A stretch of DNA of 64,000 nt from Opitutus sp. GAS368 (GTDB taxonomy: Bacteria; Verrucomicrobiota; Verrucomicrobiia; Opitutales; Opitutaceae), in the NCBI RefSeq assembly GCF_900104925.1, contig NZ_LT629735.1, positions 2,388,291 through 2,452,290 on the forward strand, read 5' to 3'. This document shows positions 1-64,000 of this stretch, piece by piece (the stretch's first letter is position 1; the number at the start of each line of letters is the position of its first letter). The notes under the pieces are model-generated. The model had not been told where the DNA came from and did not search any database. It saw nothing but the letters and a program-made list of their open reading frames with translations. A program made the translations under genes and the position numbers.

Positions 1-1427
1 CTCTTCACGTCGTCGGTCGAGAGGACGTCGAGGAAGTTCTTCTGCATCATCCGGGCGTGGTCGAGGGCGGCGGCGTGGATCTTCAGCGCGCCCTTCTCGC
101 CGACCTTGGGCAGGAGGATGGCAATGCGCGACCAGGCCTGGACGTCGGCGGGGTTGTAGACGAAGCGGAGCAGGGCGATGAGGTCGCGCACGTGCTGGCG
201 CTCGAAGAATTTCACGCCGCTGGTGATGACGTAGGGGATGCCGGCGCGGGAGAGGGCGAGCTGCATCTCGAGGGCGAGAAAGTGCGAGCGGTAGAGGATG
301 GCGATCTCGTTGGCGGCGACGCCGTCGTCGTTGACGAGGGAGTGGATGCGCTTGAGGACGAACTCGGCCTGCTCGCGGTCGTCCATGGTCTGGACGACGT
401 AGGGCTTCACCGAGTGCTTGCGGGCGGCGCGGAGCTCCTTGTCGAAGTGGCGGCCCTTGGGCTGGGCGTTGAGCACGCCGTTGGCGAAGGCGAGGATCTC
501 GGGCGTGGAGCGGTAGTTGATCTCGATGCGATGGATGACGGTGCCCGCGTGGCGGTCGGGGAACGTCATGATGTTCTCGAAGTCGGCGCCGCGCCACGAG
601 TAGATGCACTGGGCGTCGTCGCCGACGGCCATCACCTGGTGGTGGGCGGAGAGGCGGTCCACGATCTGGGCCTGGAGGGTGTTGGTGTCCTGGTATTCGT
701 CGACGAGGACGTGGCGGAAGCGGTTGGTGAAATAAGAGGCGATCTCGGGCGCGTCGGTGAGGAGCTTGAGCCAGAGCTCGAGGAGGTCGTCATAGTCCAC
801 GACGGACTGGTCGCGCCGGGCTTTCTCGTAGGCGGCGGCGAACTCCGGGAGGCGGTCGCTGATCTCGCCGTATTGCGGGAAGTTCTTCGCGACGGTGTCG
901 TGGAGGGAGAGCTGGGTGTTGCGGGCGAGGGAGAGGACGCTGAAGAGCGGGCCGGGGCGGGGGTTGGTCTTGTCCTTGAAGAAGGTCTTGTCGACGGCCT
1001 CGACGGACTGCTTGAGCATCGTCTCGGATTCGTCGGCGTCGAGGATGGTGAAGTTCTTCGGGAGCTTGATGGCGTCGCCGAACATGCGCAGGGCGCGGTT
1101 GCCGAGGGAGTGGAAGGTGCCGCCCCAGAAGCGCGCCGGCTCGATGCCGGTCAGGTCGTGGACGCGGTGGAGCATCTCCTTGGCGGCCTTGTTGGTAAAG
1201 GTGAGGAGGAGGATCTCGCCCGGGCGGACGCCCTGGGAGAGCAGGTAGGCCACACGGTAGGTGAGGGTGCGGGTCTTGCCCGAGCCGGCGCCGGCCAGGA
1301 CGAGCAGGGGGCCCGGTGCGGCGGTGACGGCCGCGAACTGCTCGTCGTTGAGAAGCGCGCGGAAGTCGATCGCGGGGACTTGGGGCGCGTTGTGGCCGCC
1401 GGGAGTATGAAGGGTAAAATCGGGCAT
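1..1427 (-). CDS. uvrD: UvrD/PcrA-type superfamily 1 DNA helicase (C-terminal part outside window)
   Basis: Translating the minus strand gives about 475 uninterrupted codons of an ATP-dependent 3'-5' DNA helicase used in repair and replication restart. Visible motifs in order are Walker A GAGSGKT (about residues 46-52), motif Ia LLLTFTNKAAKEM, Walker B DEYQDTN, motif III GDDAQCIYSWRGA and motif IV INYRST. The start is the ATG before PDFTLHTPG. The end is missing because the gene runs off the left edge; UvrD proteins are usually 650-750 residues. Its 5' side faces the 3' end of frr across about 420 bases with a strong terminator, so it is probably transcribed separately. PcrA versus UvrD cannot be resolved. 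The antisense strand is also open for long stretches, but that is a GC-rich shadow. Confidence 0.95.
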   Translation of the reverse strand, partial: MPDFTLHTPGGHNAPQVPAIDFRALLNDEQFAAVTAAPGPLLVLAGAGSGKTRTLTYRVAYLLSQGVRPGEILLLTFTNKAAKEMLHRVHDLTGIEPARFWGGTFHSLGNRALRMFGDAIKLPKNFTILDADESETMLKQSVEAVDKTFFKDKTNPRPGPLFSVLSLARNTQLSLHDTVAKNFPQYGEISDRLPEFAAAYEKARRDQSVVDYDDLLELWLKLLTDAPEIASYFTNRFRHVLVDEYQDTNTLQAQIVDRLSAHHQVMAVGDDAQCIYSWRGADFENIMTFPDRHAGTVIHRIEINYRSTPEILAFANGVLNAQPKGRHFDKELRAARKHSVKPYVVQTMDDREQAEFVLKRIHSLVNDDGVAANEIAILYRSHFLALEMQLALSRAGIPYVITSGVKFFERQHVRDLIALLRFVYNPADVQAWSRIAILLPKVGEKGALKIHAAALDHARMMQKNFLDVLSTDDVK

Positions 1428-1656
1428 GACGGGTCAGCCTACGCCAAGGCTACGGCCGATTCGTCCAGCGGCCGGAGGCCGCAGGCGAAGAAGATGGCAG
1501 TTCAAAATCCATGAAGAAGGAGTCAGGAGCCAGAATCCAGAATTCAGAAGTGGCAAGGTAAAGGCGCATCCGCCGTCGCCAAGGCTATGGCGGACTCGTC
1601 CCGAGCCTGTGGCACGGGGGAGAAAGGCGCAAAAAGAGCAAAGGATAAATGGCGGA

Positions 1657-1719
1657 CCCAGCTCCCGCTGGGCCGAAGTGCGGTTGCGATATCACGTTCG
1701 CGGCCCAGCGGGAGCTGGG
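1657..1719. repeat. REP-like inverted repeat
   Basis: Arms at 1657-1674 (cccagctcccgctgggcc) and 1702-1719 are exact reverse complements of 18 bases with a 27-base spacer. Each arm is itself partly palindromic. This looks like a dispersed intergenic palindrome of the kind common in verrucomicrobial genomes. Whether it recurs elsewhere in the genome cannot be seen here. Confidence 0.7.
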
Positions 1720-1777
1720 CCTTCCACACAAGCCAAGGTGGAACGGGCTGACCCCGGCGCGTTGGTTCGATCTGCGC

Positions 1778-1806
1778 AAAAAAGAAGCGCGTTGAGGTCA
1801 ACGCGC
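1778..1806 (-). terminator. Rho-independent terminator of frr
   Basis: On the minus strand a perfect 9-bp stem (gcgcgttga / tcaacgcgc) with a 2-base loop is followed directly by TTCTTTTTT. It sits about 40 bases after the frr stop codon, so it should end the pyrH-frr transcript before the helicase gene. Confidence 0.8.
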
Positions 1807-1845
1807 TACACCGTCGGGGCATAAAGCCCCTCCCAGCGGGGCAAA

Positions 1846-2391
1846 TCAATGCGAGGTGAGTTCCTTCTCCTTGTGGCCGAGGTGGGTCTCGATGTCCTTG
1901 ATGGCCTTGTCCGTGGCGGCCTGGATTTCCTTCTCGAGGCGCTTGGTCTCATCCTCGGGCAGCTTGGCCTTCTTGACCTGCTCGAGCACGTCGCGGCGGA
2001 CGTTGCGCACGTGGACGCGGCCCTCCTCGGCGAGGCGGTGCGCGGTCTTCACGAACTCGAGGCGGCGTTCCTTGGAGAGGTCGGGGAAGGGGAGGCGGAT
2101 GAGGTTGCCGTCGACCACCGGGTTGACGCCGATGTTGGCCTGCTGGAGCGCCTTCTCGATGGCGCGGAGGAGGCCCTTGTCCCACGGCTGCACCTGGATC
2201 ATGCGCGCGTCGGGCGTCGTGATGGCGGCGCAGGCCTTGAGCTGCTGCGTGCCGCCGTAGGCCTCGACCATGATGCCCTCGACCATGGAGGGGGAGGCCT
2301 TGCCGGTGTGGATGGTGGAGAACTCGTGGAGCGTGTGGTCCACGGTTTTCTTCATGCGGGTCTGGGCGTCGGTGAGGAGGGGATGGCTCAT
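1846..2391 (-). CDS. frr: Ribosome recycling factor
   Basis: Cytoplasmic factor that, with EF-G, splits the post-termination ribosome. The 181-residue length is close to the usual 185. Family signatures are visible: HTGKASPSMVEGI near the start, AITTPDARMIQVQPWD, the segment NIGVNPVVDGNLIRLPFPDLS, and the helical tail with RRDVLEQVKK. The start is ATG. It lies downstream of pyrH on the same strand, the classical bacterial order, with a gap of about 106 bases. The next gene downstream is a helicase beyond a terminator. Confidence 0.97.
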   Translation of the reverse strand: MSHPLLTDAQTRMKKTVDHTLHEFSTIHTGKASPSMVEGIMVEAYGGTQQLKACAAITTPDARMIQVQPWDKGLLRAIEKALQQANIGVNPVVDGNLIRLPFPDLSKERRLEFVKTAHRLAEEGRVHVRNVRRDVLEQVKKAKLPEDETKRLEKEIQAATDKAIKDIETHLGHKEKELTSH

Positions 2392-2398
2392 GGGAATG

Positions 2399-2499
2399 AA
2401 GCTATAAGCGGTAAGCGCTAAGCGGTAAGCAAAAAAGGTGAGCCCGGAGCAAGTAACCGATGGATTGGCTTAAAACTTACAGCTTAAGGCTTATAGCTT
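2399..2499. repeat. Inverted repeat between pyrH and frr
   Basis: The pyrH-frr gap is bounded by an exact 11-base inverted repeat (aagctataagc at 2399-2409 and its complement at 2489-2499, overlapping the pyrH stop). Inside are tandem taagcggtaagc-like units at 2405-2430. This resembles dispersed low-complexity palindromic intergenic repeats. It could also fold in the transcript between the two genes; no function can be read from the sequence. Confidence 0.5.
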
Positions 2500-3238
2500 A
2501 ATTATGCACCAGCGTGCCGATCTTGTCGCCCATGACGGCCTTCTTGATGGCGTGGGGGTCGTCGAGGTTGAAGACGAGGATGGGGACGTTGTTGTCGAGG
2601 CAGAGCGAGAAGGCGGTCGAGTCCATGACATTGAGCCGCTGGCGGAGGGCCTCGACGAAGGTGAGCTCCTCGTATTTGACCGCGTCGGGAAACTTCTTCG
2701 GATCCTTGTCGTAGATGCCGTCGACCTTCGTGGCCTTCATGATGATGTCGGCGTGGAGCTCGGAGGCGCGGAGGGCGGCGGTGGTGTCGGTGGAGAAATA
2801 CGGGTTGCCCGTGCCGGCGACGAAGATGACGACGCGCTTCTTCTCCAGGTGGCGCATGGCGCGGCGCATGATGAACGGCTCGGCGATCTGGTTCATCGGG
2901 ATGGCGGACTGGACGCGGGTCTTCACGCCCATCTTCTCGAGGCAGTCCATGATGGCCAGGCCGTTGATGACGGTGGCGAGCATGCCCATGTAGTCGCCGG
3001 TGGTGCGGTCGACGCCGCGCTTGGCGCCCTGGAGGCCGCGGAAGATGTTGCCGCCGCCGATGACGACGCAGACCTGGCAGCCGAGGTCGTGGATTTCCTT
3101 CACCTGTTCGCACATCCGCTCGAGGGTGGCGGCGTCGATCGGCTCGGTGCCCTTGCCACCCCGCAATACTTCGCCGCTCAGCTTCAGGACGACGCGCTGG
3201 TATTTGACGGTGGGTGAAGCGGCGGATTTGGCGGGCAT
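2498..3238 (-). CDS. pyrH: UMP kinase (uridylate kinase)
   Basis: Amino-acid-kinase-fold enzyme that phosphorylates UMP to UDP in pyrimidine nucleotide synthesis. The 246-residue protein shows [10 protein letters not shown] at the phosphate-binding N-terminus, the glycine-rich [35 protein letters not shown] and the [14 protein letters not shown] segment, all typical of bacterial PyrH. The start is ATG; the first 12 residues are an unconserved extension. rpsB and tsf, often found upstream of pyrH, are not here. Instead a plus-strand gene lies on the other side of a 240-base gap. Confidence 0.97.
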
Positions 3239-3480
3239 CGGTGTCCATGGAATCCGCCGCCAAAAGCGGCGTCAATGGCGGAGATAACGGGGAAACACCT
3301 GAGGTGAAACCCGGCCTTCCGCCGTCGCTCGTTGGGCTATGGTGGACAGGCCGGACGGGAGCAAGGCGCGCCCGGCCTTTGATTTCACCTATGAACATTT
3401 GCGGGTCGGAAGATGAATCCAATTGCCTCGCCCGGCCGCCGGCCCGTGATGGGAGCAACGTTCACCCTCACCTCCCGAGC

Positions 3481-3870
3481 ATGAAATTCGAGCACCTGGC
3501 CCTGAATGTCCCTGATGTAAGCGCCATGGGCCGTTGGTATGGGCAGCACCTCGGCCTGACGGTCCTGCGCCGCCGGGAGGATGCGCCCTACACACAGTTT
3601 CTCGGGGACGAGACCGGGCGCGTGTTCCTGGAAATTTACTCCAACCCGTCCGCCCCCTGCCTCGACTTCGCGGCGACCCACCCGCTGGTGCTGCACGTGG
3701 CGTTCTTCGTATCCGACGCCGAGGCGGAGCGGACGCGGCTCGTGGCCGCGGGCGCGAAGCCGTTTTCCGAGGAGACCGCCCCCGACGGCACCCGGCTGAT
3801 GTTCCTGCGCGACCCGTGGGGCGTGGCGCTGCAGCTGTGCCAGCGCGCGAAACCTTTCGCCGGATTCTAG
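3481..3870 (+). CDS. VOC (glyoxalase/bleomycin-resistance/dioxygenase) family protein
   Basis: A 129-residue single-domain vicinal-oxygen-chelate protein. It opens with MKFEHLALNVPDV, has the mid-protein segment VLHVAFFVSDAEAERTRL and ends with MFLRDPWGVALQLCQRA, which is the beta-alpha-beta-beta-beta pattern with metal-ligand positions (His near residue 5, His in VLHVAF, Gln in LQLC). The frame stays open upstream, but homology begins at this ATG. The substrate cannot be inferred. It is a single gene, convergent with the LamG gene and divergent from pyrH. Confidence 0.85.
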   Translation: MKFEHLALNVPDVSAMGRWYGQHLGLTVLRRREDAPYTQFLGDETGRVFLEIYSNPSAPCLDFAATHPLVLHVAFFVSDAEAERTRLVAAGAKPFSEETAPDGTRLMFLRDPWGVALQLCQRAKPFAGF

Positions 3871-3967
3871 GTTCCAACCGCCCGCCCTCACGCCTCATGC
3901 TCCTCTCTCGGCGAAATCATCCGGATGAACAACGCCGTGAAGCTACCGTGAGGAAGTAGTTTTGAAT

Positions 3968-4041
3968 GGAGGTGGGACTATCAGTCCCGCAATGCATCGG
4001 CGTCGCTGCAAGCATCCCACGGGACTGATAGTCCCGCCTCC
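3968..4041. repeat. Inverted repeat between convergent genes, possible bidirectional terminator
   Basis: Arms of 22 bases at 3968-3989 and 4020-4041 are complementary with one mismatch; the core is gggactatcagtccc-like. The pair sits between the 3' ends of two convergent genes. It may act as a shared terminator, or it may be a dispersed palindromic repeat. Confidence 0.7.
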
Positions 4042-4044
4042 ACC

Positions 4045-4701
4045 TTATTTCACCCGCTGCAATTCGGCGGGCGCCAGCGCCGAGGGTTCGAAGCGCACCT
4101 CGCGGATGCCACCCTTGAACCAATAGACCTTGTTCTGTCGCACCCCGAGGGAAATCCGGCCCACGCCCATCGGCGGGATGGTCACATCGCCTTCGAGTTC
4201 CTTCACGCCGTTGATGTAGTGCGCCATGTGACCGTCGGCATAGACGAGCGCGACCCACGTCCAGCGGTCCGCGGGATGCAGCCGGGCGTGGTCCAGCAGC
4301 GGCAGCTTCTGCTGGTTTTTCGCGGAGAACAGGAAGGTGTCGAGTGCCCAGCCGGCGTCGGTCAGGCGGATTTCCATCAGCGCGCGGCTGCCCGCCTCGT
4401 CCTGGATGTGCAGGAACCGCTGTTCCGGCGCACCGCCGGCCTCCGGTCGGATCAGGGCCTCGATGGTGAAGCGCGCGAGACCCTGCAGCGGGTTGACCGG
4501 CAGCAGGAGGCCGTCGGAGCTGCCGTTGAAAAAAAGGGCCGGGCCGTCCGGGCCGGACGCGACGCGCGGCGTGCCGAGCACCTCGGCCTTGAAGCCACCG
4601 ATGGTGACGGTCTGGACGAGAGGCCAGACCGTCGGCGCCGGTGCCGCGGCGGTCAGGCGGGTTGACAGCAAGGCGAGGCAAAACGCGAGGGGCAGGCGCA
4701 T
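4045..4701 (-). CDS. Secreted LamG/concanavalin A-like domain protein
   Basis: A 218-residue protein starting MRLPLAFCLALLSTRLTAAA, a clear Sec signal peptide, followed by one laminin-G-like jelly-roll domain. Typical LamG landmarks are GPALFFNGSSDGL, FTIEALIRPE, WTWVALVYADGHMAHYINGVKEL and IGGIREVRF-like sequence near the C-terminus. The upstream in-frame ATG 12 codons earlier would spoil the signal peptide, so the later ATG was chosen. LamG domains usually bind carbohydrate or protein; no catalytic domain is present. It is divergent from the TonB-C-like gene across 133 bases. Confidence 0.8.
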   Translation of the reverse strand: MRLPLAFCLALLSTRLTAAAPAPTVWPLVQTVTIGGFKAEVLGTPRVASGPDGPALFFNGSSDGLLLPVNPLQGLARFTIEALIRPEAGGAPEQRFLHIQDEAGSRALMEIRLTDAGWALDTFLFSAKNQQKLPLLDHARLHPADRWTWVALVYADGHMAHYINGVKELEGDVTIPPMGVGRISLGVRQNKVYWFKGGIREVRFEPSALAPAELQRVK

Positions 4702-4834
4702 TGGCGGGCAAGATGCGGGGGGAAACCGCGGACACAAGCGGTCTTATCGGGGGATGGTTCCTCTTCAAATTGGCGGCCCGTCCATGAAGGGTTGGGCGGC
4801 CATCTGGTGTTATGCCCAACGAACCTCGCTCAAT

Positions 4835-5560
4835 ATGAAACTCCCCTGCCTGCCTTTGGTTTGCTCCGCCCTGTGGTTTGCCGTTCCGATCAGCGCCCAG
4901 CCAGGGGCGAAAGCGACGGACCAGATGCCGCTGCAGATCATCCGGACCGACGAGCCTAGGTTTCCCCTGCAGTTGAACGAGAGTCTGGTGATGAATGGCG
5001 ACGCGACGGTGGCGATCAGTGTCGACCAGGACGGCCGGCTCACGGATTGCCTGGTCACAGCATACTCCCGCAAGGAGTTCGCCGACACCGCGGTGGCTGC
5101 GCTGAAGGGGTGGCGTTTCGATCCATCCCGGGTCAACGGCGTCCCCTGGTCCTCGGTGCAGGAAGTGCATTTCGATTTCTCCCGGACCGGCGTGGTGGTC
5201 AGCCTCAGCGGGTTCGACGTCGTAATGAACCAGATCGATGAGATCACGAAGGGCAGATATGTCTATCGCTCCCGCACCCTGCGCGAGCTTGACCGGATTC
5301 CGACGCCCGTCCATGTGGTGTCCCCGGTCAGCCCCGGGCTGGGCGGGGGCGAGAAGAAACGCACGGTGGCGGTAGAGTTCTATATCGACGAGGAGGGTCG
5401 GGTGCGCCTGCCGTCGGTCTCGCGGGCCGACGTCGGCACGCCGTATGCCGCCTGTGCGCTGGACGCGGTCAAGCAGTGGCGTTTCGAACCCCCGCTTCAT
5501 CGGGGCCGGCCGGCGCTGGTCTTCGTGCGGCAGGAATTCAACTTCGTGGCCGGGCCGTGA
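4835..5560 (+). CDS. Secreted protein with two TonB C-terminal-like domains
   Basis: A 241-residue protein with signal peptide MKLPCLPLVCSALWFAVPISA. Two repeats each have the TonB-C layout: a beta strand, DQDGRLTDC or DEEGRVRLP, then an Ala-rich helix, then LKGWRFDPSRVNGVP or VKQWRFEPPLHRGRP. TonB couples inner-membrane energy to outer-membrane receptors, but this protein has no retained N-terminal membrane anchor and no proline-rich spanning region. It is therefore probably not an energising TonB; it may be a periplasmic scaffold or partner. The start is the ATG that gives the signal peptide. A terminator follows. Confidence 0.8.
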   Translation: MKLPCLPLVCSALWFAVPISAQPGAKATDQMPLQIIRTDEPRFPLQLNESLVMNGDATVAISVDQDGRLTDCLVTAYSRKEFADTAVAALKGWRFDPSRVNGVPWSSVQEVHFDFSRTGVVVSLSGFDVVMNQIDEITKGRYVYRSRTLRELDRIPTPVHVVSPVSPGLGGGEKKRTVAVEFYIDEEGRVRLPSVSRADVGTPYAACALDAVKQWRFEPPLHRGRPALVFVRQEFNFVAGP

Positions 5561-5597
5561 GGGTCGCCGCGGGTTGGTGCGAAACCGGACACAATGG

Positions 5598-5619
5598 GCG
5601 GGCCGATCGGTCCGCTTTT
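5598..5619 (+). terminator. Rho-independent terminator of the TonB-C-like gene
   Basis: A 7-bp stem with one G-T pair (gcgggcc / ggtccgc) around a GATC loop is followed by TTTT. It lies just after the plus-strand gene and before the convergent sigma-factor gene. Confidence 0.65.
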
Positions 5620-5677
5620 CAGTGGGTCCAACAGGACCAGGCGTCACCCTGAGACCTTGATTCTGGAGCGGACCAGG

Positions 5678-6283
5678 CTAAGGCCGTGTCGGTTCGTTGA
5701 GCAGGTCGGCCAAGCTTTCCCGCAACTGCCGGCGGGCGCGGTAGAGCCGGGTCTCGATCCCGCGATCCGAACAGCCGGTGATTTCGCCAATCTCGTGATA
5801 CGAGAGGTGCTCGTAATGGTGCAGGAGCAGCGTCACCTTCAGGTCATGCGGCAGCCGCTCGATGGCGGCGCGGACGGCGGCGAGGGTTTCGTCCTGCTCC
5901 AGCGCGACATTGGGCGAGGGATCCCCGCTGACCGGCTCAAGGCTTGCCGGCGGCTGCGCCGGGTCGGCGGTGGCGGGGGCGTCAAGCGCGACCGTGGGAT
6001 GGCGGCGCAGCCAGCGGTGGTGGTTGTGGCAGAGGTTGGTGAGGGTGGTGAAAAGCCATGCGCTGAGCCGGGTGTCAGGCCGCAGCCGGAGGCGCTGTTG
6101 GTAGAGACGCACGAAGGTCTCGGCGACGAGGTCGTGCGCATCCGCGTTGTTTTGCACGTAGCGGTAGGCGAAACTGTGCAGCGGACGCTGCCAGCGCGTG
6201 ATCAGCCGGTTCAGTGCGACCGCTTCACCCTGCTGCAGGGCGAGCAAGCTGGCCTGGTCGGCGGCGGTATCGGTGGTGGGCAC
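5678..6283 (-). CDS. ECF-type RNA polymerase sigma factor, CnrH-like by position
   Basis: A 201-residue sigma-70 factor of the extracytoplasmic-function class. Region 2 is RWQRPLHSFAYRYVQNNADAHDLVAETFVRLYQ with LSAWLFTTLTNLCHNHHR. After an Ala/Pro-rich linker, region 4 reads LPHDLKVTLLLHHYEHLSYHEIGEITGCSDRGIETRLYRARRQLRE. The start is GTG. It is the last gene of a three-gene minus-strand operon, 18 bases after a periplasmic-sensor gene that is preceded by a small membrane protein. That is the order of cnrY-cnrX-cnrH in Cupriavidus. The genes it controls cannot be named. Confidence 0.92.
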   Translation of the reverse strand: MPTTDTAADQASLLALQQGEAVALNRLITRWQRPLHSFAYRYVQNNADAHDLVAETFVRLYQQRLRLRPDTRLSAWLFTTLTNLCHNHHRWLRRHPTVALDAPATADPAQPPASLEPVSGDPSPNVALEQDETLAAVRAAIERLPHDLKVTLLLHHYEHLSYHEIGEITGCSDRGIETRLYRARRQLRESLADLLNEPTRP

Positions 6284-6301
6284 AACGCGCGGGGTGGCGC
6301 A

Positions 6302-6757
6302 TCAATTGAGCAGAAGGGAGGCAGGCGGTTCGACGGCTGCGACGAGCCGGATGTAGCGCTGCCGTTGTTCCGGGGTCATGACCTCGGTCGCGGCGAGCAC
6401 GAGCCGGCGCGTGGAGTCCTGGCTCTCGCTGCTCACGTGCCGGCGGAGCTCGACGTAGCGAGCGAACTCGAGGAAATCCACCTGATCGGTCGTAAAGCGG
6501 GAATGCTCGAAGGCCTGGAACTCCGCCTGCAGCCCGGCCAGCTGGGCGGCGATGGCCCGCAGGCGCGGGCCCGACGCCTGATGGACTTCCTTGATGCGGG
6601 CGAATTGGGCGTCGGTGAGCTGCAGCTCCGTCCGCATCCAGGCCAGCTGGCCGTCCAGCGTGTCGGTCGGAGCCGGCTGATGCAGGCGGTAATAGGTGAA
6701 ATGCACGCCGAGGCCGACCGCAAGGCCGAGGGCGAGGGTGAGCAGGGTGCGTTTCAC
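6302..6757 (-). CDS. Periplasmic sensor protein, CnrX/CpxP/Spy-like
   Basis: A 151-residue protein with one N-terminal membrane anchor (TLLTLALGLAVGLGVHFTYY) and an all-helical periplasmic part. The segment QLAWMRTELQLTDAQFARIKEVHQASGPRLRAIAAQL followed by MTPEQRQRYIRLV is the LTxxQ...LTPEQ layout of CnrX, ZraP and Spy proteins. CnrX senses Ni/Co through His, Glu and Met ligands. Here only a few candidate His residues (in EVHQ and RRHV) are seen, so metal sensing is unproven. The GTG start overlaps the stop of the upstream gene by four bases, indicating translational coupling. Confidence 0.75.
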   Translation of the reverse strand: MKRTLLTLALGLAVGLGVHFTYYRLHQPAPTDTLDGQLAWMRTELQLTDAQFARIKEVHQASGPRLRAIAAQLAGLQAEFQAFEHSRFTTDQVDFLEFARYVELRRHVSSESQDSTRRLVLAATEVMTPEQRQRYIRLVAAVEPPASLLLN

Positions 6758-7083
6758 GGGCGGGGCGGCTCAGCCTTCTCGGCGAGCAGCGGGTTGATCA
6801 GCACCAGGTAGCTGCGGGCGAGCTGCGCACTGCGTTCGCTTTCCAGACGGTTGACGCGGACCTCGGCCAGAAACAGCCCGAGGAGGGCGCAGCAGGCGAT
6901 GAACAGGAGGGCGAACGGTGGCCGGGCGAACCAGGCTTCGACGGCGGCCCGCCAATTGGGTGCCGGCTCCGGCTCCGCGCGGGCGATCCGGTGCCAGACC
7001 TCGGCGGAAAGCCGCGCCGGAGGTTCGGGCGTCTCGGACCAGCGGTCCAACAACGGATCAAGTGGATCGGGCGGTGGTGTCAT
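6754..7083 (-). CDS. Small single-pass membrane protein, candidate anti-sigma factor (CnrY-like by position)
   Basis: A 109-residue protein with a Pro-rich cytosolic N-terminus (DPLDPLLDRWSETPEPP...EVWHRIARAEPEP), one membrane helix (FALLFIACCALLGLFLAEV) and a short C-terminus. The N-terminal half has the look of an anti-sigma docking segment. It comes first in an operon with a periplasmic sensor and an ECF sigma factor. In cnrYXH the first gene encodes a membrane anti-sigma of about 95 residues that holds CnrH and is relieved by CnrX. Family membership is inferred from size, topology and position only. Confidence 0.6.
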   Translation of the reverse strand: MTPPPDPLDPLLDRWSETPEPPARLSAEVWHRIARAEPEPAPNWRAAVEAWFARPPFALLFIACCALLGLFLAEVRVNRLESERSAQLARSYLVLINPLLAEKAEPPRP

Positions 7084-7554
7084 GGGGAAAGGCTGACGGT
7101 ATGATGCCTAACACCATGGAAGGCCGAAGTCCTTCAAAATATCGCTGCGTCCGGTCCGTTTGACCGGTGGTGCCGGTTCGAATCCAGGTCGGGCAGCCAT
7201 CGATATTTGTAACACAAATCGAGATGCTGGTGTTGCACACCGCCCAAGGTGCTGAAAGCCAACAACCGATTGGGGCTAGTATGCAACGGTAAGCCGACAA
7301 TTTGTCTTACGAAATGTCGGCGGGTCGAAAAGCCCGGAAAAGGTTGTGCAACGCTCAAGGGCGTTGCACACGTCGTTTGAGTCACTGCAGTGCGACGCTG
7401 AGGTCGATAGGGAAATCGACGACGACCTTTTAATTTGTCGGCGTCTCGTGACAAATTTGCCTTCAACTGCATGATCCCGGCTGCAATCGAGAGACGTATG
7501 TTTGAGCTGCTTTATCCATCAAACCGCCAGGCAACGGCCCGGGACTGGCGACAG
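7084..7554. other. Intergenic region with tRNA-like remnant and hairpins
   Basis: No credible gene. It contains a tRNA-like 3' half and two hairpins (7293-7321, 7-bp stem; 7345-7370, 10-bp stem tgtgcaacgc with a 6-base loop). A minus-strand frame that spans it is a spurious translation of the tRNA-like sequence. This is a plausible old integration or rearrangement junction. Confidence 0.5.
7151..7199 (+). pseudogene. Degenerate tRNA 3' half
   Basis: A canonical T-loop (GGTTCGAATCC) is followed by the right number of bases and an encoded CCA. Upstream are a possible anticodon stem (ccggt/accgg) and a short variable loop with type-I spacing. The T stem has two mismatches, the putative anticodon loop lacks U33, and no D arm or 5' acceptor strand complementary to tcgggca is found. 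It therefore looks like a decayed or truncated tRNA, such as is left at an integration site. Confidence 0.35.
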
Positions 7555-9384
7555 TCATGGGCGGGGATAAGCAATGCGCCAGAGGGTGCCGTTGCCGTCC
7601 TCGGCTACGAGCAGCGCTCCGTCACGGGCCACGGCCACCCCCACCGGCCGGCCCCAGACACTCCGGCTGTCCACGACAAACCCGGTGAGAAAATCGTCGT
7701 ACTCGCCGGTCGGGACGCCGTGGTTGAGTCGCACGCGCACGATCTTGTAGCCGGTGCGGGAGCCGCGGTTCCATGAACCGTGCGAGGCCACGAAGATGTC
7801 CCCGCGATACTCCACGGGAAACGCCGCCATGCCTTTTGTCGCCGTATAAAAAGCGAGCTCCAGCGGCGCCGAGTGAGACTGCAACAGCACGTCGGGAACA
7901 ACGGCCTGGCCAGCCAGATCGGGGCGCTCGCCCGCGTGGCGCGGATCTTCGTGGTTGCCCAGATAATACCAGGGCCAGCCGTAGAATTTGCCCTCTTTCA
8001 CGCGGGTGATATAGTCCGGCACCAGGTCGTCACCGAGGCCGTCGCGTTCGTTGGTTGCGGTCCACAATTCGCCCGTAGTCTGATCCATGGCCAATCCCAC
8101 GCCGTTGCGGATTCCCGTCGCGAAGGTGCGGAGAGGCAGGCGGCCCTCGGGATCGGTCACGAGAATCTCGGCGCGATTGGTTTCGGAATCCCACGCCGCG
8201 CCCAGTCCGTGTTCCGCTTCCCATGCGCGGGTTGCCTTGGGGGTTTTCTTCCCGATTGTTTCGGCGACATTTGATCCTGAGCCAACGGAGATGAACAGCC
8301 GTTTGTTGTCCGCCGAAAAGGCCAAATCGCGCGTAGTGTGCCCACCGGTGCTCTCAGCCAGGGTGGGTACGATGACTTGTGGCGCCTCCGCCGCCTTGAG
8401 CTCGCCGCGGTGATACGGGAAGCGCACGACGGAGTTGTTGTTCGCGACGTAGACCCATTGTGGTTCGTCCCCCGACGGGTAGAACGCGATCCCAAAGGGG
8501 CGGTCGAGACCGTCCGCAAAGATCTCATTCTGCGACGGAGTATCCGCGCCATCCACGGTGCGGATCACGCGGATGCGGTTCGCGCGCGTTTCGGCGATGA
8601 AAATATCCCCGTTGGGTGCCGTGCGAAGGATACGGGGGCCGGAGAGGCCCGTGACAAACAGCCGAACGGTAAAACCGGCGGGAACGGACAATCTGGCATT
8701 CGCCGGCTGGCTTACCACCTGCGGACCGTTACCCGCCGAGCTGGTGCTGTAGGGCGCCGGCAAATCGGAAAGCCGGATGTGATGCTTCAGACCGGGAGCC
8801 GCGTTGTGCCAATCGCCCGCGTCGGTGGCGGGCCCGCCTGCTGAAGCGCTCGCCGGCGTCGTGGTGACGGCCACGCCGGCCGGCGCGGTCAGAGTCGACA
8901 GATAGGCGATCGTGTCGAGACGATCGCCCGCGTTGCGCACGGGCACCGGCATCGTGGTGCCGGGAACCGTCGTCGGCGGATCTGCGAGGAACCGTTCCAG
9001 CGTCGTTGCGTCCCAAGCAAGCCCGGATTCGTGCAGGGCCTTCGTATAGTTGAAATTGGAGCCCGTCGCCGCGCGCCGACCGAGGACACCGACAAGATTT
9101 GGTCCCTGTCCCGTAACGACTTCGTTGTTTGGCCCGAGCGTCGTGGCGTGACACATTGCACAGTTTTGCTGAAAGAAATTCTTCCCCCGATTGACATCAC
9201 CGATGAACGAAGGCTGCTGCGCAGCCGCATGCGTGGCGCCGAGTCCGGTCAGAAGGAGTACTCCCGCAATCAGCGTGTCCCTGAATGATCTCACCGGGAG
9301 GCATGACCTCGCATTGCGCGGCTCACCCAGCTGAGACCTGAGAGCGTAGAAAAGGACGGTAGATTCCGCCAGCGTCGTATTCAT
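7555..9384 (-). CDS. Cytochrome c / sorbosone-dehydrogenase-like (PQQ-type beta-propeller) fusion
   Basis: A 609-residue exported oxidoreductase. After a signal sequence ending in THAAAQ there is a class I cytochrome c domain with heme motif CAMCH at residues 75-79 and a distal Met in TTMPVPV. The rest is an L-sorbosone dehydrogenase/soluble glucose dehydrogenase beta-propeller (VPAGFTVRLFVTGLSGPRILRTAPNGDIFIAETRANRI, SVGSGSNVAE, DLVPDYITRVKEGKFYGWPWYYLG, FVASHGSWNRGSRTGYKIVRV). It probably oxidises a sugar or aldehyde in the periplasm and hands electrons to the heme. Electrons would go on to the respiratory chain. The 5' end is long, and an internal start near VRSFRD is possible. Two NAD(P)-type dehydrogenase genes lie upstream on the same strand. 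Confidence 0.85.
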   Translation of the reverse strand: MNTTLAESTVLFYALRSQLGEPRNARSCLPVRSFRDTLIAGVLLLTGLGATHAAAQQPSFIGDVNRGKNFFQQNCAMCHATTLGPNNEVVTGQGPNLVGVLGRRAATGSNFNYTKALHESGLAWDATTLERFLADPPTTVPGTTMPVPVRNAGDRLDTIAYLSTLTAPAGVAVTTTPASASAGGPATDAGDWHNAAPGLKHHIRLSDLPAPYSTSSAGNGPQVVSQPANARLSVPAGFTVRLFVTGLSGPRILRTAPNGDIFIAETRANRIRVIRTVDGADTPSQNEIFADGLDRPFGIAFYPSGDEPQWVYVANNNSVVRFPYHRGELKAAEAPQVIVPTLAESTGGHTTRDLAFSADNKRLFISVGSGSNVAETIGKKTPKATRAWEAEHGLGAAWDSETNRAEILVTDPEGRLPLRTFATGIRNGVGLAMDQTTGELWTATNERDGLGDDLVPDYITRVKEGKFYGWPWYYLGNHEDPRHAGERPDLAGQAVVPDVLLQSHSAPLELAFYTATKGMAAFPVEYRGDIFVASHGSWNRGSRTGYKIVRVRLNHGVPTGEYDDFLTGFVVDSRSVWGRPVGVAVARDGALLVAEDGNGTLWRIAYPRP

Positions 9385-9449
9385 CTTTCGTTGTTGTATT
9401 TTGTGGACTGTATCAATCTACGAATTGATTTTTGGATTGGACGACCGAG

Positions 9450-10328
9450 TCACCGAACCTCGCGGTGCCCTGCGAGGTAGCTATAGATAGCGGCAAAGTC
9501 TTCGTCCCCATGACCGTCCCGGATGGCCAGGCGGTTGAGTTCCTTTGCCGCATTCAGCAATGGCATCGCCGCGCCGGATTCGTGGGCGCTCACCGCCGCC
9601 AGATGCAGATCCTTTTGCAGCCAGCGCAACGGAAAGTCGGCCGGTTCGTAGTTCCCCTGCTCGATTCGTTCGCGTTTGAATTGGAGGAAGGGTGCGGTCA
9701 CCGGCCCGCCCAACAGGGCCTCGAACAGGGCTGCGCGCGCCAGCCCGAGGGACTCGCCGAGCACCAGCGCTTCCGCGAACGCGGCCATGCCCGTGCCCAG
9801 CAATTGGTTGATCACAATCTTGAGCGAAGCCCCCATGCCCGGTCCGCCACAGTGCGTGATGCGGGTGCCCATGAGTTCGAGTAAAGGCCGGCAGGCGGCC
9901 AAATCGTCCCCGGCACCCCCGACCAGAAAGAGGAGCGCTGCCTGTTCGGCCTGGCTGCGGGAGCCCGTGACCGGAGCGTCGAGGAACCGCAGGCCGTGGG
10001 TCCGGGCATGCTCCGCCATCTCCCGCGAGAACGACGGATTGACCGTGCTGCAATCCACCCACAACCGGCCGGGCTCGAGCGTGGAAAGCAAGCCGTCCGG
10101 GCCCAAGGCCGCATTCGTGACGGCCTGGGTGGGCGCCAGCATCGTGAAGACGATCTCAGCCTGTGCCGCCACCGCGGCCGGGGAGCCGGCCCAGGCGGCC
10201 CCCTTGAACAGCAACGGCTCCGCCTTGTCCCGCGTCCGGTTGTGCACAATCAGGGTGTGACCGCCTTTTTGCAGGTTGGCCGCCATCCGGCTACCCATGA
10301 TGCCCAAACCGATGAAACCGATTTTCAT
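9450..10328 (-). CDS. 3-hydroxyisobutyrate dehydrogenase-family NAD(P)-dependent oxidoreductase
   Basis: A 292-residue beta-hydroxyacid dehydrogenase. The Rossmann motif GFIGLGIMGSRMA is at the N-terminus, the substrate motif DAPVTGS sits at about 118-124, and the catalytic Lys (K170) lies in GMGASLKIVINQLLG. Relatives include GarR/GlxR tartronate semialdehyde reductase, MmsB and succinic semialdehyde reductase; the substrate cannot be chosen here. It follows the aldo/keto reductase gene by 14 bases on the same strand, so the two are likely co-transcribed, with the cytochrome c dehydrogenase next. Confidence 0.9.
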   Translation of the reverse strand: MKIGFIGLGIMGSRMAANLQKGGHTLIVHNRTRDKAEPLLFKGAAWAGSPAAVAAQAEIVFTMLAPTQAVTNAALGPDGLLSTLEPGRLWVDCSTVNPSFSREMAEHARTHGLRFLDAPVTGSRSQAEQAALLFLVGGAGDDLAACRPLLELMGTRITHCGGPGMGASLKIVINQLLGTGMAAFAEALVLGESLGLARAALFEALLGGPVTAPFLQFKRERIEQGNYEPADFPLRWLQKDLHLAAVSAHESGAAMPLLNAAKELNRLAIRDGHGDEDFAAIYSYLAGHREVR

Positions 10329-10342
10329 GTTGTCTTTCGGGT

Positions 10343-11329
10343 TCAGCCGGCGAGTTCGGCGATGGTTTCAATTTCATAGAGGTCCGTGGGCGTCAGCTGA
10401 AGGTCCGCAGCTGCGACCACGTCCTCCACCTGTTCCGGCCGGCGCGCGCCAGCGATCGCCGCCGTCACGGCCGGGTGGCGCAACGTCCAAGCCACGGCTG
10501 CCGCCCCCGGCGAACAACCGTGGCGCTGGCCGACGAAGCGCAGCCATTCCACCAAAGCGAGGTGGGCCGACAGCATTGGCTCCGTGAAATCGTCATCGTG
10601 CTTGCGCCAATCATCGTCGGGCAGCCGGGCGATGCGCTCCCGGGTCATGGCGCCGGTCAGCAACCCCGAGGCCATGGGGGAGTAGACGATCGTGCCGATG
10701 CCGTTGCGCCGGCAAAAGGGCAGGATCTCCGCCTCGATCTCGGGGTGCACCAGGGAATATCGCGGCTGCAATGAGGTGATCGGGGCGATGGCTTGGGCGT
10801 GCTTCATTTGGGCCACGTCAAAATTCGAAACCCCGATCCAGCGGACCTTTCCCTCGCGTTGCAGTTGCGCCATCATGCTCCAGCCCTCCTCGATGCGTTT
10901 CGGGTCATCGACCGGCCAATGGATCTGGTAGAGGTCGATGGTGTCCACCTTGAGCCGGCGCAGGCTGTCCTCGCATTCCTGCCGGATGGAAGCGGCCGTC
11001 AGGTCGCGACGGGTTCGGCCTTTGGCGTCCCAGCGGAGACCGCACTTGGTGAAGACGTAGGGCCGGGCACCCGACCAGGTCGCGAGCGCCCGGCTCACGA
11101 TCTCTTCCGAGTGGCCGATGCCGTAAACCGCCGCGGTGTCGATCCAGTTCACGCCCAGTTCAAGGGCGCGGTGGATGGCGGCGACAGATTCGTCGTCGTT
11201 TTGCCGGCCCCACCCGTATTGCCATCCGGCGCCGCCGATGGCCCAGGAGCCAAAGCCCACGCGCGTGATGAACAGATCGGAATTTCCCAATTGTTTCGTT
11301 TTCATGCTCTGCACTGTTTTTGTATTCAT
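10343..11329 (-). CDS. Aldo/keto reductase
   Basis: A 328-residue TIM-barrel NADPH-dependent oxidoreductase. Catalytic residues appear as WIDTAAVYGIG (Asp, Tyr), YVFTKCG (Lys) and LYQIHWPVD (His); the cofactor end is VAAIAGARRPEQV-like. An internal ATG eight codons downstream (MKTKQLGNSDLF) fits family N-termini better and may be the real start. No Shine-Dalgarno sequence decides between them. It heads a probable operon with a hydroxyacid dehydrogenase and lies downstream of broken transporter fragments. The substrate is unknown. Confidence 0.88.
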   Translation of the reverse strand: MNTKTVQSMKTKQLGNSDLFITRVGFGSWAIGGAGWQYGWGRQNDDESVAAIHRALELGVNWIDTAAVYGIGHSEEIVSRALATWSGARPYVFTKCGLRWDAKGRTRRDLTAASIRQECEDSLRRLKVDTIDLYQIHWPVDDPKRIEEGWSMMAQLQREGKVRWIGVSNFDVAQMKHAQAIAPITSLQPRYSLVHPEIEAEILPFCRRNGIGTIVYSPMASGLLTGAMTRERIARLPDDDWRKHDDDFTEPMLSAHLALVEWLRFVGQRHGCSPGAAAVAWTLRHPAVTAAIAGARRPEQVEDVVAAADLQLTPTDLYEIETIAELAG

Positions 11330-11336
11330 AGGATTG

Positions 11337-11476
11337 TTAAAGTTGCTTCGCTTCCGGCCACCCGCCGCCGGGTGATCGGACCAGGGCGATCGCGGTCACG
11401 AGCTGCTGGCCGCGCAGTTGCACGGTGCTGAACTCCAGGTTCGACATGGTGCTCTCCGCCGTCGCCACCTCGAGGC
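11337..11476 (-). pseudogene. Remnant of an RND efflux outer-membrane factor (NodT family), C-terminal end
   Basis: About 45 codons read VATAESTMSNLEFSTVQLR, QQLVTAIALVRS and GGGW, which is the closing helix and GGGW tail of NodT-type outer-membrane efflux proteins. No signal peptide or preceding domain exists. The frame abuts, in another frame, the start of a different transporter. It is a leftover 3' end after deletion. Confidence 0.6.
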
Positions 11477-11502
11477 CGGTAGCGGCGCAGCCGCGCGGAA
11501 TG

Positions 11503-11595
11503 AAATACCCTCCAAGCATAGACCACGCTCAGGGCGATTTGCATCACGACGCCCGCCACTGCGCCGAACCACCGCTTGGGATTGTTTGCGTTCAT
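11503..11595 (-). pseudogene. Remnant of an OFA-type MFS transporter, N-terminal end
   Basis: Thirty-one codons starting with an ATG that overlaps the kinase stop (ATGA) encode NPKRWFGAVAGVVMQIALSV followed by VYAWRVF, the first membrane helix of oxalate/formate-antiporter-family MFS proteins. After that the frame loses similarity and the sequence switches to the tail of an outer-membrane factor. It was once probably translationally coupled to the hybrid kinase. Confidence 0.6.
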
Positions 11596-14333
11596 GCCGG
11601 TTTTTTTGGCGGATTTTTTTCCAGGCAATTTCTGAGGGCCTGCGCGAGCCGATGTGCTTCAAATGGCTTGGGGAGAAAATTCACCCCTTCTTCCAATAGA
11701 AAATCCTTGCTCGCGATTTCCGCGCTGTAGCCGCTGACGTAAAGCACCCTTAATTTGGAGTCTTGCTGCAAAAGCTGTCCGGCCAGTTCCCGGCCGGTTA
11801 TTCCACCGTCCATCACCAAATCAGTCAGCAACAGGTGGATTTCGTGGCGGTGCTGTTTCCAGACTTCCAGAGCTTCGACCCCGTTGCGCGCCTCCAGCAC
11901 GCGATAACCGAGACCCGACAGCACGATTTGCATGGTGGTGCGCAAGGCTGAATCATCCTCAACCAGTAAAATGGTTTCACTGCCACCGGTGATCGTAGCC
12001 AGCGCCGGCCCGCCAGCTGCATGGTTTGGAACCTGGGTGAGGCGGGGCAGATATACCCGGAAGGCTGTTCCCAGACCGACTTCGCTATACACATTGATCC
12101 AGCCGTTATGCTGCTGGACGATGCCAAAAACGGTGGCTAACCCGAGACCGCTCCCTTTGCCGACCTCTTTGGTGGTGAAGAACGGCTCAAAGATTCGCGG
12201 CAAGTTTTCCGTCGGGATGCCGCAGCCGGTGTCGGTCACGCTCAAGCAGACGAACGAACCGGGCCGGGCCTGAGCAGTTTGTGCCGCCGTAACCTCATCA
12301 AACTCGAAAGTCTGGGTTTCAATGATCAGCCGGCCGCCCTTGGGCATGGCGTCGCGGGCATTGACGGTCAGGTTCAAGAGGATCTGATCCAGCATTCCCG
12401 CGTCGGCGTGGACAAACAACGGCTGCGGCGCGAACTTGAACTGCATGTGGACATCCTCCCCGAGGATGCGATGCAGCATCTTGGCAATGTGCTTGATGGT
12501 CTCATTCAAGTCGAGGTCGCGCGGCTGCAGGGCCTGGCGTTGGCTGAACAGGAGCAGTTGACGGGTGAGGTTGGCCCCGCGCTCGGCCGCCGTTTCTATC
12601 TCGGTGGCGAAGTCCATTGGCGTCGAAGCGAGCGCCTGTTCGCGTCGCAGCAGGCCGGCCAGCATTTTAATGACCGCGAGGATATTGTTGAAATCATGCG
12701 CCACGCCACTCGCCAGCTGCCCGAAGGCCTCCATCTTCTGTGCCTGCCGGAATTGCGCCTCCAAATCCCTGCTTTCCGTGACGTCGCGGGAATTGATGAC
12801 GACGAAACCGTCCGCGGCTTCGCCGGGAATGTTTCGCCCGATGGATTGCAGGGTGCGCCAGGAGCCATCTTGATGGCGGAAGCGATACTCTTCCGACCAA
12901 GGCACGTTCGCATCGGTCAAGGCGCGCTTGAGGGTGTCTGCCGCACGGGCGGCATCCAAAGGATGAATAAACTCAAAGGCGTTCCGTCCCACGACGTCCT
13001 CCGGTTCGTAGCCCAGCAGGCGCTTGGCGGAGGGACTTTGAAAGCGGATGAGCCCCTCGCCATTCAGTATCGTGATCAGGTCGGAGGCATTTTCTATGAG
13101 CAGACGGAACCGGTCTTCGCGCTTCCGCAATTCGCCTTCCGCCCGTTTGCGTTCGGTGATATCAGTACCGATCACGAGAATGGATTTGGGCTGGTTCCGG
13201 GCATCCCGCAGCAAGGTCCACCGGGTATGCAGCATGAGTTTGTCGCCAGCTCCGGTAATCTTCTGCATTTCTCCGCTCCATTTGCCGTCCCGGAGCACGG
13301 TCTTGAAAGCCTCGAGGAAGGTCACGGCATCGAACTGAATTAGCTCGTCGATCTCGCGGCCAATCGCCTCTGCTGCTGTCAAGCCATAGAGTCGTTCCGC
13401 ACCCTTGTTCCAAAAGATGATGCGGTGGTTAAGATCGCGGACAACGATGACATCATGAGTCTGGTCAATCAGCGCGGCCTGTTCCGCGATCCGTTCCTCG
13501 GCCCGCTTGCGCTCGGTGATGTCGCGGAATGTCCAGATTCGGCCGTAATGTCTTCCCGCCTTGTCCCGGACCGGCGACGAGTAGCGGTCCAGAATCGTGC
13601 CATCCACCAGTTCGATCTCGTCCTGGCTCACCTCTTCCGGGTGGGCATACAAATAGGCGACCTTCTCGAGAAATTCAGCGGGATTCTTGGTCTGGGCCGC
13701 GAAGAACTGAAGCTGTGCGGGATAATCTTCCTTTTCGGCGATATGCGCGGGCTCCTTCCACAATGCGCGATGCCGCTGGTTTTGGAGAATTTTTCTGCCC
13801 TGGCCGTCCACCACCAATATCCCGTCCAGGGCAGAATCCACTTGCGCCTCGAGGAAAGCTGTTTTCCAGCGCAATTCGTCCTCCGCCCGCTTGTGCTCGG
13901 TGATGTCTTGCATCTGGGAGATGAAGTAGCGCGGCTGCCGCTGGCTATCACGGACTAGGGAAACGCTTAACTGCACTGTGATAGGCCGGCCGCTTGAGTG
14001 GATATAGCGTTTCTCGAGTTGGTAGGAGTGAATTTCTCCGGCGATTATCCGGCGGACATAGCTCAAGTCCGCTTCTAGATCCTCCGGATGGGTGATGTTT
14101 TGAAAGGTGCGGGTGAGTAGTTCGTCCTCGGAGTAACCGACCACCTTGCAGAGCGCCGGATTCACTTTAAGCCACCGGCCTTCAAGTGAGACCAGAGCCA
14201 TGCCGATGGGTGCATATTCGAATGCACTGGAAAAGCGTTCCTCACTTTCCCGCAGCGCGTCTTTGGCCTGAGGCTGATCGGTGCTGCCGCGGAGCCGCCC
14301 AGTGGTGTCGGGCGATCGTATTGAGAGGTTCAT
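11592..14333 (-). CDS. Hybrid sensor histidine kinase with four PAS domains and a C-terminal receiver
   Basis: A 913-residue, probably cytosolic, sensor. Four PAS/PAC units run through about residues 25-520, each ending in a QDITEHKRAE, RDITERKRAE, TDITERKRAE or RDVTESRDLE type PAC tail. The kinase core has the phospho-acceptor His in FGQLASGVAHDFNN, the N box in LLNLTVNARDAMPKGG, G1 DTGCGIP and G2 GSGLGLATVFGI. A receiver domain follows with ILLVEDD and the phospho-Asp in LLLTDLVMDGG. No membrane segment is seen. It is divergent from a second kinase and a FixJ-type regulator, which could be its output partners. Its stop overlaps the start of a broken MFS gene. Confidence 0.93.
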   Translation of the reverse strand: MNLSIRSPDTTGRLRGSTDQPQAKDALRESEERFSSAFEYAPIGMALVSLEGRWLKVNPALCKVVGYSEDELLTRTFQNITHPEDLEADLSYVRRIIAGEIHSYQLEKRYIHSSGRPITVQLSVSLVRDSQRQPRYFISQMQDITEHKRAEDELRWKTAFLEAQVDSALDGILVVDGQGRKILQNQRHRALWKEPAHIAEKEDYPAQLQFFAAQTKNPAEFLEKVAYLYAHPEEVSQDEIELVDGTILDRYSSPVRDKAGRHYGRIWTFRDITERKRAEERIAEQAALIDQTHDVIVVRDLNHRIIFWNKGAERLYGLTAAEAIGREIDELIQFDAVTFLEAFKTVLRDGKWSGEMQKITGAGDKLMLHTRWTLLRDARNQPKSILVIGTDITERKRAEGELRKREDRFRLLIENASDLITILNGEGLIRFQSPSAKRLLGYEPEDVVGRNAFEFIHPLDAARAADTLKRALTDANVPWSEEYRFRHQDGSWRTLQSIGRNIPGEAADGFVVINSRDVTESRDLEAQFRQAQKMEAFGQLASGVAHDFNNILAVIKMLAGLLRREQALASTPMDFATEIETAAERGANLTRQLLLFSQRQALQPRDLDLNETIKHIAKMLHRILGEDVHMQFKFAPQPLFVHADAGMLDQILLNLTVNARDAMPKGGRLIIETQTFEFDEVTAAQTAQARPGSFVCLSVTDTGCGIPTENLPRIFEPFFTTKEVGKGSGLGLATVFGIVQQHNGWINVYSEVGLGTAFRVYLPRLTQVPNHAAGGPALATITGGSETILLVEDDSALRTTMQIVLSGLGYRVLEARNGVEALEVWKQHRHEIHLLLTDLVMDGGITGRELAGQLLQQDSKLRVLYVSGYSAEIASKDFLLEEGVNFLPKPFEAHRLAQALRNCLEKNPPKKPA

Positions 14334-15051
14334 ATTAAATCTGGCAAATCGACCAAACTAGCCAACCGCATTGGTGGCTGGAGAAAACACCGTCTCGGCG
14401 TTTTCCGCTTCGGACAGCGGATTGCTGGCCCGGACATGCTGGTGCTCTGATCGGGTTTCTCTTGGCCCGCTGCGAGAATGGTCGGCGCCATCCCCACGAC
14501 TGCGAGAGTGGCCGTTCTTAAACCAGGAAATCTGCGCTGGGTGAATCTGTCGTGCTTTAACAGACTTGCTTGTGCGTCCGCCAAGGGAGGGGGGTGAATT
14601 TTCCATGTGGGCAATCTACCATCGCAGCTCCCGTGATTCCATTGGACCTTGGTCCCATGGCCTCGGCTACTGGAAGACTGTAAGTTGGTTAAATAACGAG
14701 ACGGACTGTCCGGAAGAAAGTGCCGCACGGATCTCCACTAGCTCCGATCCACGCTACCCTCACTCCAGCCGCCTGAACTCCGCCTCCCCGCATTCGCGTT
14801 CACCCATGATTACCGTCTGGCCGCGGTCCATCACTCACCGGCCCGGCTTATTGGCGCCCTTGAGCCGTCTCTCCTGAAAGTGGCGCGGTTTACACCCATT
14901 CAACAGGTGCAAATCCACATGGATCAGATCTGCTCAAAACCCAGTCCCAGTCCGGTAAAGTTGATTGCCCCGCAGCCTGGGCTGAGCCAACCTGCAACTA
15001 GACCGCTACCAGGCATCATCGAATCTGCGTTCACTGCGGCCCCCCGTCTGA
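14334..15051. other. Intergenic region between divergent kinase genes
   Basis: About 720 bases without a credible gene; open frames on either strand show no family features. It contains a perfect palindrome-like site ggaccttggtcc at 14644-14655 and another dyad at 14702-14712 (cggac-t-gtccg). Similar GGAC...GTCY sites occur before the stand-alone receiver gene. Promoters for both kinases should lie here. Confidence 0.5.
14644..14655. promoter_or_regulatory. Candidate operator, GGACCTTGGTCC
   Basis: A 12-base dyad with 5-base arms lies in the gap between the two divergent kinases. It resembles two sites upstream of the receiver gene at 16898 and 16922. The FixJ-like regulator encoded nearby is the obvious candidate binder; this is inference from repetition only. 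Confidence 0.35.
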
Positions 15052-16260
15052 ATGAGCAACCACGCTCCACAGTCCTTGCGGAACTCGGCCTTTGTGCGCT
15101 ACGCAATTGCGGTGGTGACGAGCCTCGGCGCCGTGCTTGTCACCCGTGCCCTTCGGATCATCAGCCCGCATGCCCCAGCCGATCTCATTTACTGCGCCAC
15201 GATCCTCAGTGCGTGGTTCGGGGGAACCGGTCCCGGGTTGCTGGCCGCCTCGTTCTCCTCGGCGGCCATTGCCTTTCATTTCATTCCGCCACCCTACGCC
15301 GGCATTTCGACGACGTCGGATTTGATTCGGCTGGCGGTCACTTCCGCGGGAGTGTTTGTCGTCAGCTGGATCAGCGGACGACAAAGGCGCGCCGAAGAGC
15401 TGTTACAGCAGGCGCGGGATAAACTGGAGGAGAAGGTTCAGGATCGCACTGCCGAACTGCGGCGGACCAACGAGAAGCTGCAAGCTGAAATTGCCGAGCG
15501 CAAAACCGCCGAGGAGGCGCTGCAGACGATGCAGGCCGAACTCGCCCACGTCAGCCGTGTGACCATGATGGGTGAATTGACCGCCTCGATTGCCCACGAA
15601 GTAAACCAGCCCTTGGGCGCGATTATGAATTACGCGAATGCCTGCCGACGGCTGCTGGCCACACAGCAGGAGGGAAATGCCGGGATCGACGAGGCCCTCT
15701 CCAGGATTGTCGAGGACGCCCACCGGGCCAGCGATGTCATCACGCGCATCCGGGCTCTGGCCAAAAAGCAGCCCACGGATAAAGCCCCGCTGGCGGTCAA
15801 GGATCTCATCACCGACGCAGTGGCCATCTCGAACTACGAAATGCGGGCGCGGGGGGTGGCGATCCGGGTGGATTTGGCGGCGGATTTGCCCGCAATCGCG
15901 GTTGATCGCATTCAGTTCCAGCAGGTGCTGCTCAATCTGATCATAAACGGCAGTGAGGCGATGGAATCAATGCCGCCCGTACAGCGCTTCATTGAAATCA
16001 GCGCCCGCCTCGAATGCTCTGGGGACGAGCCCGCTCTCACGGTGCGCGTGCGGGATTACGGCCCCGGAGTCAACCCGTCTGACGAGGCCCGGTTGTTCGC
16101 CCCTTTTTACTCCTCCAAGGCAAAAGGTCTGGGCCTCGGTCTGCCCATCAGTCGCTCGATCATCGAGGCGCATGGTGGACGCCTGTCGCTGGTGCCCAGC
16201 GGTGGCGCGGGGGCCACGTTCCAGATACTCCTGCCGCTGCCGGGGCCGGCCATCGCATGA
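15052..16260 (+). CDS. Membrane sensor histidine kinase (DUF4118-type membrane domain)
   Basis: A 402-residue kinase. Residues 13-108 form a KdpD/DUF4118-like four-helix membrane unit (AFVRYAIAVVTSLGAVLVT, DLIYCATILSAWFGGTGPG, LLAASFSSAAIAFHFIPPP, LIRLAVTSAGVFVVSWISG). A coiled coil (about 112-168) leads to the FixL-like core with the phospho-His at H182 (ASIAHEVNQPLGAIMNYA). The N box is LLNLIINGSEAM, G1 is DYGPGV and G2 is KGLGLGLPISRSIIEAHGG. It overlaps the next gene by four bases (ATGA), so kinase and FixJ-type regulator form one operon. No PAS sensor is present; the signal is unknown. Confidence 0.92.
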   Translation: MSNHAPQSLRNSAFVRYAIAVVTSLGAVLVTRALRIISPHAPADLIYCATILSAWFGGTGPGLLAASFSSAAIAFHFIPPPYAGISTTSDLIRLAVTSAGVFVVSWISGRQRRAEELLQQARDKLEEKVQDRTAELRRTNEKLQAEIAERKTAEEALQTMQAELAHVSRVTMMGELTASIAHEVNQPLGAIMNYANACRRLLATQQEGNAGIDEALSRIVEDAHRASDVITRIRALAKKQPTDKAPLAVKDLITDAVAISNYEMRARGVAIRVDLAADLPAIAVDRIQFQQVLLNLIINGSEAMESMPPVQRFIEISARLECSGDEPALTVRVRDYGPGVNPSDEARLFAPFYSSKAKGLGLGLPISRSIIEAHGGRLSLVPSGGAGATFQILLPLPGPAIA

Positions 16261-16874
16261 CCCCCGGCGACCACCTCGTCTATGTTGTCGACGACGACCG
16301 GTCGTCACGGCAATCGCTTGAGTTCCTGATCAGGTCGGCGAGCTTCAAGGTTCAAGCCTTTGCTTCCGCCCAAGAGTTCCTGGGATTTCCGCATCCGGTG
16401 CTGCCGGCTTGCTTGGTGCTCGACGTGCGCATGCCCGGTTTGACCGGACTCCAGCTGCAGGAAGAACTTGCAAGAATGCGCGTCGACATCCCGATCATTT
16501 TCATGACTGGCCACGGCGACATTCCCATGTCGGTTAAAGCGATGAAAGCCGGCGCGGTGGAATTCCTCACCAAGCCATTTCGCGAGGACGAGATGCTGCG
16601 GGCCATCACCCAGGCCCTTGAGCGCGATCGGGTCGCGCTCGGCGAGCGGCTCGAACTGGCAGCGCTTCGCCAGCGGCACGCTGGGCTTACGCCCCGCGAG
16701 CGCGAGGTCATGGCCAGTGTCGTCACCGGTTTGCTCAACAAGCAGGTGGCGGCCGAGCTTGGAGCGGCGGAAAAAACGATCAAGGCGCACCGGGGGCGGG
16801 TGATGCAAAAAATGCAAGCTACCTCCCTGGCCGATTTGGTGCGAATGGCCGAGAGACTGCACGCCGATGGCTAA
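16257..16874 (+). CDS. FixJ/NarL-type response regulator (REC plus LuxR HTH)
   Basis: A 205-residue transcriptional regulator. The receiver domain has acidic pocket VVDDDRSS, phospho-Asp D56 (LVLDVRMPG), conserved Thr in IIFMTGHGDI and Lys in FLTKPF. The C-terminal LuxR helix-turn-helix reads LTPREREVMASVVTGLLNKQVAAELG, then KTIKAHRGRVMQKM. It is translationally coupled to the membrane kinase upstream, which is its likely partner. The nearby GGACYWWGGTCY-like sites could be its targets. Confidence 0.94.
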   Translation: MTPGDHLVYVVDDDRSSRQSLEFLIRSASFKVQAFASAQEFLGFPHPVLPACLVLDVRMPGLTGLQLQEELARMRVDIPIIFMTGHGDIPMSVKAMKAGAVEFLTKPFREDEMLRAITQALERDRVALGERLELAALRQRHAGLTPREREVMASVVTGLLNKQVAAELGAAEKTIKAHRGRVMQKMQATSLADLVRMAERLHADG

Positions 16875-16897
16875 TGTGCGGTTTGCGTGGAACCGAG

Positions 16898-16933
16898 GGA
16901 CTAGGTCCGGGGTTTCCCGTAGGACTTAGGTCT
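16898..16933. promoter_or_regulatory. Tandem dyad sites before the stand-alone receiver gene
   Basis: Two related dyads, ggactaggtcc at 16898-16908 and ggacttaggtct at 16922-16933, begin exactly 24 bases apart in the gap between the FixJ-like regulator and the receiver gene. They match the site at 14644. They are probably regulator-binding sites for the receiver gene's promoter; the binder is not shown. Confidence 0.4.
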
Positions 16934-16990
16934 AATGGCGGTTCCGAGTTGGCAAGTGTATCCTATCGAATTGTTATTATTCCACTGAAC

Positions 16991-17413
16991 ATGAAACCAT
17001 TTCCGCCACCGGACCCTGCCCCCTTGGTCGCCATTGTCGACGATGACGAATCGTTGCGCCGCTCGGCGCAAATGTTGATTGTCTCCCTCGGCTTTCGCGC
17101 GGAAGCGTTTGCGAGGGCGAAGCAGTTTCTGCAATGGCCGCTACTGGGCGAGGCGTCGTGCCTGATTCTCGATGTCTGTATGCCGGAAATGAACGGCCTT
17201 GAATTGCAAAGGCGGCTGGGACGGTCCCATCCGCACCTGCCAATTATCTTCATCACAGCTTGCGCCAAAGAGGACGAGGAAAAGCAGGTGATGGGCGCCG
17301 GCGCTGTCGCCATGCTCAGGAAACCGGTGCCGGAAAGCATTTTGACCGAAACGCTCCGCCGGGCCTTGGATTCAGGTGGTTGGGAGCGGCCACCGGCAGT
17401 TCCAGGGCTTTAG
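16991..17413 (+). CDS. Stand-alone receiver-domain response regulator
   Basis: A 140-residue single receiver domain of the FixJ type without an output domain. Acidic pocket AIVDDDESLRRS, phospho-Asp D61 (LILDVCMPEMNG), Thr/Ser position IIFITACAKED and Lys in MLRKPVPE are intact. The start is the ATG right before KPFPPPDPAP; the frame is open further upstream but that sequence holds the candidate operators. It could act as a phosphate sink or connector for the kinases next to it. It stands about 115 bases after the FixJ-like gene and likely has its own promoter. Confidence 0.88.
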   Translation: MKPFPPPDPAPLVAIVDDDESLRRSAQMLIVSLGFRAEAFARAKQFLQWPLLGEASCLILDVCMPEMNGLELQRRLGRSHPHLPIIFITACAKEDEEKQVMGAGAVAMLRKPVPESILTETLRRALDSGGWERPPAVPGL

Positions 17414-17844
17414 GGCTGACGCCCTCGCCAGGTTTCCTAGGAGTAAAAGCGTGCCGCGGAAGAAACGGTTCTTTTGACGGCTGTCGCCATGGGGAGCGAC
17501 GTCGGAAACCGACGAAGGCGCGGCGGGCTTTGGCCGGGAGGCCTGGTTTGCATTGCGGTCTTGGCCGTCTGTTTCTGCGCTAGCTGGCGGCTAAGTATTT
17601 CTGGTGAACTGCCGTTGCATTACTGGATGTGGGTGAGGTCGCACTACTGATTGGAGGCATGGTGGATTTGATTCACAGGTCGAAAGATTTCCTACGTAGA
17701 AGCCGCCGAGACCCGGAAAGGCATTTTGAACGGATGGGCGCGATCCCACTTGGATCCAAAGGGAAATTGCAGGCACCGGCAAATGCCTAGGCGGCACGTT
17801 CGGCGGCAATTACGTGAAAGGCCTGGTTCCACAAAGGCGTTCGC
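17414..17844. other. Intergenic region between convergent genes
   Basis: About 430 bases between the receiver gene and a convergent aldo/keto reductase gene. A small hairpin (agggc-tgac-gccct, 17412-17425) overlaps the receiver stop codon. I see no gene, RNA or repeat of note in the rest. Confidence 0.5.
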
Positions 17845-18780
17845 TTACCAAGGCAGCGGGGCCATCTTGAGCTCCCGCTCCCAAAGGGCGCGAATCGCCC
17901 GCACAGTTTCCGGCAGCAGCGCGGCGTTTCCAGCGGCAATATTGTCCAGCACCTGCCCGGTGCTCTTGGCTCCAGGTATAACCGTGGACAGCTCGGGTTG
18001 CGCCAAGACATAGCGAAGGGCGGCATGGGAGAGTGAAAGACCCGGCGGCACCAAGTCCGCAAATTGCTTCACGAGCGCCGCCCGGCGTGTAATAACCTCC
18101 GGGGTCCAGCGGTCGCGCACCCCGTCGAAACGGCTATCGCTCCGATATTTTCCGGACAACCATCCCGAATCAAGCGGCACCTTGGCGATTAATCCCACAC
18201 CTTTTTTCTGCGCCCCGGCAAAGGCCGTAAGAGGCTCCTGATGGAAGGCATTGAACAACACTTCGATCACCCCGCTCCCAGTGGTTGCCACGACTTGGGC
18301 GAGATCGCACCCTGAGTCGAGCGAAACGCCGTAGCACCGCAACCAGCCTTCCTTCTTCAGCCGTTCCAGTTCACCGTAAAGCGCGGTTCGGTTGCCATCC
18401 ATTAAAGCTGCCGGCGGATTGTGAACGAGCAGGACGTCGAGATAGTCGGTCTGAAGCCGGCGCAAACTGGCGGCGACCGCAGGACGCAGTGCCGCTATGT
18501 CGAAATTTGTCTCGCCTTCGGCCGTGTGGCCGAATTTTGAGCAGAGCACGACCTGTCCCCGGACGTTCTTCAATGCCCGCCCCAGCAAATCTTCGCTGCG
18601 TCCCTCCGAGTAACCCGGAGCCGTGTCGAAGAAATTGCACCCCGCATCCCGAGCAACTTGCACCATGCGCAATGCTTCGTCCGCATCTTGCATGCCCCAA
18701 ACCGGATTGGCGAGTTGCCAGCCACCGAAACCGATCTCGCTGACGATGATCTGACTTAAGCCGAGGGTACGGTATTTCAC
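17845..18780 (-). CDS. Aldo/keto reductase
   Basis: A 311-residue TIM-barrel NAD(P)H oxidoreductase. It opens with KYRTLGLSQIIVSEIGFGGW and has FFDTAPGYSEGRSEDLLG (catalytic Asp and Tyr), VVLCSKFGH (Lys) and DVLLVHNP (His). It ends with the cofactor segment TVIPGAKSTGQVLDNI. The start is GTG. It is divergently transcribed from the LysR regulator gene about 315 bases away, so it could be under that regulator. The substrate is not predictable. Confidence 0.88.
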   Translation of the reverse strand: MKYRTLGLSQIIVSEIGFGGWQLANPVWGMQDADEALRMVQVARDAGCNFFDTAPGYSEGRSEDLLGRALKNVRGQVVLCSKFGHTAEGETNFDIAALRPAVAASLRRLQTDYLDVLLVHNPPAALMDGNRTALYGELERLKKEGWLRCYGVSLDSGCDLAQVVATTGSGVIEVLFNAFHQEPLTAFAGAQKKGVGLIAKVPLDSGWLSGKYRSDSRFDGVRDRWTPEVITRRAALVKQFADLVPPGLSLSHAALRYVLAQPELSTVIPGAKSTGQVLDNIAAGNAALLPETVRAIRALWERELKMAPLPW

Positions 18781-19096
18781 GATTTAATGTATGCTTTCAA
18801 AGCGCCGGGAACAATTTTCATTTTGCCAACAGTTGCCTTTATTTTTAGCGACTGATGAAAATCAGGCTCTTCGGATTCGACACCCAAAATCATTGTTTGC
18901 TGAGTGCAAACCTACCAGGGGAAAATTCGGCTTCGCCTTCGCCTCAACCACGACCACCGGAGGCAAACCGCCGCGATCGAGATTGCCCGGAACAGCGGAG
19001 CGATTCGCCGCACCGCGGACGTCAGTCGCTTCGATCCCGGTTGTCGAAGCAACCCTTTCTTGCCGACGCCAGCCTGGCTGGCACAATGCCCTGACG
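18781..19096. other. Divergent promoter region between aldo/keto reductase and LysR genes
   Basis: About 315 bases between divergent genes. The frame of the LysR gene stays open upstream through most of it, but the translation there shows no LysR similarity. LysR proteins usually bind such divergent spacers at T-N11-A dyads; I did not find a convincing one. Confidence 0.4.
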
Positions 19097-19984
19097 ATGG
19101 AACTGCGTCATCTGCGATACTTTGTGGCCGTGGCGGAAGGCTTGAATTTCACCAAGGCCGCCGCGCGGCTGCGGTTGGCGCAACCGGCGTTGAGTCGTCA
19201 GGTGGCGGACCTCGAAGACGAGCTGGGCGTGGACTTGCTGAGCCGCTCTTCACACGGCGTCCGCCTGACGGAAGAAGGGAAGCTGTTCCTGGCCGAGGCG
19301 CGTCTGGTTCTCACCCACGTCGACGAAGCGGTCACGAAGGTCCGCGCATTGGCACGCGGGGAATTTGGCGAACTGCAGGTGGGCTATGTGCCGCCGCTCG
19401 ACCTGCATATCCTTCCCCGCGCCCTCGCGGCCTTTCAGAAGACAACGCCCGGCGTCAAAGTCGTGCTGCACGATCGCGGCAGCGATGAACTCTGCCAGGA
19501 CCTGCGCGACGGAAAGCTGCACCTCGCGCTCATGATGCAGCCCAGCGAGGAGGCCACCGCGGGAATCACATTCGAGGAGGTTGGCCGCTATCCGTTCTTC
19601 GTCGCCATGGCCTCAGGCCATCCGCTCTCGAAGCTGAAAGCCGTCCCGCCCGCCAAGCTGGCCAAACAGCCCCTGGTGGTGCTCGATCGCAAAAAGAATT
19701 CCGAGTTTCACCGGATCCTAAAACGCGTGTTCGCCCCCCTGCGGCCGAACATCTCGACGGAAGCCGACAGCGTGAATTCCCTCATCACCGAAATCGGTGT
19801 CGGCCGGTGCGTGGCGGTGGTCAGCCAGCTCTTTAAGGAAGCGATTGGGAACCGGCTCGTTTATCGCCGGTTGACCGAGACCGAAACTGTCATGTGCGTC
19901 GGCATCGCCCGCGCGCAAAACGGCGACCTGCCTCCCTCCGGGGAAAAGCTGCTGGCGACGATCCGGGCGACTGCGCCGGGCTAG
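19097..19984 (+). CDS. LysR-family transcriptional regulator
   Basis: A 295-residue regulator. The N-terminal winged helix-turn-helix is MELRHLRYFVAVAEGLNFTK followed by AAARLRLAQPALSRQVADLE, and the effector-binding domain starts with GELQVGYVPPLDLHILP. The chosen ATG gives the exact family N-terminus. The effector is unknown. It is divergent from an aldo/keto reductase and is followed, 183 bases downstream on the same strand, by an alpha/beta hydrolase; either may be its target. Confidence 0.95.
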   Translation: MELRHLRYFVAVAEGLNFTKAAARLRLAQPALSRQVADLEDELGVDLLSRSSHGVRLTEEGKLFLAEARLVLTHVDEAVTKVRALARGEFGELQVGYVPPLDLHILPRALAAFQKTTPGVKVVLHDRGSDELCQDLRDGKLHLALMMQPSEEATAGITFEEVGRYPFFVAMASGHPLSKLKAVPPAKLAKQPLVVLDRKKNSEFHRILKRVFAPLRPNISTEADSVNSLITEIGVGRCVAVVSQLFKEAIGNRLVYRRLTETETVMCVGIARAQNGDLPPSGEKLLATIRATAPG

Positions 19985-20167
19985 CTGACGCGTCAGCCCC
20001 GACGTTTGAGCACGGCGGGTGTTCGCGGGCCACTTTCGGCCTCGTTTCCTGATATTCCTGAAAGGCATCGCCATCAAAGAAAGGTGGTATTGGGCAGTTT
20101 CGAGCGCGGCTGATAAAGTGGCTTCACGGTTGGCAACCGCCACCGCAACCCAAAATAAAAACCCATC

Positions 20168-20881
20168 ATGAATACGCAGAAATCAAATCAATCGAACAGC
20201 AGCGCCAAGAAATCCATCGTCCTCGTCCACGGCGGCTTCGTCGACGGCTCCGGCTGGGCCGGCGTCTACCGCGAACTGAAGCGCAAGGGCCACAGCGTCG
20301 TCGTGGTTCAGAACCCGACCAAGTCCCTCGCCGACGACGTCGCCACCACCAAAGCCGCCATCGAGAGTGTGGACGGCGAAGTCGTCCTCGTGGGGCACTC
20401 TTACGGCGGCGTCGTCATCACCGAAGCCGGCACTCATCCCAAGGTTTCGAACCTCGTCTACATCGCGGCCTTTGCGCCCGACCAGGGCGAGTCGGTCGCC
20501 TCCCTCATCGCCAATCCTCCCCCGGGCGCGCCCGTTCCCCCGATCCTGCCGCCGAAAGATGGTTATCTCTTCCTCGACCGCTCCAGGTTCGCCGCATCCT
20601 TCGCGGCAGACGTCGAAGCCGGTCTGGCCGCGTTCATGGCCGATTCGCAGGTTCCGTGGGGCCTTGATGCCCTGACCGGCGCCGTCACGAATCCCGCCTG
20701 GAAGTCCAAGCCGAGCCACTACCTGGTGGCCTCCGAGGACAATATGATCCCGCCGCCGGCCCAGCGGATGATGGCCGAACGCGTGAAGGCGCAGGTGACC
20801 GAAGTCCCGGGCAGCCACGCCGTCTACGTCTCGAAGCCCGCGGAAATTGCCCAGTTCATCGGGCGGGCCGCGTCCGCCTAA
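20168..20881 (+). CDS. Alpha/beta hydrolase (EstC/salicylate-esterase-like)
   Basis: A 237-residue hydrolase without signal peptide after a short polar N-terminus. The oxyanion segment SIVLVHGGFVDGSGW, nucleophile elbow GHSYGG (Ser78) and the late His in VPGSHAVYVSKP form a normal catalytic set. The sequence style (VDGSGWAGVYRELKRKGHSV, MIPPPAQRMMAERV) matches small single-domain esterases such as EstC and plant-type salicylate esterases. Substrate unknown. It follows a LysR gene and ends with a strong hairpin. Confidence 0.88.
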   Translation: MNTQKSNQSNSSAKKSIVLVHGGFVDGSGWAGVYRELKRKGHSVVVVQNPTKSLADDVATTKAAIESVDGEVVLVGHSYGGVVITEAGTHPKVSNLVYIAAFAPDQGESVASLIANPPPGAPVPPILPPKDGYLFLDRSRFAASFAADVEAGLAAFMADSQVPWGLDALTGAVTNPAWKSKPSHYLVASEDNMIPPPAQRMMAERVKAQVTEVPGSHAVYVSKPAEIAQFIGRAASA

Positions 20882-20899
20882 GGGACAGTCCAACCCGGC

Positions 20900-20937
20900 A
20901 ATCACCGGCGAAGCGCAGAAGTGCGCCGCCGGTGATT
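20900..20937 (+). terminator. Hairpin after the alpha/beta hydrolase gene
   Basis: An 11-bp perfect stem (aatcaccggcg and its complement) with an inner gcgc/gcgc pairing starts 19 bases after the stop codon. There is no U-tract, so it may be a factor-dependent or stabilising 3' structure rather than a classical terminator. Confidence 0.55.
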
Positions 20938-21711
20938 TGCATTGTTCGGGCCACGGCCGGAATCTGAGGGCGGCTGTTCTCCGGGATTTGGTGCGGCTCG
21001 GAACCGAAGCGCTTCACTCGGCGGTTCCAATACTCCCGGATAACCGTTCCGGTAAAAGCAGGCGGTCATAGATTTCCTAACCTCGTGCGCGGTGGGGCCC
21101 AATCAGTCGGTTGGACCCGATCCGCTTCCAAAATCACGAACTGGAGGAGTCTTCAGGAAAATGTGTCGCTTTGGTTGCCCTGTAGGCCGCGGCCACTGGC
21201 GAAGCGATTTCCCTAACCTCGGCTTGAGTTCGTGTTTCGCTCGAAGTGGCTATGTGGCGGCTCATCTATGGTCAGAAGTCACAACCATTTGCTTCAAAAT
21301 TAGGCCTTCAAGAGTGTTTCTCAGAGGGAAAGCAGCCGTCCGGTTCAAGGGGCTTGAAGCAAATCACCGCCGACAGGCCAACTTGGCACGGGTTTGATTT
21401 GATTCATTAGCTTCACGTTGGGGCTATCGGCCCCCCGAGCGACTGTTTCGCAGTGCAACAAATGGCGCGTAGCGTGGCATGGGTGCAAAGCACCGTGCCA
21501 CGGCAAGTATGGCCAAAGAAGGTAAACACCACACTGGCGGGGGGGAGCAAAGGAAGGGAAGGAGATAACGCGTTTTGATCTTGGCCTAGTAAGATAATGA
21601 CGGAATGCGCCATTGAGCGCACTTGCTATCGGTTAGTGCGGCCAATTTGACTAGGTTGCCAGTGCGACGTGTATTGAAATCCCGCCGGAATGATGAGGTT
21701 GGTTTTTCGGC
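20938..21711. other. Long intergenic region without a recognisable gene
   Basis: About 770 bases with no frame showing family features. A GC-rich hairpin lies at 21473-21502. The rest may be decayed coding sequence, but no recognisable remnant was found. Confidence 0.45.
21473..21502. repeat. Imperfect hairpin repeat
   Basis: Outer arms cgtggca / tgccacg and inner arms ggtgc / gcacc with an aaa loop form a compact stem. It resembles dispersed intergenic stem-loops in verrucomicrobial genomes. No poly-U follows on either strand. Confidence 0.45.
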
Positions 21712-22293
21712 TCACTCGTATCGGGAGGCCGGCAGATCTTCCGGTGTATTCAGGTTTGTGAGCCATTCCGGGGGAAAATTCTCTGCGGAAATTTCCCGCA
21801 GGTTCCCGGCAGCTTCCAGCCGCGTGCACAGGGCTTGAAACGATCTTTGCCCGGAAAGCTGCGCGGCCCGCAGCTCGGGCAGGCAGGACAGATGCCACGC
21901 AGCGGCCAGCGGTTCGTAGCCGGAGGCGCGGCGCGGGACCACGGCCCGTCCTTCGTTTTCTGCCAGGTGTGCCAGCGCGCGCAGCCATGTGGCCGGGATC
22001 AGGGGCATGTCCACGGCGAGGACGAGCAGCACTTCCGCCGGGTGCAGGACCCATAAGCCGGCCAGCGCGACCAGCGCGCCCGCGCCGGGCTCGCCATCAT
22101 CGACACGCACGAAATCGGGCAATGCGAATGGTTGTTCAGGACGGCAGCTCAGAATCAGTTCCTGCGGATCGGTGGCGCGGAGGGTGTCGGCCTGATGCTC
22201 GAGCAACCGGCGGTCGCCCCATGTCAGCCCGGCCTTGTCGCGTCCCATGCGGTGGGAATAGCCTCCGGCGAACAGGACGGCGGTGTGGCTCAT
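21712..22293 (-). CDS. mobA: Molybdenum cofactor guanylyltransferase
   Basis: A 193-residue nucleotidyltransferase that attaches GMP to molybdopterin to make the bis-MGD cofactor. The signature AVLFAGGYSHRMGRDKAGL is at the N-terminus and the metal/substrate Asp motif LLVLAVDMPLIP lies in the middle. It is the last gene of a cassette with ydeP-like, fdhD and MOSC genes, overlapping the MOSC stop by four bases. The YdeP-like enzyme, a bis-MGD protein, is the obvious client. Confidence 0.92.
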   Translation of the reverse strand: MSHTAVLFAGGYSHRMGRDKAGLTWGDRRLLEHQADTLRATDPQELILSCRPEQPFALPDFVRVDDGEPGAGALVALAGLWVLHPAEVLLVLAVDMPLIPATWLRALAHLAENEGRAVVPRRASGYEPLAAAWHLSCLPELRAAQLSGQRSFQALCTRLEAAGNLREISAENFPPEWLTNLNTPEDLPASRYE

Positions 22294-22754
22294 GATGGCG
22301 CAGTCAGGCGCAAGCAGCCGTCACTGAGGATCAGCGCGCGCAGGCCGCCGCGGCCCTGCAGCCACTGCTCGGCTCCGGGCGCGAGGGCCTGGTCCATCCA
22401 GTAGCACGGCTTGCATTCACCCATGCCGCGAAAGCGCACGCCTTGGACGGTAAATTCCCTGCCGATGAGTGTCATCAGGTCGACGCCCCGTGTCAGCACG
22501 TTGCGCCGGTAGGCGGAAGCGGGGGCGACCGGGAGCTTCAGCGAGCGCTGCAGGTGCTCGTGAACCTCTGCGGCGAAAAACGTAATCTGGCCGGGGTAGT
22601 CAGGCTTGTGGTCAAAAAAGCGATCGCCGCGCAAACCGCGCCCGGCGACGCATTCCACCGATTCCACGGACTCGATGGCGTGCGTGCCAGACGGCTGCCC
22701 ATGGTGGCCGACATAATTGTGCCCGGGGGAAATGAAAATAGCCTCGATGTTCAT
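22290..22754 (-). CDS. MOSC domain protein
   Basis: A 154-residue protein consisting of one MOSC (molybdenum cofactor sulfurase C-terminal) beta-barrel. Landmarks are GLRGDRFFDHKPDYPGQITFF and RNVLTRGVDLMTLIGREF, with two Cys close together in MGECKPCYWMD that may carry sulfur or bind cofactor. The ATG before NIEAIFISPGHNYVG fits MOSC N-termini better than an upstream in-frame start. Four-base overlaps on both sides join it to fdhD and mobA. The role is probably Moco handling for the YdeP-like enzyme. Confidence 0.88.
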   Translation of the reverse strand: MNIEAIFISPGHNYVGHHGQPSGTHAIESVESVECVAGRGLRGDRFFDHKPDYPGQITFFAAEVHEHLQRSLKLPVAPASAYRRNVLTRGVDLMTLIGREFTVQGVRFRGMGECKPCYWMDQALAPGAEQWLQGRGGLRALILSDGCLRLTAPS

Positions 22755-23566
22755 GCCCCGCGTACCCGTTCCGCCCCGCAATAGACATTAAATCTTTCGG
22801 CCCGGAGAAATCCGACCAGTGTGAGATTGCCGCGCCGGGCGCATTCAACCGCGAGGGTCGAGGGAGCGCCGATGCCGGCGATCAGAGGCAGTCCGGCGGC
22901 GAGCGTTTTCTGGACGAGTTCAAAGGAGACGCGCCCACTGACCAGCAGAACCGTGTCGCGCAGGGGCAGGCGGGATTCCAGCAAGGCCCAGCCGAGCACC
23001 TTGTCGAGCGCGTTGTGCCGGCCGACATCCTCGCGGAGGCAAAGCAGTTCACCGGCGGAGTTGAAAAGCGCGCTGGCATGAAGTCCGCCCGTCGCGGCAA
23101 ACCCCGGCTGAGCGGCGCGGAGCCGGCCGGGCAGCGTCGCCAGGAAGGCGGGGGTAAACTGCGGTCCGGAAGCTGCCGGCAGGAAATTGTGGGCGACCGC
23201 ATCGATCGTCGCCTTGCCGCACAGGCCGCAGCTCGACGAGCTGAAGACGTGCCGTGTCAACCGGGCAAAGTCGACGGCCACATCCGGCGCGAGCAGGGCG
23301 TCGACGACGTTGCCAGTCTGACCTTCCGGGAGATCGCGGCACATCAGAATATCCAACACGTCGGACGCCTGCCGGATCAGCCCCTCGGTCAGCAGAAATC
23401 CGGCGGCCAGTTCGCGGTCGTGGCCGGGTGTCCGCATGGTGACGGCTACGCTGCGTCCGCTGACGCGGATTTCCATCGGTTCTTCGATGGCGAGGTTGTC
23501 CGTGGAATCTGCGGTGCCGGTTTCGCCCGCTGGCCAGCGAGTGACGGGCAGGCGGGCCGAGTTCAT
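22751..23566 (-). CDS. fdhD: Formate dehydrogenase accessory sulfurtransferase
   Basis: A 271-residue FdhD. In E. coli this protein transfers sulfur from IscS to the molybdenum of formate dehydrogenase. The sulfur-carrying CxxC is C113-G-L-C116 in FSSSSCGLCGKAT; other family blocks are ELAAGFLLTEGLI, REDVGRHNALDKV and SGRVSFELVQK. It overlaps the YdeP-like gene upstream and the MOSC gene downstream by four bases each. The pairing with a YdeP/FdhF-like catalytic subunit is the normal context. Confidence 0.95.
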   Translation of the reverse strand: MNSARLPVTRWPAGETGTADSTDNLAIEEPMEIRVSGRSVAVTMRTPGHDRELAAGFLLTEGLIRQASDVLDILMCRDLPEGQTGNVVDALLAPDVAVDFARLTRHVFSSSSCGLCGKATIDAVAHNFLPAASGPQFTPAFLATLPGRLRAAQPGFAATGGLHASALFNSAGELLCLREDVGRHNALDKVLGWALLESRLPLRDTVLLVSGRVSFELVQKTLAAGLPLIAGIGAPSTLAVECARRGNLTLVGFLRAERFNVYCGAERVRGA

Positions 23567-25947
23567 GCGCGGTGGGCCCGGGCTGCCGCGGCCTGGTCGG
23601 GGCTGGCCGTGAAGCTGACCTCGATCGATTTGCTGGTCGGGGTTTCGCTTTCGTCCGCGATGCTATCGATCGGGACCAGCACGTTGGCTTCGGGGAAATA
23701 CGTCGCGGCACAGCCGCAGGGAATCTCGTAGGGCGCCACCATGAAGCGGTGTGCGATTCGTTCCTGACCGGCGTAATGGCTGGTGATGTCGACGAACAGC
23801 CCCTGCTGGAAACCGAGGGCGGCGATGTCGTCGGGATGCAGGAAAACCACTCGGCGTCCGCCATGGATGCCGCGGTAGCGGTCGTCGAGGCCGTAGATCG
23901 TCGTGTTGAACTGGTCGTGCGTGCGCATCGTCTGCAGCAGGAACCGGCCGGGTGCGACCGGCACAAAGCTGGTCGCCGCCGTGTGGAAATTGGCGCGCCC
24001 GGTGGCGGTGCGGAAGACGCGTTCGCGGGCGCCGTTCGGCAGGTAAAACGGGCCTTGGCTGATGCGCGCGTTGAAATCGGTGAAGCCGGGAATCACCCGC
24101 GAGATGTGGTCGCGGATGATCGCGTAGTCATGGCTCATGCCGGTCCAGTTGATCGTCGATGAGGGCAGCGTGGCGCGGGCGATGCCCGCGATGATGGCCA
24201 CCTCGCTGAGCAGGGTGTCGCTGACCGGTTTCAAGCGACCGCGCGACGAACCCACGATGCCCATCGAATCCTCCACGGTGACGAATTGCTCGCCCGTGGC
24301 GCGTTCGTCGCTGTCGGTGCGACCGAGGCAGGGCAGGATCAGGGCGGTGCGGCCGGTGATGAGGTGGGAGCGGTTGAGCTTTGTGGCGATGTGGACGGTC
24401 AGGTCGCAGCGGCGCAGTGCCTCGGCAGTGAACGCGGTGTCGGGCGTGGCCTGCAGGAAATTTCCGCCGAGCGCGACGAAGGCCTTCACGCGACCGTCGT
24501 GCATGGCCTTGATGGCCTCGACGGCACCGTAGCCGTGATGGCCCGGCGGGGTGAAATGAAATTCCTTCTCCAGCGCCGCGAGCAGGGTGTCGGGCGGTTT
24601 TTCCCAGATGCCCATGGTGCGGTCGCCCTGCACGTTGCTGTGGCCGCGCACCGGGCACACGCCGGCGCCGGTCCGGCCGATGTGGCCGCCCAGCAGCAGC
24701 AGGTTCACGGCGTAGCGGATCGTATCGACGGCGTTCTTGTGCTGGGTGAGGCCCATGGCCCAGCAGATGATCATGCGCTTGGAGCCGGCCATCATGGCGC
24801 CAGCGGCGCGAATGTCGGACTCAGCCACGCCGGACAGGCGCACCCATTCGGCAAAGTCGCCTTCGCGGATGTCCTTGGCGAATTCGTCGAAGCCCGTGGT
24901 CAGGTTTGCGATGAAATCCCGGTCCAGCACCGAGCCGGGGTTGGCCTGTTCGGCCTCAAGTATCAGGCGGGCGAGCGCCTTGAAGAGCGACAGATCGCCA
25001 TTGAGGCGCACGGGCAGGAACAAATCGCTCAACGCCGTGCTTTTGCCGAGCAGCATGGCGGCAAACTTGAGCGGGTTGGAGTATTCCTCGGGGTTCGGAT
25101 TCTTCACCCGCATCAGGCCGACCTCGCGCAGCGGGTTGATCGCGATGATCTTCGCGCCGCGCTTCTTGGCGTTCTCCAGCGTCGTCATCATGCGTGGGTG
25201 ATTGGTGCCCGGGTTCTGGCCGGCGATGACGATCAGGTCGCTGGCTTCGAGGTCCTCAAGCGTGACCGTGCCCTTCCCGATGCCGATGGCGGCGTTGAGC
25301 GCGCAGCCGCTCGATTCATGGCACATGTTGGAGCAATCCGGCAGGTTGTTCGTGCCGTAGGCGCGGGCGAAGAGCTGGTAGAGGAAGGCCGCCTCGTTGC
25401 TGGCGCGACCCGACGTGTAGAACGCGGCCGCGTCTGGCGAGGGTAGGGCGCGTAATCGTTCGCCGATGAGCGTAAAGGCCTCGTTCCACGCCATGGGTTC
25501 ATAGTGATCGCTGCCAGTGCGAAGCACCATGGGCTCGGTCAGCCGGCCTTGCAGTTCGTGCCAGTGGTCGGATTGCTCCGCGAGGGCGGATATGGAGTAT
25601 TCGCGGAAAAATTCCGCGGTGATTGTCCGGGTCGTGGCCTCACTGGCGATGGCCTTGGCGCCGTTTTCGCAAAACTCGAAGACATGGCGCTTCTCATCCG
25701 GACTGGGCCAAGCGCAGCTCTGGCAGTCGAAACCGTCCTTTTGGTTGACCTTGGCAAACGCCTTGGCGGTGCGCACGACACCCGCGCGGCCCAGACCATG
25801 TTCGAAACTCTTGGCAATGGCGGTCAAGCCGGCCGCGGCATGAGGCAAGGGCTTAAGCCGGGGGGTCGTCGTCTCAGGCGGCGGCTCTGCGCGGGGACCG
25901 GGGAGGGAAGACGGGAGAGGATTCACAGTGGCATGAGCCGGAATCAA
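23563..25947 (-). CDS. YdeP/FdhF-like molybdopterin oxidoreductase alpha subunit
   Basis: A protein of about 794 residues of the bis-MGD oxidoreductase superfamily. It has the YdeP-type N-terminus (DGFDCQSCAWPSPDEKR), then AAFYTSGRASNEAAFLYQLF, NMCHESSGCALN with a candidate Mo-ligand Cys, IAGQNPGTNHPRMM, RTGAGVCPVRGHSNVQGDR and a C-terminal dinucleotide-binding domain. It lacks the four-Cys [4Fe-4S] pattern of classical FdhF, keeping only one CxxC. No in-frame ATG exists near the start: it must begin at TTG (used here) or a GTG seven codons later. It follows the SDR gene by 14 bases and overlaps fdhD. The electron acceptor and substrate are unknown; no beta or gamma subunit gene is present. 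Confidence 0.88.
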   Translation of the reverse strand: MIPAHATVNPLPSSLPGPRAEPPPETTTPRLKPLPHAAAGLTAIAKSFEHGLGRAGVVRTAKAFAKVNQKDGFDCQSCAWPSPDEKRHVFEFCENGAKAIASEATTRTITAEFFREYSISALAEQSDHWHELQGRLTEPMVLRTGSDHYEPMAWNEAFTLIGERLRALPSPDAAAFYTSGRASNEAAFLYQLFARAYGTNNLPDCSNMCHESSGCALNAAIGIGKGTVTLEDLEASDLIVIAGQNPGTNHPRMMTTLENAKKRGAKIIAINPLREVGLMRVKNPNPEEYSNPLKFAAMLLGKSTALSDLFLPVRLNGDLSLFKALARLILEAEQANPGSVLDRDFIANLTTGFDEFAKDIREGDFAEWVRLSGVAESDIRAAGAMMAGSKRMIICWAMGLTQHKNAVDTIRYAVNLLLLGGHIGRTGAGVCPVRGHSNVQGDRTMGIWEKPPDTLLAALEKEFHFTPPGHHGYGAVEAIKAMHDGRVKAFVALGGNFLQATPDTAFTAEALRRCDLTVHIATKLNRSHLITGRTALILPCLGRTDSDERATGEQFVTVEDSMGIVGSSRGRLKPVSDTLLSEVAIIAGIARATLPSSTINWTGMSHDYAIIRDHISRVIPGFTDFNARISQGPFYLPNGARERVFRTATGRANFHTAATSFVPVAPGRFLLQTMRTHDQFNTTIYGLDDRYRGIHGGRRVVFLHPDDIAALGFQQGLFVDITSHYAGQERIAHRFMVAPYEIPCGCAATYFPEANVLVPIDSIADESETPTSKSIEVSFTASPDQAAAARAHRA

Positions 25948-25961
25948 GTAAATGAGCTAGA

Positions 25962-26714
25962 TTAAAGCGACGCCAAAAACCCTCCGTCCACATATAGGAT
26001 CTGTCCGTTGACGAAATCAGATGCGGGTGACGCCAGAAACACCACGGCTCCGACAAGATCCTGGGGCGTTCCCCATCGGCCAGCCGGTGTGCGCTGTTTC
26101 ACCCAGGCATCGAAGTCGGGTCTGGCGGCGAGATGCTGGGTCATCTCGCTCAACATATACCCCGGACCAATGCCGTTTGCTTGGATGCCGCGGCGTCCCC
26201 ATTCCACCGCCATGGCCTTGGTGAGCATCTTCAGGCCGCCTTTGGCCGCCATGTAGTTCCCCGTGGTGGGCCGGCCGGCTTCGCTCATCAGCGAACAGAT
26301 GTTGATGATTTTTCCGCGGCCACGGACCAACATGGTGGCGACGGCGGCCTGAGAGGTCAGGAAGGCGCCGGTCAAATTGGTGTCCAATACGCATTGCCAG
26401 TCGGCGAGCGCCAGTGTTTCCAAAGGACCGTAACGGTGGATCCCGGCGTTGTTGACCAGGATGTCGATCGGCTCCAAGCCGGACGCGAACGCGGCGTTTA
26501 TGGCAGCGGCATCGGTTACATCGAAGGCGAGCGGTTGTGCCCGGATACCCGAGCCGCGCAATTCGGCCGCCGTAGCCGCGGCGCGCAGCGGATCAATATC
26601 GTTGATGATGAGCTCAGCGCCGGCGGAGGCGAGGCCTCGCGCCATGGCGAGGCCAAGTCCTTGGCCAGATCCTGTGATCAACGCACGCCGGCCTGTTAAA
26701 TCGAAGAGATCCAT
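25962..26714 (-). CDS. SDR-family oxidoreductase, gluconate 5-dehydrogenase-like
   Basis: A 250-residue short-chain dehydrogenase. It shows TGSGQGLGLAMARGLA (cofactor), NNAGIHRYG, catalytic Ser in IINICSLMSEAG and YMAAK (Tyr-x3-Lys), and ends in GQILYVDGGFLASL. The overall style is that of gluconate 5-dehydrogenase and KduD proteins that reduce keto-gluconates. It is the last sugar gene of the inositol run, 57 bases after iolG. A role on 5-keto-2-deoxygluconate or another inositol-derived keto acid is possible but is inference. Confidence 0.88.
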   Translation of the reverse strand: MDLFDLTGRRALITGSGQGLGLAMARGLASAGAELIINDIDPLRAAATAAELRGSGIRAQPLAFDVTDAAAINAAFASGLEPIDILVNNAGIHRYGPLETLALADWQCVLDTNLTGAFLTSQAAVATMLVRGRGKIINICSLMSEAGRPTTGNYMAAKGGLKMLTKAMAVEWGRRGIQANGIGPGYMLSEMTQHLAARPDFDAWVKQRTPAGRWGTPQDLVGAVVFLASPASDFVNGQILYVDGGFLASL

Positions 26715-26771
26715 GAGAGCGCGCGATTTTTTGATTCAGTGGGTTCAGCAGCCGGTGGCACCGCCATTTTC

Positions 26772-27779
26772 TCAGGACTGAAAATGTTTGGTTGGGAGCT
26801 TGATTGCTCGTCCCGTGCGAAGCGACTTTGCCGCCGCTTCGGCGAGGACCAGTGCCTGGCGACCATCTTCGCCGTTTACGGGAAGCGGTTTGCGCTGGGT
26901 TGTCGCCTCGACGAAGGCAGACAACTCGAGCCGGTAGGCGACGGCGTATCGCTCAAGGAAGAAATGGAGCGGCTTGTCCACGCTTACCGAACGGGCGTCG
27001 GCCAGTTCAACAGTGGTCGGGGTAAGATTGCCGGCGAGCAGTCGGCCTTTGGCGCCGTGAACTTCGACGCGCTGATCGTAACCGTAGGCGGCGCGACGAC
27101 TGTTATTGATGTGGGCGAGCTTTCCCGAGGCGGTTTTCATCACCACCATCACCGAGTCCGTATCGCCGGCATGCGCGATGTCCGGATCGATCAGGCAGCT
27201 GCCGGCGGCGAAGACTTCGACCGGCTCCTCGCCAAGGAGCCACCGCGCCATGTCGAAATCGTGAATCGTCATGTCGCGGAACTGTCCGCCGGAGATTTTG
27301 ACATAGCTCACCGGCGGAGGGGCGGGGTCCCGGCTGGTGATAATCACTTGCTCGACCGCGCCGATCTCTCCGGTGCGAAGCCGGCGGTGCAACTCTGCGA
27401 AGCTCGGGTCGAATCGGCGATTGAAGCCGACCAGCATCGGAACCCCGGCCTTTTTCACGGCGGCAAGACACGCATCGACCCGCTTTAGCGAGAGATCAAT
27501 GGGTTTCTCGCAGAAGATGGCCTTACCGGCGCGGGCGGCGGCAATCACGAGATCGGCGTGAGTGTCGGTGGAGGAGGCAATGATAACCGCGTTGACTTCG
27601 CGGTCGCCGAGGGCGGTGGCGGTATCGACAACGCGGGCTCCATATTTTCCCGCGAGGGCTTGGGCGCTGGCGGGATTGACGTCCACGACATAGCGAAGGC
27701 GGGCGTTAGCGGAAGCCGCCAGATTGGCGGCATGGATAGCACCGATGCGTCCGGCGCCGAATTGAGCGAAAGTGAGCAT
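26772..27779 (-). CDS. iolG: Inositol 2-dehydrogenase (Gfo/Idh/MocA family)
   Basis: A 335-residue NAD-dependent enzyme that oxidises myo-inositol to scyllo-inosose, the first step of the pathway. The Rossmann motif is FGAGRIGAIHAANL. The conserved EKP (AIFCEKPIDLSLK) and the catalytic stretch GGQFRDMTIHDFDMARWLLG with Asp and His are typical of IolG. It sits between iolA and an SDR gene in a run that also holds iolB, iolD and iolE, which strengthens the functional call. Confidence 0.92.
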   Translation of the reverse strand: MLTFAQFGAGRIGAIHAANLAASANARLRYVVDVNPASAQALAGKYGARVVDTATALGDREVNAVIIASSTDTHADLVIAAARAGKAIFCEKPIDLSLKRVDACLAAVKKAGVPMLVGFNRRFDPSFAELHRRLRTGEIGAVEQVIITSRDPAPPPVSYVKISGGQFRDMTIHDFDMARWLLGEEPVEVFAAGSCLIDPDIAHAGDTDSVMVVMKTASGKLAHINNSRRAAYGYDQRVEVHGAKGRLLAGNLTPTTVELADARSVSVDKPLHFFLERYAVAYRLELSAFVEATTQRKPLPVNGEDGRQALVLAEAAAKSLRTGRAIKLPTKHFQS

Positions 27780-27818
27780 GGGAAAGGGGTGGAGCGTTGA
27801 TGGAGGAAGGGCTTGGGT

Positions 27819-29315
27819 TTACTTGCGCCAAATGTCGCCTTCGCCGTCAATAAACCACCGGGACGTGGTGACCTTTGGTTGCGTATAGAACATGACGCCG
27901 GCGCGGCCCTGCATGTGCAGATCGCCGAAGAACGATTCGTTCCAGCCACTGAAGGGGAACATCGACATCGGCGCAGGCACGCCGACATTGATGCCGATCA
28001 TGCCGGCCGACACGCGATGCTTGAACTCGCGCGCGGCGGCACCGCTGCGGGTGAAGATCGCGGCGCCGTTGCCGAAACTCGATTGGTTCGCCAGCGCGAT
28101 GGCCTGGTCCAGGTCGGACATGTGAAGCACATTGAGCACGGGACCGAAGACTTCCTCCTGCGCGAGCTTCATCTCGGTGCGCACGTCCTCGACGATCGTC
28201 GCACCGAGATAGAAGCCGTTGGGCGCATCCGTGACCTTTACGCTGCGTCCATCCGCGACCACCCTGGCTCCGGCGCGTTCGCCCTCGTCGACCAGGCTGC
28301 GCACCCGATCGCGATGGGCGGCCGTGATGACGGCCCCCATGCCGGGTTGCTTCTCGACGTCGGTGCGACCGACCGTGAGCGCTTGGGCGGCTTTGACCAG
28401 TTCGGGCAGCAGCTTGCCGCCCCGGTCGCCAACCGTCAGCATGCTGGCTCCGGCCATGCAGCGTTCGCCGGCGCAGCCGAACGCGGCGTTCATGATGCCT
28501 TCAACGGTTTTCCCGATATCCGCATCAGGCATGACGACCACGTAGTTTTTGGCGCCGCCATTGGCTTGCACGCGCTTCCCGTGGGCGGTGCCGGTCGTAT
28601 AGACATGCCGCGCGACCGGGGTTGATCCAACAAATGAAACCGCCTTCACCAAGGGATGTTTGAGCAGCGCATCGACCGCGTCCCGACCGCCGTGGACAAG
28701 ATTGAAGACGCCCTTCGGCAGCCCGGCCTCGGCCAGCAATTGGGTGAGACGGATGGCAGTGAGCGGCACGCGCTCACTGGGCTTAAGGACAAAAGTGTTG
28801 CCGCACACGAGGGCGAGCGGGAACATCCACAGCGGGATCATCGCCGGGAAGTTGAAAGGAGTGATGCCGGCGCACACGCCGAGCGGGTGGCGGGCGAGTT
28901 CGCCGTCGATGCCCCGGGCGATGTTCGGCAGCAGTTCGCCCGTGAGCAGAGTCGGCGCGGCACAGGCAAGCTCCACGACTTCATAGCCGCGAAACAGATC
29001 GCCACGCGCCTCGGCGTAGGTCTTGCCGTGCTCGCGGCAGATGAGACGCGCGATTTCGTCGAAGTGTTGTTCGATCAGCGTGCGGTATTTGAACATCACG
29101 CGCGCGCGTTCGACGGCGGGTGTGTCCGCCCACGCTGGAAACGCGGCGTGGGCCGCACGGACGGCGGAGTCGACCTCGGCTGCACCGCCAAGCGGCAGCT
29201 CGCCGAGGACTTCGCCGAGCGAGGGATTGAACACCGGCGAGCGCGGGGCGCCCGCAAAGGTCGTCCATTCGCCGTCGATATAGAAAGGATGTTGGAAGGA
29301 GGTGGGGTGGGTCAT
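27819..29315 (-). CDS. iolA: Methylmalonate/malonate semialdehyde dehydrogenase (CoA-acylating)
   Basis: A 498-residue aldehyde dehydrogenase of the MmsA/IolA family, which turns malonate semialdehyde into acetyl-CoA and CO2. Landmarks are GVCAGITPFNFPAMIPLWMF, AVSFVGSTPVARHVY, the catalytic Cys in GCAGERCMAGAS and the IGINVGVPAPMSMFPFSGW segment of this family. The ATG before THPTSFQHPFYIDGEW was chosen over an upstream in-frame one because homology starts there. In an iol locus it performs the last step. It follows the transaldolase-like gene by 133 bases. Confidence 0.93.
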   Translation of the reverse strand: MTHPTSFQHPFYIDGEWTTFAGAPRSPVFNPSLGEVLGELPLGGAAEVDSAVRAAHAAFPAWADTPAVERARVMFKYRTLIEQHFDEIARLICREHGKTYAEARGDLFRGYEVVELACAAPTLLTGELLPNIARGIDGELARHPLGVCAGITPFNFPAMIPLWMFPLALVCGNTFVLKPSERVPLTAIRLTQLLAEAGLPKGVFNLVHGGRDAVDALLKHPLVKAVSFVGSTPVARHVYTTGTAHGKRVQANGGAKNYVVVMPDADIGKTVEGIMNAAFGCAGERCMAGASMLTVGDRGGKLLPELVKAAQALTVGRTDVEKQPGMGAVITAAHRDRVRSLVDEGERAGARVVADGRSVKVTDAPNGFYLGATIVEDVRTEMKLAQEEVFGPVLNVLHMSDLDQAIALANQSSFGNGAAIFTRSGAAAREFKHRVSAGMIGINVGVPAPMSMFPFSGWNESFFGDLHMQGRAGVMFYTQPKVTTSRWFIDGEGDIWRK

Positions 29316-29448
29316 TTGAAAATGGCTATCGAGACGCGAAAGATACAGGCGCCAAAGGGTCGATCCGCACCAAACGTCAGGGATGGATGATCGATCCAAG
29401 CGTTTTCTCCTGATGAGTTGAGGTTTGGGAACGGGGGTTCATTACGAC

Positions 29449-30507
29449 TCAGCCGAGCATGGCCGCCCGGACGATGGCCAGAAGATCGGCGTAGCCGGCG
29501 AGAAACTGGTCGAGCGTATGCACGGTCGCGCCGTAACGGACGAACTCCGCCCGTTTCATGCCGTCCTCGTCGTGCGCCTTGATAAAGTCGGGAAACTTCG
29601 CACGCAGTTCGGCGAGGATGGCGTCGTCCACCGGTTGGTCGAGGGTCAGGCGGGGCTGCGCGGCGGCATTGTTGAACTTCGTCCACCACGTGTATGGTAT
29701 CGTCTGCAGGACCTCGCGGCCGATGATCTGCGACCAGTGGCCTTCGTGGCGATAGGCCGCGGCGAGCAGTGTGCCTGGCCGGCCGCTCTCCAGAAAAAGC
29801 CGATGGGCGCGCTTGAAAACGGCGATGCCGGCCCAGTCGATGACCCCGGGCGTGGTGGCAATCTTCTTCGCCGCGGCGACACGTTTCAATTGATCGTCCA
29901 CGCGGCCAATCATCAGCGTGATGTAGGGACGGATCGCGTCGGCGTCGTGGCCGGCTGCGCGCGCGCGTTTGAGCCCGCGCTCCAAGGCGGCGGACACGGC
30001 GAGGGCCTGTGGCACGGTGAAGCTGACGGTGGCGTTCACGCGCACCCCGCGCGCCGTCATCTCTTCCATGGCGGCGATGCCGGTGTCGGTGGCTGGCGCC
30101 TTGATGGCGATGTTGGGTGCGAGTGAGGTGAGTTCAATGGCTTGTGCGACCATGAGGTCCTTGTTCGGGTAAAACTTCGGGTTCACCTGCATCGACAGGA
30201 ATCCCTTCGCGCCTTTCGTCCTCTCGTAGACGGGTAGGAGTTGCCGCGCGGACTGAATGCCGAGCGCGTGGATGAGCTTCCAAGCGAGTTCGTCCTCGAT
30301 GGCGTGGGGATGATCCTTGATGAGCTGCTCGAGGATCGGCAGGCAGAGCTGGGGATTAGCCTTGGCGGTTTGCGAAACGATGACGGGATTCGACGTGCCG
30401 CCCACGGCCCCGAGCGCCACGGCTTCGCCGAGTTCAGCGGGAGCACCTGAGTCGTTCCACCAATCGGCCCCGAGGGCCGACATCTGGGACATGCGTGAAA
30501 TATTCAT
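29449..30507 (-). CDS. Transaldolase-family class I aldolase in the inositol operon
   Basis: A 352-residue TIM-barrel enzyme of the transaldolase family. It has GGTSNPVIVSQ near the N-terminus, the Schiff-base Lys K136 in NIAIKAPATDTGIAAM, and VRVNATVSFTVPQALAVSAAL after it, the normal transaldolase succession. It is longer than fructose-6-phosphate aldolase (about 220). The ATG giving NISRMSQMSALGADWW was preferred to a TTG five codons upstream. It lies directly after iolE and before iolA, where an IolJ aldolase would be expected. I infer it could cleave an inositol-derived keto acid to malonate semialdehyde; ordinary pentose-phosphate transaldolase activity is the alternative. Confidence 0.85.
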   Translation of the reverse strand: MNISRMSQMSALGADWWNDSGAPAELGEAVALGAVGGTSNPVIVSQTAKANPQLCLPILEQLIKDHPHAIEDELAWKLIHALGIQSARQLLPVYERTKGAKGFLSMQVNPKFYPNKDLMVAQAIELTSLAPNIAIKAPATDTGIAAMEEMTARGVRVNATVSFTVPQALAVSAALERGLKRARAAGHDADAIRPYITLMIGRVDDQLKRVAAAKKIATTPGVIDWAGIAVFKRAHRLFLESGRPGTLLAAAYRHEGHWSQIIGREVLQTIPYTWWTKFNNAAAQPRLTLDQPVDDAILAELRAKFPDFIKAHDEDGMKRAEFVRYGATVHTLDQFLAGYADLLAIVRAAMLG

Positions 30508-30522
30508 GATGATAGGTTTCAA

Positions 30523-31449
30523 TCAGACTCCGGTCTGCTGGCGGACATAGTCGCGGGCGCGAGTGGCCTTGGGCAGGGCGGGCACCTTGACCGGATCCTC
30601 CTCGGCTTCGACCACCAGCCAACCGCGATAGTCCGCACCGGCCAGGAGTGCGAAAATCGCGGGATAATCTACGCAGCCGTCACCGGCCACCGTGAACACG
30701 CCGTTAACCACAGCCCGATAGAACGACCAGCCCTCGCGGCGCACGCGCTCGGCGACTTCGGGCCGGACACTCTTGAGGTGCACATGGGCGATGCGAGCGG
30801 CGTAACGCCGGGCCACGGCAACCGGATCGATGCCGGCGAAGGCAAGGTGGCCGGCATCGAGCAGCAGCCGGAGCTCGGGCACCCCGGCGAGAAGGCGATG
30901 CAGGTCGGTTTCATTCTGGATCACCGTGCCCATGTGATGATGATAGACGACCTGCATGTCCTCGGCCACGGCGAGCGCGGCCAAGTGCTTCAGGCCGGCA
31001 AGCAGCCTGGGCCATTCGGCCTCGCTAAGGCGGGGCGCAAGTTTGTCGCCAAAGCCGAGCGCAGTGTCGCGGTCGCCATGAATGCAACGAGTGCATTCGG
31101 CGACGATCACCACGCGGGCGCCGAGGGCCTTGAGCAGGTTGCTGTGGGCGCGGAAGGAGCGTTCCTCTTCCGCAAGCTCCCGCGAGACGAGATAAGTGCT
31201 GTGCCAGCCGCTGACGAGCCGGAGATCATGGCGGCCGAGGGCATCGGCGAGGGGGCCCGGCGTGCGCGGATAGGCATGGCCCAGTTCGCTGCCAGAGAAA
31301 CCGGCGGTTCGCATTTCGCGGAGAATCGTGTCCAGCGGCACATCGCCCGCGAGATCGTTGAAGTCGTCATTGCTCCAGATGATCGGGTTGGCACCGACGA
31401 GGCAGTCGTGCAGCTGAACGAGGGGCGGGGTGAACGGCAGAGAGGGCAT
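30523..31449 (-). CDS. iolE: Myo-inosose-2 dehydratase
   Basis: A 308-residue xylose-isomerase-fold protein that dehydrates scyllo-inosose. Family blocks are NPIIWSNDDFNDLAGD, VVYHHHMGTVIQNETDLHRL, LLLDAGHLAFAG and IAHVHLKSVRPEV, which supply the metal-binding Glu, Asp and His residues. It ends with YRGWLVVEAEEDP. The gene is three bases from iolD and immediately followed by the transaldolase-like gene, so it is in the core of the operon. Confidence 0.93.
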   Translation of the reverse strand: MPSLPFTPPLVQLHDCLVGANPIIWSNDDFNDLAGDVPLDTILREMRTAGFSGSELGHAYPRTPGPLADALGRHDLRLVSGWHSTYLVSRELAEEERSFRAHSNLLKALGARVVIVAECTRCIHGDRDTALGFGDKLAPRLSEAEWPRLLAGLKHLAALAVAEDMQVVYHHHMGTVIQNETDLHRLLAGVPELRLLLDAGHLAFAGIDPVAVARRYAARIAHVHLKSVRPEVAERVRREGWSFYRAVVNGVFTVAGDGCVDYPAIFALLAGADYRGWLVVEAEEDPVKVPALPKATRARDYVRQQTGV

Positions 31450-31452
31450 AAA

Positions 31453-33354
31453 TCAGTAATAGAAGCGTTGTTTCTTCACCGCTTTCTCGTAGGTGCGGCG
31501 GGCCGCGCGCACGGACGGGACTCCCGACAGTGCGGCCGGGGGCACATCCCACCAGGAGAAGCCCTGCATGACCGAATGCGGCGTCACCGGCACGTAGATG
31601 AGGCAGGTGTTGCGCTCAGCCCGGGCGGCAGTGAGGGCCTGCTTGAGCGATACCGCATCGGTGGCGGTAAACACCGTTGCCCCAAGACTGCGGGCATTGG
31701 CGGCGTAGTCGACGGTGAGAGGGGCACCGTCCAGGCGGCCGCTCGTGCCCGACCGGTGCCGGAATTCGTTGCCGAAGCTGCGGCCGCCGCAGGCTTTCTG
31801 AAGGTTGTGAATGCAGCCGTAGGCGGTGTTGTCGCTTAGCACGACGGTGATCTTCAGTCCTTCCTGCACCGCCGTGACAATCTCGTGGTTGAGCATCAGG
31901 TAACTGCCGTCGCCGAGAAAGGCATAAACCTCCCGCTCCGGATCAGCCAGCTTGACGCCGAACGCGCCTGCGATCTCGTAGCCCATGCAGGAGTAGCCGT
32001 ATTCGGAGTGGTAGTCGGTCGGAGAGTGGCCGCGCCAAAGTTTGTGGATATCGCCGGGGATGCCGCCGGCCGCGTGAACCACCGTGCTGGCTTCGTCGCA
32101 GAATTCATTGAGCACGCGGATGACCTCGCTCTGATACAAGCGACTGTCGGGGCTCGGCTTGCCGGGCGACGTCATCGCGCGCCAGGGCTTTTCCCACGCG
32201 GTCCGGGCGCGGGCGATCGCGCGGGAGTGCGCCGCGGGCACGCGCCAGCCACGGAGCGCCTGGCCGAAAACGGCCAGGGTGGCGCGGGCGTCGCCAAGGA
32301 GAGGGAAGGCCCCGTGCTTGGCCACGTCGGCCGCATGGACGTTGATCGAGATGAAGCGGGCCTTCGGATCTTGAAACTGGCTTTTTGACGCCGTGGTAAA
32401 ATCCGCCAAACGCGTGCCCACGACCACCACGACGTCCGCGATGGTGGCGATGCGATTGGCGGCCAGCGTGCCCGTGACGCCGATCGCACCAAGCCCGAGG
32501 GCGTGGGATTCAAGCAGCGCACCCTTGCCGGCCTGCGTCACAGCCACCGGGATGCCGGTGATTTCGGCGAATTTATTCAACGCGGCGCAGGCGCCCGAGT
32601 AATGCACGCCGCCACCGGCGACCAGCAGGGGGCGTTTCGCGGTGCGGAGGATAGCGGCCGCGGCCGTCAGCGCGGCGATCGGCGGGAGCGCGCGCGGAAC
32701 ATCGTAAACGCGCTTGGCGAAGAAATTCACCGGGCAATCAAACGCCTCGGATTGCACGTCCTCGGGCAGGGCAATCGTGACCGCGCCCGTTTCCGCGGGG
32801 TCGGCCAGCACGCGCATGGCTTCGGGCAACGCGGTCAGGATCTGCTCGGGGCGGTTGATGCGGTCCCAATAGCGCGAAACCGGTTTGAAGCAGTCGTTGA
32901 CACTGACATCCTGCGAGCCGGGGTATTCGAGTTGCTGGAGCACGGGCCCAGGCCGGCGGTTGGCAAAAATATCGCCGGGTAGCAGGAGCACGGGCAGGCG
33001 GTTGATGGTGGCGGTGGCCGCACCAGTGACCATGTTGGTCGCACCGGGGCCGACGGAGGTCGTGCAGGCCAGCGTGCCGAGCCGCCGCTTGGTTTTCGCA
33101 TAGGCAATGGCGGAGTGAACCATGGCCTGCTCGTTTTTTGGCTGAAAATACGGCAGCATTTTACCGCCGTGCTCCTCCAGCGCCTGGCCCAGGCCGGCCA
33201 CGTTTCCATGCCCGAAGATGCCGCAAATACCGTTGATCAGCCGGTGCTCAACGCCGTCACGGCGCACATATTGCGCCTGCAGGAACCGCACCACAGCGGC
33301 GGCAGTGGTAATCCGGACGGTTTTCACGCGAAAAGGTGGGGGGAGGGTTTCCAT
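31453..33354 (-). CDS. iolD: 3D-(3,5/4)-trihydroxycyclohexane-1,2-dione acylhydrolase
   Basis: A 633-residue thiamine-diphosphate enzyme that opens the cyclitol ring to 5-deoxyglucuronate. The N-terminal pyrimidine-binding domain has GICGIFGHGNVAGLGQAL. The C-terminal domain has the TPP motif starting GDGSYLMLNHE and ending VLSDN. IolD-specific stretches include SEYGYSCMGYEIAGAFG and FGNEFRHR. The ATG (ETLPPPFRVKTVRITTAAAV) was chosen because the frame upstream is the shadow of iolB; it overlaps the iolB end by 31 bases. It follows iolB and precedes iolE. Confidence 0.95.
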   Translation of the reverse strand: METLPPPFRVKTVRITTAAAVVRFLQAQYVRRDGVEHRLINGICGIFGHGNVAGLGQALEEHGGKMLPYFQPKNEQAMVHSAIAYAKTKRRLGTLACTTSVGPGATNMVTGAATATINRLPVLLLPGDIFANRRPGPVLQQLEYPGSQDVSVNDCFKPVSRYWDRINRPEQILTALPEAMRVLADPAETGAVTIALPEDVQSEAFDCPVNFFAKRVYDVPRALPPIAALTAAAAILRTAKRPLLVAGGGVHYSGACAALNKFAEITGIPVAVTQAGKGALLESHALGLGAIGVTGTLAANRIATIADVVVVVGTRLADFTTASKSQFQDPKARFISINVHAADVAKHGAFPLLGDARATLAVFGQALRGWRVPAAHSRAIARARTAWEKPWRAMTSPGKPSPDSRLYQSEVIRVLNEFCDEASTVVHAAGGIPGDIHKLWRGHSPTDYHSEYGYSCMGYEIAGAFGVKLADPEREVYAFLGDGSYLMLNHEIVTAVQEGLKITVVLSDNTAYGCIHNLQKACGGRSFGNEFRHRSGTSGRLDGAPLTVDYAANARSLGATVFTATDAVSLKQALTAARAERNTCLIYVPVTPHSVMQGFSWWDVPPAALSGVPSVRAARRTYEKAVKKQRFYY

Positions 33355-34124
33355 CCCTGCTGATGGGGGTCGAGCAACCATTGGTGCGCTTTTGTGACGG
33401 TAAAACCGCGGTAGGGATTGCGGGGCAGATGCCTGACAACCCAGAGGTAATACATTCCGTAGCCGGGAGCGGAAACCTGCGCATGATCGCAGCCGCCGGG
33501 GATCACCGTGGTATCGCCTGACATCACGCGATGCACCCGTTCGCCAGTCTCGGCATGGCCATAACCCTGCGGGGCGGTGAAGCGATAGTGATAGATCTCG
33601 GGCTGCGGGTGGTGATGCGGTGGATAGCTCGACCAGCGGCCGGGCAGGTTGATCACTTCGCCGACCACAAAGGATGAGTCGGGCCGGGCCGTGTAATCGA
33701 AGATGGTTCGCACCAAGCGACGGCAGGCGCCTTGGGCGAGTCCGGCGCCGCGGTCTTCGCCCGCACAGTCCGCCGGCCGATAGAGGCGTGCACCCCGCGC
33801 CTTTGAAGTGGTCGTGCGCATGACCACCCACTCGGAAGCGGTCTGTGATTGGATCTCGGCTTTCTCGTCCCGGCCTAGGCTGACCGTAAACGGCCCCTGC
33901 TCAAAGACGGAACGGCGGGTGGCCACCACCGATTGCCCGGCGACCGTCACGCGCGCCCGGCCGTGCAGGAGAACCACGACGACCTCGGCTTTTGCTGAAA
34001 AACAATGCCGGGATCCGGGCAGCAGCCTCAACAGGCCGAAATCCATCTTTGCCGGGACGTTGAAATCCCGTTCGCGCACCAACCAGGTTGTTCCGGGCGA
34101 GAAGAGAGCCTTGGATGTTTTCAT
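33324..34124 (-). CDS. iolB: 5-deoxy-glucuronate isomerase
   Basis: A 266-residue double-cupin protein that isomerises 5-deoxy-D-glucuronate to 2-deoxy-5-keto-D-gluconate. The first cupin is poorly conserved; the second carries the metal site in SSYPPHHHPQPEIYHYRF and the later His of DTTVIPGGCDHAQVSAPG. The C-terminal YYLWVVRHLPRNPYRGFTV is an IolB hallmark. It overlaps the upstream Gfo/Idh/MocA gene by four bases and the downstream iolD gene by 31. Confidence 0.94.
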   Translation of the reverse strand: MKTSKALFSPGTTWLVRERDFNVPAKMDFGLLRLLPGSRHCFSAKAEVVVVLLHGRARVTVAGQSVVATRRSVFEQGPFTVSLGRDEKAEIQSQTASEWVVMRTTTSKARGARLYRPADCAGEDRGAGLAQGACRRLVRTIFDYTARPDSSFVVGEVINLPGRWSSYPPHHHPQPEIYHYRFTAPQGYGHAETGERVHRVMSGDTTVIPGGCDHAQVSAPGYGMYYLWVVRHLPRNPYRGFTVTKAHQWLLDPHQQGWKPSPHLFA

Positions 34125-35197
34125 TTTTTTGGCTTACGAGTCACGGCAACGCTCTCTCCCGTCTGGGCCGATTGATACAAGGCCGCAATCACGCCGTAGA
34201 TCCCCGGCTGCACCTCCAGGGGCGAGGCCACCTCGCGGTTTTCCGCGAGGGCGCGTGCCAGATCGATCACCGGGTAGGCGAGAATGCTGTCCCAATCGTT
34301 CATTTTCTCCGCGAGCGCCTCCTCTTGCAGCGTGGCATTGTCGATCCGGTGATACCAAACTAGTCCGGGCGGTCCGCCTCCCGGCATAAACGGCAAATCG
34401 AGTCCCCCGTCGGTGCCCCGGATTTCGGCGCGTTGGAATTGCGGTCCGTGTTCCGGCCGGCGTTCCAGGGAAATTGTCAGCCCACGCTCACACAGAATAT
34501 GGGCGAGATAGCTGGTTTCCAATTTCGTCCCTTCATCCTGCCAGAAGTTGATCGAACCCATGACGGCCTTGGGGACGAAGAGATCGCCTAGGAGATACCG
34601 GAGCCAATCCAGGTCGTAGACGGCCCAATCCATGGCGATGCCGCCGCCGCTGGTGGCGCGCTGGCGTCTCCAGGCGGGCTGCGAGGCCACCGCCCGGGGG
34701 TATTCGCTCGAGATGTTCAGGCGCACCGTGAGGATCTTGCCGAGTCGGCCGCGGGCGATCAGTTCGCGGGCTTTGCGCACCGGCGGGCAGGCGTGAAACC
34801 GGCTGGAGCTGCTGGCCAGCTTCAGGTGGGGATGGCGGCAGTGAGCAGCCTCGACGGCGCGCAACTCCTCGAGGTTCATGACCAGCGGCTTTTCACACAC
34901 GATGTGTTTACCCGCGGCCAGCGCGGCCTCGATTATTTCGCAATGAATATGCGGCGGCGTCGCGATGAAGACAGCGTCCAAGTCAAGCTGCAGCAATTCC
35001 CGGTAGTCGGCACAGGCGGTGATCCCGCCGAATTCCCGGGCCAGCTGCGCCGCGGCGCCGGGCTTGCTGCCCGCGATGGCGGCCACCCGGAGCGAGTCGT
35101 CGCGCAGGAGCGTCGGCCGGATCATCCGGACAATTTCCCCGGTCCCGATGATGCCAAACGCGGGACGGCGGGCCGAATCGATTTTCCCCAAGGCCAT
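34121..35197 (-). CDS. Gfo/Idh/MocA-family oxidoreductase
   Basis: A 358-residue NAD(P)-dependent sugar or cyclitol dehydrogenase. Rossmann motif GIIGTGEIVRMIRPTLL, conserved EKP (HIVCEKPLVMNLEE), then YRELL and the typical C-terminal sheet domain (SGGGIAMDWAVYDLDWLRYLLG with catalytic Asp). It is distinct from iolG in the same run, so it may act on another inositol isomer, an O-methyl inositol or a glycoside. It lies 12 bases after the ferritin-like gene and overlaps iolB by four bases. Confidence 0.88.
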   Translation of the reverse strand: MALGKIDSARRPAFGIIGTGEIVRMIRPTLLRDDSLRVAAIAGSKPGAAAQLAREFGGITACADYRELLQLDLDAVFIATPPHIHCEIIEAALAAGKHIVCEKPLVMNLEELRAVEAAHCRHPHLKLASSSSRFHACPPVRKARELIARGRLGKILTVRLNISSEYPRAVASQPAWRRQRATSGGGIAMDWAVYDLDWLRYLLGDLFVPKAVMGSINFWQDEGTKLETSYLAHILCERGLTISLERRPEHGPQFQRAEIRGTDGGLDLPFMPGGGPPGLVWYHRIDNATLQEEALAEKMNDWDSILAYPVIDLARALAENREVASPLEVQPGIYGVIAALYQSAQTGESVAVTRKPKK

Positions 35198-35209
35198 GCG
35201 GGTTAGGGT

Positions 35210-36544
35210 TCAGTAAGCCGACTTGGCGACGGTCGTGAGGTGTTTGCCGAGCCCCTCGGCCGCGCCGCAAAAATTGTTGAGTGCCTTTTTCCGGGTTTCG
35301 ATCTCCTCTGCACTGTAACCCTTCTTTTTGAGCGCGGCGATGCGGTAGCGTTCCACGAGGGCCGCGGAGGTCATGCTCTCTCCGGTGGCGAGTTTGAACA
35401 GCTCAGGACTCCATTTGGAGCCATAGCCGGTGTGCAGCCGCTCGTCGGCCACATCGAATTCGCTCTGCACGGCGGACACGATGTCCCCGTGTTGCCGGAA
35501 GGCCTCGGCGCAGGTGCGCTTGTAGCTGAAGGAGCAGGCCTCCGCCCGGTTGGTGAGATCGGAATAAAATTCGTAGTGGTCCAGCGCGGTTGCGTCCTTC
35601 TGGACGTGGCACGGCCCCCAGTAGCGGAAATCCTCAATCTTGAAGCCGAGTTGTTTCAGGCGGCGCAGGCCCATCTCGGTGTGGCGAACCTCGTCCCAGA
35701 TATGGCGGGCCGTGTCGTAGTAGAACTCGAACGGAAGCTCGTGGGAGGAATAGAAGATGTAGGCGACCAGCTCCGAAGCGATGATCTCGGTCGAGTTGAT
35801 GAAGATCATCTGCCGCGTGTGGTTGGCGATGGGGGAGTTTGCCGGGTCCGCGTAGAACTCGTAGGTTCCCTTCTCGTTTTGCGGGATCCGCGTCTGGTAA
35901 TCGCTGGCGACCATGGAAGGATCGCTGCGGCCGTCGACCGGCACCGGTCCCAGCGGTTCGGCCTCCGGAACGGGCGGCCAGCCGTTTTCGTCGCCGTCCA
36001 TGGCGCGGTCGATGCCGGCGAGCACCTGTTCGGAGTAGCGGAGCCATTCCTGGTCCGGTCCGCCCAAGCTGCTGCGGTCATGGTATCGCGCCAGGGGAGT
36101 TGCGGAAAGCCAGTGTTGAATGCGGGCGCGCTCCACCAGGACCACGTTGAGGCAGTCGAGCGTGGGGCTGTTGGTCACCGGGTCAGCCACCGCGAGAAAC
36201 GCATCATAGTCGCGATAGAGCTCCCGGAGCAGAAGGTCGTATCCGGTCCAGAAGGCGCGGGCGGAGGGGGCCAGGGAAATCCGGGTATACGCATCCCGCA
36301 GAATGGCCGGCGGACTGCTGCGATCTGGGAAGGCGCCCGGGAGTTCCCGGATGCGTTGTTCCAGGAACCGCATGTGACGGGAATGCCAGTAACCGATCTG
36401 GCCGGACCACCATTTCTGCTCCCACGTGTCAAAGGCGGGCAGCCATCCGAAACACATGCGGGCCAGCTCGAATTCCCGCCAGAAGAAGTCGCGCAGGGCG
36501 TCGCTGGTTTCATCGGGCGAAAGGTAAGAGGCATACGTCTTCAT
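35210..36544 (-). CDS. Ferritin-like di-iron carboxylate protein of unknown function
   Basis: A 444-residue soluble protein I do not recognise as a named enzyme. Two ExxH motifs, E285-x-x-H288 (HIWDEVRHTEMG) and E368-x-x-H371 (DVADERLHTGYG), are each preceded by a Glu about 32 residues earlier (E253 and E335). That is the six-ligand pattern of a ferritin-like four-helix di-iron site. The N-terminal 200 residues are rich in Trp, Tyr and Arg and have no recognised domain. There is no signal peptide. It is the first gene of the run leading into iolBDE and has the shared promoter-like block about 70 bases upstream. An oxygenase or oxidase acting on a cyclitol derivative is a reasonable but unproven guess. 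Confidence 0.7.
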   Translation of the reverse strand: MKTYASYLSPDETSDALRDFFWREFELARMCFGWLPAFDTWEQKWWSGQIGYWHSRHMRFLEQRIRELPGAFPDRSSPPAILRDAYTRISLAPSARAFWTGYDLLLRELYRDYDAFLAVADPVTNSPTLDCLNVVLVERARIQHWLSATPLARYHDRSSLGGPDQEWLRYSEQVLAGIDRAMDGDENGWPPVPEAEPLGPVPVDGRSDPSMVASDYQTRIPQNEKGTYEFYADPANSPIANHTRQMIFINSTEIIASELVAYIFYSSHELPFEFYYDTARHIWDEVRHTEMGLRRLKQLGFKIEDFRYWGPCHVQKDATALDHYEFYSDLTNRAEACSFSYKRTCAEAFRQHGDIVSAVQSEFDVADERLHTGYGSKWSPELFKLATGESMTSAALVERYRIAALKKKGYSAEEIETRKKALNNFCGAAEGLGKHLTTVAKSAY

Positions 36545-36592
36545 GGACGGAAGGGGTTGGGCGTGGACACAACTGTTGGGGTTGGAGCAGCA

Positions 36593-36652
36593 TAGCAGGC
36601 AGCCGTGGGCCCCGTCTTCTCATCCGGAGGCCGCTTGTTATCTTTTTTTGCC
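36593..36652 (-). promoter_or_regulatory. Promoter/operator block upstream of the ferritin-iol operon
   Basis: Read on the minus strand, a GGCAAAAAAAGATAACA box is followed after 12 bases by ATGAGAAGACG and after 14 more by CTGCTA. The same three elements with identical spacings lie upstream of the dioxygenase operon at 45820-45879. AAGACG and TATGCT, 18 bases apart, could serve as a weak -35 and -10. The upstream box would then be an activator site, plausibly for the AraC-type regulator encoded at 46128. Confidence 0.55.
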
Positions 36653-36757
36653 GGCCCTTATAGCCGGGCGAAAACTGTCCGCTCGTCCACGGCGCCGCAG
36701 ATCAAACCCAGCGGATTTGTAGGTAATGGAAAGTCCGGCCGGACGCTCACCGATCTT

Positions 36758-39607
36758 TCAGGGAATTTGCACTGCAACAATGTCGCCACGGTAGTGCACG
36801 GTCCGGTCGGCACGCGGCGTGAAGGTGAAGCCCACGGGCTTGTCTTTCGCTACCAGCACGATCTCGAAAGTGCGCTCGGCAAGCATGCCGGGGAATGAGC
36901 CGGTGCGGGCGCCAAGCGTGAGGGTGCGCCTGGCGTCGTCCCATCGAATGGGGATGCGCGCACTGGCACCACGTTCGTAGCCGTAAGTGAGCCCGTCGTC
37001 TTCGTAGAGCGTGAACTCGCCATTGGCGCCGGCATAAACATGGAGTGTGACCGGGTCGGCGGGTTTCTCCTGCGTGTATTGCAGTTCGGGACCGAACGGA
37101 ACGATTGAGCCCGCCCGGACGTAGAGCGGAATTGAGTCGTAGGGTGCGGGTGCCTCGATGGTTTGGCCGCCTTTGAGCGCGGCACCGGTCCAGAAATCGA
37201 ACCAGCCGTCGGCATCGGGCAGATAGACCCGGCGGCTGCGCGCCTGATATTCGGTCACCGGATTCACCAATAGCGCCGGTCCGAACATGAACTGGTCGAC
37301 AATGTCACGGGCCTTCAGGTCATCAGTGAAATCCATGACGAGTGGGCGCATCATGGTGCCGTTTTCGTGCGTCACCACACCGGCGAGCGAGTAAATGTAG
37401 GGCAGCAGCCGGTAGCGCAGCCGGTCGAATTTCAACTGGGCTTGGTAAGCGGGATGCGACTCGCCGCCGAATTCCCACATCTCGCGGTTCGGAAACTCCC
37501 CGTGCACGCGGAGCAGTGGAACGAACGTGCCGTATTGAAACCATCGGGTGTTCAATTCGCGCCATTCCTCCACGTCTTCCGGCTTCGCGTCCTTGCGAGC
37601 GAAGCGCCGTGGCACCGCGAATCCGCCGATGTCCATGGTCCAGTAGGGCAGGCCCGAAAGCGAAAAGCCCAGACCGGCGGAAATTTGCTTTTGCAGGGCC
37701 GTCCAAGTGGACGAGATATCACCCGACCAGACGGCGGCAGAGTAGCGTTGCTGGCCGGCAAACCCCGAGCGTGTCAGAGTAAAAACACGCTGGTTGGGCG
37801 CCGCGGCCCGCTGCCCCTCGTAGACGCCGGCACTGTTTAGCAGCGGCGAGGCATTGAGCACACGGGCCCCGGGGCCGAGCGCGGTCGGATGCATGTGCGA
37901 GCGCTGGCCCTCGAGTGTGGGCACAGGCGTGAGGTCGGGCTCGGTTGCGTCCATCCACCAAGCGTCTACTCCGCGACGGAACAGGGCTTGATCGACCTGG
38001 GCCCAGAAAAGCTTCCGCGCGGCGGGATTGAAGGCGTCGTAGAAGGTGTAGGGATGCCCGAGCCAGTCGATGAGCTTCTCGTCGAGATTGCGCTCGTAGA
38101 GGAAACCGTGTGCGTGCATGGCGGCGAAGTTTTCCGTGCCAGGGTAAAACTTGCCCCAGACGGAAATCATCAGGTGAGCGTGTTGCTCGTGGATGGCGCG
38201 AATCCAGCCGTCTGGGTCCGGGAAGCGCGCGGGATCAAACTGATGCGAACCCCACGCCTTCTCCTTCCAGTAAAGCCAATCCTGCACGATGTTGTCGAAG
38301 GGGATCCCGCGGCGGCGAAACCCGGTGACCACATCCAAGCTTTGCTGCGCCGTCTCGTAGCGCTGGCGCGACTGCCACAGACCGAACGACCAGACGGGCA
38401 TCATTGGCGCCGTCCCGGTTAGCCGCCGGTAGCCGGACACGACACGGTCGAGTTGCGGGCCGTAAACGAAATAGTAGTCAATCCCGTCGCCGACCTCCGA
38501 CCAGAGCGACGTGGCCGTGCTCGCGGCCGGAGTTTTCCAGCGCAGGCGCATCGTGGGCATGCCCTGGTCGCGGGACCATTCGAGTTTGAGTTGGTGACGG
38601 TGGCCGGCCTGCAGCGGCACCCGGGCGACGTCCAGCCAGGGTAACCAGCCTTGGCGCCAGTGGTTCATGACCAGCCGGCCGTCGATCCACAGTTTGATGT
38701 CGCCGTTCGAGTAACCCTCGAAAATGTGATCGCCGGTTTCGGCGGGCTGCACGTAGCCCTCCCAGCGGACGCTGCAGTCGCCTTCCTCGGGCAGGTCGGG
38801 GTGAACGCGGCGATTGGGTTTGGCGACGGTATTCGGCACGTCGATGTCAATGCGGGTTTCGGTGCGGTGCGTGACCTTCTTTTCAAGGCTGGCGTCGCTG
38901 AAATAAGAGGCGGTCAGACCGCCGGGCCGGCCGTCGGCGTCAAACAGCTGCGTGGCCGGGATCGGCACGGGTTCGCGCAGATCGCCGAAGCGCGTGAATG
39001 AGAGGTTATCCCAGAGCAGGCCGTAACCGCAGGTCGAGACCAGGAAGGGCACGACCGTGGTGCTGTTGTGCTGCCAGAGATCGAGGTCGTAACCTTTGAG
39101 ATTGAGCAACCCGAGCTGGTTCTGACCGAGGCCGTAGAGGGCTTCGCCGATGTTGGATGTCCAGGCTTGGCGGACATGGCAGGTTTTCTCGCCCTGCACC
39201 TCGGCGGGCTCAAGCCGGCGTGTCCCGGGTTCTTCCGCCAGAATCGGCCGGCCGTGGGCGTCGAGGAACGAGACGCCGCCGGTCGCAAGATCGACCCGCA
39301 CCTGGAGCCTGGCGGTGCGGACAGTGACGGATCCGTCTTCGGCGGCGTAATGCCATTGTGGCATGGAGGCGGGGCGTTTCTCCACGACGAGACTGGAGCG
39401 GTTGAAAAAAGCGCGGTCTTTGGCATGGGCAACCCGGATGATATCGTCGGCGCAGACTTCGATTTTCAGAAAGGAATCGCCGCAAGCGATGATGATGCCT
39501 TCAGGCAGTTGCTCGGGCACGGGCGTGGTGGCCAAAGCAGACGCTGCAAAAACAGCGGAGAAAGCGAGCAGCAGGCACAAGCGGATCAAACGAAGGGCAA
39601 TGGGCAT
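36758..39607 (-). CDS. Secreted GH31 glycosidase with inserted PA14 domain, probable alpha-xylosidase
   Basis: A 949-residue exported enzyme with signal peptide MPIALRLIRLCLLLAFSAVF ending near ALA. An N-terminal beta-sandwich is interrupted at about residues 230-365 by a PA14 domain (GGLTASYFSDASLEKK ... GYVQPAETGDHIFEGYSNGD ... LKLEWSRDQG). The GH31 barrel carries the nucleophile in WWMDATEPD (about D554) and a later candidate acid/base in WSGDISSTW. GH31 enzymes with this PA14 insert include the xyloglucan alpha-xylosidases CjXyl31A and BoGH31A, so alpha-xylosidase on xyloglucan oligosaccharides is the best call; alpha-glucosidase is the alternative. It is transcribed toward the ferritin-iol operon. 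Confidence 0.9.
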   Translation of the reverse strand: MPIALRLIRLCLLLAFSAVFAASALATTPVPEQLPEGIIIACGDSFLKIEVCADDIIRVAHAKDRAFFNRSSLVVEKRPASMPQWHYAAEDGSVTVRTARLQVRVDLATGGVSFLDAHGRPILAEEPGTRRLEPAEVQGEKTCHVRQAWTSNIGEALYGLGQNQLGLLNLKGYDLDLWQHNSTTVVPFLVSTCGYGLLWDNLSFTRFGDLREPVPIPATQLFDADGRPGGLTASYFSDASLEKKVTHRTETRIDIDVPNTVAKPNRRVHPDLPEEGDCSVRWEGYVQPAETGDHIFEGYSNGDIKLWIDGRLVMNHWRQGWLPWLDVARVPLQAGHRHQLKLEWSRDQGMPTMRLRWKTPAASTATSLWSEVGDGIDYYFVYGPQLDRVVSGYRRLTGTAPMMPVWSFGLWQSRQRYETAQQSLDVVTGFRRRGIPFDNIVQDWLYWKEKAWGSHQFDPARFPDPDGWIRAIHEQHAHLMISVWGKFYPGTENFAAMHAHGFLYERNLDEKLIDWLGHPYTFYDAFNPAARKLFWAQVDQALFRRGVDAWWMDATEPDLTPVPTLEGQRSHMHPTALGPGARVLNASPLLNSAGVYEGQRAAAPNQRVFTLTRSGFAGQQRYSAAVWSGDISSTWTALQKQISAGLGFSLSGLPYWTMDIGGFAVPRRFARKDAKPEDVEEWRELNTRWFQYGTFVPLLRVHGEFPNREMWEFGGESHPAYQAQLKFDRLRYRLLPYIYSLAGVVTHENGTMMRPLVMDFTDDLKARDIVDQFMFGPALLVNPVTEYQARSRRVYLPDADGWFDFWTGAALKGGQTIEAPAPYDSIPLYVRAGSIVPFGPELQYTQEKPADPVTLHVYAGANGEFTLYEDDGLTYGYERGASARIPIRWDDARRTLTLGARTGSFPGMLAERTFEIVLVAKDKPVGFTFTPRADRTVHYRGDIVAVQIP

Positions 39608-39739
39608 ACTGCAAAAAACCCGATTCAGATCACCGGGCGGGTGCTAGCGGTCCATTTTTGGTCTTTTCCCCTTGGTAGAGAGCCAAGCTGTAATCTATTA
39701 AGACCACTTTATTCATCGGTCGATCCAGCCGGGGGGCGC

Positions 39740-41956
39740 CTATCTTGGTGAGACAACCAGTTGAACCGGCGCCGTGCTCTCCAGATCAAGCCACACAATC
39801 AAATCGATGCCATCGATCGTTCGCCGGATACCTGTTCGCAGGCCTGGCCCCACGGGACGCTCACGCCCGTTCACGCTGACGCGGGCTGGCTGATCACCCC
39901 AGTTTTTGATGATGAAGGCGGGGTGATAAAGAGGGTGTTCGGCACTGGCATCCAGCGTGAATCCGATGACTTCTGCGTCGCCCGCGGTCGCTTTCTCAAG
40001 CAGATAGGCGCGTTCGGACATATCGTAACCCCGACTGCTGATCCCGGCCGGGAGTCCCCGAAGCGCCGGGGCGTGCAACCAGGAGCGCGCAACTCCCACG
40101 AGACGTGCCGGCGGCAATTCCGTCAACCCGTGCAGCATTACCCGCGTGCGGGAATTGACGGAGTTGTCCCAGTCCTTCCATTCCAGTCCGGTCGTGAGCG
40201 AGGAATGCGCCATCCGATCCGCATGTGTGGCCACCCGGCCGTCCGACGGGATCTGCGCCACCGGCCAATGATTCCACCACGGGAAAATCGAGTTCTCGCG
40301 GTTGATTTCCACATTCATTGGCCGGAAGAGCGGTCCGTCATGTTTTTCGCCATAAAGCTCAAACGGCTCGTCGGATACGATCAGGAATGGCCGCGCAATC
40401 GAACGGACGTTGATGATCTCGATATTCGCGTGCTCGGGCTGGGCGATTTTGTCGGGCGCATGTTCGGCCCAGGAATACAGGTGAGCCTGGCCCTGCATGT
40501 TCATGATCGTCACCGCGTCCGTTTCGAGGACGTCTTCGGGCCGCGAGCCGGGCGGAACGAGGACGATCGATTCCTGAAATTCATGCGGTTCCCGGGGCTG
40601 CGTGCTCCAAAGGCAAATCTTCCGCACGCCGATCCCATCCGGATAGATGATATGGTATTCATCGGACCAATCACCCCATCCGGTCAGCGGATCGACGCGG
40701 GCCGAAACATAGCGGGTGTCGGCCAAGGCATAACGCCAGTGGATTACCACCCGCGCGGGACTGCTTTCGACGATACTGACGCGTGAATAACGGGATTGCT
40801 TGTCCGACATTGGCTCGGCGCAGCCCAAGGCGCCGGAACCCCACGTCTCGTTGAACTCATTGGTATACCAGATGCCTTTTTCAGTGACCCAGTGGGGAAT
40901 GTAGTTCGTCCCGCGCCAGAGCATATATTTCCAAGGACGGTCATCGAACAGGACGACCACATCGCTGTCCGGACCGTCGCGGCGCGATGCGTCCCATGTC
41001 TCCGTAAATTTCAGGCGAGTGTAATAGGCGCCGAAACCGGCCGGTGCGGGCGCCACGTCGGGCAGCTTGGCCAACTGCATTCCTGAGTCCCTTGGCGGCT
41101 GAATCGAGTCATAGTCGCGCTTGATCTCGTCTGCGCCGAGCGCGCCATCGAGGATAATGACCTCGTCCAGATATCCTTCGATGCCGAATAGCGCCGGCGG
41201 ACTCAGCCTGATGGGATGCTCGTGAGTTTTCGCCTGGTGATTTCTGCCGATCAGCAGTTCCACCTCGCGCGCGAAATCAATGTGTCCGTTCGCCGGCATC
41301 GAGCCGACACACTTGCCGTTTATGTAGACGGCCATCCGGCCGGCTTTCGGATCGTAGGTGCCCGCGATTTGCGTCCATTTCATCAGTGGGATCGTCGCAT
41401 CCGAACGACATTTCACCCAATGCCCGCCGAGCGATAGCTGCAGATGCACCCGTCCGTCGCCGTCGATACCAAAGAAATAGCCGGCCCGCGGATCGGGCTC
41501 CATCGCGGGATCTCCGTCTTTCGCCGGAATCATACCCTCATGGGCAGAAATTTTCACCTCCTGCTCATCGGCCTGGTTCACAATCCCGCACAAGGCCCAT
41601 GGGTAGGCTTGGAGGGCGATCCAGCTTTCGAAAGTCACGGCATCGCCGAGGCGGGGGGCATTGGCTGCCAGACGCTTGATTCCGGTCGTATAACCGTCAA
41701 ATCGCAGTGCTTGTCCGCTCGCTCCCGGCACTCGTTTGGAAAAGCCGACAATCTCGTCATCATGCCCGCTGATGGTGTCATTGGCGATGGTGGGAGACAT
41801 CTCCTCAAAGGACCAACGGGCCACCGGATTCGGTGACGCTGCCCGCATTGCCCCCGCTCCCGCCAGAGCAAGGCAGAGACCACCCAACGCCGAGAGAGCT
41901 CGTGCGGTCAGCCACCGGGTGATCGTCGAAGAAACGAGGGGTATGTCGTTTACCAT
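39740..41956 (-). CDS. Secreted LamG-domain protein with a large uncharacterised C-terminal region
   Basis: A 738-residue exported protein. After a hydrophobic N-terminal segment (ALSALGGLCLALAGAGAMRA) comes a LamG jelly roll at about 45-285 (ARWSFEE, ALRFDGYTTGI, WTQIAGTYDPKAGRMAVYING, YLDEVIILDGAL). Residues 300-738 form a conserved-looking region I cannot assign, rich in Trp and His (FTETWDASRRDGPDSDVVVL, ENSIFPWWNHWPVAQIPSDG, THADRMAHSSLTTGLEW). The whole suggests an extracellular carbohydrate-active enzyme or binding protein of a new family. It lies 132 bases upstream of the GH31 gene on the same strand, so the two may act on one substrate. Confidence 0.75.
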   Translation of the reverse strand: MVNDIPLVSSTITRWLTARALSALGGLCLALAGAGAMRAASPNPVARWSFEEMSPTIANDTISGHDDEIVGFSKRVPGASGQALRFDGYTTGIKRLAANAPRLGDAVTFESWIALQAYPWALCGIVNQADEQEVKISAHEGMIPAKDGDPAMEPDPRAGYFFGIDGDGRVHLQLSLGGHWVKCRSDATIPLMKWTQIAGTYDPKAGRMAVYINGKCVGSMPANGHIDFAREVELLIGRNHQAKTHEHPIRLSPPALFGIEGYLDEVIILDGALGADEIKRDYDSIQPPRDSGMQLAKLPDVAPAPAGFGAYYTRLKFTETWDASRRDGPDSDVVVLFDDRPWKYMLWRGTNYIPHWVTEKGIWYTNEFNETWGSGALGCAEPMSDKQSRYSRVSIVESSPARVVIHWRYALADTRYVSARVDPLTGWGDWSDEYHIIYPDGIGVRKICLWSTQPREPHEFQESIVLVPPGSRPEDVLETDAVTIMNMQGQAHLYSWAEHAPDKIAQPEHANIEIINVRSIARPFLIVSDEPFELYGEKHDGPLFRPMNVEINRENSIFPWWNHWPVAQIPSDGRVATHADRMAHSSLTTGLEWKDWDNSVNSRTRVMLHGLTELPPARLVGVARSWLHAPALRGLPAGISSRGYDMSERAYLLEKATAGDAEVIGFTLDASAEHPLYHPAFIIKNWGDQPARVSVNGRERPVGPGLRTGIRRTIDGIDLIVWLDLESTAPVQLVVSPR

Positions 41957-42038
41957 GGGGATGTTGTTTTGAGTCTGCGGCTGTTTTGCCGATATTGTCG
42001 CGTGAAACCGCCGCCTGCGATGACACTTTCACCGGTGT

Positions 42039-43067
42039 TCATGTTGTCCAATCAAACATAATGCCTAAATATTCATCCTGCCCGTTCTTAAGCCCGGCGT
42101 AAATCTCCGGCGCCCGTTCCGGGGCGACCCGGTGGGTAAGCAAGCGGTCGAAGACCAGTGTCCCGGCGGCGGCGAGTTCCATGATGATGCCGGAATTCCG
42201 CTCGACGGAGTGTTTTTCGAATTCTTCGGTGAAGGTCGGGTAGCGCCATTCGAGCGCGCCCTTGTAGGTGACGAAACCCGGAAGATGAATACCGCGGAAG
42301 ACTTCGGTCAGGTCGGCTTGATGGGAAGCCCGTGGGGTGCCCAGCAGCACGGTTTCGCCACGAGGGGCCACCAGCGTGCTGGCTTCCGCGATGACTTGGG
42401 AAAGGCCGGTGGCGTCGATGAAGGTGGTGATGCCCCGCCGCCCCGTGATGTCGCGCACCACGTCCTTCCAATCCGGCCGGGCGGGATCGACCGTATGGGC
42501 AAGACCGCACGCCTGCGCCAGGGCGCGGCGTTTTTCGTTCAAGTCGATGCCGATCACCGTGCCGCCCTGCAGACCGGCCAGCTGTGCGGCCAGGTTGCCG
42601 ACCAAGCCGAGCCCCGCGACGAGCACCTGGTCGCCCAATTCGATGTGCGCCACCCTCAGCGAGGTCATGGCAATGCTCGCCATGCGGGCCAAAGCCGCAA
42701 GTTCCGGGGCGAGACCGGCTGGCAGCTTGATGCAGGTGCCTGTATAGCGATCCGTCGTGTCGATCTTGAAGTATCCGGCGTGAGGACCGTGCGTGAGCAC
42801 AACATCGCCGAGGACAACCTTCGTCACGGCGGTTCCTCGGGCCACCACTTCGCCGACCGCCGCGTAACCGGGGATGTTCGGCAACGGAAACCACCATTCC
42901 GCTCCACTCAGGCACGCCAGTTCGGTGCCGGCACTGACCAAGGAGTAAAGGTTTCTGACGATCACCTCGGTAGGCTTTGAGATGATTAGTGGCTCGTCCA
43001 TCGACGCGTATTCGACGACGCCCGGCCGAGTGAAAGTAATCCGCTTGAACTGGGGCGGCTGAATCAT
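42039..43067 (-). CDS. Medium-chain dehydrogenase/reductase without the catalytic zinc Cys
   Basis: A 342-residue MDR-superfamily oxidoreductase. The catalytic domain begins FTRPGVVEYASMDEPLIISK and has SAGTEL where zinc alcohol dehydrogenases have CGTD. The cofactor domain has VLVAGLGLVGNLAAQLAGL, then VIGIDLNEKRRALAQACG. The structural-zinc four-Cys lobe is also missing. It is therefore likely zinc-independent. The ATG before IQPPQFKRITF was chosen over an upstream in-frame start lying in the neighbour's spacer. It is the last gene of the dioxygenase operon, 31 bases after the creatininase-family gene. Confidence 0.85.
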   Translation of the reverse strand: MIQPPQFKRITFTRPGVVEYASMDEPLIISKPTEVIVRNLYSLVSAGTELACLSGAEWWFPLPNIPGYAAVGEVVARGTAVTKVVLGDVVLTHGPHAGYFKIDTTDRYTGTCIKLPAGLAPELAALARMASIAMTSLRVAHIELGDQVLVAGLGLVGNLAAQLAGLQGGTVIGIDLNEKRRALAQACGLAHTVDPARPDWKDVVRDITGRRGITTFIDATGLSQVIAEASTLVAPRGETVLLGTPRASHQADLTEVFRGIHLPGFVTYKGALEWRYPTFTEEFEKHSVERNSGIIMELAAAGTLVFDRLLTHRVAPERAPEIYAGLKNGQDEYLGIMFDWTT

Positions 43068-43098
43068 GGATGGATTTGGGCGATGGTGAAAAGCAAGC

Positions 43099-44025
43099 TC
43101 AGGCTTTCGCGGGCTGCCCCGTGACGACAAAGTGCTCACCCGACTTCCAGCGTGAAGCCGACGCAACCGGCGCTTGATCGGGCAGAGGGTGGGCGGTCAC
43201 GAACGGTTTCGGATCGCGCATGATTCCAGTCCAGATTTCCTCGGTCACTGCGAAAGTAACGCGTTCTGCCGGGGGCGCCACCAGCGCGGTGGTGAGACGG
43301 GATTTGGCGACCTTCCCCAGGAAGGCCACTTGGGCCTCAAGAATAGCGCGGCCGTGTTCAAGCGTCGACTCCGCGGCATCGTTACCGATGGCCAGGGAGC
43401 CGCCCGCGCCCGGTTCGTCGCCGCGGCGCAGCCGGCTCAGGTCGACGAGGTCAGGCCGGATGGCCATCAGCTGCGAGATCTCAAACTTGCCGGCATGGTC
43501 ACCCGCAAACGTGCCGGCGACCAGCTCGGGGTCGGCGAAAACATCGACCGCCACCGGCACCCGGGCGGAAAAAGCCGCCGCCACGCGCCGAAGGTCCTGC
43601 TGGTTGCCGCCGGCGTGGCCGGAGACCGCGACCACCGCACGGAAACCGGCATTGGCGAGCGCGCGCAGTTGATAGAGGAAGGTTCGGAGCAGCACATCGG
43701 GCGGGAGCGTGCCGAGTTCGCCTTCCTCCTGACCGATTACATCCTCCAGCCAGCGGGCATGGTAGCCGGTTTCATGAATGTGCCATGCCTGGGTGGGAAC
43801 CACAATCCCGCCAAAGCGGCGGGCCGCTTCGGTGCAAAGCCATTCTGCCTTGATGGTATCGAGCCCGTAGGCGGCGATGTGCCCGTGGGGTTCGCATAGC
43901 CCGAGCGGCAGCCAAGCCAACGGGGCTGCTGCGCGACGGGCCCGGAACTCATCCGGCAACAGTTCCGCCCAGTGGACACACGCCACACCGGTCTGCTTCC
44001 GGGCGTCGCAACGGCCACTACACAT
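43099..44025 (-). CDS. Creatininase-family metal-dependent hydrolase
   Basis: A protein of about 308 residues with the creatininase fold. Metal-binding blocks are LPLGLCEPHGHIAAYGLDTI (Glu, His, Asp), VVAVSGHAGGNQQDLRRV and GDHAGKFEISQL. Creatininase itself opens a cyclic amide, but the family has other members. To my knowledge one is IolN, which opens 3-dehydro-scyllo-inosose in Thermotoga. Given the neighbouring inositol genes a ring-opening hydrolase is attractive, but unproven. The start is uncertain: ATG at MCSGRCDARK overlaps the upstream aldo/keto reductase by 8 bases, and a GTG at VACVHWAEL also fits. Confidence 0.82.
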   Translation of the reverse strand: MCSGRCDARKQTGVACVHWAELLPDEFRARRAAAPLAWLPLGLCEPHGHIAAYGLDTIKAEWLCTEAARRFGGIVVPTQAWHIHETGYHARWLEDVIGQEEGELGTLPPDVLLRTFLYQLRALANAGFRAVVAVSGHAGGNQQDLRRVAAAFSARVPVAVDVFADPELVAGTFAGDHAGKFEISQLMAIRPDLVDLSRLRRGDEPGAGGSLAIGNDAAESTLEHGRAILEAQVAFLGKVAKSRLTTALVAPPAERVTFAVTEEIWTGIMRDPKPFVTAHPLPDQAPVASASRWKSGEHFVVTGQPAKA

Positions 44026-44995
44026 ACTTGGCCTCGTAGAAATTCCGGGTCCAGCGGTGATGCAAGCGCAGGGTCTCGACCACCGCCGGATCCAAGGGTG
44101 GTTCGCGCAGCGCGCCGATGTTTTCATCGGCAAAGCGGTTGACGTGCATGGAAGAGATCGCGGTGGTTACGCCGGGATGGGCCAGCACATATTTGACCGC
44201 CAGGGTCGCCAGCGAAGCTGCCTCGGCCGGCACGAACTGGCGGAGCGCCTCGACCCGCCTGAGGTAGATGTCGCGTCCGACCGAGTCGAAGTAGCGTGAA
44301 CGGAAATCCGAGCTCTCGAAAGTGGTGTCCGCTTTGAGAAATCCCGCCAAGCCGCCTTCGTCGAGGATGCAGCGGGCGATCACGCCCACCCCATGCTGCA
44401 GGCAGGCGGGGATGAGGCAATCGCCGGCAAACGGATCGAAGATGTTCATGATCGTCTGCACGGAATCGATGCGGCCGCTTCGAACCAATGGCAGGGCCAC
44501 ATCATGTCGGTGATCCGGCAACGAAACCCCGGCCAGCGCGATTTTGTCCGCCGCCCGGGCAGCGTCGAGTTCATCGAGCCAGTAGCCTTCCGTCCCCCAT
44601 GAGCCCCAATAGACGTGGAGTTGCATGAGATCGATGCGCTCGACTCCCAGCGTTCGCAACGACAGATCGATTTCCCTGGTCACATGGCCTCGGGGAAACA
44701 CGACCTCAGCAGCAATCGGACAGCCCCATTTGGTGTTTGGGCCCAGCGGATTGACCTTGGAGGCCACAAAGGGCGCCCGGCCTTTCCAGGCTTTGAGCGC
44801 ACGATGCAGGATTTCCTCGGACCGTCCGTAGGCGCGGGCGGTGTCGATGAAATCGATGCCGGAGTCCAGCGCGTGCAGCACGGAGCGGATGAGCTCATCT
44901 TCGGAGTAGGTGCCAAACCAGCCGGCCAGGCCCATGGCACCGAAGCCGAGCCGGGAAACGGAGCGTTGGTTGCGCGCGAAAGCGGCTGCTTGCAT
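44018..44995 (-). CDS. Aldo/keto reductase
   Basis: A 325-residue TIM-barrel oxidoreductase with SRLGFGAMGLAGWFG, FIDTARAYGRSEEILHRAL (catalytic Asp/Tyr), FVASKVNPLG (Lys) and DLMQLHVYWGSWG (His). The C-terminal cofactor region reads GVTTAISSMHVNRFADENI. It is six bases downstream of the dioxygenase gene and overlaps the creatininase-family gene, so it is in the middle of a four-gene operon. The substrate is probably a sugar or cyclitol. Confidence 0.9.
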   Translation of the reverse strand: MQAAAFARNQRSVSRLGFGAMGLAGWFGTYSEDELIRSVLHALDSGIDFIDTARAYGRSEEILHRALKAWKGRAPFVASKVNPLGPNTKWGCPIAAEVVFPRGHVTREIDLSLRTLGVERIDLMQLHVYWGSWGTEGYWLDELDAARAADKIALAGVSLPDHRHDVALPLVRSGRIDSVQTIMNIFDPFAGDCLIPACLQHGVGVIARCILDEGGLAGFLKADTTFESSDFRSRYFDSVGRDIYLRRVEALRQFVPAEAASLATLAVKYVLAHPGVTTAISSMHVNRFADENIGALREPPLDPAVVETLRLHHRWTRNFYEAKYV

Positions 44996-45001
44996 CGGAC
45001 C

Positions 45002-45796
45002 TCAGGCTTCGAACTTGTTGTTCGGGGGCAGGGGCAGCTGGCCACGAGCCAGCCAGGTGCCTGCCCGGCGGATGACCGGGGAGCGGGGTGCCGACGCCGG
45101 ATCGCCGGAGTGATCGACGAGCGACACCGCGACCGACGCCGGGTCGCAGTATTCAAAGAAAAATGCGCGACGCGGCCGGTCCGTATGATTGAGTTTGGAG
45201 CGATGCAGCGTCAGGCCCGTGAAAGCGACAGCCTCGCCCGCCTTCAGCACCGCTGGCACGCCATCGCCCGCGACCTTGATCTCGAGGAACCAGCTGTCGG
45301 CGCTTTTCTTTTTGTGCGGGAGGAGCCCCTGAAGGTGGCTCTTGGGGTCGACCCACACGCAACCGTTCCGGGTGTCGACATCGTCGAGCGCGATCCAGAC
45401 GGTGACATTGTTGGCCGGTTCGATCGAGATGTAGCCATTGTCCTGGTGCCAGGGAAATTCCGACTTTCCGCTTTCACCATCGGGCATCTTGGTGACGAAC
45501 TGGGTATACCACAACATGAGGTTGGGCCCAATGAGCTGTTCCAAGGCATCGAGGTGCGCCCCTTCAAGGCCGACTTGGCGGACAATCTGGGAATAGGGAC
45601 CGACCTGGCTGAAGAAAAGGGTTTGGTTCTTCTGGTCCTTGCCGACCTGCGCGTTCGCGCGAAAACGGGCCTCTTCGCCGCGCAGGCCTTCGAGTTGTTC
45701 ATCGCTGAGCACGCGTCCGAGGATCACATAGCCCTCGTCACGGAATTGGCGAAGTTGCGTTTCATTCAGTTTGGTTTTGGGGAGAGGAGTAGGCAT
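45002..45796 (-). CDS. Phytanoyl-CoA dioxygenase (PhyH)-family Fe(II)/2-oxoglutarate oxygenase
   Basis: A 264-residue double-stranded beta-helix dioxygenase. The facial triad appears as H117-x-D119 in FPWHQDNGYIS and H198 in GLTLHRSKLNHTD, with a downstream Arg for 2-oxoglutarate. The N-terminus LNETQLRQFRDEGYVILGRV is the PhyH opening; an in-frame upstream extension lacks similarity, so the ATG at MPTPLPKTKL was chosen. Members hydroxylate diverse small molecules, and hydroxylation of a methoxy group leads to demethylation. It leads an operon with an aldo/keto reductase, a creatininase-family hydrolase and an MDR enzyme. It is divergent from an AraC regulator and has the shared promoter-like block. 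Confidence 0.9.
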   Translation of the reverse strand: MPTPLPKTKLNETQLRQFRDEGYVILGRVLSDEQLEGLRGEEARFRANAQVGKDQKNQTLFFSQVGPYSQIVRQVGLEGAHLDALEQLIGPNLMLWYTQFVTKMPDGESGKSEFPWHQDNGYISIEPANNVTVWIALDDVDTRNGCVWVDPKSHLQGLLPHKKKSADSWFLEIKVAGDGVPAVLKAGEAVAFTGLTLHRSKLNHTDRPRRAFFFEYCDPASVAVSLVDHSGDPASAPRSPVIRRAGTWLARGQLPLPPNNKFEA

Positions 45797-46127
45797 GGGG
45801 TCGGGGTGTGGATGAAACGTAGCAGACGCCCCCGGCCGTCGTCTTCTCATTGGATCGCGAAGTGTTATCATTCTTTGCCACGTGCGGTTCGCGGGAGCCC
45901 AGCCCGAACAGGTTTTCAAACGGGAGAAATCTCGATCACAGTCACATAAATGGGAGGGGTGGGCGCTAGGTCCCGGTTTCTATATAACCCAGGCGAGCGC
46001 CAACAGGGGGCGGGTGTTTTTTAAGTGGCGGCGCGTCTGGTTTGCGCCGGGCCGTGAGGGTGCGGGCTTGGCGCAGCAACTTCTTGTTGCCATTCCCGAA
46101 AGCCTATCAGTATTTGTCGCACCGCGC
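45797..46127. other. Divergent control region between the dioxygenase operon and the AraC gene
   Basis: About 330 bases between divergent start codons. It holds the promoter-like block shared with the ferritin-iol operon (45820-45879). The AraC frame is open upstream of the chosen start, but that part shows no domain. Nothing else was recognised. Confidence 0.6.
45820..45879 (-). promoter_or_regulatory. Promoter/operator block upstream of the dioxygenase operon
   Basis: On the minus strand GGCAAAGAATGATAACA is followed after 12 bases by ATGAGAAGACG and after 14 more by CTGCTA, ending about 24 bases before the ATG. The same elements and spacings occur at 36593-36652. AAGACG and TACGTT spaced by 18 bases could be the core promoter. 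The AraC-family gene that diverges from here is the likely activator. Confidence 0.55.
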
Positions 46128-46955
46128 ATGTTCGAGAAATTCAATCTGCCGAAGGGGACGCAGGGCGCCGTGTGGTTCTACCGCGCCCGCCAGACTTCGG
46201 TGTGGCCCATGCACAAGCATTCGGAGCTGGAGTTGAATCTGGTGATCTCGGGCCGGGCCAGCTACATCCTGGGGGACCGGCGTTACGAATTGCGGGCCGA
46301 CGATCTCGTATGGCTTTTCCCGGCCCAGGAACATCAGTTGATTGATCGCTCTCCTGACTACGAGATGTGGGTGGTGGTATTCACGCCGCAGGCATTGAAG
46401 GCGGCCGTGCGGAATTCGCCGGCGGCAATCCTGACCGAGAGGGATCCGGCGGGCCGTTTCTGCAAAAGTCTGGCCCATGGGGATATGCTTTCACTGACGC
46501 AATTCTGCGCCGAACTTTTTCGGAACAGTGAACACGTGGATATTCTCAATGCCGGTCTTCGCTACCTGGTGCTGCGCAGCTGGGAGCGGTTTGCCGCGAA
46601 CGCCGGCATGCCGCACTACCAAACGCTGCATCCCGCCGTGGAGAATGCGCTGCAGATGCTGCGCCGCGGAGAATCCGACGAATCGTTGGGTCGCCTTTCG
46701 TTGCGTGCCGGTTTGAGCCCGGCGCGGCTGAGCCGGAGGTTCAAAACCGAGGTGGGACTGGGGATCGCGGAATATCGTAACCGGCTGCGCTTGGAGCGAT
46801 TCATCGAACGTTACGGAAGCGGGAACCGGCTCACGGCGCTGGCCGCGGCTTACGAGGCGGGCTTCCACAGCTACGCCCAGTTTCACCGGGTTTTCAGTCG
46901 TTTGATGGGCTACGGCCCCGCGGAGCACCGGCGCCGCATGCAACATCGCGCCTGA
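46128..46955 (+). CDS. AraC-family transcriptional regulator with cupin sensor domain
   Basis: A 275-residue regulator. The N-terminal cupin-like arm (VWFYRARQTSVWPMHKHSEL, YELRADDLVWLFPAQEHQLI) is a sugar-sensing fold. The C-terminal double helix-turn-helix reads LGRLSLRAGLSPARLSRRFK and then LTALAAAYEAGFHSYAQFHRVF. The ATG before FEKFNLPKGTQ was chosen because the upstream frame lacks domain similarity. It is divergent from the dioxygenase operon and is the only specific regulator near the inositol genes, so it probably activates both operons that carry the shared block. Confidence 0.9.
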   Translation: MFEKFNLPKGTQGAVWFYRARQTSVWPMHKHSELELNLVISGRASYILGDRRYELRADDLVWLFPAQEHQLIDRSPDYEMWVVVFTPQALKAAVRNSPAAILTERDPAGRFCKSLAHGDMLSLTQFCAELFRNSEHVDILNAGLRYLVLRSWERFAANAGMPHYQTLHPAVENALQMLRRGESDESLGRLSLRAGLSPARLSRRFKTEVGLGIAEYRNRLRLERFIERYGSGNRLTALAAAYEAGFHSYAQFHRVFSRLMGYGPAEHRRRMQHRA

Positions 46956-46961
46956 GACGCC

Positions 46962-48359
46962 TCAGCGTTTTTCGGCGGCATCGAAACCGTAGCGCTGGCG
47001 TTGTTCGTCGGTGAGTTCGGCGATTTTCTGGGCCATCTTGCGTTCCATCAGTTCGCCGAATTTCGGGTAGTCATCGATCGACCACGGAACCACGAACAGG
47101 TGGAACTCGCACATCTCGTCGGTGGTGTTGGGGCCGAAATGCACGGCTTGCGGCGGGGAATGCGGATTGCGGGGATTGGCCGCGCTGTTGTCGTAGACCC
47201 AGCGGACCTGGATTTTCGTGCCCCGGGGCAGCGGCAGTGGTTCCTTAAAATTATAGCGATCCTGCCACTTGAAATTCCAACGAGGGATGTTCAACAAGTC
47301 TCGTATGGAACCATCCGGAAAGATCGCGCGGGCGATGACTTCGCGCCCAAGAAAATGCATATGCGGCGATATTGACAGCACGAAGCAGTCGGCCGGAATC
47401 ACCAGCTCGTCGGTGATCACATGGGCCGACGCCCCGGCCGGAATCTCCAGGTTGAACGAGCCGAGCCGCAGCCATTCGACGGTGCGTTTGATCGGCTCGC
47501 GGCTGAAATAGAGACCAATCTCCGTTTGGTCCGCTTCGGGTTTTCCGCTCGGGCTGTAGTGGATCTGGAGCACCAAGTCTCCCCCCAAGGGAAGGGCCTC
47601 GGCGATGCCGGGAGGCAGCCGCCGGGGAGTCGTGCCCGGCACATAACCGCCCAGATACGCCGCGGCCGGGAATCCCGGGTTGCCGAAAGCCTCGTAGCCG
47701 GCGCCCACGAAAATCTCACGTTGACGGGCTTGCCCGCTTGAGTCGGCCCAGAGGTGCGCATGATGCAACACACGCCGGTTTCCGGGGTGAATATCAATCG
47801 CGGCCACGCCGAGCAGATCGGTGCCCGGGATGCGCGCTCTTTCGCGGACGTCAGCCGGAATGGCGGACGCCGGCAGGGAGATGGGAAAGGCCCGATAGAT
47901 ATCGCCGGGGCCGCTGGAGAGGTGAAACGGCTGGGGCATTCGCACCACGACATCGGGCGGACCAAGCGGCCACTCGCGGTTTTCGACTGTGGGAACCGGC
48001 GGGGCTGAAGGGAGGTCGCCCGCAGGGGCGCTGAGAGCGGCCCATTTTGCCAGCGTCGCAATCTCTCCTTCGGACAGCCCGCGCTCGCCCTGGAAGACGC
48101 CATGGGGGCCTGACGGAAGCCAGGGAGGCATGATCCTTGCCTCGGTCAACCGGCTGATGAATTTTGCTCGCTTGGCGGCGCTTTCATACGTCTGCAATGA
48201 AAACGGTGCGGGGCCGCCGGGCCGATGACACTCGACGCAGTTGCTGAAAAGAATGGGTGCTATATCCCGGCTCCATGTGGGTGGTGACTCCTCTGCCGGA
48301 ATAGGAGTTCCCCTGGTCGTCACGAGCAGACCGCAGCACAGCAGGACAAATGCTTTCAT
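46962..48359 (-). CDS. Cytochrome c / PHM-like copper monooxygenase fusion
   Basis: A 465-residue exported protein. After a signal peptide there is a c-type cytochrome domain with C41-V-E-C44-H45 and Met77 as possible axial ligand. The remainder matches the two-copper fold of peptidylglycine alpha-hydroxylating monooxygenase: H199-H200, H267, then H333-x-H335 and M416. These fall in the order and near the spacing of the CuH (HH, H) and CuM (HxH, M) ligands of PHM. The heme could deliver electrons to copper in place of ascorbate. It overlaps the redoxin gene upstream by four bases. The substrate is unknown; such proteins are common in Planctomycetes and Verrucomicrobia. Confidence 0.85.
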   Translation of the reverse strand: MKAFVLLCCGLLVTTRGTPIPAEESPPTWSRDIAPILFSNCVECHRPGGPAPFSLQTYESAAKRAKFISRLTEARIMPPWLPSGPHGVFQGERGLSEGEIATLAKWAALSAPAGDLPSAPPVPTVENREWPLGPPDVVVRMPQPFHLSSGPGDIYRAFPISLPASAIPADVRERARIPGTDLLGVAAIDIHPGNRRVLHHAHLWADSSGQARQREIFVGAGYEAFGNPGFPAAAYLGGYVPGTTPRRLPPGIAEALPLGGDLVLQIHYSPSGKPEADQTEIGLYFSREPIKRTVEWLRLGSFNLEIPAGASAHVITDELVIPADCFVLSISPHMHFLGREVIARAIFPDGSIRDLLNIPRWNFKWQDRYNFKEPLPLPRGTKIQVRWVYDNSAANPRNPHSPPQAVHFGPNTTDEMCEFHLFVVPWSIDDYPKFGELMERKMAQKIAELTDEQRQRYGFDAAEKR

Positions 48360-48967
48360 CGATCGCTGGGCGAATCGGGGAGGGGACAGCCAAAACCATT
48401 TTGGCTAGGGAATGGTCCGGCATCCCCGACACAAAGCCGGTCCAGCACCATTCGCAAATCATGCTGAGTCGCCCGTGGCCGCGAGGCGCCATTCTCGCCG
48501 ACGTGGTTGTCGATTCTCCCCCGATATAACAGGGTGCCTTTTGCGTCGAACACGGCCACCTCGGAAGAATAAGTGGTTCCGGCGACATGCTTGAGTCGTT
48601 GGGCTTGGTCACGCGCAGTTGGGAAGCCGAGTAAGAATTCGCGAGCATGACGCTTCATACGATCAGTTTCTTTTTCTGATTCGGAATAAACCCCCACGAA
48701 TCTGACGCCCTTAGGAGCGAAGTCACGGGCGAGTTCATTGAGCACCGGCACGTAGGCATTGGACACAGGGCAGTCTACATCTAGAAATGCCAGGACCAGC
48801 CACTTTCCGTCGAATGGCATATCCTTGCCGTCTAGATCGTGAATGTTGAGCGAATGCCACCATGGACTTGGCTGGTCATATAGGCCGCCAGAGGCGATTG
48901 CCACGGAAGGCAGTAAGAGGGCCAAAATGAGCGCTCTGAACGGGGCCCTTATGGTCAACTGTTTCAA
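48356..48967 (-). CDS. Exported redoxin/AhpC-TSA-like protein
   Basis: A 203-residue thioredoxin-fold protein with an N-terminal signal segment (ALILALLLPSVAIASG). Its active site is DCPVSN with one Cys (C66); the resolving Cys of TlpA-like CxxC proteins is absent, as in a subgroup of redoxins found beside cytochrome c/PHM-like genes. The segments FDGKWLVLAFLDVDCPVSNA and VAVFDAKGTLLYRGRIDNH are typical. No ATG is available and TTG is the likely start. It is translationally coupled to the downstream copper protein, so a role in its maturation or redox supply is likely. Confidence 0.82.
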   Translation of the reverse strand: MKQLTIRAPFRALILALLLPSVAIASGGLYDQPSPWWHSLNIHDLDGKDMPFDGKWLVLAFLDVDCPVSNAYVPVLNELARDFAPKGVRFVGVYSESEKETDRMKRHAREFLLGFPTARDQAQRLKHVAGTTYSSEVAVFDAKGTLLYRGRIDNHVGENGASRPRATQHDLRMVLDRLCVGDAGPFPSQNGFGCPLPDSPSDR

Positions 48968-49105
48968 TGAGAGGAATCCGATGAAATAGGTTTATATGCG
49001 AATCGCTAAGGTGATTGCCGCGATTGAGCTTGGTGTCCGTGGGAACATGGAACTCCTCTACCCTTGATCGCTGATGTCGGACATGAATCGATCGGGGGAT
49101 TGGGC

Positions 49106-50191
49106 TTACCTGGTAGGTATTTTCTCGGCTGAAACACCAGCTAGGGGGCGAGGACTGGCAATGGTGGCCCCCTCCACAAATTGAGTTTCGACCAGAATCT
49201 TCCGCTGATGTGATTTAGGGTGCTGAATGCGGTTAAGTATGCGAGTCACGGCCGCGGAACCGATGGTTTCGTTTGGCACGCGCTGGCTGGTGACAGGCTT
49301 GAGCGAAGGGGGCGGCTCGATGCCGTCGAAACCGGTTACCGAGCAATCTTCCGGGACACGTATCCCGCGGGCGTGGAAATCCATCATCAACTGGTAAGCT
49401 TGGTGATCGGCAGCACAAACCCAGGCGGTCACGCCGTCTTCGCGGGTTTTTCTCACCGCCTCATTGGCAATCTCACTGATGCTCAGATCGGGCGCTGATT
49501 TGTTAACGTTAAAGATCCAATCCAGGCGGAATTCCAATCCGTTGGCGAATATCCCGGTTACATATGCGGCAAAACGCTGGGTGCTCCAGTGCCCGCTCGT
49601 CACGTAGGCCCAGGTGACAAATCCAATCTTGCGATGTCCGAGGGCAACCAGGCGATTGATCATCGCCACGATCCCGGTGTGATGGTTCGTATCGATGCTA
49701 TCGATGCTCAGGTTGTCGTAATCCTCCAATGTCGATACCAGTGGAATTTTTCTCGCCAGCGCTTCCACCACTTTATGGGAATACGGATAGATTAGAATGA
49801 TGCCCCGCCACTTGCCTTCCCGGATTTGGCGCATGACCGGATTAGCGCGTGCGTCCGGGTTAAAAAGCGTCGGATCCTGGAAGCTGACATCGATCGAAAC
49901 ATTTTCGGATTTCGCGCGCTCTTGAATGCCTTTCAAGATGAGCGGGAAAGTCGCCAAGGGTGAAGAGTTCGGCTGGATTCCGACAAATACTCCGATCGGA
50001 ATCTGCTTCGTCTTTTGGTTGGACCCGGCGTCACGTGCTGCATTCCGCTTGTAGCCCAATTCTTCGGCAGCCCTCTGGACTCGGGTGCGGGTTTCAGCAC
50101 TAATAGCGGGGTGGTTGGCCAGGCTGCGGGAAACGGTTGCGATTGATAGATTGAGCTTTTTGGCGATCGAATCCTGCTTTACCGAGATCAT
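49106..50191 (-). CDS. LacI-family transcriptional regulator
   Basis: A 361-residue repressor-type regulator. The N-terminal helix-turn-helix and hinge read VKQDSIAKKLNLSIATVSRS then LANHPAISAETRTRVQRAAE. The periplasmic-binding-protein-like core includes VALGHRKIGFVTW, VCAADHQAYQLMMDFHARGI and VPEDCSVTGFDGIEPPPSL. The effector is probably a sugar from the glycan locus. It is divergent from the TonB-dependent receptor gene across an AT-rich spacer that contains a good operator candidate. Its base composition is lower in GC than most neighbours. Confidence 0.94.
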   Translation of the reverse strand: MISVKQDSIAKKLNLSIATVSRSLANHPAISAETRTRVQRAAEELGYKRNAARDAGSNQKTKQIPIGVFVGIQPNSSPLATFPLILKGIQERAKSENVSIDVSFQDPTLFNPDARANPVMRQIREGKWRGIILIYPYSHKVVEALARKIPLVSTLEDYDNLSIDSIDTNHHTGIVAMINRLVALGHRKIGFVTWAYVTSGHWSTQRFAAYVTGIFANGLEFRLDWIFNVNKSAPDLSISEIANEAVRKTREDGVTAWVCAADHQAYQLMMDFHARGIRVPEDCSVTGFDGIEPPPSLKPVTSQRVPNETIGSAAVTRILNRIQHPKSHQRKILVETQFVEGATIASPRPLAGVSAEKIPTR

Positions 50192-50588
50192 TAGGGAAGA
50201 CCTCTTAATTGCAGAAAGCGGGGCCTTTGCAAGCGTGCAAAGTGTTTACATTGTCTATGCAAATATAAATAAAACAGTCCGTTTCATTTGAATTTATACG
50301 ACTCATAACACATTAATGGTGAGATATTAATTTAATAATTTCTAAATTCATGTGGCTGAGTTACGCAAAAAGTAATGCAAAATAGCGCAATAGATATATT
50401 GACATGCGTAGTTTGCGTTGATTCTTGTTTCGCGTCACCCCCACCTCAATTGAGGCGTTAAGCGCGATCCTACCCTTACCCCTGAACACACCCTCTCCTT
50501 GCGCAAGTTCCCTCTTGAGCAGCTGGAGACTGTTTCTGGTGGCTTTGATCAAAATCCGCACGCCGCGAAACACCCAAAATAAAATCAG
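50192..50588. other. AT-rich divergent control region between LacI and TonB receptor genes
   Basis: About 400 bases, markedly richer in A and T than the rest of the window, between divergent genes. It holds an 18-base operator candidate at 50225, several further TGCAAA half-sites (near 50258 and 50378), a TTGACA at about 50394-50406 and a perfect 12-base palindrome cctcaattgagg at 50444-50455. I could not pair a convincing -10 with the TTGACA. Confidence 0.55.
50225..50242. promoter_or_regulatory. Candidate LacI-family operator
   Basis: ctttgca and tgcaaag form a perfect 7-base inverted repeat around agcg, 34 bases upstream of the LacI start codon. Size and symmetry fit LacI-family operators. 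Position suggests autoregulation and control of the divergent TonB-dependent receptor. Confidence 0.5.
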
Positions 50589-53500
50589 ATGAAATCGAGC
50601 AAACCCGCTAGATTGGCACTGGAGCGCAGCACTTGTATATCCCTGCTCCTGAGTTTGGTCTTGGTCCCCCGAGTATTAAGCGCTGAGGACCAACCACCCG
50701 CGGACACCAAGAAAGATTCACTGGAAGGGCAGCCACTCGTGTTGAGTCCCTTTATTGTCAATACCGAGAGAGATTCGGGTTACAAAGCGACAAACTCAAC
50801 CTCTGGAACCCGTCTGTCGACGGCGATCAGGGATGTTCCGATGGATCTTGAGGTGATTACCTCGCAATTCATCCAAGACACGGGATCTTCGAATCTGAGG
50901 GATGCCCTCCGGTTTTCAGGCGGCGTAGTCCTGAATTCGCAGGTGGACGGGCTGGTCGACCCAGGGTCTTATGACAACTCATCAAGCGCAGGCTCAAACG
51001 ATGCGCGAGGCGTAACGCGCGACCCTAATCAGACCACCTACAAGATTCGTGGTTTGATCACAGACTCCGTGCTTCGTGATGGGTTTACCAGAAAAGGATT
51101 TTCGGATACCATCAATGTGGATCGTATCGAAGTAGTGCGTGGCCCCTCGGCTCTACTTTATGGTGTCGGCGCCTTCGGTGGTATTGTTAATTATATTCCG
51201 AAAAGGCCGGAAGAAAAAGCACGAGGCGAAATCGCAATTGAGACAGGCAACGAGGGCTGGCAACGGGCGACTCTGGACCTCACGGGCCCTTTGAGCCAAA
51301 CTGGACATCTGCTATTTCGCCTTACCGGTGCTTTGCAGCAGAATGGCAGCTTCATTGACCTCTATAAAAACAAGCAGCAATTTATATCGCCGGTCTTAAG
51401 TTTCCGTCCTTGGGCAAACACGTTGATAACTTTCGACAACGAATGGGGGACCAAAAAGGTCACCGGATCTGGTGATTTGCAGAACATTCGCGGCGTTGAT
51501 ATTAGCAACGGGAGCTACGCAAATTCCCGCCGCGCTGATTTTCTACTCACTGGTGTCGTCAACCTTCGCACATTCAATTGGGGCGGACCGGATGAATATC
51601 ATACCACCGGAATCCAGAATCATTTGCTGACCGTGGACCAAAAATTGGCGGACAACCTTTATTTTAGAGCCGGTCTTCAGAGGACGCACGAGACCAGGGG
51701 TAGCCAAGTCGTGGCAAATGCATTCATCAACGGCTTTAACCCGCCATTTGATCGGAACAACGCTTTGGACTATTGGAACGGGCATTTCCTCGGCGACGTT
51801 CTCTATCGGCACTATGTGTATCGCCAAATCGGCGTCGATCCCAACGATACCACCGCACAATACTATCTTCCGCCGACTGACACCGCGGTTATCCAGTATC
51901 AGTGGAACAATGACAGCCAGGATGAGACGCGCGATCAATTGCGCGCTGAATTCAATTATAAACTTGAGGCGTTTGGTACGCATAACTTCCTGATCGGGCT
52001 GAATTATCAAAAGTCGACTCTCGACGACTTGCTTAAGAGCAACCCCCGGTCGAGCAATACGCGTGGTGCCCTAAATCGTGATCAAATCTACGACTTCAAG
52101 GCCATCGATGATACCGGTTACTTCTCCCTTAATCACCAAGGCTATGGTGGGCCTTCGCTCCCCGTCGTTCCTTTGGACGGCGCTCACAGTATAGATTGGG
52201 ATCTGGGCTACTATGCCGTTTATCAGGGAAGCTATCTCAACAACCGGATTAATCTGATCGGTGGGTTGCGGCATGATCGGACCGATGCATCCAATTCAAC
52301 CATAGCTTATGACGCTACGACGCCGACTTGGACCCCGCAGGCGAAAGCCGTCAGCGCGCCCCCGACCAAGACCAGCCCGCAGATCGGGCTTACCGTCAAA
52401 GTTCTGCCCTCCATCTCAATATATGGAGTTCACTCCACAGGTGTCGTGCCAAACTATTACCTGACCGACGGGGCCGGCGCGCCACTTGCTCCCACACAAT
52501 CCAAGAGCGACGAACTCGGGCTTAAATTTGAGCTGCTCGGCGGGCGCATTTCAGGCACCATCGCCGCTTACAAGATTAAGCGTTCTGGCACGCCGCGATT
52601 CATTTGGTGGGCTCCTAATGCGGTGAGAATGGCCAAAAACTACAATCCGAACCAGCCGCTGGCCTATGCAATCGACGGAATAACCCCTGGATTCTACGAT
52701 TACATCAAAAACAAGCCGTATATGCAGGTGCTCGACCCGAATCACACGATTGGACCCGGAAGCAACCTGACCTTCAAAGTTCCCAACGATCCGAATAGCG
52801 CCGGTGCCCAGGTCTTGAACGATGCACAAATATTTCAGTCACAATCCTACCTGAACTGGCCGGGCTGGATGTTTGAGAGCGGATACAATCAGGCATTGAC
52901 CGATGGCACTGGTAATGTGCTGCTGAACTCGCCGGGAAGTAACTCGGCCGATGGTGCTTATGTGCCAATTGATGATGAAAACAAAGGCTGGGATGCCCAG
53001 ATTGTCGTCTCACCGACCAACGATTGGCAAATCGTGGCAACGTATGCCCACAACGAGAATAAGATGACCTCGGCTTATAAATACGTGAAAGTGCCTTACG
53101 TTTTCGGCAGTCAATGGGCGATCTGGAATTTCCCGACCTATGGCTGGGGCACATTCCAAGGAATTCTCGCCAAAGACGCCTATACGGATCCGACCGACAG
53201 CTCGACCTATAAGGGTATTGGTGTGGGAACAGGTCAGTCACTTGACGGATCGCCTTCGCATGTCGTCACAATCTGGAACCGATATGACCTCAAACACATT
53301 GAGCCGCTTAAGGGTTTTGTGGTGGGCTTCGGTGGCACCTGGCAGTCGCCTGAGAAATGGATGAATGGATACGCGGTTGACGGCACGTGGATTGCGGTGC
53401 CGGGTGCCGATGGGAAGCTGCACTCGCTCGTTCTGAGCACAAAATCGCGACTGAGCCTAAGCGCGATGGTGGAGTATACCTATAAACTGACCAGCAAGCG

Positions 53501-53612
53501 CGAAGTGGCGCTGCGATTTAACATCGATAATCTCCTCGACGATCAGAAGCGCTACGGGCTCGTTTATGCCGATGGTGCGTCTTATAAGTTGAGCGCGCGG
53601 GTCTCCTTCTAG
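50589..53612 (+). CDS. TonB-dependent outer-membrane receptor, oligosaccharide uptake likely
   Basis: A 1007-residue outer-membrane transporter. A signal peptide (CISLLLSLVLVPRVLSAED) precedes a mature N-terminus with LVLSPFIVNTERDSGYKATN and SGTRL, a typical Opitutaceae plug start. The plug domain has VPMDLEVITSQFIQD, YKIRGL, DRIEVVRGPSALLYGVGAFG and GIVNYIPKRP. The rest is a 22-strand-type barrel ending in SYKLSARVSF with terminal Phe for BAM recognition. Located between LacI and glycoside hydrolases, it probably imports plant oligosaccharides. Its GC content is lower than that of the downstream enzymes. A strong terminator follows. Confidence 0.95.
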   Translation: MKSSKPARLALERSTCISLLLSLVLVPRVLSAEDQPPADTKKDSLEGQPLVLSPFIVNTERDSGYKATNSTSGTRLSTAIRDVPMDLEVITSQFIQDTGSSNLRDALRFSGGVVLNSQVDGLVDPGSYDNSSSAGSNDARGVTRDPNQTTYKIRGLITDSVLRDGFTRKGFSDTINVDRIEVVRGPSALLYGVGAFGGIVNYIPKRPEEKARGEIAIETGNEGWQRATLDLTGPLSQTGHLLFRLTGALQQNGSFIDLYKNKQQFISPVLSFRPWANTLITFDNEWGTKKVTGSGDLQNIRGVDISNGSYANSRRADFLLTGVVNLRTFNWGGPDEYHTTGIQNHLLTVDQKLADNLYFRAGLQRTHETRGSQVVANAFINGFNPPFDRNNALDYWNGHFLGDVLYRHYVYRQIGVDPNDTTAQYYLPPTDTAVIQYQWNNDSQDETRDQLRAEFNYKLEAFGTHNFLIGLNYQKSTLDDLLKSNPRSSNTRGALNRDQIYDFKAIDDTGYFSLNHQGYGGPSLPVVPLDGAHSIDWDLGYYAVYQGSYLNNRINLIGGLRHDRTDASNSTIAYDATTPTWTPQAKAVSAPPTKTSPQIGLTVKVLPSISIYGVHSTGVVPNYYLTDGAGAPLAPTQSKSDELGLKFELLGGRISGTIAAYKIKRSGTPRFIWWAPNAVRMAKNYNPNQPLAYAIDGITPGFYDYIKNKPYMQVLDPNHTIGPGSNLTFKVPNDPNSAGAQVLNDAQIFQSQSYLNWPGWMFESGYNQALTDGTGNVLLNSPGSNSADGAYVPIDDENKGWDAQIVVSPTNDWQIVATYAHNENKMTSAYKYVKVPYVFGSQWAIWNFPTYGWGTFQGILAKDAYTDPTDSSTYKGIGVGTGQSLDGSPSHVVTIWNRYDLKHIEPLKGFVVGFGGTWQSPEKWMNGYAVDGTWIAVPGADGKLHSLVLSTKSRLSLSAMVEYTYKLTSKREVALRFNIDNLLDDQKRYGLVYADGASYKLSARVSF

Positions 53613-53636
53613 AGATCGCTTGCTCCGGAACTTCGA

Positions 53637-53669
53637 GACTGGCGCGCGGAACCGCGCGCCAGTCTTTTT
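53637..53669 (+). terminator. Rho-independent terminator after the TonB-dependent receptor
   Basis: A perfect 13-bp stem (gactggcgcgcgg and its complement) with an aa loop is followed by TTTTT, 25 bases after the receptor stop codon. It separates the receptor transcript from the glycosidase genes, at least partly. Confidence 0.92.
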
Positions 53670-53799
53670 CCCACACGGGGCCCAAGCACATTTTGAGCTC
53701 CTCGCAGTTCAAGCAGGGGAAGATGCAAAACCACGAAGCCGCCGACTGGAATACTTAGCAAGCTGGTAGGCACAAAACCTGAAAGTAACCGCTTAATTC

Positions 53800-55434
53800 A
53801 TGGCCAACATTCCAAACCCCATTCTGCCAGGATTTCATCCGGATCCATGCATCATCTGGGCAAAGGGCTACTATTATTTGGCAACTTCCACTTTTGAATG
53901 GTGGCCGGGCGTCCAGATCCATCGTTCCCGCGACCTTGGTAAGTGGGAGCTCGCCGGCTATGCACTTACCCGGCGGTCCCAATTGGACATGCGAGGAAAT
54001 CCGGATTCGGGTGGAGTTTGGGCCCCGGCCCTTAGCTACGCCGACGACCGGTTCTGGCTCGTGTATTCGGATGTCAAATGTCACTCGGGTCCATTCAAAG
54101 ATGTCCGCAATTACTTAATCACGGCGGAACGCGTCGAGGGACCTTGGTCCGACCCGGTCTATCTCAATAGGAGCGGGTTTGATCCATCACTCTTTCACGA
54201 TACGGATGGCCGCAAATGGCTCGTGAGCCAGGTCTGGCGCACGAGCACGACAATAGCCGCGTTTGCGGGGATCGCGCTTCAGAGCTACTCATTCGAGGAA
54301 AAACGCCTGATGGGTGAACCGGCGAATATATTCGCGGGAACGGCGAGGGGCCTGACCGAAGGGCCTCATCTCTACAAGCGTGACGGCTATTATTATCTGG
54401 TGACCGCCGAGGGAGGCACGGAATGGAATCATGCGGTATCGCTGGCGCGCTCACGCACGATCGACGGGCCCTATGAGTCGTCGCCCCATAATCCCCTGCT
54501 CACTTCTTCGGGGAATCCCGGCCTGCGGCTCAAGAAGGCGGGGCACGGTTCCTTGGTCCAATCACCGGAGGGAGAGTGGTATCTTGCACACCTGTGTTCC
54601 CGTCACAATTCCCGCCCTCGCTGCATCCTTGGCCGGGAGACCGCCATCCAGAACATCGTTTGGGCGAAGGGAGAATGGCCCCGGCTGGCCACCGGCGGCC
54701 ATGAGCCGGCGGATTCATTCCAAGCGCCGGTGGATACGGTCGAGCAATATTTGCCCGCCTTTGACGACCATTTCGAAAACGCGACTCTGAATCTACAATG
54801 GAATACGCTGCGGGAGCCGTCGACGTCGGATTGGCTCAGCCTGACGGAAAAACCGGGGTATCTTCGATTGCGCGGAAGATGCTCCCTGCAGTCCCTCTTC
54901 GACCAAAGCCTGGTCGGCTTCAGACTGCATCACCCGCGTTGCCGAGTAGCCGCGGGATTTGAATTTTCTCCCCGCTCCTTTCAGCAGAGCGCGGGATTGG
55001 CGATGTATTACAACACATCGAACTTCTATTATGCGCATGTGACGGCCGACGAAACCGGCAAACCGATTCTTCGCATTCTTAGTTCGGACAATCGGCGGTG
55101 CAGCGAAGTATACTCTGAAGCGCTGCCGCCTGCGTTCCCGGGGGTCGTCGAAATCGGCGCGATCCTCGACCATGAGCATTTGAGATTTCTCATGACGCTG
55201 CCGGGCGGCGCCCAACGCACCTTGGGTCCGGATCTGGACGCGACGATACTGTCCGACGACTATCCCAACGAGGGCGGGGTTGGGCTCGCCTTTACCGGGG
55301 TGTTTGCGGCCCTCTGTGCCCAGGATTCGAGCGCCTTCAATTTACCCGCGGACTTCGACTGGTTTCGTTATCGGGCCCTGACGGATGCCAGGGTGACCGA
55401 CTCAATTGCCATTGAAAGCTCGACGTCCGCATGA
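53800..55434 (+). CDS. GH43 glycoside hydrolase, probable beta-xylosidase/alpha-L-arabinofuranosidase
   Basis: A 544-residue enzyme without signal peptide. The five-bladed propeller has the base D15 (GFHPDPCIIW), the pKa modulator D128 (NRSGFDPSLFHD) and the acid E187 (GLTEGPHLYKRDGYYYL). From about residue 325 there is a C-terminal beta-sandwich (FDDHFENATLNLQWNTLREP ... FNLPADFDWFRYRAL) as in XynB-type GH43 beta-xylosidases. It likely trims xylose or arabinose from oligosaccharides in the cytoplasm. Its stop overlaps a possible start of the GH3 gene. Confidence 0.9.
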   Translation: MANIPNPILPGFHPDPCIIWAKGYYYLATSTFEWWPGVQIHRSRDLGKWELAGYALTRRSQLDMRGNPDSGGVWAPALSYADDRFWLVYSDVKCHSGPFKDVRNYLITAERVEGPWSDPVYLNRSGFDPSLFHDTDGRKWLVSQVWRTSTTIAAFAGIALQSYSFEEKRLMGEPANIFAGTARGLTEGPHLYKRDGYYYLVTAEGGTEWNHAVSLARSRTIDGPYESSPHNPLLTSSGNPGLRLKKAGHGSLVQSPEGEWYLAHLCSRHNSRPRCILGRETAIQNIVWAKGEWPRLATGGHEPADSFQAPVDTVEQYLPAFDDHFENATLNLQWNTLREPSTSDWLSLTEKPGYLRLRGRCSLQSLFDQSLVGFRLHHPRCRVAAGFEFSPRSFQQSAGLAMYYNTSNFYYAHVTADETGKPILRILSSDNRRCSEVYSEALPPAFPGVVEIGAILDHEHLRFLMTLPGGAQRTLGPDLDATILSDDYPNEGGVGLAFTGVFAALCAQDSSAFNLPADFDWFRYRALTDARVTDSIAIESSTSA

Positions 55435-55499
55435 CGCGACGGCCTAACGCTCTCACAAGTAGAGCCAAAGACCGCCGCCTGTTGACTTGGTGTGACCGA

Positions 55500-57842
55500 A
55501 TGACAAGCAAGGCCCAGCGAAAAATCGAAACTGCTTCCTCTTGTTTCATTCAATTGGTCTTGGCGTCCGTCGCCGGTTGGGTCGCGTTTTGCCCCACCGG
55601 CGCTGCCGGTGGTGAAGTGACTGCTTCCGCCGAGTTGGTGGCGAACATGGCCCTGGAGGAAAAGATCGCGCAGATTCACTCCGTAGTTGGCAATACTTCG
55701 GGCTTGTATCCGATCAGAGTGTTTTCAGATGAGGTGGCCGAACCGGTTCTCGGTAACGGGGCGGGGTGGGTGTGGCGAGTCACGACCTACCTTGACGCTG
55801 AAGCGGCGGCGAAATCAGCGAATACCTTGCAACGGAAACTCAAAAACGAGACCCGCTCAGGCATCCCCGCGCTTGTGGTCGAAGAAGGGTTGCACGGACT
55901 CATGGCCAAAGGTGCGACTTCGTTTCCCCAAGCCATCGCCTTGGCGAGTTCTTGGGATCCCGAGTTGTTGGAAAGAGTATTCACTGCGGTTGCCTTGGAG
56001 GCGCGGGCTCGCGGCGCCAATTGGCTGCTTACGCCGGTTTTGGACGTGGCTCGTGATCCCCGATGGGGCCGGACCGAGGAAACCTACGGGGAAGATCCTT
56101 ACCTGGTCTCGCGCATGGGAGTGGCGGCGATATTTGGCCTGCAAGGGCGTGGGCCAGGCATCGGCAAGGATCACGTCCTTGCCACCGCGAAACATTTTGC
56201 GGCGCACGGCCAGCCGGAGGGCGGGACAAACCGTGGGCCTGGAAATTATTCGGAGCGGATCCTCCGGGAGCAATTTTTCCCACCTTTTGAAGCGGCGGTG
56301 CGGGAAGCGCACGTTGGCGCGGTCATGGCATCATACAATGAGATCGATGGCGTTCCTTCGCATGCCAATCGAAAACTGCTGCAGGGGCTTTTGCGCGACG
56401 AGTGGGGGTTCACCGGCTTGATCTGCGCAGATGACAATGGTGTCGCGCAGCTGGAGACTTTGCACCATGTGGCCGCCGATCCGGTTGATGCCGCCCGGCA
56501 GGCCTTTCAAGCCGGCGTCGACCTCGAACTCTCCGACGATCACGGGACCTTCGGTTCCCTGGCCGAACAGGTCAGCTCAGGCGCGGTTTCCCCGCAGCGG
56601 ATCGATGAAGCGGTGACGCGGATCCTCAAGGCCAAGCAGGCGCTCGGCCTGTTCGCACAGCCGCTGGTCGACCCCGCCCGGGCGAAAGCGGTGACCAACG
56701 CTCCTGAGCATCGGCGCCTGGCGCTGGAGGCCGCGAGAAAGTCGATCGTGCTTTTAAAAAACGCCGGCGGGCTGCTGCCGTTGAACCTGGGGAAAATAAG
56801 GACGGTTGCCGTTCTGGGGCCGAACGCGGCCGCTGTGCATGTGGGCGGTTACAGTTATGCGCCCGCGGAGGGTGTGAGTGTGCTGGAAGGGATTCGGCGG
56901 AAAGTGGGCGGCCAGGCTGCCGTGCGTTATGCCGAGGGCTGTCGGATTACGGACGCGGTCCAGGGATGGGAGGCGTGGTGGACCGATGAAGCGAGCAAGC
57001 CGCCGGTCGCGACAGAGGAGACTGCGCGCATTGCAGAGGCGGTGGAGCAGGCGAGAGGGGCCGACGTAGCCGTGATCGTCATCGGCGAAAATGAGGGAGT
57101 GTGCCGCGAGGCTTGGAGCCAACAACACCTGGGGGACCGCGATAGCCTCGCTTTGTTGGGCCGGCAGGAGGAGCTGGTCAAGGCGGTGGCGGCCACGGGC
57201 GTGCCGACCGTGGTCATCCTGATCAATGGCCGGCCGCTGGCGGCAGGCGGGATGGTGGAGGCGGCCGCAGGAGTGCTCGAGGGATTTTATCTGGGCCAGG
57301 AAACGGGAACCGCGGTGGCCGATGTTCTCTTCGGCGATTTCAACCCCGGTGGGAAACTGCCCATCACCTTCCCGAAAAACGTCGGGCAGCTGCCAGCGTA
57401 TTATTACCACAAACCCAGTGTGGATCGCGACTACCTCTATTCACCGCGGGAGCCGCTGTTCCCGTTTGGTTTCGGACTGTCCTACACGACATTTGAATTT
57501 GGCCTCCCCCGGATCAGTCCTGCACAAATCCCCCGGGATGGAACCGCCACGGTCACGGTCGAAATAAGAAACTCCGGCGACCGGATCGGGGACGAGGTGG
57601 TGCAGCTTTACGTGCACCAACGGGTGGCCTCCGTCACCCGTCCAGTAAGGCAGCTGCGTGGGTTCAGGCGAATCACGCTGGCTCCCGGCGAACGCCGTGA
57701 GGTCCAATTCCAACTGGGTCGCGCCGAGCTCGCGTTTTATAATCGCGCCATGGCGCTGGGCATGGAGCCGGGGTTCGTGGATATCCATTTGGGCAACGGC
57801 TCTGGCATCGAGCGGCAAGCCGTCCTGGAGGTAGTGCAATGA
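55500..57842 (+). CDS. Exported GH3 beta-glucosidase/beta-xylosidase
   Basis: A 780-residue GH3 enzyme. The chosen ATG gives a signal peptide (FIQLVLASVAGWVAFCPTGA); an upstream ATG that overlaps the GH43 stop by four bases would add 23 residues. Domain 1 contains RWGRTEETYGEDPYLVSRMG, the KHFAAHG motif and the nucleophile region GFTGLICADDNGVAQL, where Asp311 takes the place of the usual SD Asp. Domain 2 has RKSIVLLKNAGGLLPLN, and a fibronectin-like C-terminal domain ends the protein (VEIRNSGDRIGDEVVQLYV). It acts on exo-beta-linked glucose or xylose; specificity is not resolved. It is in a probable operon with GH43 and the lactonase gene. Confidence 0.92.
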   Translation: MTSKAQRKIETASSCFIQLVLASVAGWVAFCPTGAAGGEVTASAELVANMALEEKIAQIHSVVGNTSGLYPIRVFSDEVAEPVLGNGAGWVWRVTTYLDAEAAAKSANTLQRKLKNETRSGIPALVVEEGLHGLMAKGATSFPQAIALASSWDPELLERVFTAVALEARARGANWLLTPVLDVARDPRWGRTEETYGEDPYLVSRMGVAAIFGLQGRGPGIGKDHVLATAKHFAAHGQPEGGTNRGPGNYSERILREQFFPPFEAAVREAHVGAVMASYNEIDGVPSHANRKLLQGLLRDEWGFTGLICADDNGVAQLETLHHVAADPVDAARQAFQAGVDLELSDDHGTFGSLAEQVSSGAVSPQRIDEAVTRILKAKQALGLFAQPLVDPARAKAVTNAPEHRRLALEAARKSIVLLKNAGGLLPLNLGKIRTVAVLGPNAAAVHVGGYSYAPAEGVSVLEGIRRKVGGQAAVRYAEGCRITDAVQGWEAWWTDEASKPPVATEETARIAEAVEQARGADVAVIVIGENEGVCREAWSQQHLGDRDSLALLGRQEELVKAVAATGVPTVVILINGRPLAAGGMVEAAAGVLEGFYLGQETGTAVADVLFGDFNPGGKLPITFPKNVGQLPAYYYHKPSVDRDYLYSPREPLFPFGFGLSYTTFEFGLPRISPAQIPRDGTATVTVEIRNSGDRIGDEVVQLYVHQRVASVTRPVRQLRGFRRITLAPGERREVQFQLGRAELAFYNRAMALGMEPGFVDIHLGNGSGIERQAVLEVVQ

Positions 57843-57923
57843 GTGCCGTAGTATCCTGCCCATATTGCCAGACGGATTCAAATGCGCCTGGCCGGGCGTG
57901 CAACCTCAACGCGGGGGGCATTC

Positions 57924-58772
57924 ATGGAGCGCATTGATTCCCATCAGCATTTCTGGATCTACAATACCGAGCAATACGGGTGGATCACGCCCGAGAAGTC
58001 GGCTTTGCGCCGGGATTTCCTGCCGGCGGATCTGCAGCCTTTGCTCGCGACGACCGGATTTGACGGCAGCATTGCCGTCCAGGCCCGGCAATGTATCGAG
58101 GAAACCGACTGGCTGTTGGAAATTTCCAAGCAACACAATTTCGTCAAGGGCGTGGTCGGCTGGGTCGATCTGCGGGCGGACGACCTCGAAAAACAACTCG
58201 GGAAATATGCCCGGGAAACGAAGCTGGTGGGGGTCCGGCATGTCGTGCACGACGAACCCGACGACAGGTTCATCCTGCGACCGAAGTTTCGCCGGGGAAT
58301 TGCGCTGCTGGGGCAGTTTAATCTGACTTACGACCTGTTGTTGTTTCCCAGGCATCTGCCTGCGGCCATACGACTGGCCGAGGAATTTCCCAAGCAGAGG
58401 TTCATCCTCGACCATATTGCCAAACCGGCAATCGGCAGCCGGGAGCAGCCGGTGTGGCAGCAAGGAATCGAAATGCTCGCGGATCTGACCAACGTGTCGT
58501 GCAAGGTTTCCGGGATGGTCACAGAGGCACGGCGGAGCAAATGGCGGCGGGAGGATTTCTATCCTTACCTGGATGTTGTCACCGAAGCCTTCGGTCCGGA
58601 TCGTCTGATGATCGGATCCGATTGGCCGGTTTGCACGCTGGCGGGTTCCTATGCCGGGGTGATGGATGTTGTCACGAGCTACGTGGAAAGGTTGCCGGCA
58701 AAGGCAAGGGAAGGCGTGCTCGGAGGAAACTGTGCCCGGATCTATCGGCTCGGGGGAGGGCGGCGCCCATGA
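57924..58772 (+). CDS. COG3618 amidohydrolase, L-galactono/L-fucono-1,5-lactonase-like
   Basis: A 282-residue amidohydrolase-superfamily lactonase. The N-terminal HxH motif is ERIDSHQHFW, later metal or catalytic sites are KGVVGWVDL, GVRHVVHDEP, RFILDHIAKP and the Asp in LMIGSDWPVC. Characterised relatives hydrolyse L-fucono-, L-rhamnono- or L-galactono-lactones made by sugar dehydrogenases. The ATG giving MERIDSHQHFW was chosen. The stop overlaps the next gene (ATGA), a galactonate/idonate-type dehydrogenase, and an L-galactose/L-fucose-type aldo/keto reductase is two genes on. Context therefore supports sugar-lactone hydrolysis. Confidence 0.88.
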   Translation: MERIDSHQHFWIYNTEQYGWITPEKSALRRDFLPADLQPLLATTGFDGSIAVQARQCIEETDWLLEISKQHNFVKGVVGWVDLRADDLEKQLGKYARETKLVGVRHVVHDEPDDRFILRPKFRRGIALLGQFNLTYDLLLFPRHLPAAIRLAEEFPKQRFILDHIAKPAIGSREQPVWQQGIEMLADLTNVSCKVSGMVTEARRSKWRREDFYPYLDVVTEAFGPDRLMIGSDWPVCTLAGSYAGVMDVVTSYVERLPAKAREGVLGGNCARIYRLGGGRRP

Positions 58773-59818
58773 ACCCGGACATGGCAGCGGCGGTATTTTA
58801 CGGGGCCGGGGACATTCGCTTGGAGACGCGCCGGCGCCCGGCCTTGGCGCCTGGCATGGTGCTGGTGCGGGTGTGTCGCGCCGGGATCTGCGGCTCGGAC
58901 ATTCATTATTACGGCCATGGACGTTGCGGCGGGTTTGTGCCGAACGGTCCTTTTGTGCTGGGACATGAATTGAGCGGCGAGATAGGCGCGGTAGCCGATG
59001 GGGTCGAGGGCTTGGCTCCGGGCACGCGGGTGACTGTCAATCCGGCGCGGGCCTGCGGAGGGTGTGAATATTGCACGGGCGGCCGGAGAAACCTGTGCCC
59101 ACACACCGTCATGCTGGGCAGCGCGAGCACCACCCCGCCGACGGACGGGGCCTTCGCCGCCTTTGTCGCGGTGCGGGCTGACCAGTGTCATCCGCTCCCG
59201 GAGACGATGAGTGATGGCGTGGGTGCGATGATCGAGCCTTTTGCGGTCGCCCTCGAGGCGGTGAAAAAAGCGGGGACGGTTTCGGGGCGCCGGGTCCTGG
59301 TGACAGGTGGCGGACCGATCGGTCTGCTCGTCGCCATGACCGCCCGCATGTTCGGAGCCGCACCAGTGGCCCTGAGCGACGTGGTGGAGGCGAGACGGCG
59401 GCGGGCCGCCGGGTTGGCGGATCTGGCCCTGGATCCAGCGGCTCCCGGGTTACGAGGCCTGGTGCGGGACCTGACCGGAGATGGATTTGACGTGGTGTTC
59501 GAAGCCTCCGGTTCGGCGGCGGCGCTGCGGCAGGCCTTCGACCTGGTTCGCCCGGGCGGTACCATCGTGCAGATCGGCACGCTCATGGCGGAGGAGGTTC
59601 CGCTGCCGGCGAACCGGATCATGAGCCGCGAGATAAAGTTGGTCGGGTCGTTCCGCTACGGTGACATTTATGAAGAGGCGATCCGTTTGGCGGAGCGGGG
59701 TCGCATCGACCTCGAACCCCTGGTCACCAGCGTCCTGCCCTTGGCCAACATTGACCGGGCCTTTCAGCAGGCCATGGCAAAGGACGACGGCGTCAAGGTC
59801 CAGCTCAGCATGTCCTGA
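58769..59818 (+). CDS. Zinc-dependent dehydrogenase, L-galactonate/L-idonate 5-dehydrogenase-like
   Basis: A 349-residue MDR enzyme with full zinc sites: catalytic Cys in GICGSDIHYYGHGRCGGFV, GHELSGE, and four structural Cys in ARACGGCEYCTGGRRNLC. The cofactor domain has VLVTGGGPIGLLVAM. The CGSDIHYY motif is that of IdnD- and LgoD-type enzymes, which oxidise L-idonate or L-galactonate at C5. Placed between a lactonase and an L-galactose/L-fucose dehydrogenase-like gene, oxidation of L-galactonate to D-tagaturonate is the best prediction. It is translationally coupled to the lactonase. Confidence 0.9.
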   Translation: MNPDMAAAVFYGAGDIRLETRRRPALAPGMVLVRVCRAGICGSDIHYYGHGRCGGFVPNGPFVLGHELSGEIGAVADGVEGLAPGTRVTVNPARACGGCEYCTGGRRNLCPHTVMLGSASTTPPTDGAFAAFVAVRADQCHPLPETMSDGVGAMIEPFAVALEAVKKAGTVSGRRVLVTGGGPIGLLVAMTARMFGAAPVALSDVVEARRRRAAGLADLALDPAAPGLRGLVRDLTGDGFDVVFEASGSAAALRQAFDLVRPGGTIVQIGTLMAEEVPLPANRIMSREIKLVGSFRYGDIYEEAIRLAERGRIDLEPLVTSVLPLANIDRAFQQAMAKDDGVKVQLSMS

Positions 59819-59824
59819 TCCATC

Positions 59825-61522
59825 ATGAATCTTTCCTGGATAGATATTACCATCATCGCGATCTACCTCATCGGGATCACCGCCTTTGGCATCTGGGTGG
59901 GATACCGCAAAGGGGCGACCACCGAACAATACTTTCTCGCGGGAAAATCGCTGGGTTGGTTCACCGTCGGCGCGGCGGTCTTCACTTCGAACATCTCGAC
60001 TTTGCACCTAGTCGGTTTGGCCGCCGGTGGGGCGAAGGAAGGGATGGTCATCGGCAACTTCGAGTGGATGGCCTGCTTCACCCTGGTCCTGCTGGCGCTG
60101 CTTTTCGCTCCCTTCTACATCAAGACGGGGGTCGCGACCCTGCCGGAATTCATGGAGCGGAGGTATTGCCCCGCCGCCCGCACCTTTCTCGCGGTCATTG
60201 GATTGCTTGGAGCGCTGCTCATCCACATCGGGATCAGCCTGTTCGCCGCCGCGAAGGTCTTTGAAAGTTTTCTGGGCGTGCCCATGTATGGCACGATCAT
60301 CGTGCTTTCCCTGTTCACCGTCACCTACACGGCCTTGGGCGGGCTCAAGGCCGTGGTCATGACCGAGAACATCCAGGTGGGATTGCTGCTGGGTGGCGCC
60401 GTGCTGGTGACGGTCCTGGGCCTGCGGGCCTTGCCGGGCGCCGGGGTGCCGGATATCGCCGCGTTCAAGGCCGTGGTTTTCCCGGGTCAGTTGAACATGT
60501 TGCAGCCGATCACGAATGCCGACGGAGCCCTCAACGGGTTTTCCTGGCTGGGGGTGATTCTCGGTTATCCCATCCTGGGGATTTGGTATTGGTGCGCTGA
60601 TCAGACCCATGTGCAGCGTGTGCTCGGATCGAAAAACCTGCTGGCGGGGCAAAACGGGGCCTTGTTCGCTGGATTCCTCAAGATCACTCCGGTGTTCCTG
60701 ATGGTTTTCCCCGGCGTCATCGGCTATGTCCTCTGGCAGCGCGGAGCAATCCACCTGCCCAATTTACCGGGGACGAACAGTCCCGATTACAACACCATGC
60801 TGCCGGTGCTGATCAACCACCTGGTCCCGGTCGGCTTGAAGGGCCTGCTGGCCGCCTGCATGGCGGCGGCGTTGATGAGCTGCATGGCGGCGGCGCTGAA
60901 CAGTTGCGCCACGTTGATCTCCATGGACATTGTCAAACGCCACCGGCCGGACACGCCCGATGACCGCGTGGTTCGGATTGGCCGGATCACCACGGGCGTC
61001 ATCATGGTTCTCGCCATGCTTTGGTCGACGCAGGGCGACCAGTTCGGAACGATCTTTGAGGCGATCAACAAAATCCCCATGACCTTCGCGCCGGCGGTCA
61101 CCACGGTGTTTGTGCTCGGCGTAATGTGGAAGCGCGGGACGAAGCAGGCGGCGATGGCGACGCTCTATGCCGGATCGCTCATCGGCGCGGTCTATTTCGT
61201 GTCCGATCTGCCGGGTATCGGGAGGATGCTCCTGGGGGCGGATCGTCTGCCGGTGGGCTTTGCGGGGCTGATCACGGACCATGCCAACGGCCTGGGCATT
61301 CCCTTCATGCTGGTCGGCCCCATGCTCGCGGCGGTTTGTGTTCTCATCTATGTCGTGACGAGCCTGCTGACCCCGACGATGGATCAGGAGGAAGTGGCCA
61401 AGGTCTGTTGGAATCGTCCGTGGGATTTTCTCGCGGGGCGGCTCATCGGGCCGCACGATCCCCGGGTGCTGGCGGTTCTCCTGCTGGCCGCGGTGGGATT
61501 TCTTTACTACCAATTGCGGTAA
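59825..61522 (+). CDS. Sodium:solute symporter (SSS family), sugar type
   Basis: A 565-residue inner-membrane transporter with 13-14 predicted helices. Family marks include YFLAGKSLGWFTVGAAVFTS followed by NISTLHLVG, WMACFTLVLLALLFAPFY, TYTALGGLKAVVMTENIQ, WYWCADQTHVQRVLGSKNL and AALMSCMAAALNSCATLISM, as in SGLT-type sodium/sugar carriers. It starts six bases after the dehydrogenase gene and ends 11 bases before the aldo/keto reductase gene. That makes it the likely importer of the L-sugar handled by these enzymes. Confidence 0.93.
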   Translation: MNLSWIDITIIAIYLIGITAFGIWVGYRKGATTEQYFLAGKSLGWFTVGAAVFTSNISTLHLVGLAAGGAKEGMVIGNFEWMACFTLVLLALLFAPFYIKTGVATLPEFMERRYCPAARTFLAVIGLLGALLIHIGISLFAAAKVFESFLGVPMYGTIIVLSLFTVTYTALGGLKAVVMTENIQVGLLLGGAVLVTVLGLRALPGAGVPDIAAFKAVVFPGQLNMLQPITNADGALNGFSWLGVILGYPILGIWYWCADQTHVQRVLGSKNLLAGQNGALFAGFLKITPVFLMVFPGVIGYVLWQRGAIHLPNLPGTNSPDYNTMLPVLINHLVPVGLKGLLAACMAAALMSCMAAALNSCATLISMDIVKRHRPDTPDDRVVRIGRITTGVIMVLAMLWSTQGDQFGTIFEAINKIPMTFAPAVTTVFVLGVMWKRGTKQAAMATLYAGSLIGAVYFVSDLPGIGRMLLGADRLPVGFAGLITDHANGLGIPFMLVGPMLAAVCVLIYVVTSLLTPTMDQEEVAKVCWNRPWDFLAGRLIGPHDPRVLAVLLLAAVGFLYYQLR

Positions 61523-61533
61523 TCCGCTCCGAG

Positions 61534-62472
61534 ATGAAATACCAGCCGCTCGGCCACCTGGGGCCCAAAGTATCCTCCCTCAGTTTTGGAGCGTCCGCCT
61601 TGGGCGGCGTCTTCCGGACCGTGGATGAGGCGCGGGCCATCGAGGCGGTGCACGCCGCGCTGGAGTGCGGCATCAATTACTTCGATGTGGCACCGGCCTA
61701 TGGCGGCACGCGCGCAGAAGCGGTGTTGGGGAAAGCGTTGCGGGGCATCAGTCGGGATCGCTACTTCCTTTCGACCAAGGTGGGGAAATACACCGCGCCG
61801 GGCCAGTATGGCAGCGATACGCTCGATTACTCCCGCACCCGCATTCGCGCCTCGCTGGAGGAAAGTGCCGCCAGGTTGGGAACCGATTATTTTGATGTCC
61901 TGCACCTGCATGATATCGAATACCAGGCCCGCCAGCATGTGGAACGGGCGCTGACCGAGGGACTCGTCGCCGTGCGGGAGCTGAAGCGGGAAGGACGGAT
62001 CGGGGCCGTGAGCTTCGGCGTCTATCCGCTCGATTTATGGCGCCGGATTTTCACGGACTACGACGTGGACGCTGCGCTGGTGCATAATCATTACTGCCTC
62101 AATGACACGACGCTGCTGGATCTGCTGCCGCTGGCGAGAACCCGGCGCATCGGCATCATCAACGCGTCACCCTTTGGCAGCGGCTTGTTGACCGAGGCCG
62201 GTCCGGCGAGCTGGCATCCGGCGACGGCCGCGGATCGCGCGGTATTCCGAGCGGCCGCGGAGTTCTGTCAACGCGAGGGTTATTCGATCTCGAAGCTGGC
62301 ATTGCAGTTTTCCAGCCAGCATCCGGAGATACCCACGACAATGTTCAGTTCCGCCAATCCGGACTCCGTGCGTCGCAATGTCCTCTGGCACGAGGAACCT
62401 TATGATGCCGGGCTTGTGGCGCAGGTGCAGAAGATTTTGAAACCCGTTCGAAACAAACAGTGGAGTTACTAA
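61534..62472 (+). CDS. Aldo/keto reductase, L-galactose/L-fucose 1-dehydrogenase-like
   Basis: A 312-residue aldo/keto reductase with SSLSFGASALGGVFRTVDE, CGINYFDVAPAYGGTRAEAV (catalytic Asp and Tyr), RYFLSTKVGKY (Lys) and FDVLHLHDIEY (His). These stretches are close to plant L-galactose dehydrogenase and bacterial L-fucose/D-threo-aldose 1-dehydrogenases, which oxidise the anomeric carbon to a lactone. The ATG at MKYQPLGHLGPKV follows the symporter stop by 11 bases. With the lactonase and the CGSDIHYY dehydrogenase it completes a three-step oxidation route. Confidence 0.88.
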   Translation: MKYQPLGHLGPKVSSLSFGASALGGVFRTVDEARAIEAVHAALECGINYFDVAPAYGGTRAEAVLGKALRGISRDRYFLSTKVGKYTAPGQYGSDTLDYSRTRIRASLEESAARLGTDYFDVLHLHDIEYQARQHVERALTEGLVAVRELKREGRIGAVSFGVYPLDLWRRIFTDYDVDAALVHNHYCLNDTTLLDLLPLARTRRIGIINASPFGSGLLTEAGPASWHPATAADRAVFRAAAEFCQREGYSISKLALQFSSQHPEIPTTMFSSANPDSVRRNVLWHEEPYDAGLVAQVQKILKPVRNKQWSY

Positions 62473-62499
62473 CCTTCCCGGTGCCGCCCCCAGGCCTTT

Positions 62500-64000
62500 A
62501 TGTCTACCCCTACCACCCTGCCGACTGCGCCTAAACACGAGATGGCTCCCGAGGACCGCGTGCCATTGCGGCAGAAATTTGCTTACAGCTTGGGGGCTTG
62601 CCACGACGTCTGGGGGCATTGGTTGTATCCCAATCTCGTAAATACGGTCTTCGTCATTTATCTAGGTGTCTCCCCCGTGCTCGTTGGGCTGGCGATGATG
62701 TTGAATCGGCTTTTCGACGCCGTTTCGGATCCGATCTTTGGGCGAATCTCAGACAACACCCGGACGCGTTACGGCCGGCGTCGTCCCTTCATTCTGGTCG
62801 GAGGTGTTCTTGCCGGGCTGGGCATGCCGATGCTGTTCTTCGTTGGCAGGGGTTGGAGCGATCAGGCCTATTTCTGGTTCATCATCGTATCCTCGGCGGT
62901 GTTCATCCCGGTAATGAGTTCGTTCAACATGGCCTACCAGAGTCTGGGGGCGGAGATGACGCCCGACTACAATGAGCGCACCAACCTATATTCGTTCCGG
63001 TTTGCATTCCAGAAGATCCCAGAGTTCATGATCTACGGCGCGCCTTGGTTTACGACGCTGGTTGTCTGGGTGGGTGCGACGCATGCTGATCTGGGAGGGC
63101 GCTTGGGGCGTCTGCTGACCACGGGCGCCGCTTGGCACAACGCCGCGGCGGACCAGCGGCCCAACGTCGTGTTAGGGGCTCAGGTCTGTTTTGCAGTCCT
63201 TGGCCTGGTCATGATCTTCACCGCGATCATTTCTTTCCTGCTGCTGCGCGAGCGCTACTATGACAAGGTGGTGGAACGGAACCAGGGGAAGATCTCTCTA
63301 AAGGAGGCGCTGGTGGAGACGTTCAAGTGCCGACCGTTCAGGATGCTTCTGCTTATGGTCGTTTCGTTCGCCGCAGGTCAGAGCATGGTGGGAGGATTGG
63401 CCTACTACACCGCGATCTACCATGTATGTGGTGGCGATCTGGCCCGCGGCAACGGCTGGTGGACGATCATGGGGGTCACGAATTCGCTGATGGCGGTGGT
63501 CGGCCTGCTGATCTGTGGCGCGATCTCAAAACGGTTAGGTAAACGTCACACTATCATAGGAGCGCTGTTCTTTTCGGTCGCGATGTATGTCGCCACCTGG
63601 TGGCTGTTCAGTCCGCGCTTTCCGTGGCTCATGCCCATCATCTGGGGGTTGGTGGGCGGCGCGGGCGCCACCGGTATCTGGATGCTGTTCAGTTCAATGC
63701 AGGCGGACGTCATGGATTTCGACGAGTTGGCCACCGGCAAACGGCGAGAAGGTGCGTTCGGGGCGTGCTCCTCGTGGCTGATCAAGGCCGGTCTGGCGCT
63801 TGGCACGGGTGGCACGAACATGCTCCTCCCGCTGACAGGCTTCGACGCCAAGCTCGCCGGAGCGCAGTCGGAACACACGGTCACGCTGATCCGTTTGATG
63901 CTGATGGCTGTTCCTGTTGTCGGTCTCCTGCTGGCCATCGTTTTCATTGTCCGCTATCCGCTCAGCCATCTCAGGATGATCGAAATTCGCGAGCAACTGG
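62500..64000 (+). CDS. GPH-family (MelB-like) sugar:cation MFS transporter, 3' end outside window
   Basis: About 500 codons of a 12-helix major-facilitator protein of the glycoside-pentoside-hexuronide:cation symporter family. The N-terminal signature LGACHDVWGHWLYP is followed by LNRLFDAVSDPIFGRISDNT, then RTRYGRRRPFILVGG, the usual GPH loop. A later conserved block is MQADVMDFDELATGKRREGA. There is an extra hydrophilic loop of about 40 residues near residues 190-230. The gene runs off the right edge. It follows the aldo/keto reductase by 27 bases and likely imports a hexuronate, pentose or oligosaccharide for the same locus. Confidence 0.92.
   Translation, partial: MSTPTTLPTAPKHEMAPEDRVPLRQKFAYSLGACHDVWGHWLYPNLVNTVFVIYLGVSPVLVGLAMMLNRLFDAVSDPIFGRISDNTRTRYGRRRPFILVGGVLAGLGMPMLFFVGRGWSDQAYFWFIIVSSAVFIPVMSSFNMAYQSLGAEMTPDYNERTNLYSFRFAFQKIPEFMIYGAPWFTTLVVWVGATHADLGGRLGRLLTTGAAWHNAAADQRPNVVLGAQVCFAVLGLVMIFTAIISFLLLRERYYDKVVERNQGKISLKEALVETFKCRPFRMLLLMVVSFAAGQSMVGGLAYYTAIYHVCGGDLARGNGWWTIMGVTNSLMAVVGLLICGAISKRLGKRHTIIGALFFSVAMYVATWWLFSPRFPWLMPIIWGLVGGAGATGIWMLFSSMQADVMDFDELATGKRREGAFGACSSWLIKAGLALGTGGTNMLLPLTGFDAKLAGAQSEHTVTLIRLMLMAVPVVGLLLAIVFIVRYPLSHLRMIEIREQL

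Follow-up and report, generated by a model that had tools for sequence, protein, structure and literature searches.

Gene content of the locus

The window, a stretch of 64,000 nucleotides from Opitutus sp. GAS368 (source genome of one contig, 4,150,783 bases, completeness 100), carries iolB, iolD, iolE, a gene of the PF00923 family (TAL), iolA and iolG in this transcription order on the minus strand (Table 1). The initial annotation had read these genes as a single run, and the profile scores of each gene bear this out. IolG, IolE and IolD each lie above the cut-off of their own equivalog model and IolA above that of the TIGR01722 subfamily; the IolD match starts at residue 173 of the open reading frame 31453-33831. 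iolA and iolG sit just beyond the positions 29449-34124 which that annotation had given. The Gfo/Idh/MocA oxidoreductase gene is a probable member of the transcription unit. It is not conserved with the cluster, its sole match in 14 stretches from the family being a weak one (47 bits, L073).

Table 1. Genes of the inositol locus, with positions in the window and profile scores
Gene product	Position	Strand	Profile match and remarks
SDR oxidoreductase, gluconate-5-dehydrogenase-like	25962-26714	-	best NCBIfam match NF005983, 286 of 408 bits
IolG, inositol 2-dehydrogenase	26772-27779	-	TIGR04380, 441 bits (cut-off 355)
IolA, (methyl)malonate-semialdehyde dehydrogenase	27819-29315, ORF to 29399	-	TIGR01722 subfamily, 642 bits (cut-off 448.5); probable ATG 29315
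TAL, PF00923 family, predicted 2-deoxy-5-ketogluconate-cleaving enzyme	29449-30507, open to TTG 30522	-	PF00923, 112 bits (cut-off 27); probable ATG 30507
IolE, inosose dehydratase	30523-31449	-	TIGR04379, 339 bits (cut-off 290)
IolD, trihydroxycyclohexanedione hydrolase	31453-33354, ORF open to 33831	-	TIGR04377, 868 bits (cut-off 715); probable ATG 33354
IolB	33324-34124	-	PF04962 (KduI/IolB), 179 bits; TIGR04378, 104 bits (cut-off 205); diverged type accompanying TAL
Gfo/Idh/MocA oxidoreductase	34121-35197	-	PF01408, 75 bits; 4-base overlap with iolB start

The canonical iol pathway of Bacillus is IolGEDBCJA. The Opitutus locus shares with it homologues of IolG, IolE, IolD, IolB and IolA in one run, 2-deoxy-5-keto-D-gluconate (DKG) as the presumed intermediate and malonate semialdehyde as the presumed substrate of IolA. 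It differs in that no IolC or IolJ was found in the genome, that TAL stands in their place and that IolB is diverged. IolB proteins from both kinds of cluster were scored on the TIGR04378 model (cut-off 205 bits): all 11 that accompany TAL gave 84-106 bits, whereas the two that accompany IolC reached 229 and 237. This indicates that TAL is accompanied by a distinct type of IolB.

The initial annotation had noted that IolC and IolJ are missing from the window, and had held that their presence elsewhere in the genome would speak against its proposal. The absence from the window was confirmed and extends to the whole genome. None of the four PfkB kinases, which were assessed by family score alone, came near the 300-bit cut-off of IolC (best 103 bits). 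Two of them score as ribokinase-like (L004, L005), one matches no assigned type (L006) and one is KDG-kinase-like (L007); none lies within the iol cluster. L007 was considered as a DKG kinase and set aside, given its KDG-kinase likeness and an adjoining open reading frame that by eye resembles KDPG aldolase; among NCBIfam models it fits best, with 264 of 700 bits, that of a KHG/KDPG aldolase/sugar kinase fusion. The genome-wide check for a replacement of IolJ covered the class II aldolase and DUF2090 families. The profile search gave no match to DUF2090 and a single class II aldolase (L008), which lies outside the window. This enzyme was rejected as IolJ; since it is the only copy and nearest to fructose-bisphosphate models, it is probably required for glycolysis.

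Distribution of TAL and of the kinase

A survey of the family for adjacency of iolE and the transaldolase gene, as proposed with the initial annotation, was positive. Among 120 family genomes, IolE above cut-off and TAL of at least 69% identity were each found in 13, and the two sets are identical. TAL adjoins iolE in all 13 (source genome included; in one case across a contig end), and iolA is in the same locus in 12. Relatives of TAL with 46-83% identity occur in about eight phyla and are next to iolB, iolD or iolE in six of them. The adjacency in all 13 family genomes together with its recurrence in other phyla argues that the association of TAL with iolE is more than chance.

The relatives were collected by two peptide patterns, GADWWND and LAPNIAIK, and those with neither were therefore missed. 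Of the 59 scan loci, six (L137-L142), which match at 22-41% over short stretches, encode other transaldolases and were excluded from the counts. One further locus, L136, is a piece of the genome in which L098 was found, and L111 and L134 come from one genome; the 52 loci thus represent 51 genomes, most of the relatives being from metagenome bins. Any of iolB, iolD and iolE was observed in 42 of these loci, and any of these genes, iolA and iolG in 48. In three loci (L114, L117, L120) IolG, TAL, IolB, IolD, IolE and IolA form a single run in which no kinase was found; the runs of the first two begin with sugar transporters. IolB was found in 31 of the 52 loci. In some long loci (L100, L132) iolD is close to an SDR gene and no IolB was seen between them.

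Not all relatives have this context. In three Acidobacteriota loci (L118, L124, L126) TAL is apart from the iol genes, and in four others (L129, L130, L134, L135) it is next to an IolA-like gene, with no true iolE nearby. Hence close relatives of TAL may act on another substrate. For the plasmid-borne relatives of Shinella (32% identity) the annotation of the cluster shows no iol genes.

IolC above cut-off was found in none of a first set of 14 TAL genomes and in one of 40 others, from SAR324 (the completeness of the 40 is unstated). Thus 53 of the 54 TAL genomes are without IolC at this cut-off while TAL remains with the iol genes. DUF2090 was likewise found in none of the 14 and in one of the other 40, of unstated completeness, and that one protein fits DeoC better. 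A TAL relative and IolC occur together in SAR324 (L109, L162), and plasmid pCI3 of Clavibacter (L175) carries a more distant TAL beside IolC plus a Cgl0159-like aldolase. Replacement of the kinase by TAL is therefore not universal. Hyalangium (G125) has no IolC above cut-off, but it has a PfkB protein that reaches 198 bits against the IolC profile, as well as Dak1, a dihydroxyacetone (DHA) kinase. A PfkB gene is near TAL in L131 and, weakly, in L119.

An alternative is a standard route with unrecognised parts, in which a PfkB kinase makes DKG-6-phosphate, an aldolase of the DeoC/LacD type or of class II cleaves it, and TAL has a side role. Four PfkB kinases and a single class II aldolase are indeed encoded in the source genome, and the co-occurrence of TAL and IolC in Clavibacter and SAR324 is in line with such an arrangement. 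Yet we consider it improbable, given the types to which the PfkB proteins score, their position outside the cluster and the rarity of IolC in genomes that keep TAL with the iol genes.

The TAL protein

The AlphaFold2 model of TAL (pLDDT 94.3, pTM 0.91) is a barrel with K141 on strand 138-143 (strand 4). K141 aligns with TalB K132 and FsaA K85 in a MAFFT alignment, and all 32 members compared have this lysine. The initial annotation was right in naming Lys136 as the Schiff-base lysine if one counts from ATG 30507; counted from TTG 30522 it is Lys141. The profile score and the barrel with its Schiff-base lysine place the protein in PF00923, the TAL_FSA superfamily. It stays far under the cut-offs of the housekeeping transaldolase models (PRK03343, 106 of 367 bits; tal_mycobact, 71 of 234; talAB, 25 of 396) and of the FSA equivalog TIGR00875 (37 of 246).

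The nearest solved folds are two long transaldolases, 3clm from Neisseria gonorrhoeae and 3r5e from Corynebacterium glutamicum, with Z 38.9-39.8 over 320-333 residues and rmsd 2.0-2.2. They share the catalytic lysine with TAL; identity is 24-28%, and the profile alignment shows Gln in TAL for the catalytic Glu and Met for the active-site Phe. Gln112, found in 32 of 32 members, is at the position of TalB Glu96 and is the equivalent of FSA Gln59. At the position of TalB F178 and FSA Tyr131, the profile alignment to 3clm/3r5e has Met204, and so does the model, judged by where strand 6 ends. MAFFT instead sets Tyr200 there, with a 4-residue gap; Phe appears in neither alignment. Tyr200 is nearly invariant, being Tyr in 30 of 32 members and Asn in the other two (L117, L120). 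When TalB and FsaA were aligned by MAFFT, TalB Asp17 also fell against the variable D20, with a gap before VGR; the assignments of D24 and M204 come from the profile alignment. L123 contains unknown letters and was omitted from alignment A3.

Judged from its sequence, TAL is a new transaldolase subfamily in which the lysine is kept, the catalytic Glu is replaced by Gln and the Phe most likely by Met. The known acid-base residues are Glu in transaldolases and Tyr, as a proton shuttle, in FSA. Textbook catalysis by TAL is not assured, since the profile alignment shows neither of them; it is a guess that Tyr200 is the missing group. The active-site residues were also tried as an arbiter between transfer and free release of the DHA unit and could not decide. 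7oey (E93Q, Neisseria enzyme) was considered as a mutant of the catalytic Glu and dropped, as the alignments show that a different Glu is changed.

Could TAL be an ordinary transaldolase that merely keeps sugar phosphates in balance when the cells grow on inositol? The clear transaldolase fold and the catalytic lysine would fit. However, the genome already encodes two transaldolases elsewhere, a TalAB with 482 bits (cut-off 396) and another with 317 bits (cut-off 282), and the low scores on all equivalog models listed as well as the Gln in every member make this very unlikely.

A possible kinase-free route and its significance

We infer the substrate, direction and acceptor of TAL as follows. 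IolG, IolE, IolD and the diverged IolB would produce DKG as usual. DKG would be bound unphosphorylated, its C5 ketone forming a Schiff base with K141, and would be split between C3 and C4. TAL would thus replace both the phosphorylation by IolC and the cleavage by IolJ or DUF2090. Malonate semialdehyde would be released and converted to acetyl-CoA by IolA, and the enzyme-bound DHA unit would most likely be passed to glyceraldehyde-3-phosphate, yielding fructose-6-phosphate, from which glycolysis would regenerate the acceptor. Viewed from its ketone, DKG has a D-threo diol and a free C1, like fructose-6-phosphate and xylulose, as is required of a transaldolase donor. In DKG-6-phosphate the phosphate is on the DHA side, and a transaldolase should therefore refuse it. 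Hence loss of the kinase and use of a transaldolase belong together.

Judging from gene and protein sequences, TAL probably cleaves unphosphorylated DKG in one mode or the other. This part of the initial proposal, with TAL in place of IolC and IolJ and IolA taking the malonate semialdehyde, is supported by comparative genomics. Its other part, an FSA-like aldolase that releases free DHA, to be phosphorylated or reduced, found less support. The lysine, the Gln59 equivalent and the DHA donor chemistry are common to TAL and FsaA, the MAFFT position of Tyr200 agrees with this mode, 4 of 27 TAL genomes searched have Dak1, and a relative of the SDR oxidoreductase (at least 200 bits), present near the cluster in 19 of the 52 related loci, could reduce DHA. 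But Dak1 is absent from the other 23, including the source genome, although a glycerol kinase, if encoded, might phosphorylate DHA instead; Tyr131 is most likely Met by the profile alignment, FSA S166 is Ala, TAL is longer, and its fold is closer to the long transaldolases (Z 39.8) than to FSA (Z about 21). We regard free release as rather unlikely. Because Dak1 is so often absent, transfer to glyceraldehyde-3-phosphate is favoured over it, and to TAL as a dedicated DKG transaldolase, which would give malonate semialdehyde and fructose-6-phosphate, we assign an even chance.

There is a precedent in sulfosugar breakdown, where one sugar is degraded either by a kinase and an aldolase (sulfo-EMP) or by transfer of its glycerone unit to glyceraldehyde-3-phosphate to give fructose-6-phosphate (sulfo-TAL; PMC9594981). 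SqvA of the latter route is, like the predicted TAL, a PF00923 enzyme whose substrate, a ketose with an anionic tail, is cleaved without prior phosphorylation by a kinase (PMC9594981). BmSF-TAL differs in being short and decameric (Z about 22, 19% identity), in acting on a sulfonate instead of a carboxylate and in belonging to a separate pathway; the TAL profile matches it over about 70 residues alone, the fold being shared.

The aldolase step of inositol breakdown is a recognised gap (PMC9007349). Price et al. list 16 of 26 inositol users with an IolC-DUF2090 fusion and 2 with IolJ, and propose DUF2090, which is related to LacD, as a lysine-type substitute for IolJ with the kinase retained (PMC9007349). 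TAL would likewise be a lysine-type aldolase, but of another family, and DUF2090 was found in just 1 of the 54 TAL genomes, as a DeoC-like match. The inositol survey by Weber et al. scored clusters with at least three of iolB, iolC, iolD and iolE (PMC9430895); clusters with TAL would count there as lacking iolC, or be missed if the diverged IolB was not recognised. The string 'Verrucomicrobi-' does not occur in the text of that paper, though Akkermansia is named as being without a cluster (PMC9430895). Among the papers listed in the literature searches, which covered few subscription journals and no bioRxiv preprints, none connects a transaldolase with inositol genes in its title or the opening of its abstract.

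If the proposal is true, TAL provides a third way to complete inositol breakdown, with a gene run in at least six phyla and its own type of IolB, and the DKG transaldolase relates to IolC/IolJ as sulfo-TAL does to sulfo-EMP. Cleavage that skips the kinase, by an active site seemingly without both known acid-base residues, would be of interest to enzymologists, and the enzyme could be relevant for building routes to malonate semialdehyde or acetyl-CoA.

The inositol gene run and its genome

The window carries iolB, iolD, iolE, a transaldolase-family gene (TAL), iolA and iolG in this order in a single run. The start of iolB overlaps a Gfo/Idh oxidoreductase gene by four bases, and a short-chain dehydrogenase (SDR) gene lies 3' of iolG. 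In relatives from the same family this SDR is found on the strand opposite to the iol genes. IolD, IolE and IolG reach their curated NCBIfam cut-offs, and IolA scores at least the cut-off of TIGR01722 (methylmalonate-semialdehyde dehydrogenase). Pfam places IolB clearly in the KduI/IolB family (179 bits), but with TIGR04378 it reaches only 104 of the 205 bits required. The most likely start codon of TAL is the ATG at 30507. Its residues are counted here from the TTG at 30522, which makes the catalytic lysine K141; it is the Lys136 of the initial annotation, a number that is right when counting from the ATG.

Features of the window and of two related loci
Feature	Position	Strand	Remarks
FdhD-type protein (PF02634) and formate-dehydrogenase-like molybdopterin oxidoreductase	22751-25947		directly downstream of the SDR
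SDR, gluconate-5-dehydrogenase-like	25962-26714		recurs near iol clusters in the family (L062-L066, L069, L070, L073)
iol run, iolB to iolG	34124-26772	minus	
TAL	29449-30507	minus	frame open to TTG 30522
IolB, diverged	33324-34124	minus	same type tested in L062, L107, L110, L113, L114, L117, L119, L120, L121, L128
444-aa protein	35210-36544	minus	just upstream of the cluster; DUF455 match of 39 bits, no NCBIfam match
L121 (Bacteriovoracaceae), xylose-isomerase-like gene and inositol-monophosphatase-family gene (PF00459, 163 bits)	3883-5432		ahead of a TAL-type iol run
L175 (Clavibacter michiganensis plasmid pCI3), TAL relative	16839-17963		41% identity

In the window, the initial annotation had seen neither a kinase of the IolC type nor an aldolase of the IolJ type, and had suggested that they are replaced. 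The whole genome of Opitutus sp. GAS368 (a single contig of 4.15 Mb, completeness 100) bears out that both are absent. Its four PfkB-family kinases score 89.5 to 103 bits with the IolC model (cut-off 300); by model scores two are ribokinase-like, one is KDG-kinase-like and one fits no assigned type. The only class II aldolase is nearest to fructose-bisphosphate models, and DUF2090 has no match in the genome. Outside the window a TalAB transaldolase (482 bits, cut-off 396) and one of a second type (317 bits, cut-off 282) are encoded; thus TAL is a third member in this genome.

Distribution of TAL with the inositol genes

A survey of the iolE-transaldolase adjacency in Opitutaceae, proposed with the initial annotation, covered 120 genomes, Opitutus sp. 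GAS368 included. TAL had matches (E of 1e-8 or better) in 22 of them: 13 at 69-100% identity, one (G078) at 47% and eight of partial length at 27-32%, which are taken to be other transaldolases. IolE exceeded its cut-off in 13 genomes, exactly those with TAL at 69-100%. In all 13 TAL adjoins iolE, once across a contig end, and in 12 iolA is at the same locus. In these 13 genomes and G078, no protein exceeded the IolC cut-off (best score 118 bits), and DUF2090 was not detected. The IolC model exceeded its cut-off in three of 14 control genomes, which indicates that the search works.

A pattern-led scan of one genome per species (84,980 species, alignment A1 as the query) yielded 59 loci, 52 of which (L084-L135) are true relatives with 46-83% identity in the best segment. 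They come from Verrucomicrobiota, Lentisphaerota, Myxococcota (including Hyalangium versicolor), Gammaproteobacteria, Bdellovibrionota (Bacteriovoracaceae), Neomarinimicrobiota, SAR324, Acidobacteriota (Vicinamibacteria) and two unplaced bins. When the window proteins were used as BLAST queries under strict thresholds, any of iolB, iolD and iolE was present at 42 of the 52 loci, and any of these or iolA and iolG at 48, both lower bounds because many loci are short contigs. iolB, iolD or iolE stands beside TAL in the first six groups; in SAR324 only iolG does, and in Acidobacteriota no iol gene.

IolG, TAL, IolB, IolD, IolE and IolA form one run in L117 (Lentisphaerota strain zth2, complete genome), L120 and L114. 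No kinase was found at these three loci, and a sugar transporter lies ahead of the run in L114 and L117. Throughout the 52 loci a PfkB gene was found only in L131 and, weakly (34.5 bits), in L119; class II, DeoC-like and DUF2090-like genes were not found with the references used. Among 40 further TAL genomes identified from these loci, for which completeness figures are lacking, IolC and DUF2090 each exceeded the cut-off once, both in SAR324, so that each does so in one of all 54 TAL genomes. In Hyalangium two PfkB proteins match the IolC model with 198 and 152 bits, below its cut-off.

All 11 IolB proteins tested from TAL clusters, which represent six groups, reached 84-106 of 205 bits with TIGR04378. 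The two tested that lie beside IolC, from SAR324 and Clavibacter, are standard (229 and 237 bits). IolE beside TAL exceeds its cut-off of 290 bits (window 339, L113 364, L114 398, L119 401, L117 411), as in the 13 family genomes; where there is no true iolE at the TAL locus (five genomes), IolE elsewhere reaches only 166-212 bits. These scores suggest that TAL tends to accompany a distinct, diverged IolB type.

Two kinds of locus were seen besides. SDR, iolD, iolE and TAL form runs in which IolB was not detected (L066, L069, L070, L092, L093, L094, L096, L099, L100, L132), and the gene pair ahead of the L121 run points to a possible use of inositol phosphates.

Exceptions to the pattern

In the SAR324 genome with IolC, iolC, iolB and a DeoC-type aldolase gene are side by side (L162) with iolD about 9 kb off; IolE (409 bits) is on a different contig, and a separate iolG-TAL pair forms L109. 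On plasmid pCI3 of Clavibacter the TAL relative is part of an iol cluster with iolC, a Cgl0159-like aldolase, iolB, iolD and an IolE relative below the cut-off (138 of 290 bits). Thus TAL can coexist with IolC.

The Acidobacteriota loci L118, L124 and L126 have no iol gene near TAL, and an IolE relative below the cut-off (195-202 bits) is encoded elsewhere. TAL follows a phosphodiesterase-type gene (PF01663) in L126; in L118 it follows one that looks similar by eye, behind a very large ORF resembling, again by eye, an outer-membrane receptor. In L129, L130, L134 and L135 TAL adjoins an IolA-like dehydrogenase gene with no true iolE near, and L129 and L135 additionally contain SDRs and an AraC-type regulator. 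At 1e-30 no IolE match occurs in the genomes to which L129, L130 and L135 belong. From these gene neighbourhoods, one TAL branch may take a related substrate while keeping its tie to IolA; the four loci perhaps represent a sister pathway yielding malonate semialdehyde from another keto acid.

The TAL protein and its proposed reaction

The AlphaFold2 model computed from 32 aligned members (mean pLDDT 94.3, pTM 0.91) is closest to the long transaldolases of Neisseria (Z 39.8) and Corynebacterium (Z 38.9), with an rmsd of 2.0-2.2 over 320-333 residues; TalB (Z about 32), the sulfofructose transaldolase BmSF-TAL (about 22) and fructose-6-phosphate aldolase (FSA, about 21) rank lower. In the tree the 32 members group together (95/88), Clavibacter comes next, and the other transaldolases and FSA fall outside, several on very long branches whose order is unsure.

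K141, N45, N163 and T165 are invariant in all 32 members, and the position of the catalytic Glu96 of TalB (Gln59 in FSA) is Gln112 in all. Ser226, R181 and R228 of TalB, which have roles in phosphate binding, correspond to Ala256, R207 and R258. The position of TalB Phe178 and FSA Tyr131 is held by an invariant Met204 in the profile alignment to the Neisseria and Corynebacterium structures (3clm, 3r5e) and also judging from where strand 6 ends in the model; a MAFFT alternative places Tyr200 at this position at the cost of a four-residue gap. According to PMC13259622, Tyr131 is the proton shuttle of FSA, and swapped water-holding residues interconvert FSA and TalB activity. If Met204 is right, the family would have neither published catalytic arrangement.

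In the known pathway IolC phosphorylates 2-deoxy-5-keto-D-gluconate (DKG) at C6, and IolJ then yields DHAP and malonate semialdehyde. When its carbons are counted from the ketone, DKG is a 2-ketose that has a free C1, a D-threo 3,4-diol as in fructose and an anionic far end, features that transaldolases require of a donor. A phosphate at C6 would be at the dihydroxyacetone end and can be expected to block transaldolases; hence the presence of a transaldolase and the absence of the kinase are a consistent pair. The same two options are described for sulfoquinovose in PMC9594981: sulfo-EMP uses a kinase and an aldolase, and in sulfo-TAL a transaldolase passes the glycerone unit to glyceraldehyde-3-phosphate. 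By analogy, TAL would move the dihydroxyacetone unit of unphosphorylated DKG to glyceraldehyde-3-phosphate.

The initial annotation had proposed a kinase-free route too, in which TAL acts as an FSA-like aldolase and frees dihydroxyacetone. Such a route would want a dihydroxyacetone kinase. Of 27 TAL genomes searched (out of 54), 23 lacked Dak1, that of Opitutus sp. GAS368 included; three of 14 control genomes had it. Glycerol kinase could serve this route instead. Release of free dihydroxyacetone is thus less favoured, and transfer to glyceraldehyde-3-phosphate is the reading we favour, without proof.

As far as the papers listed tell, the literature searched does not connect inositol catabolism with a transaldolase. 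In Price et al. (PMC9007349), DUF2090, fused to IolC, is proposed as an alternative aldolase; there the aldolase is joined to the kinase, whereas TAL clusters mostly lack IolC. We rate the TAL clusters as the known inositol pathway in a new form, with a predicted new reaction.
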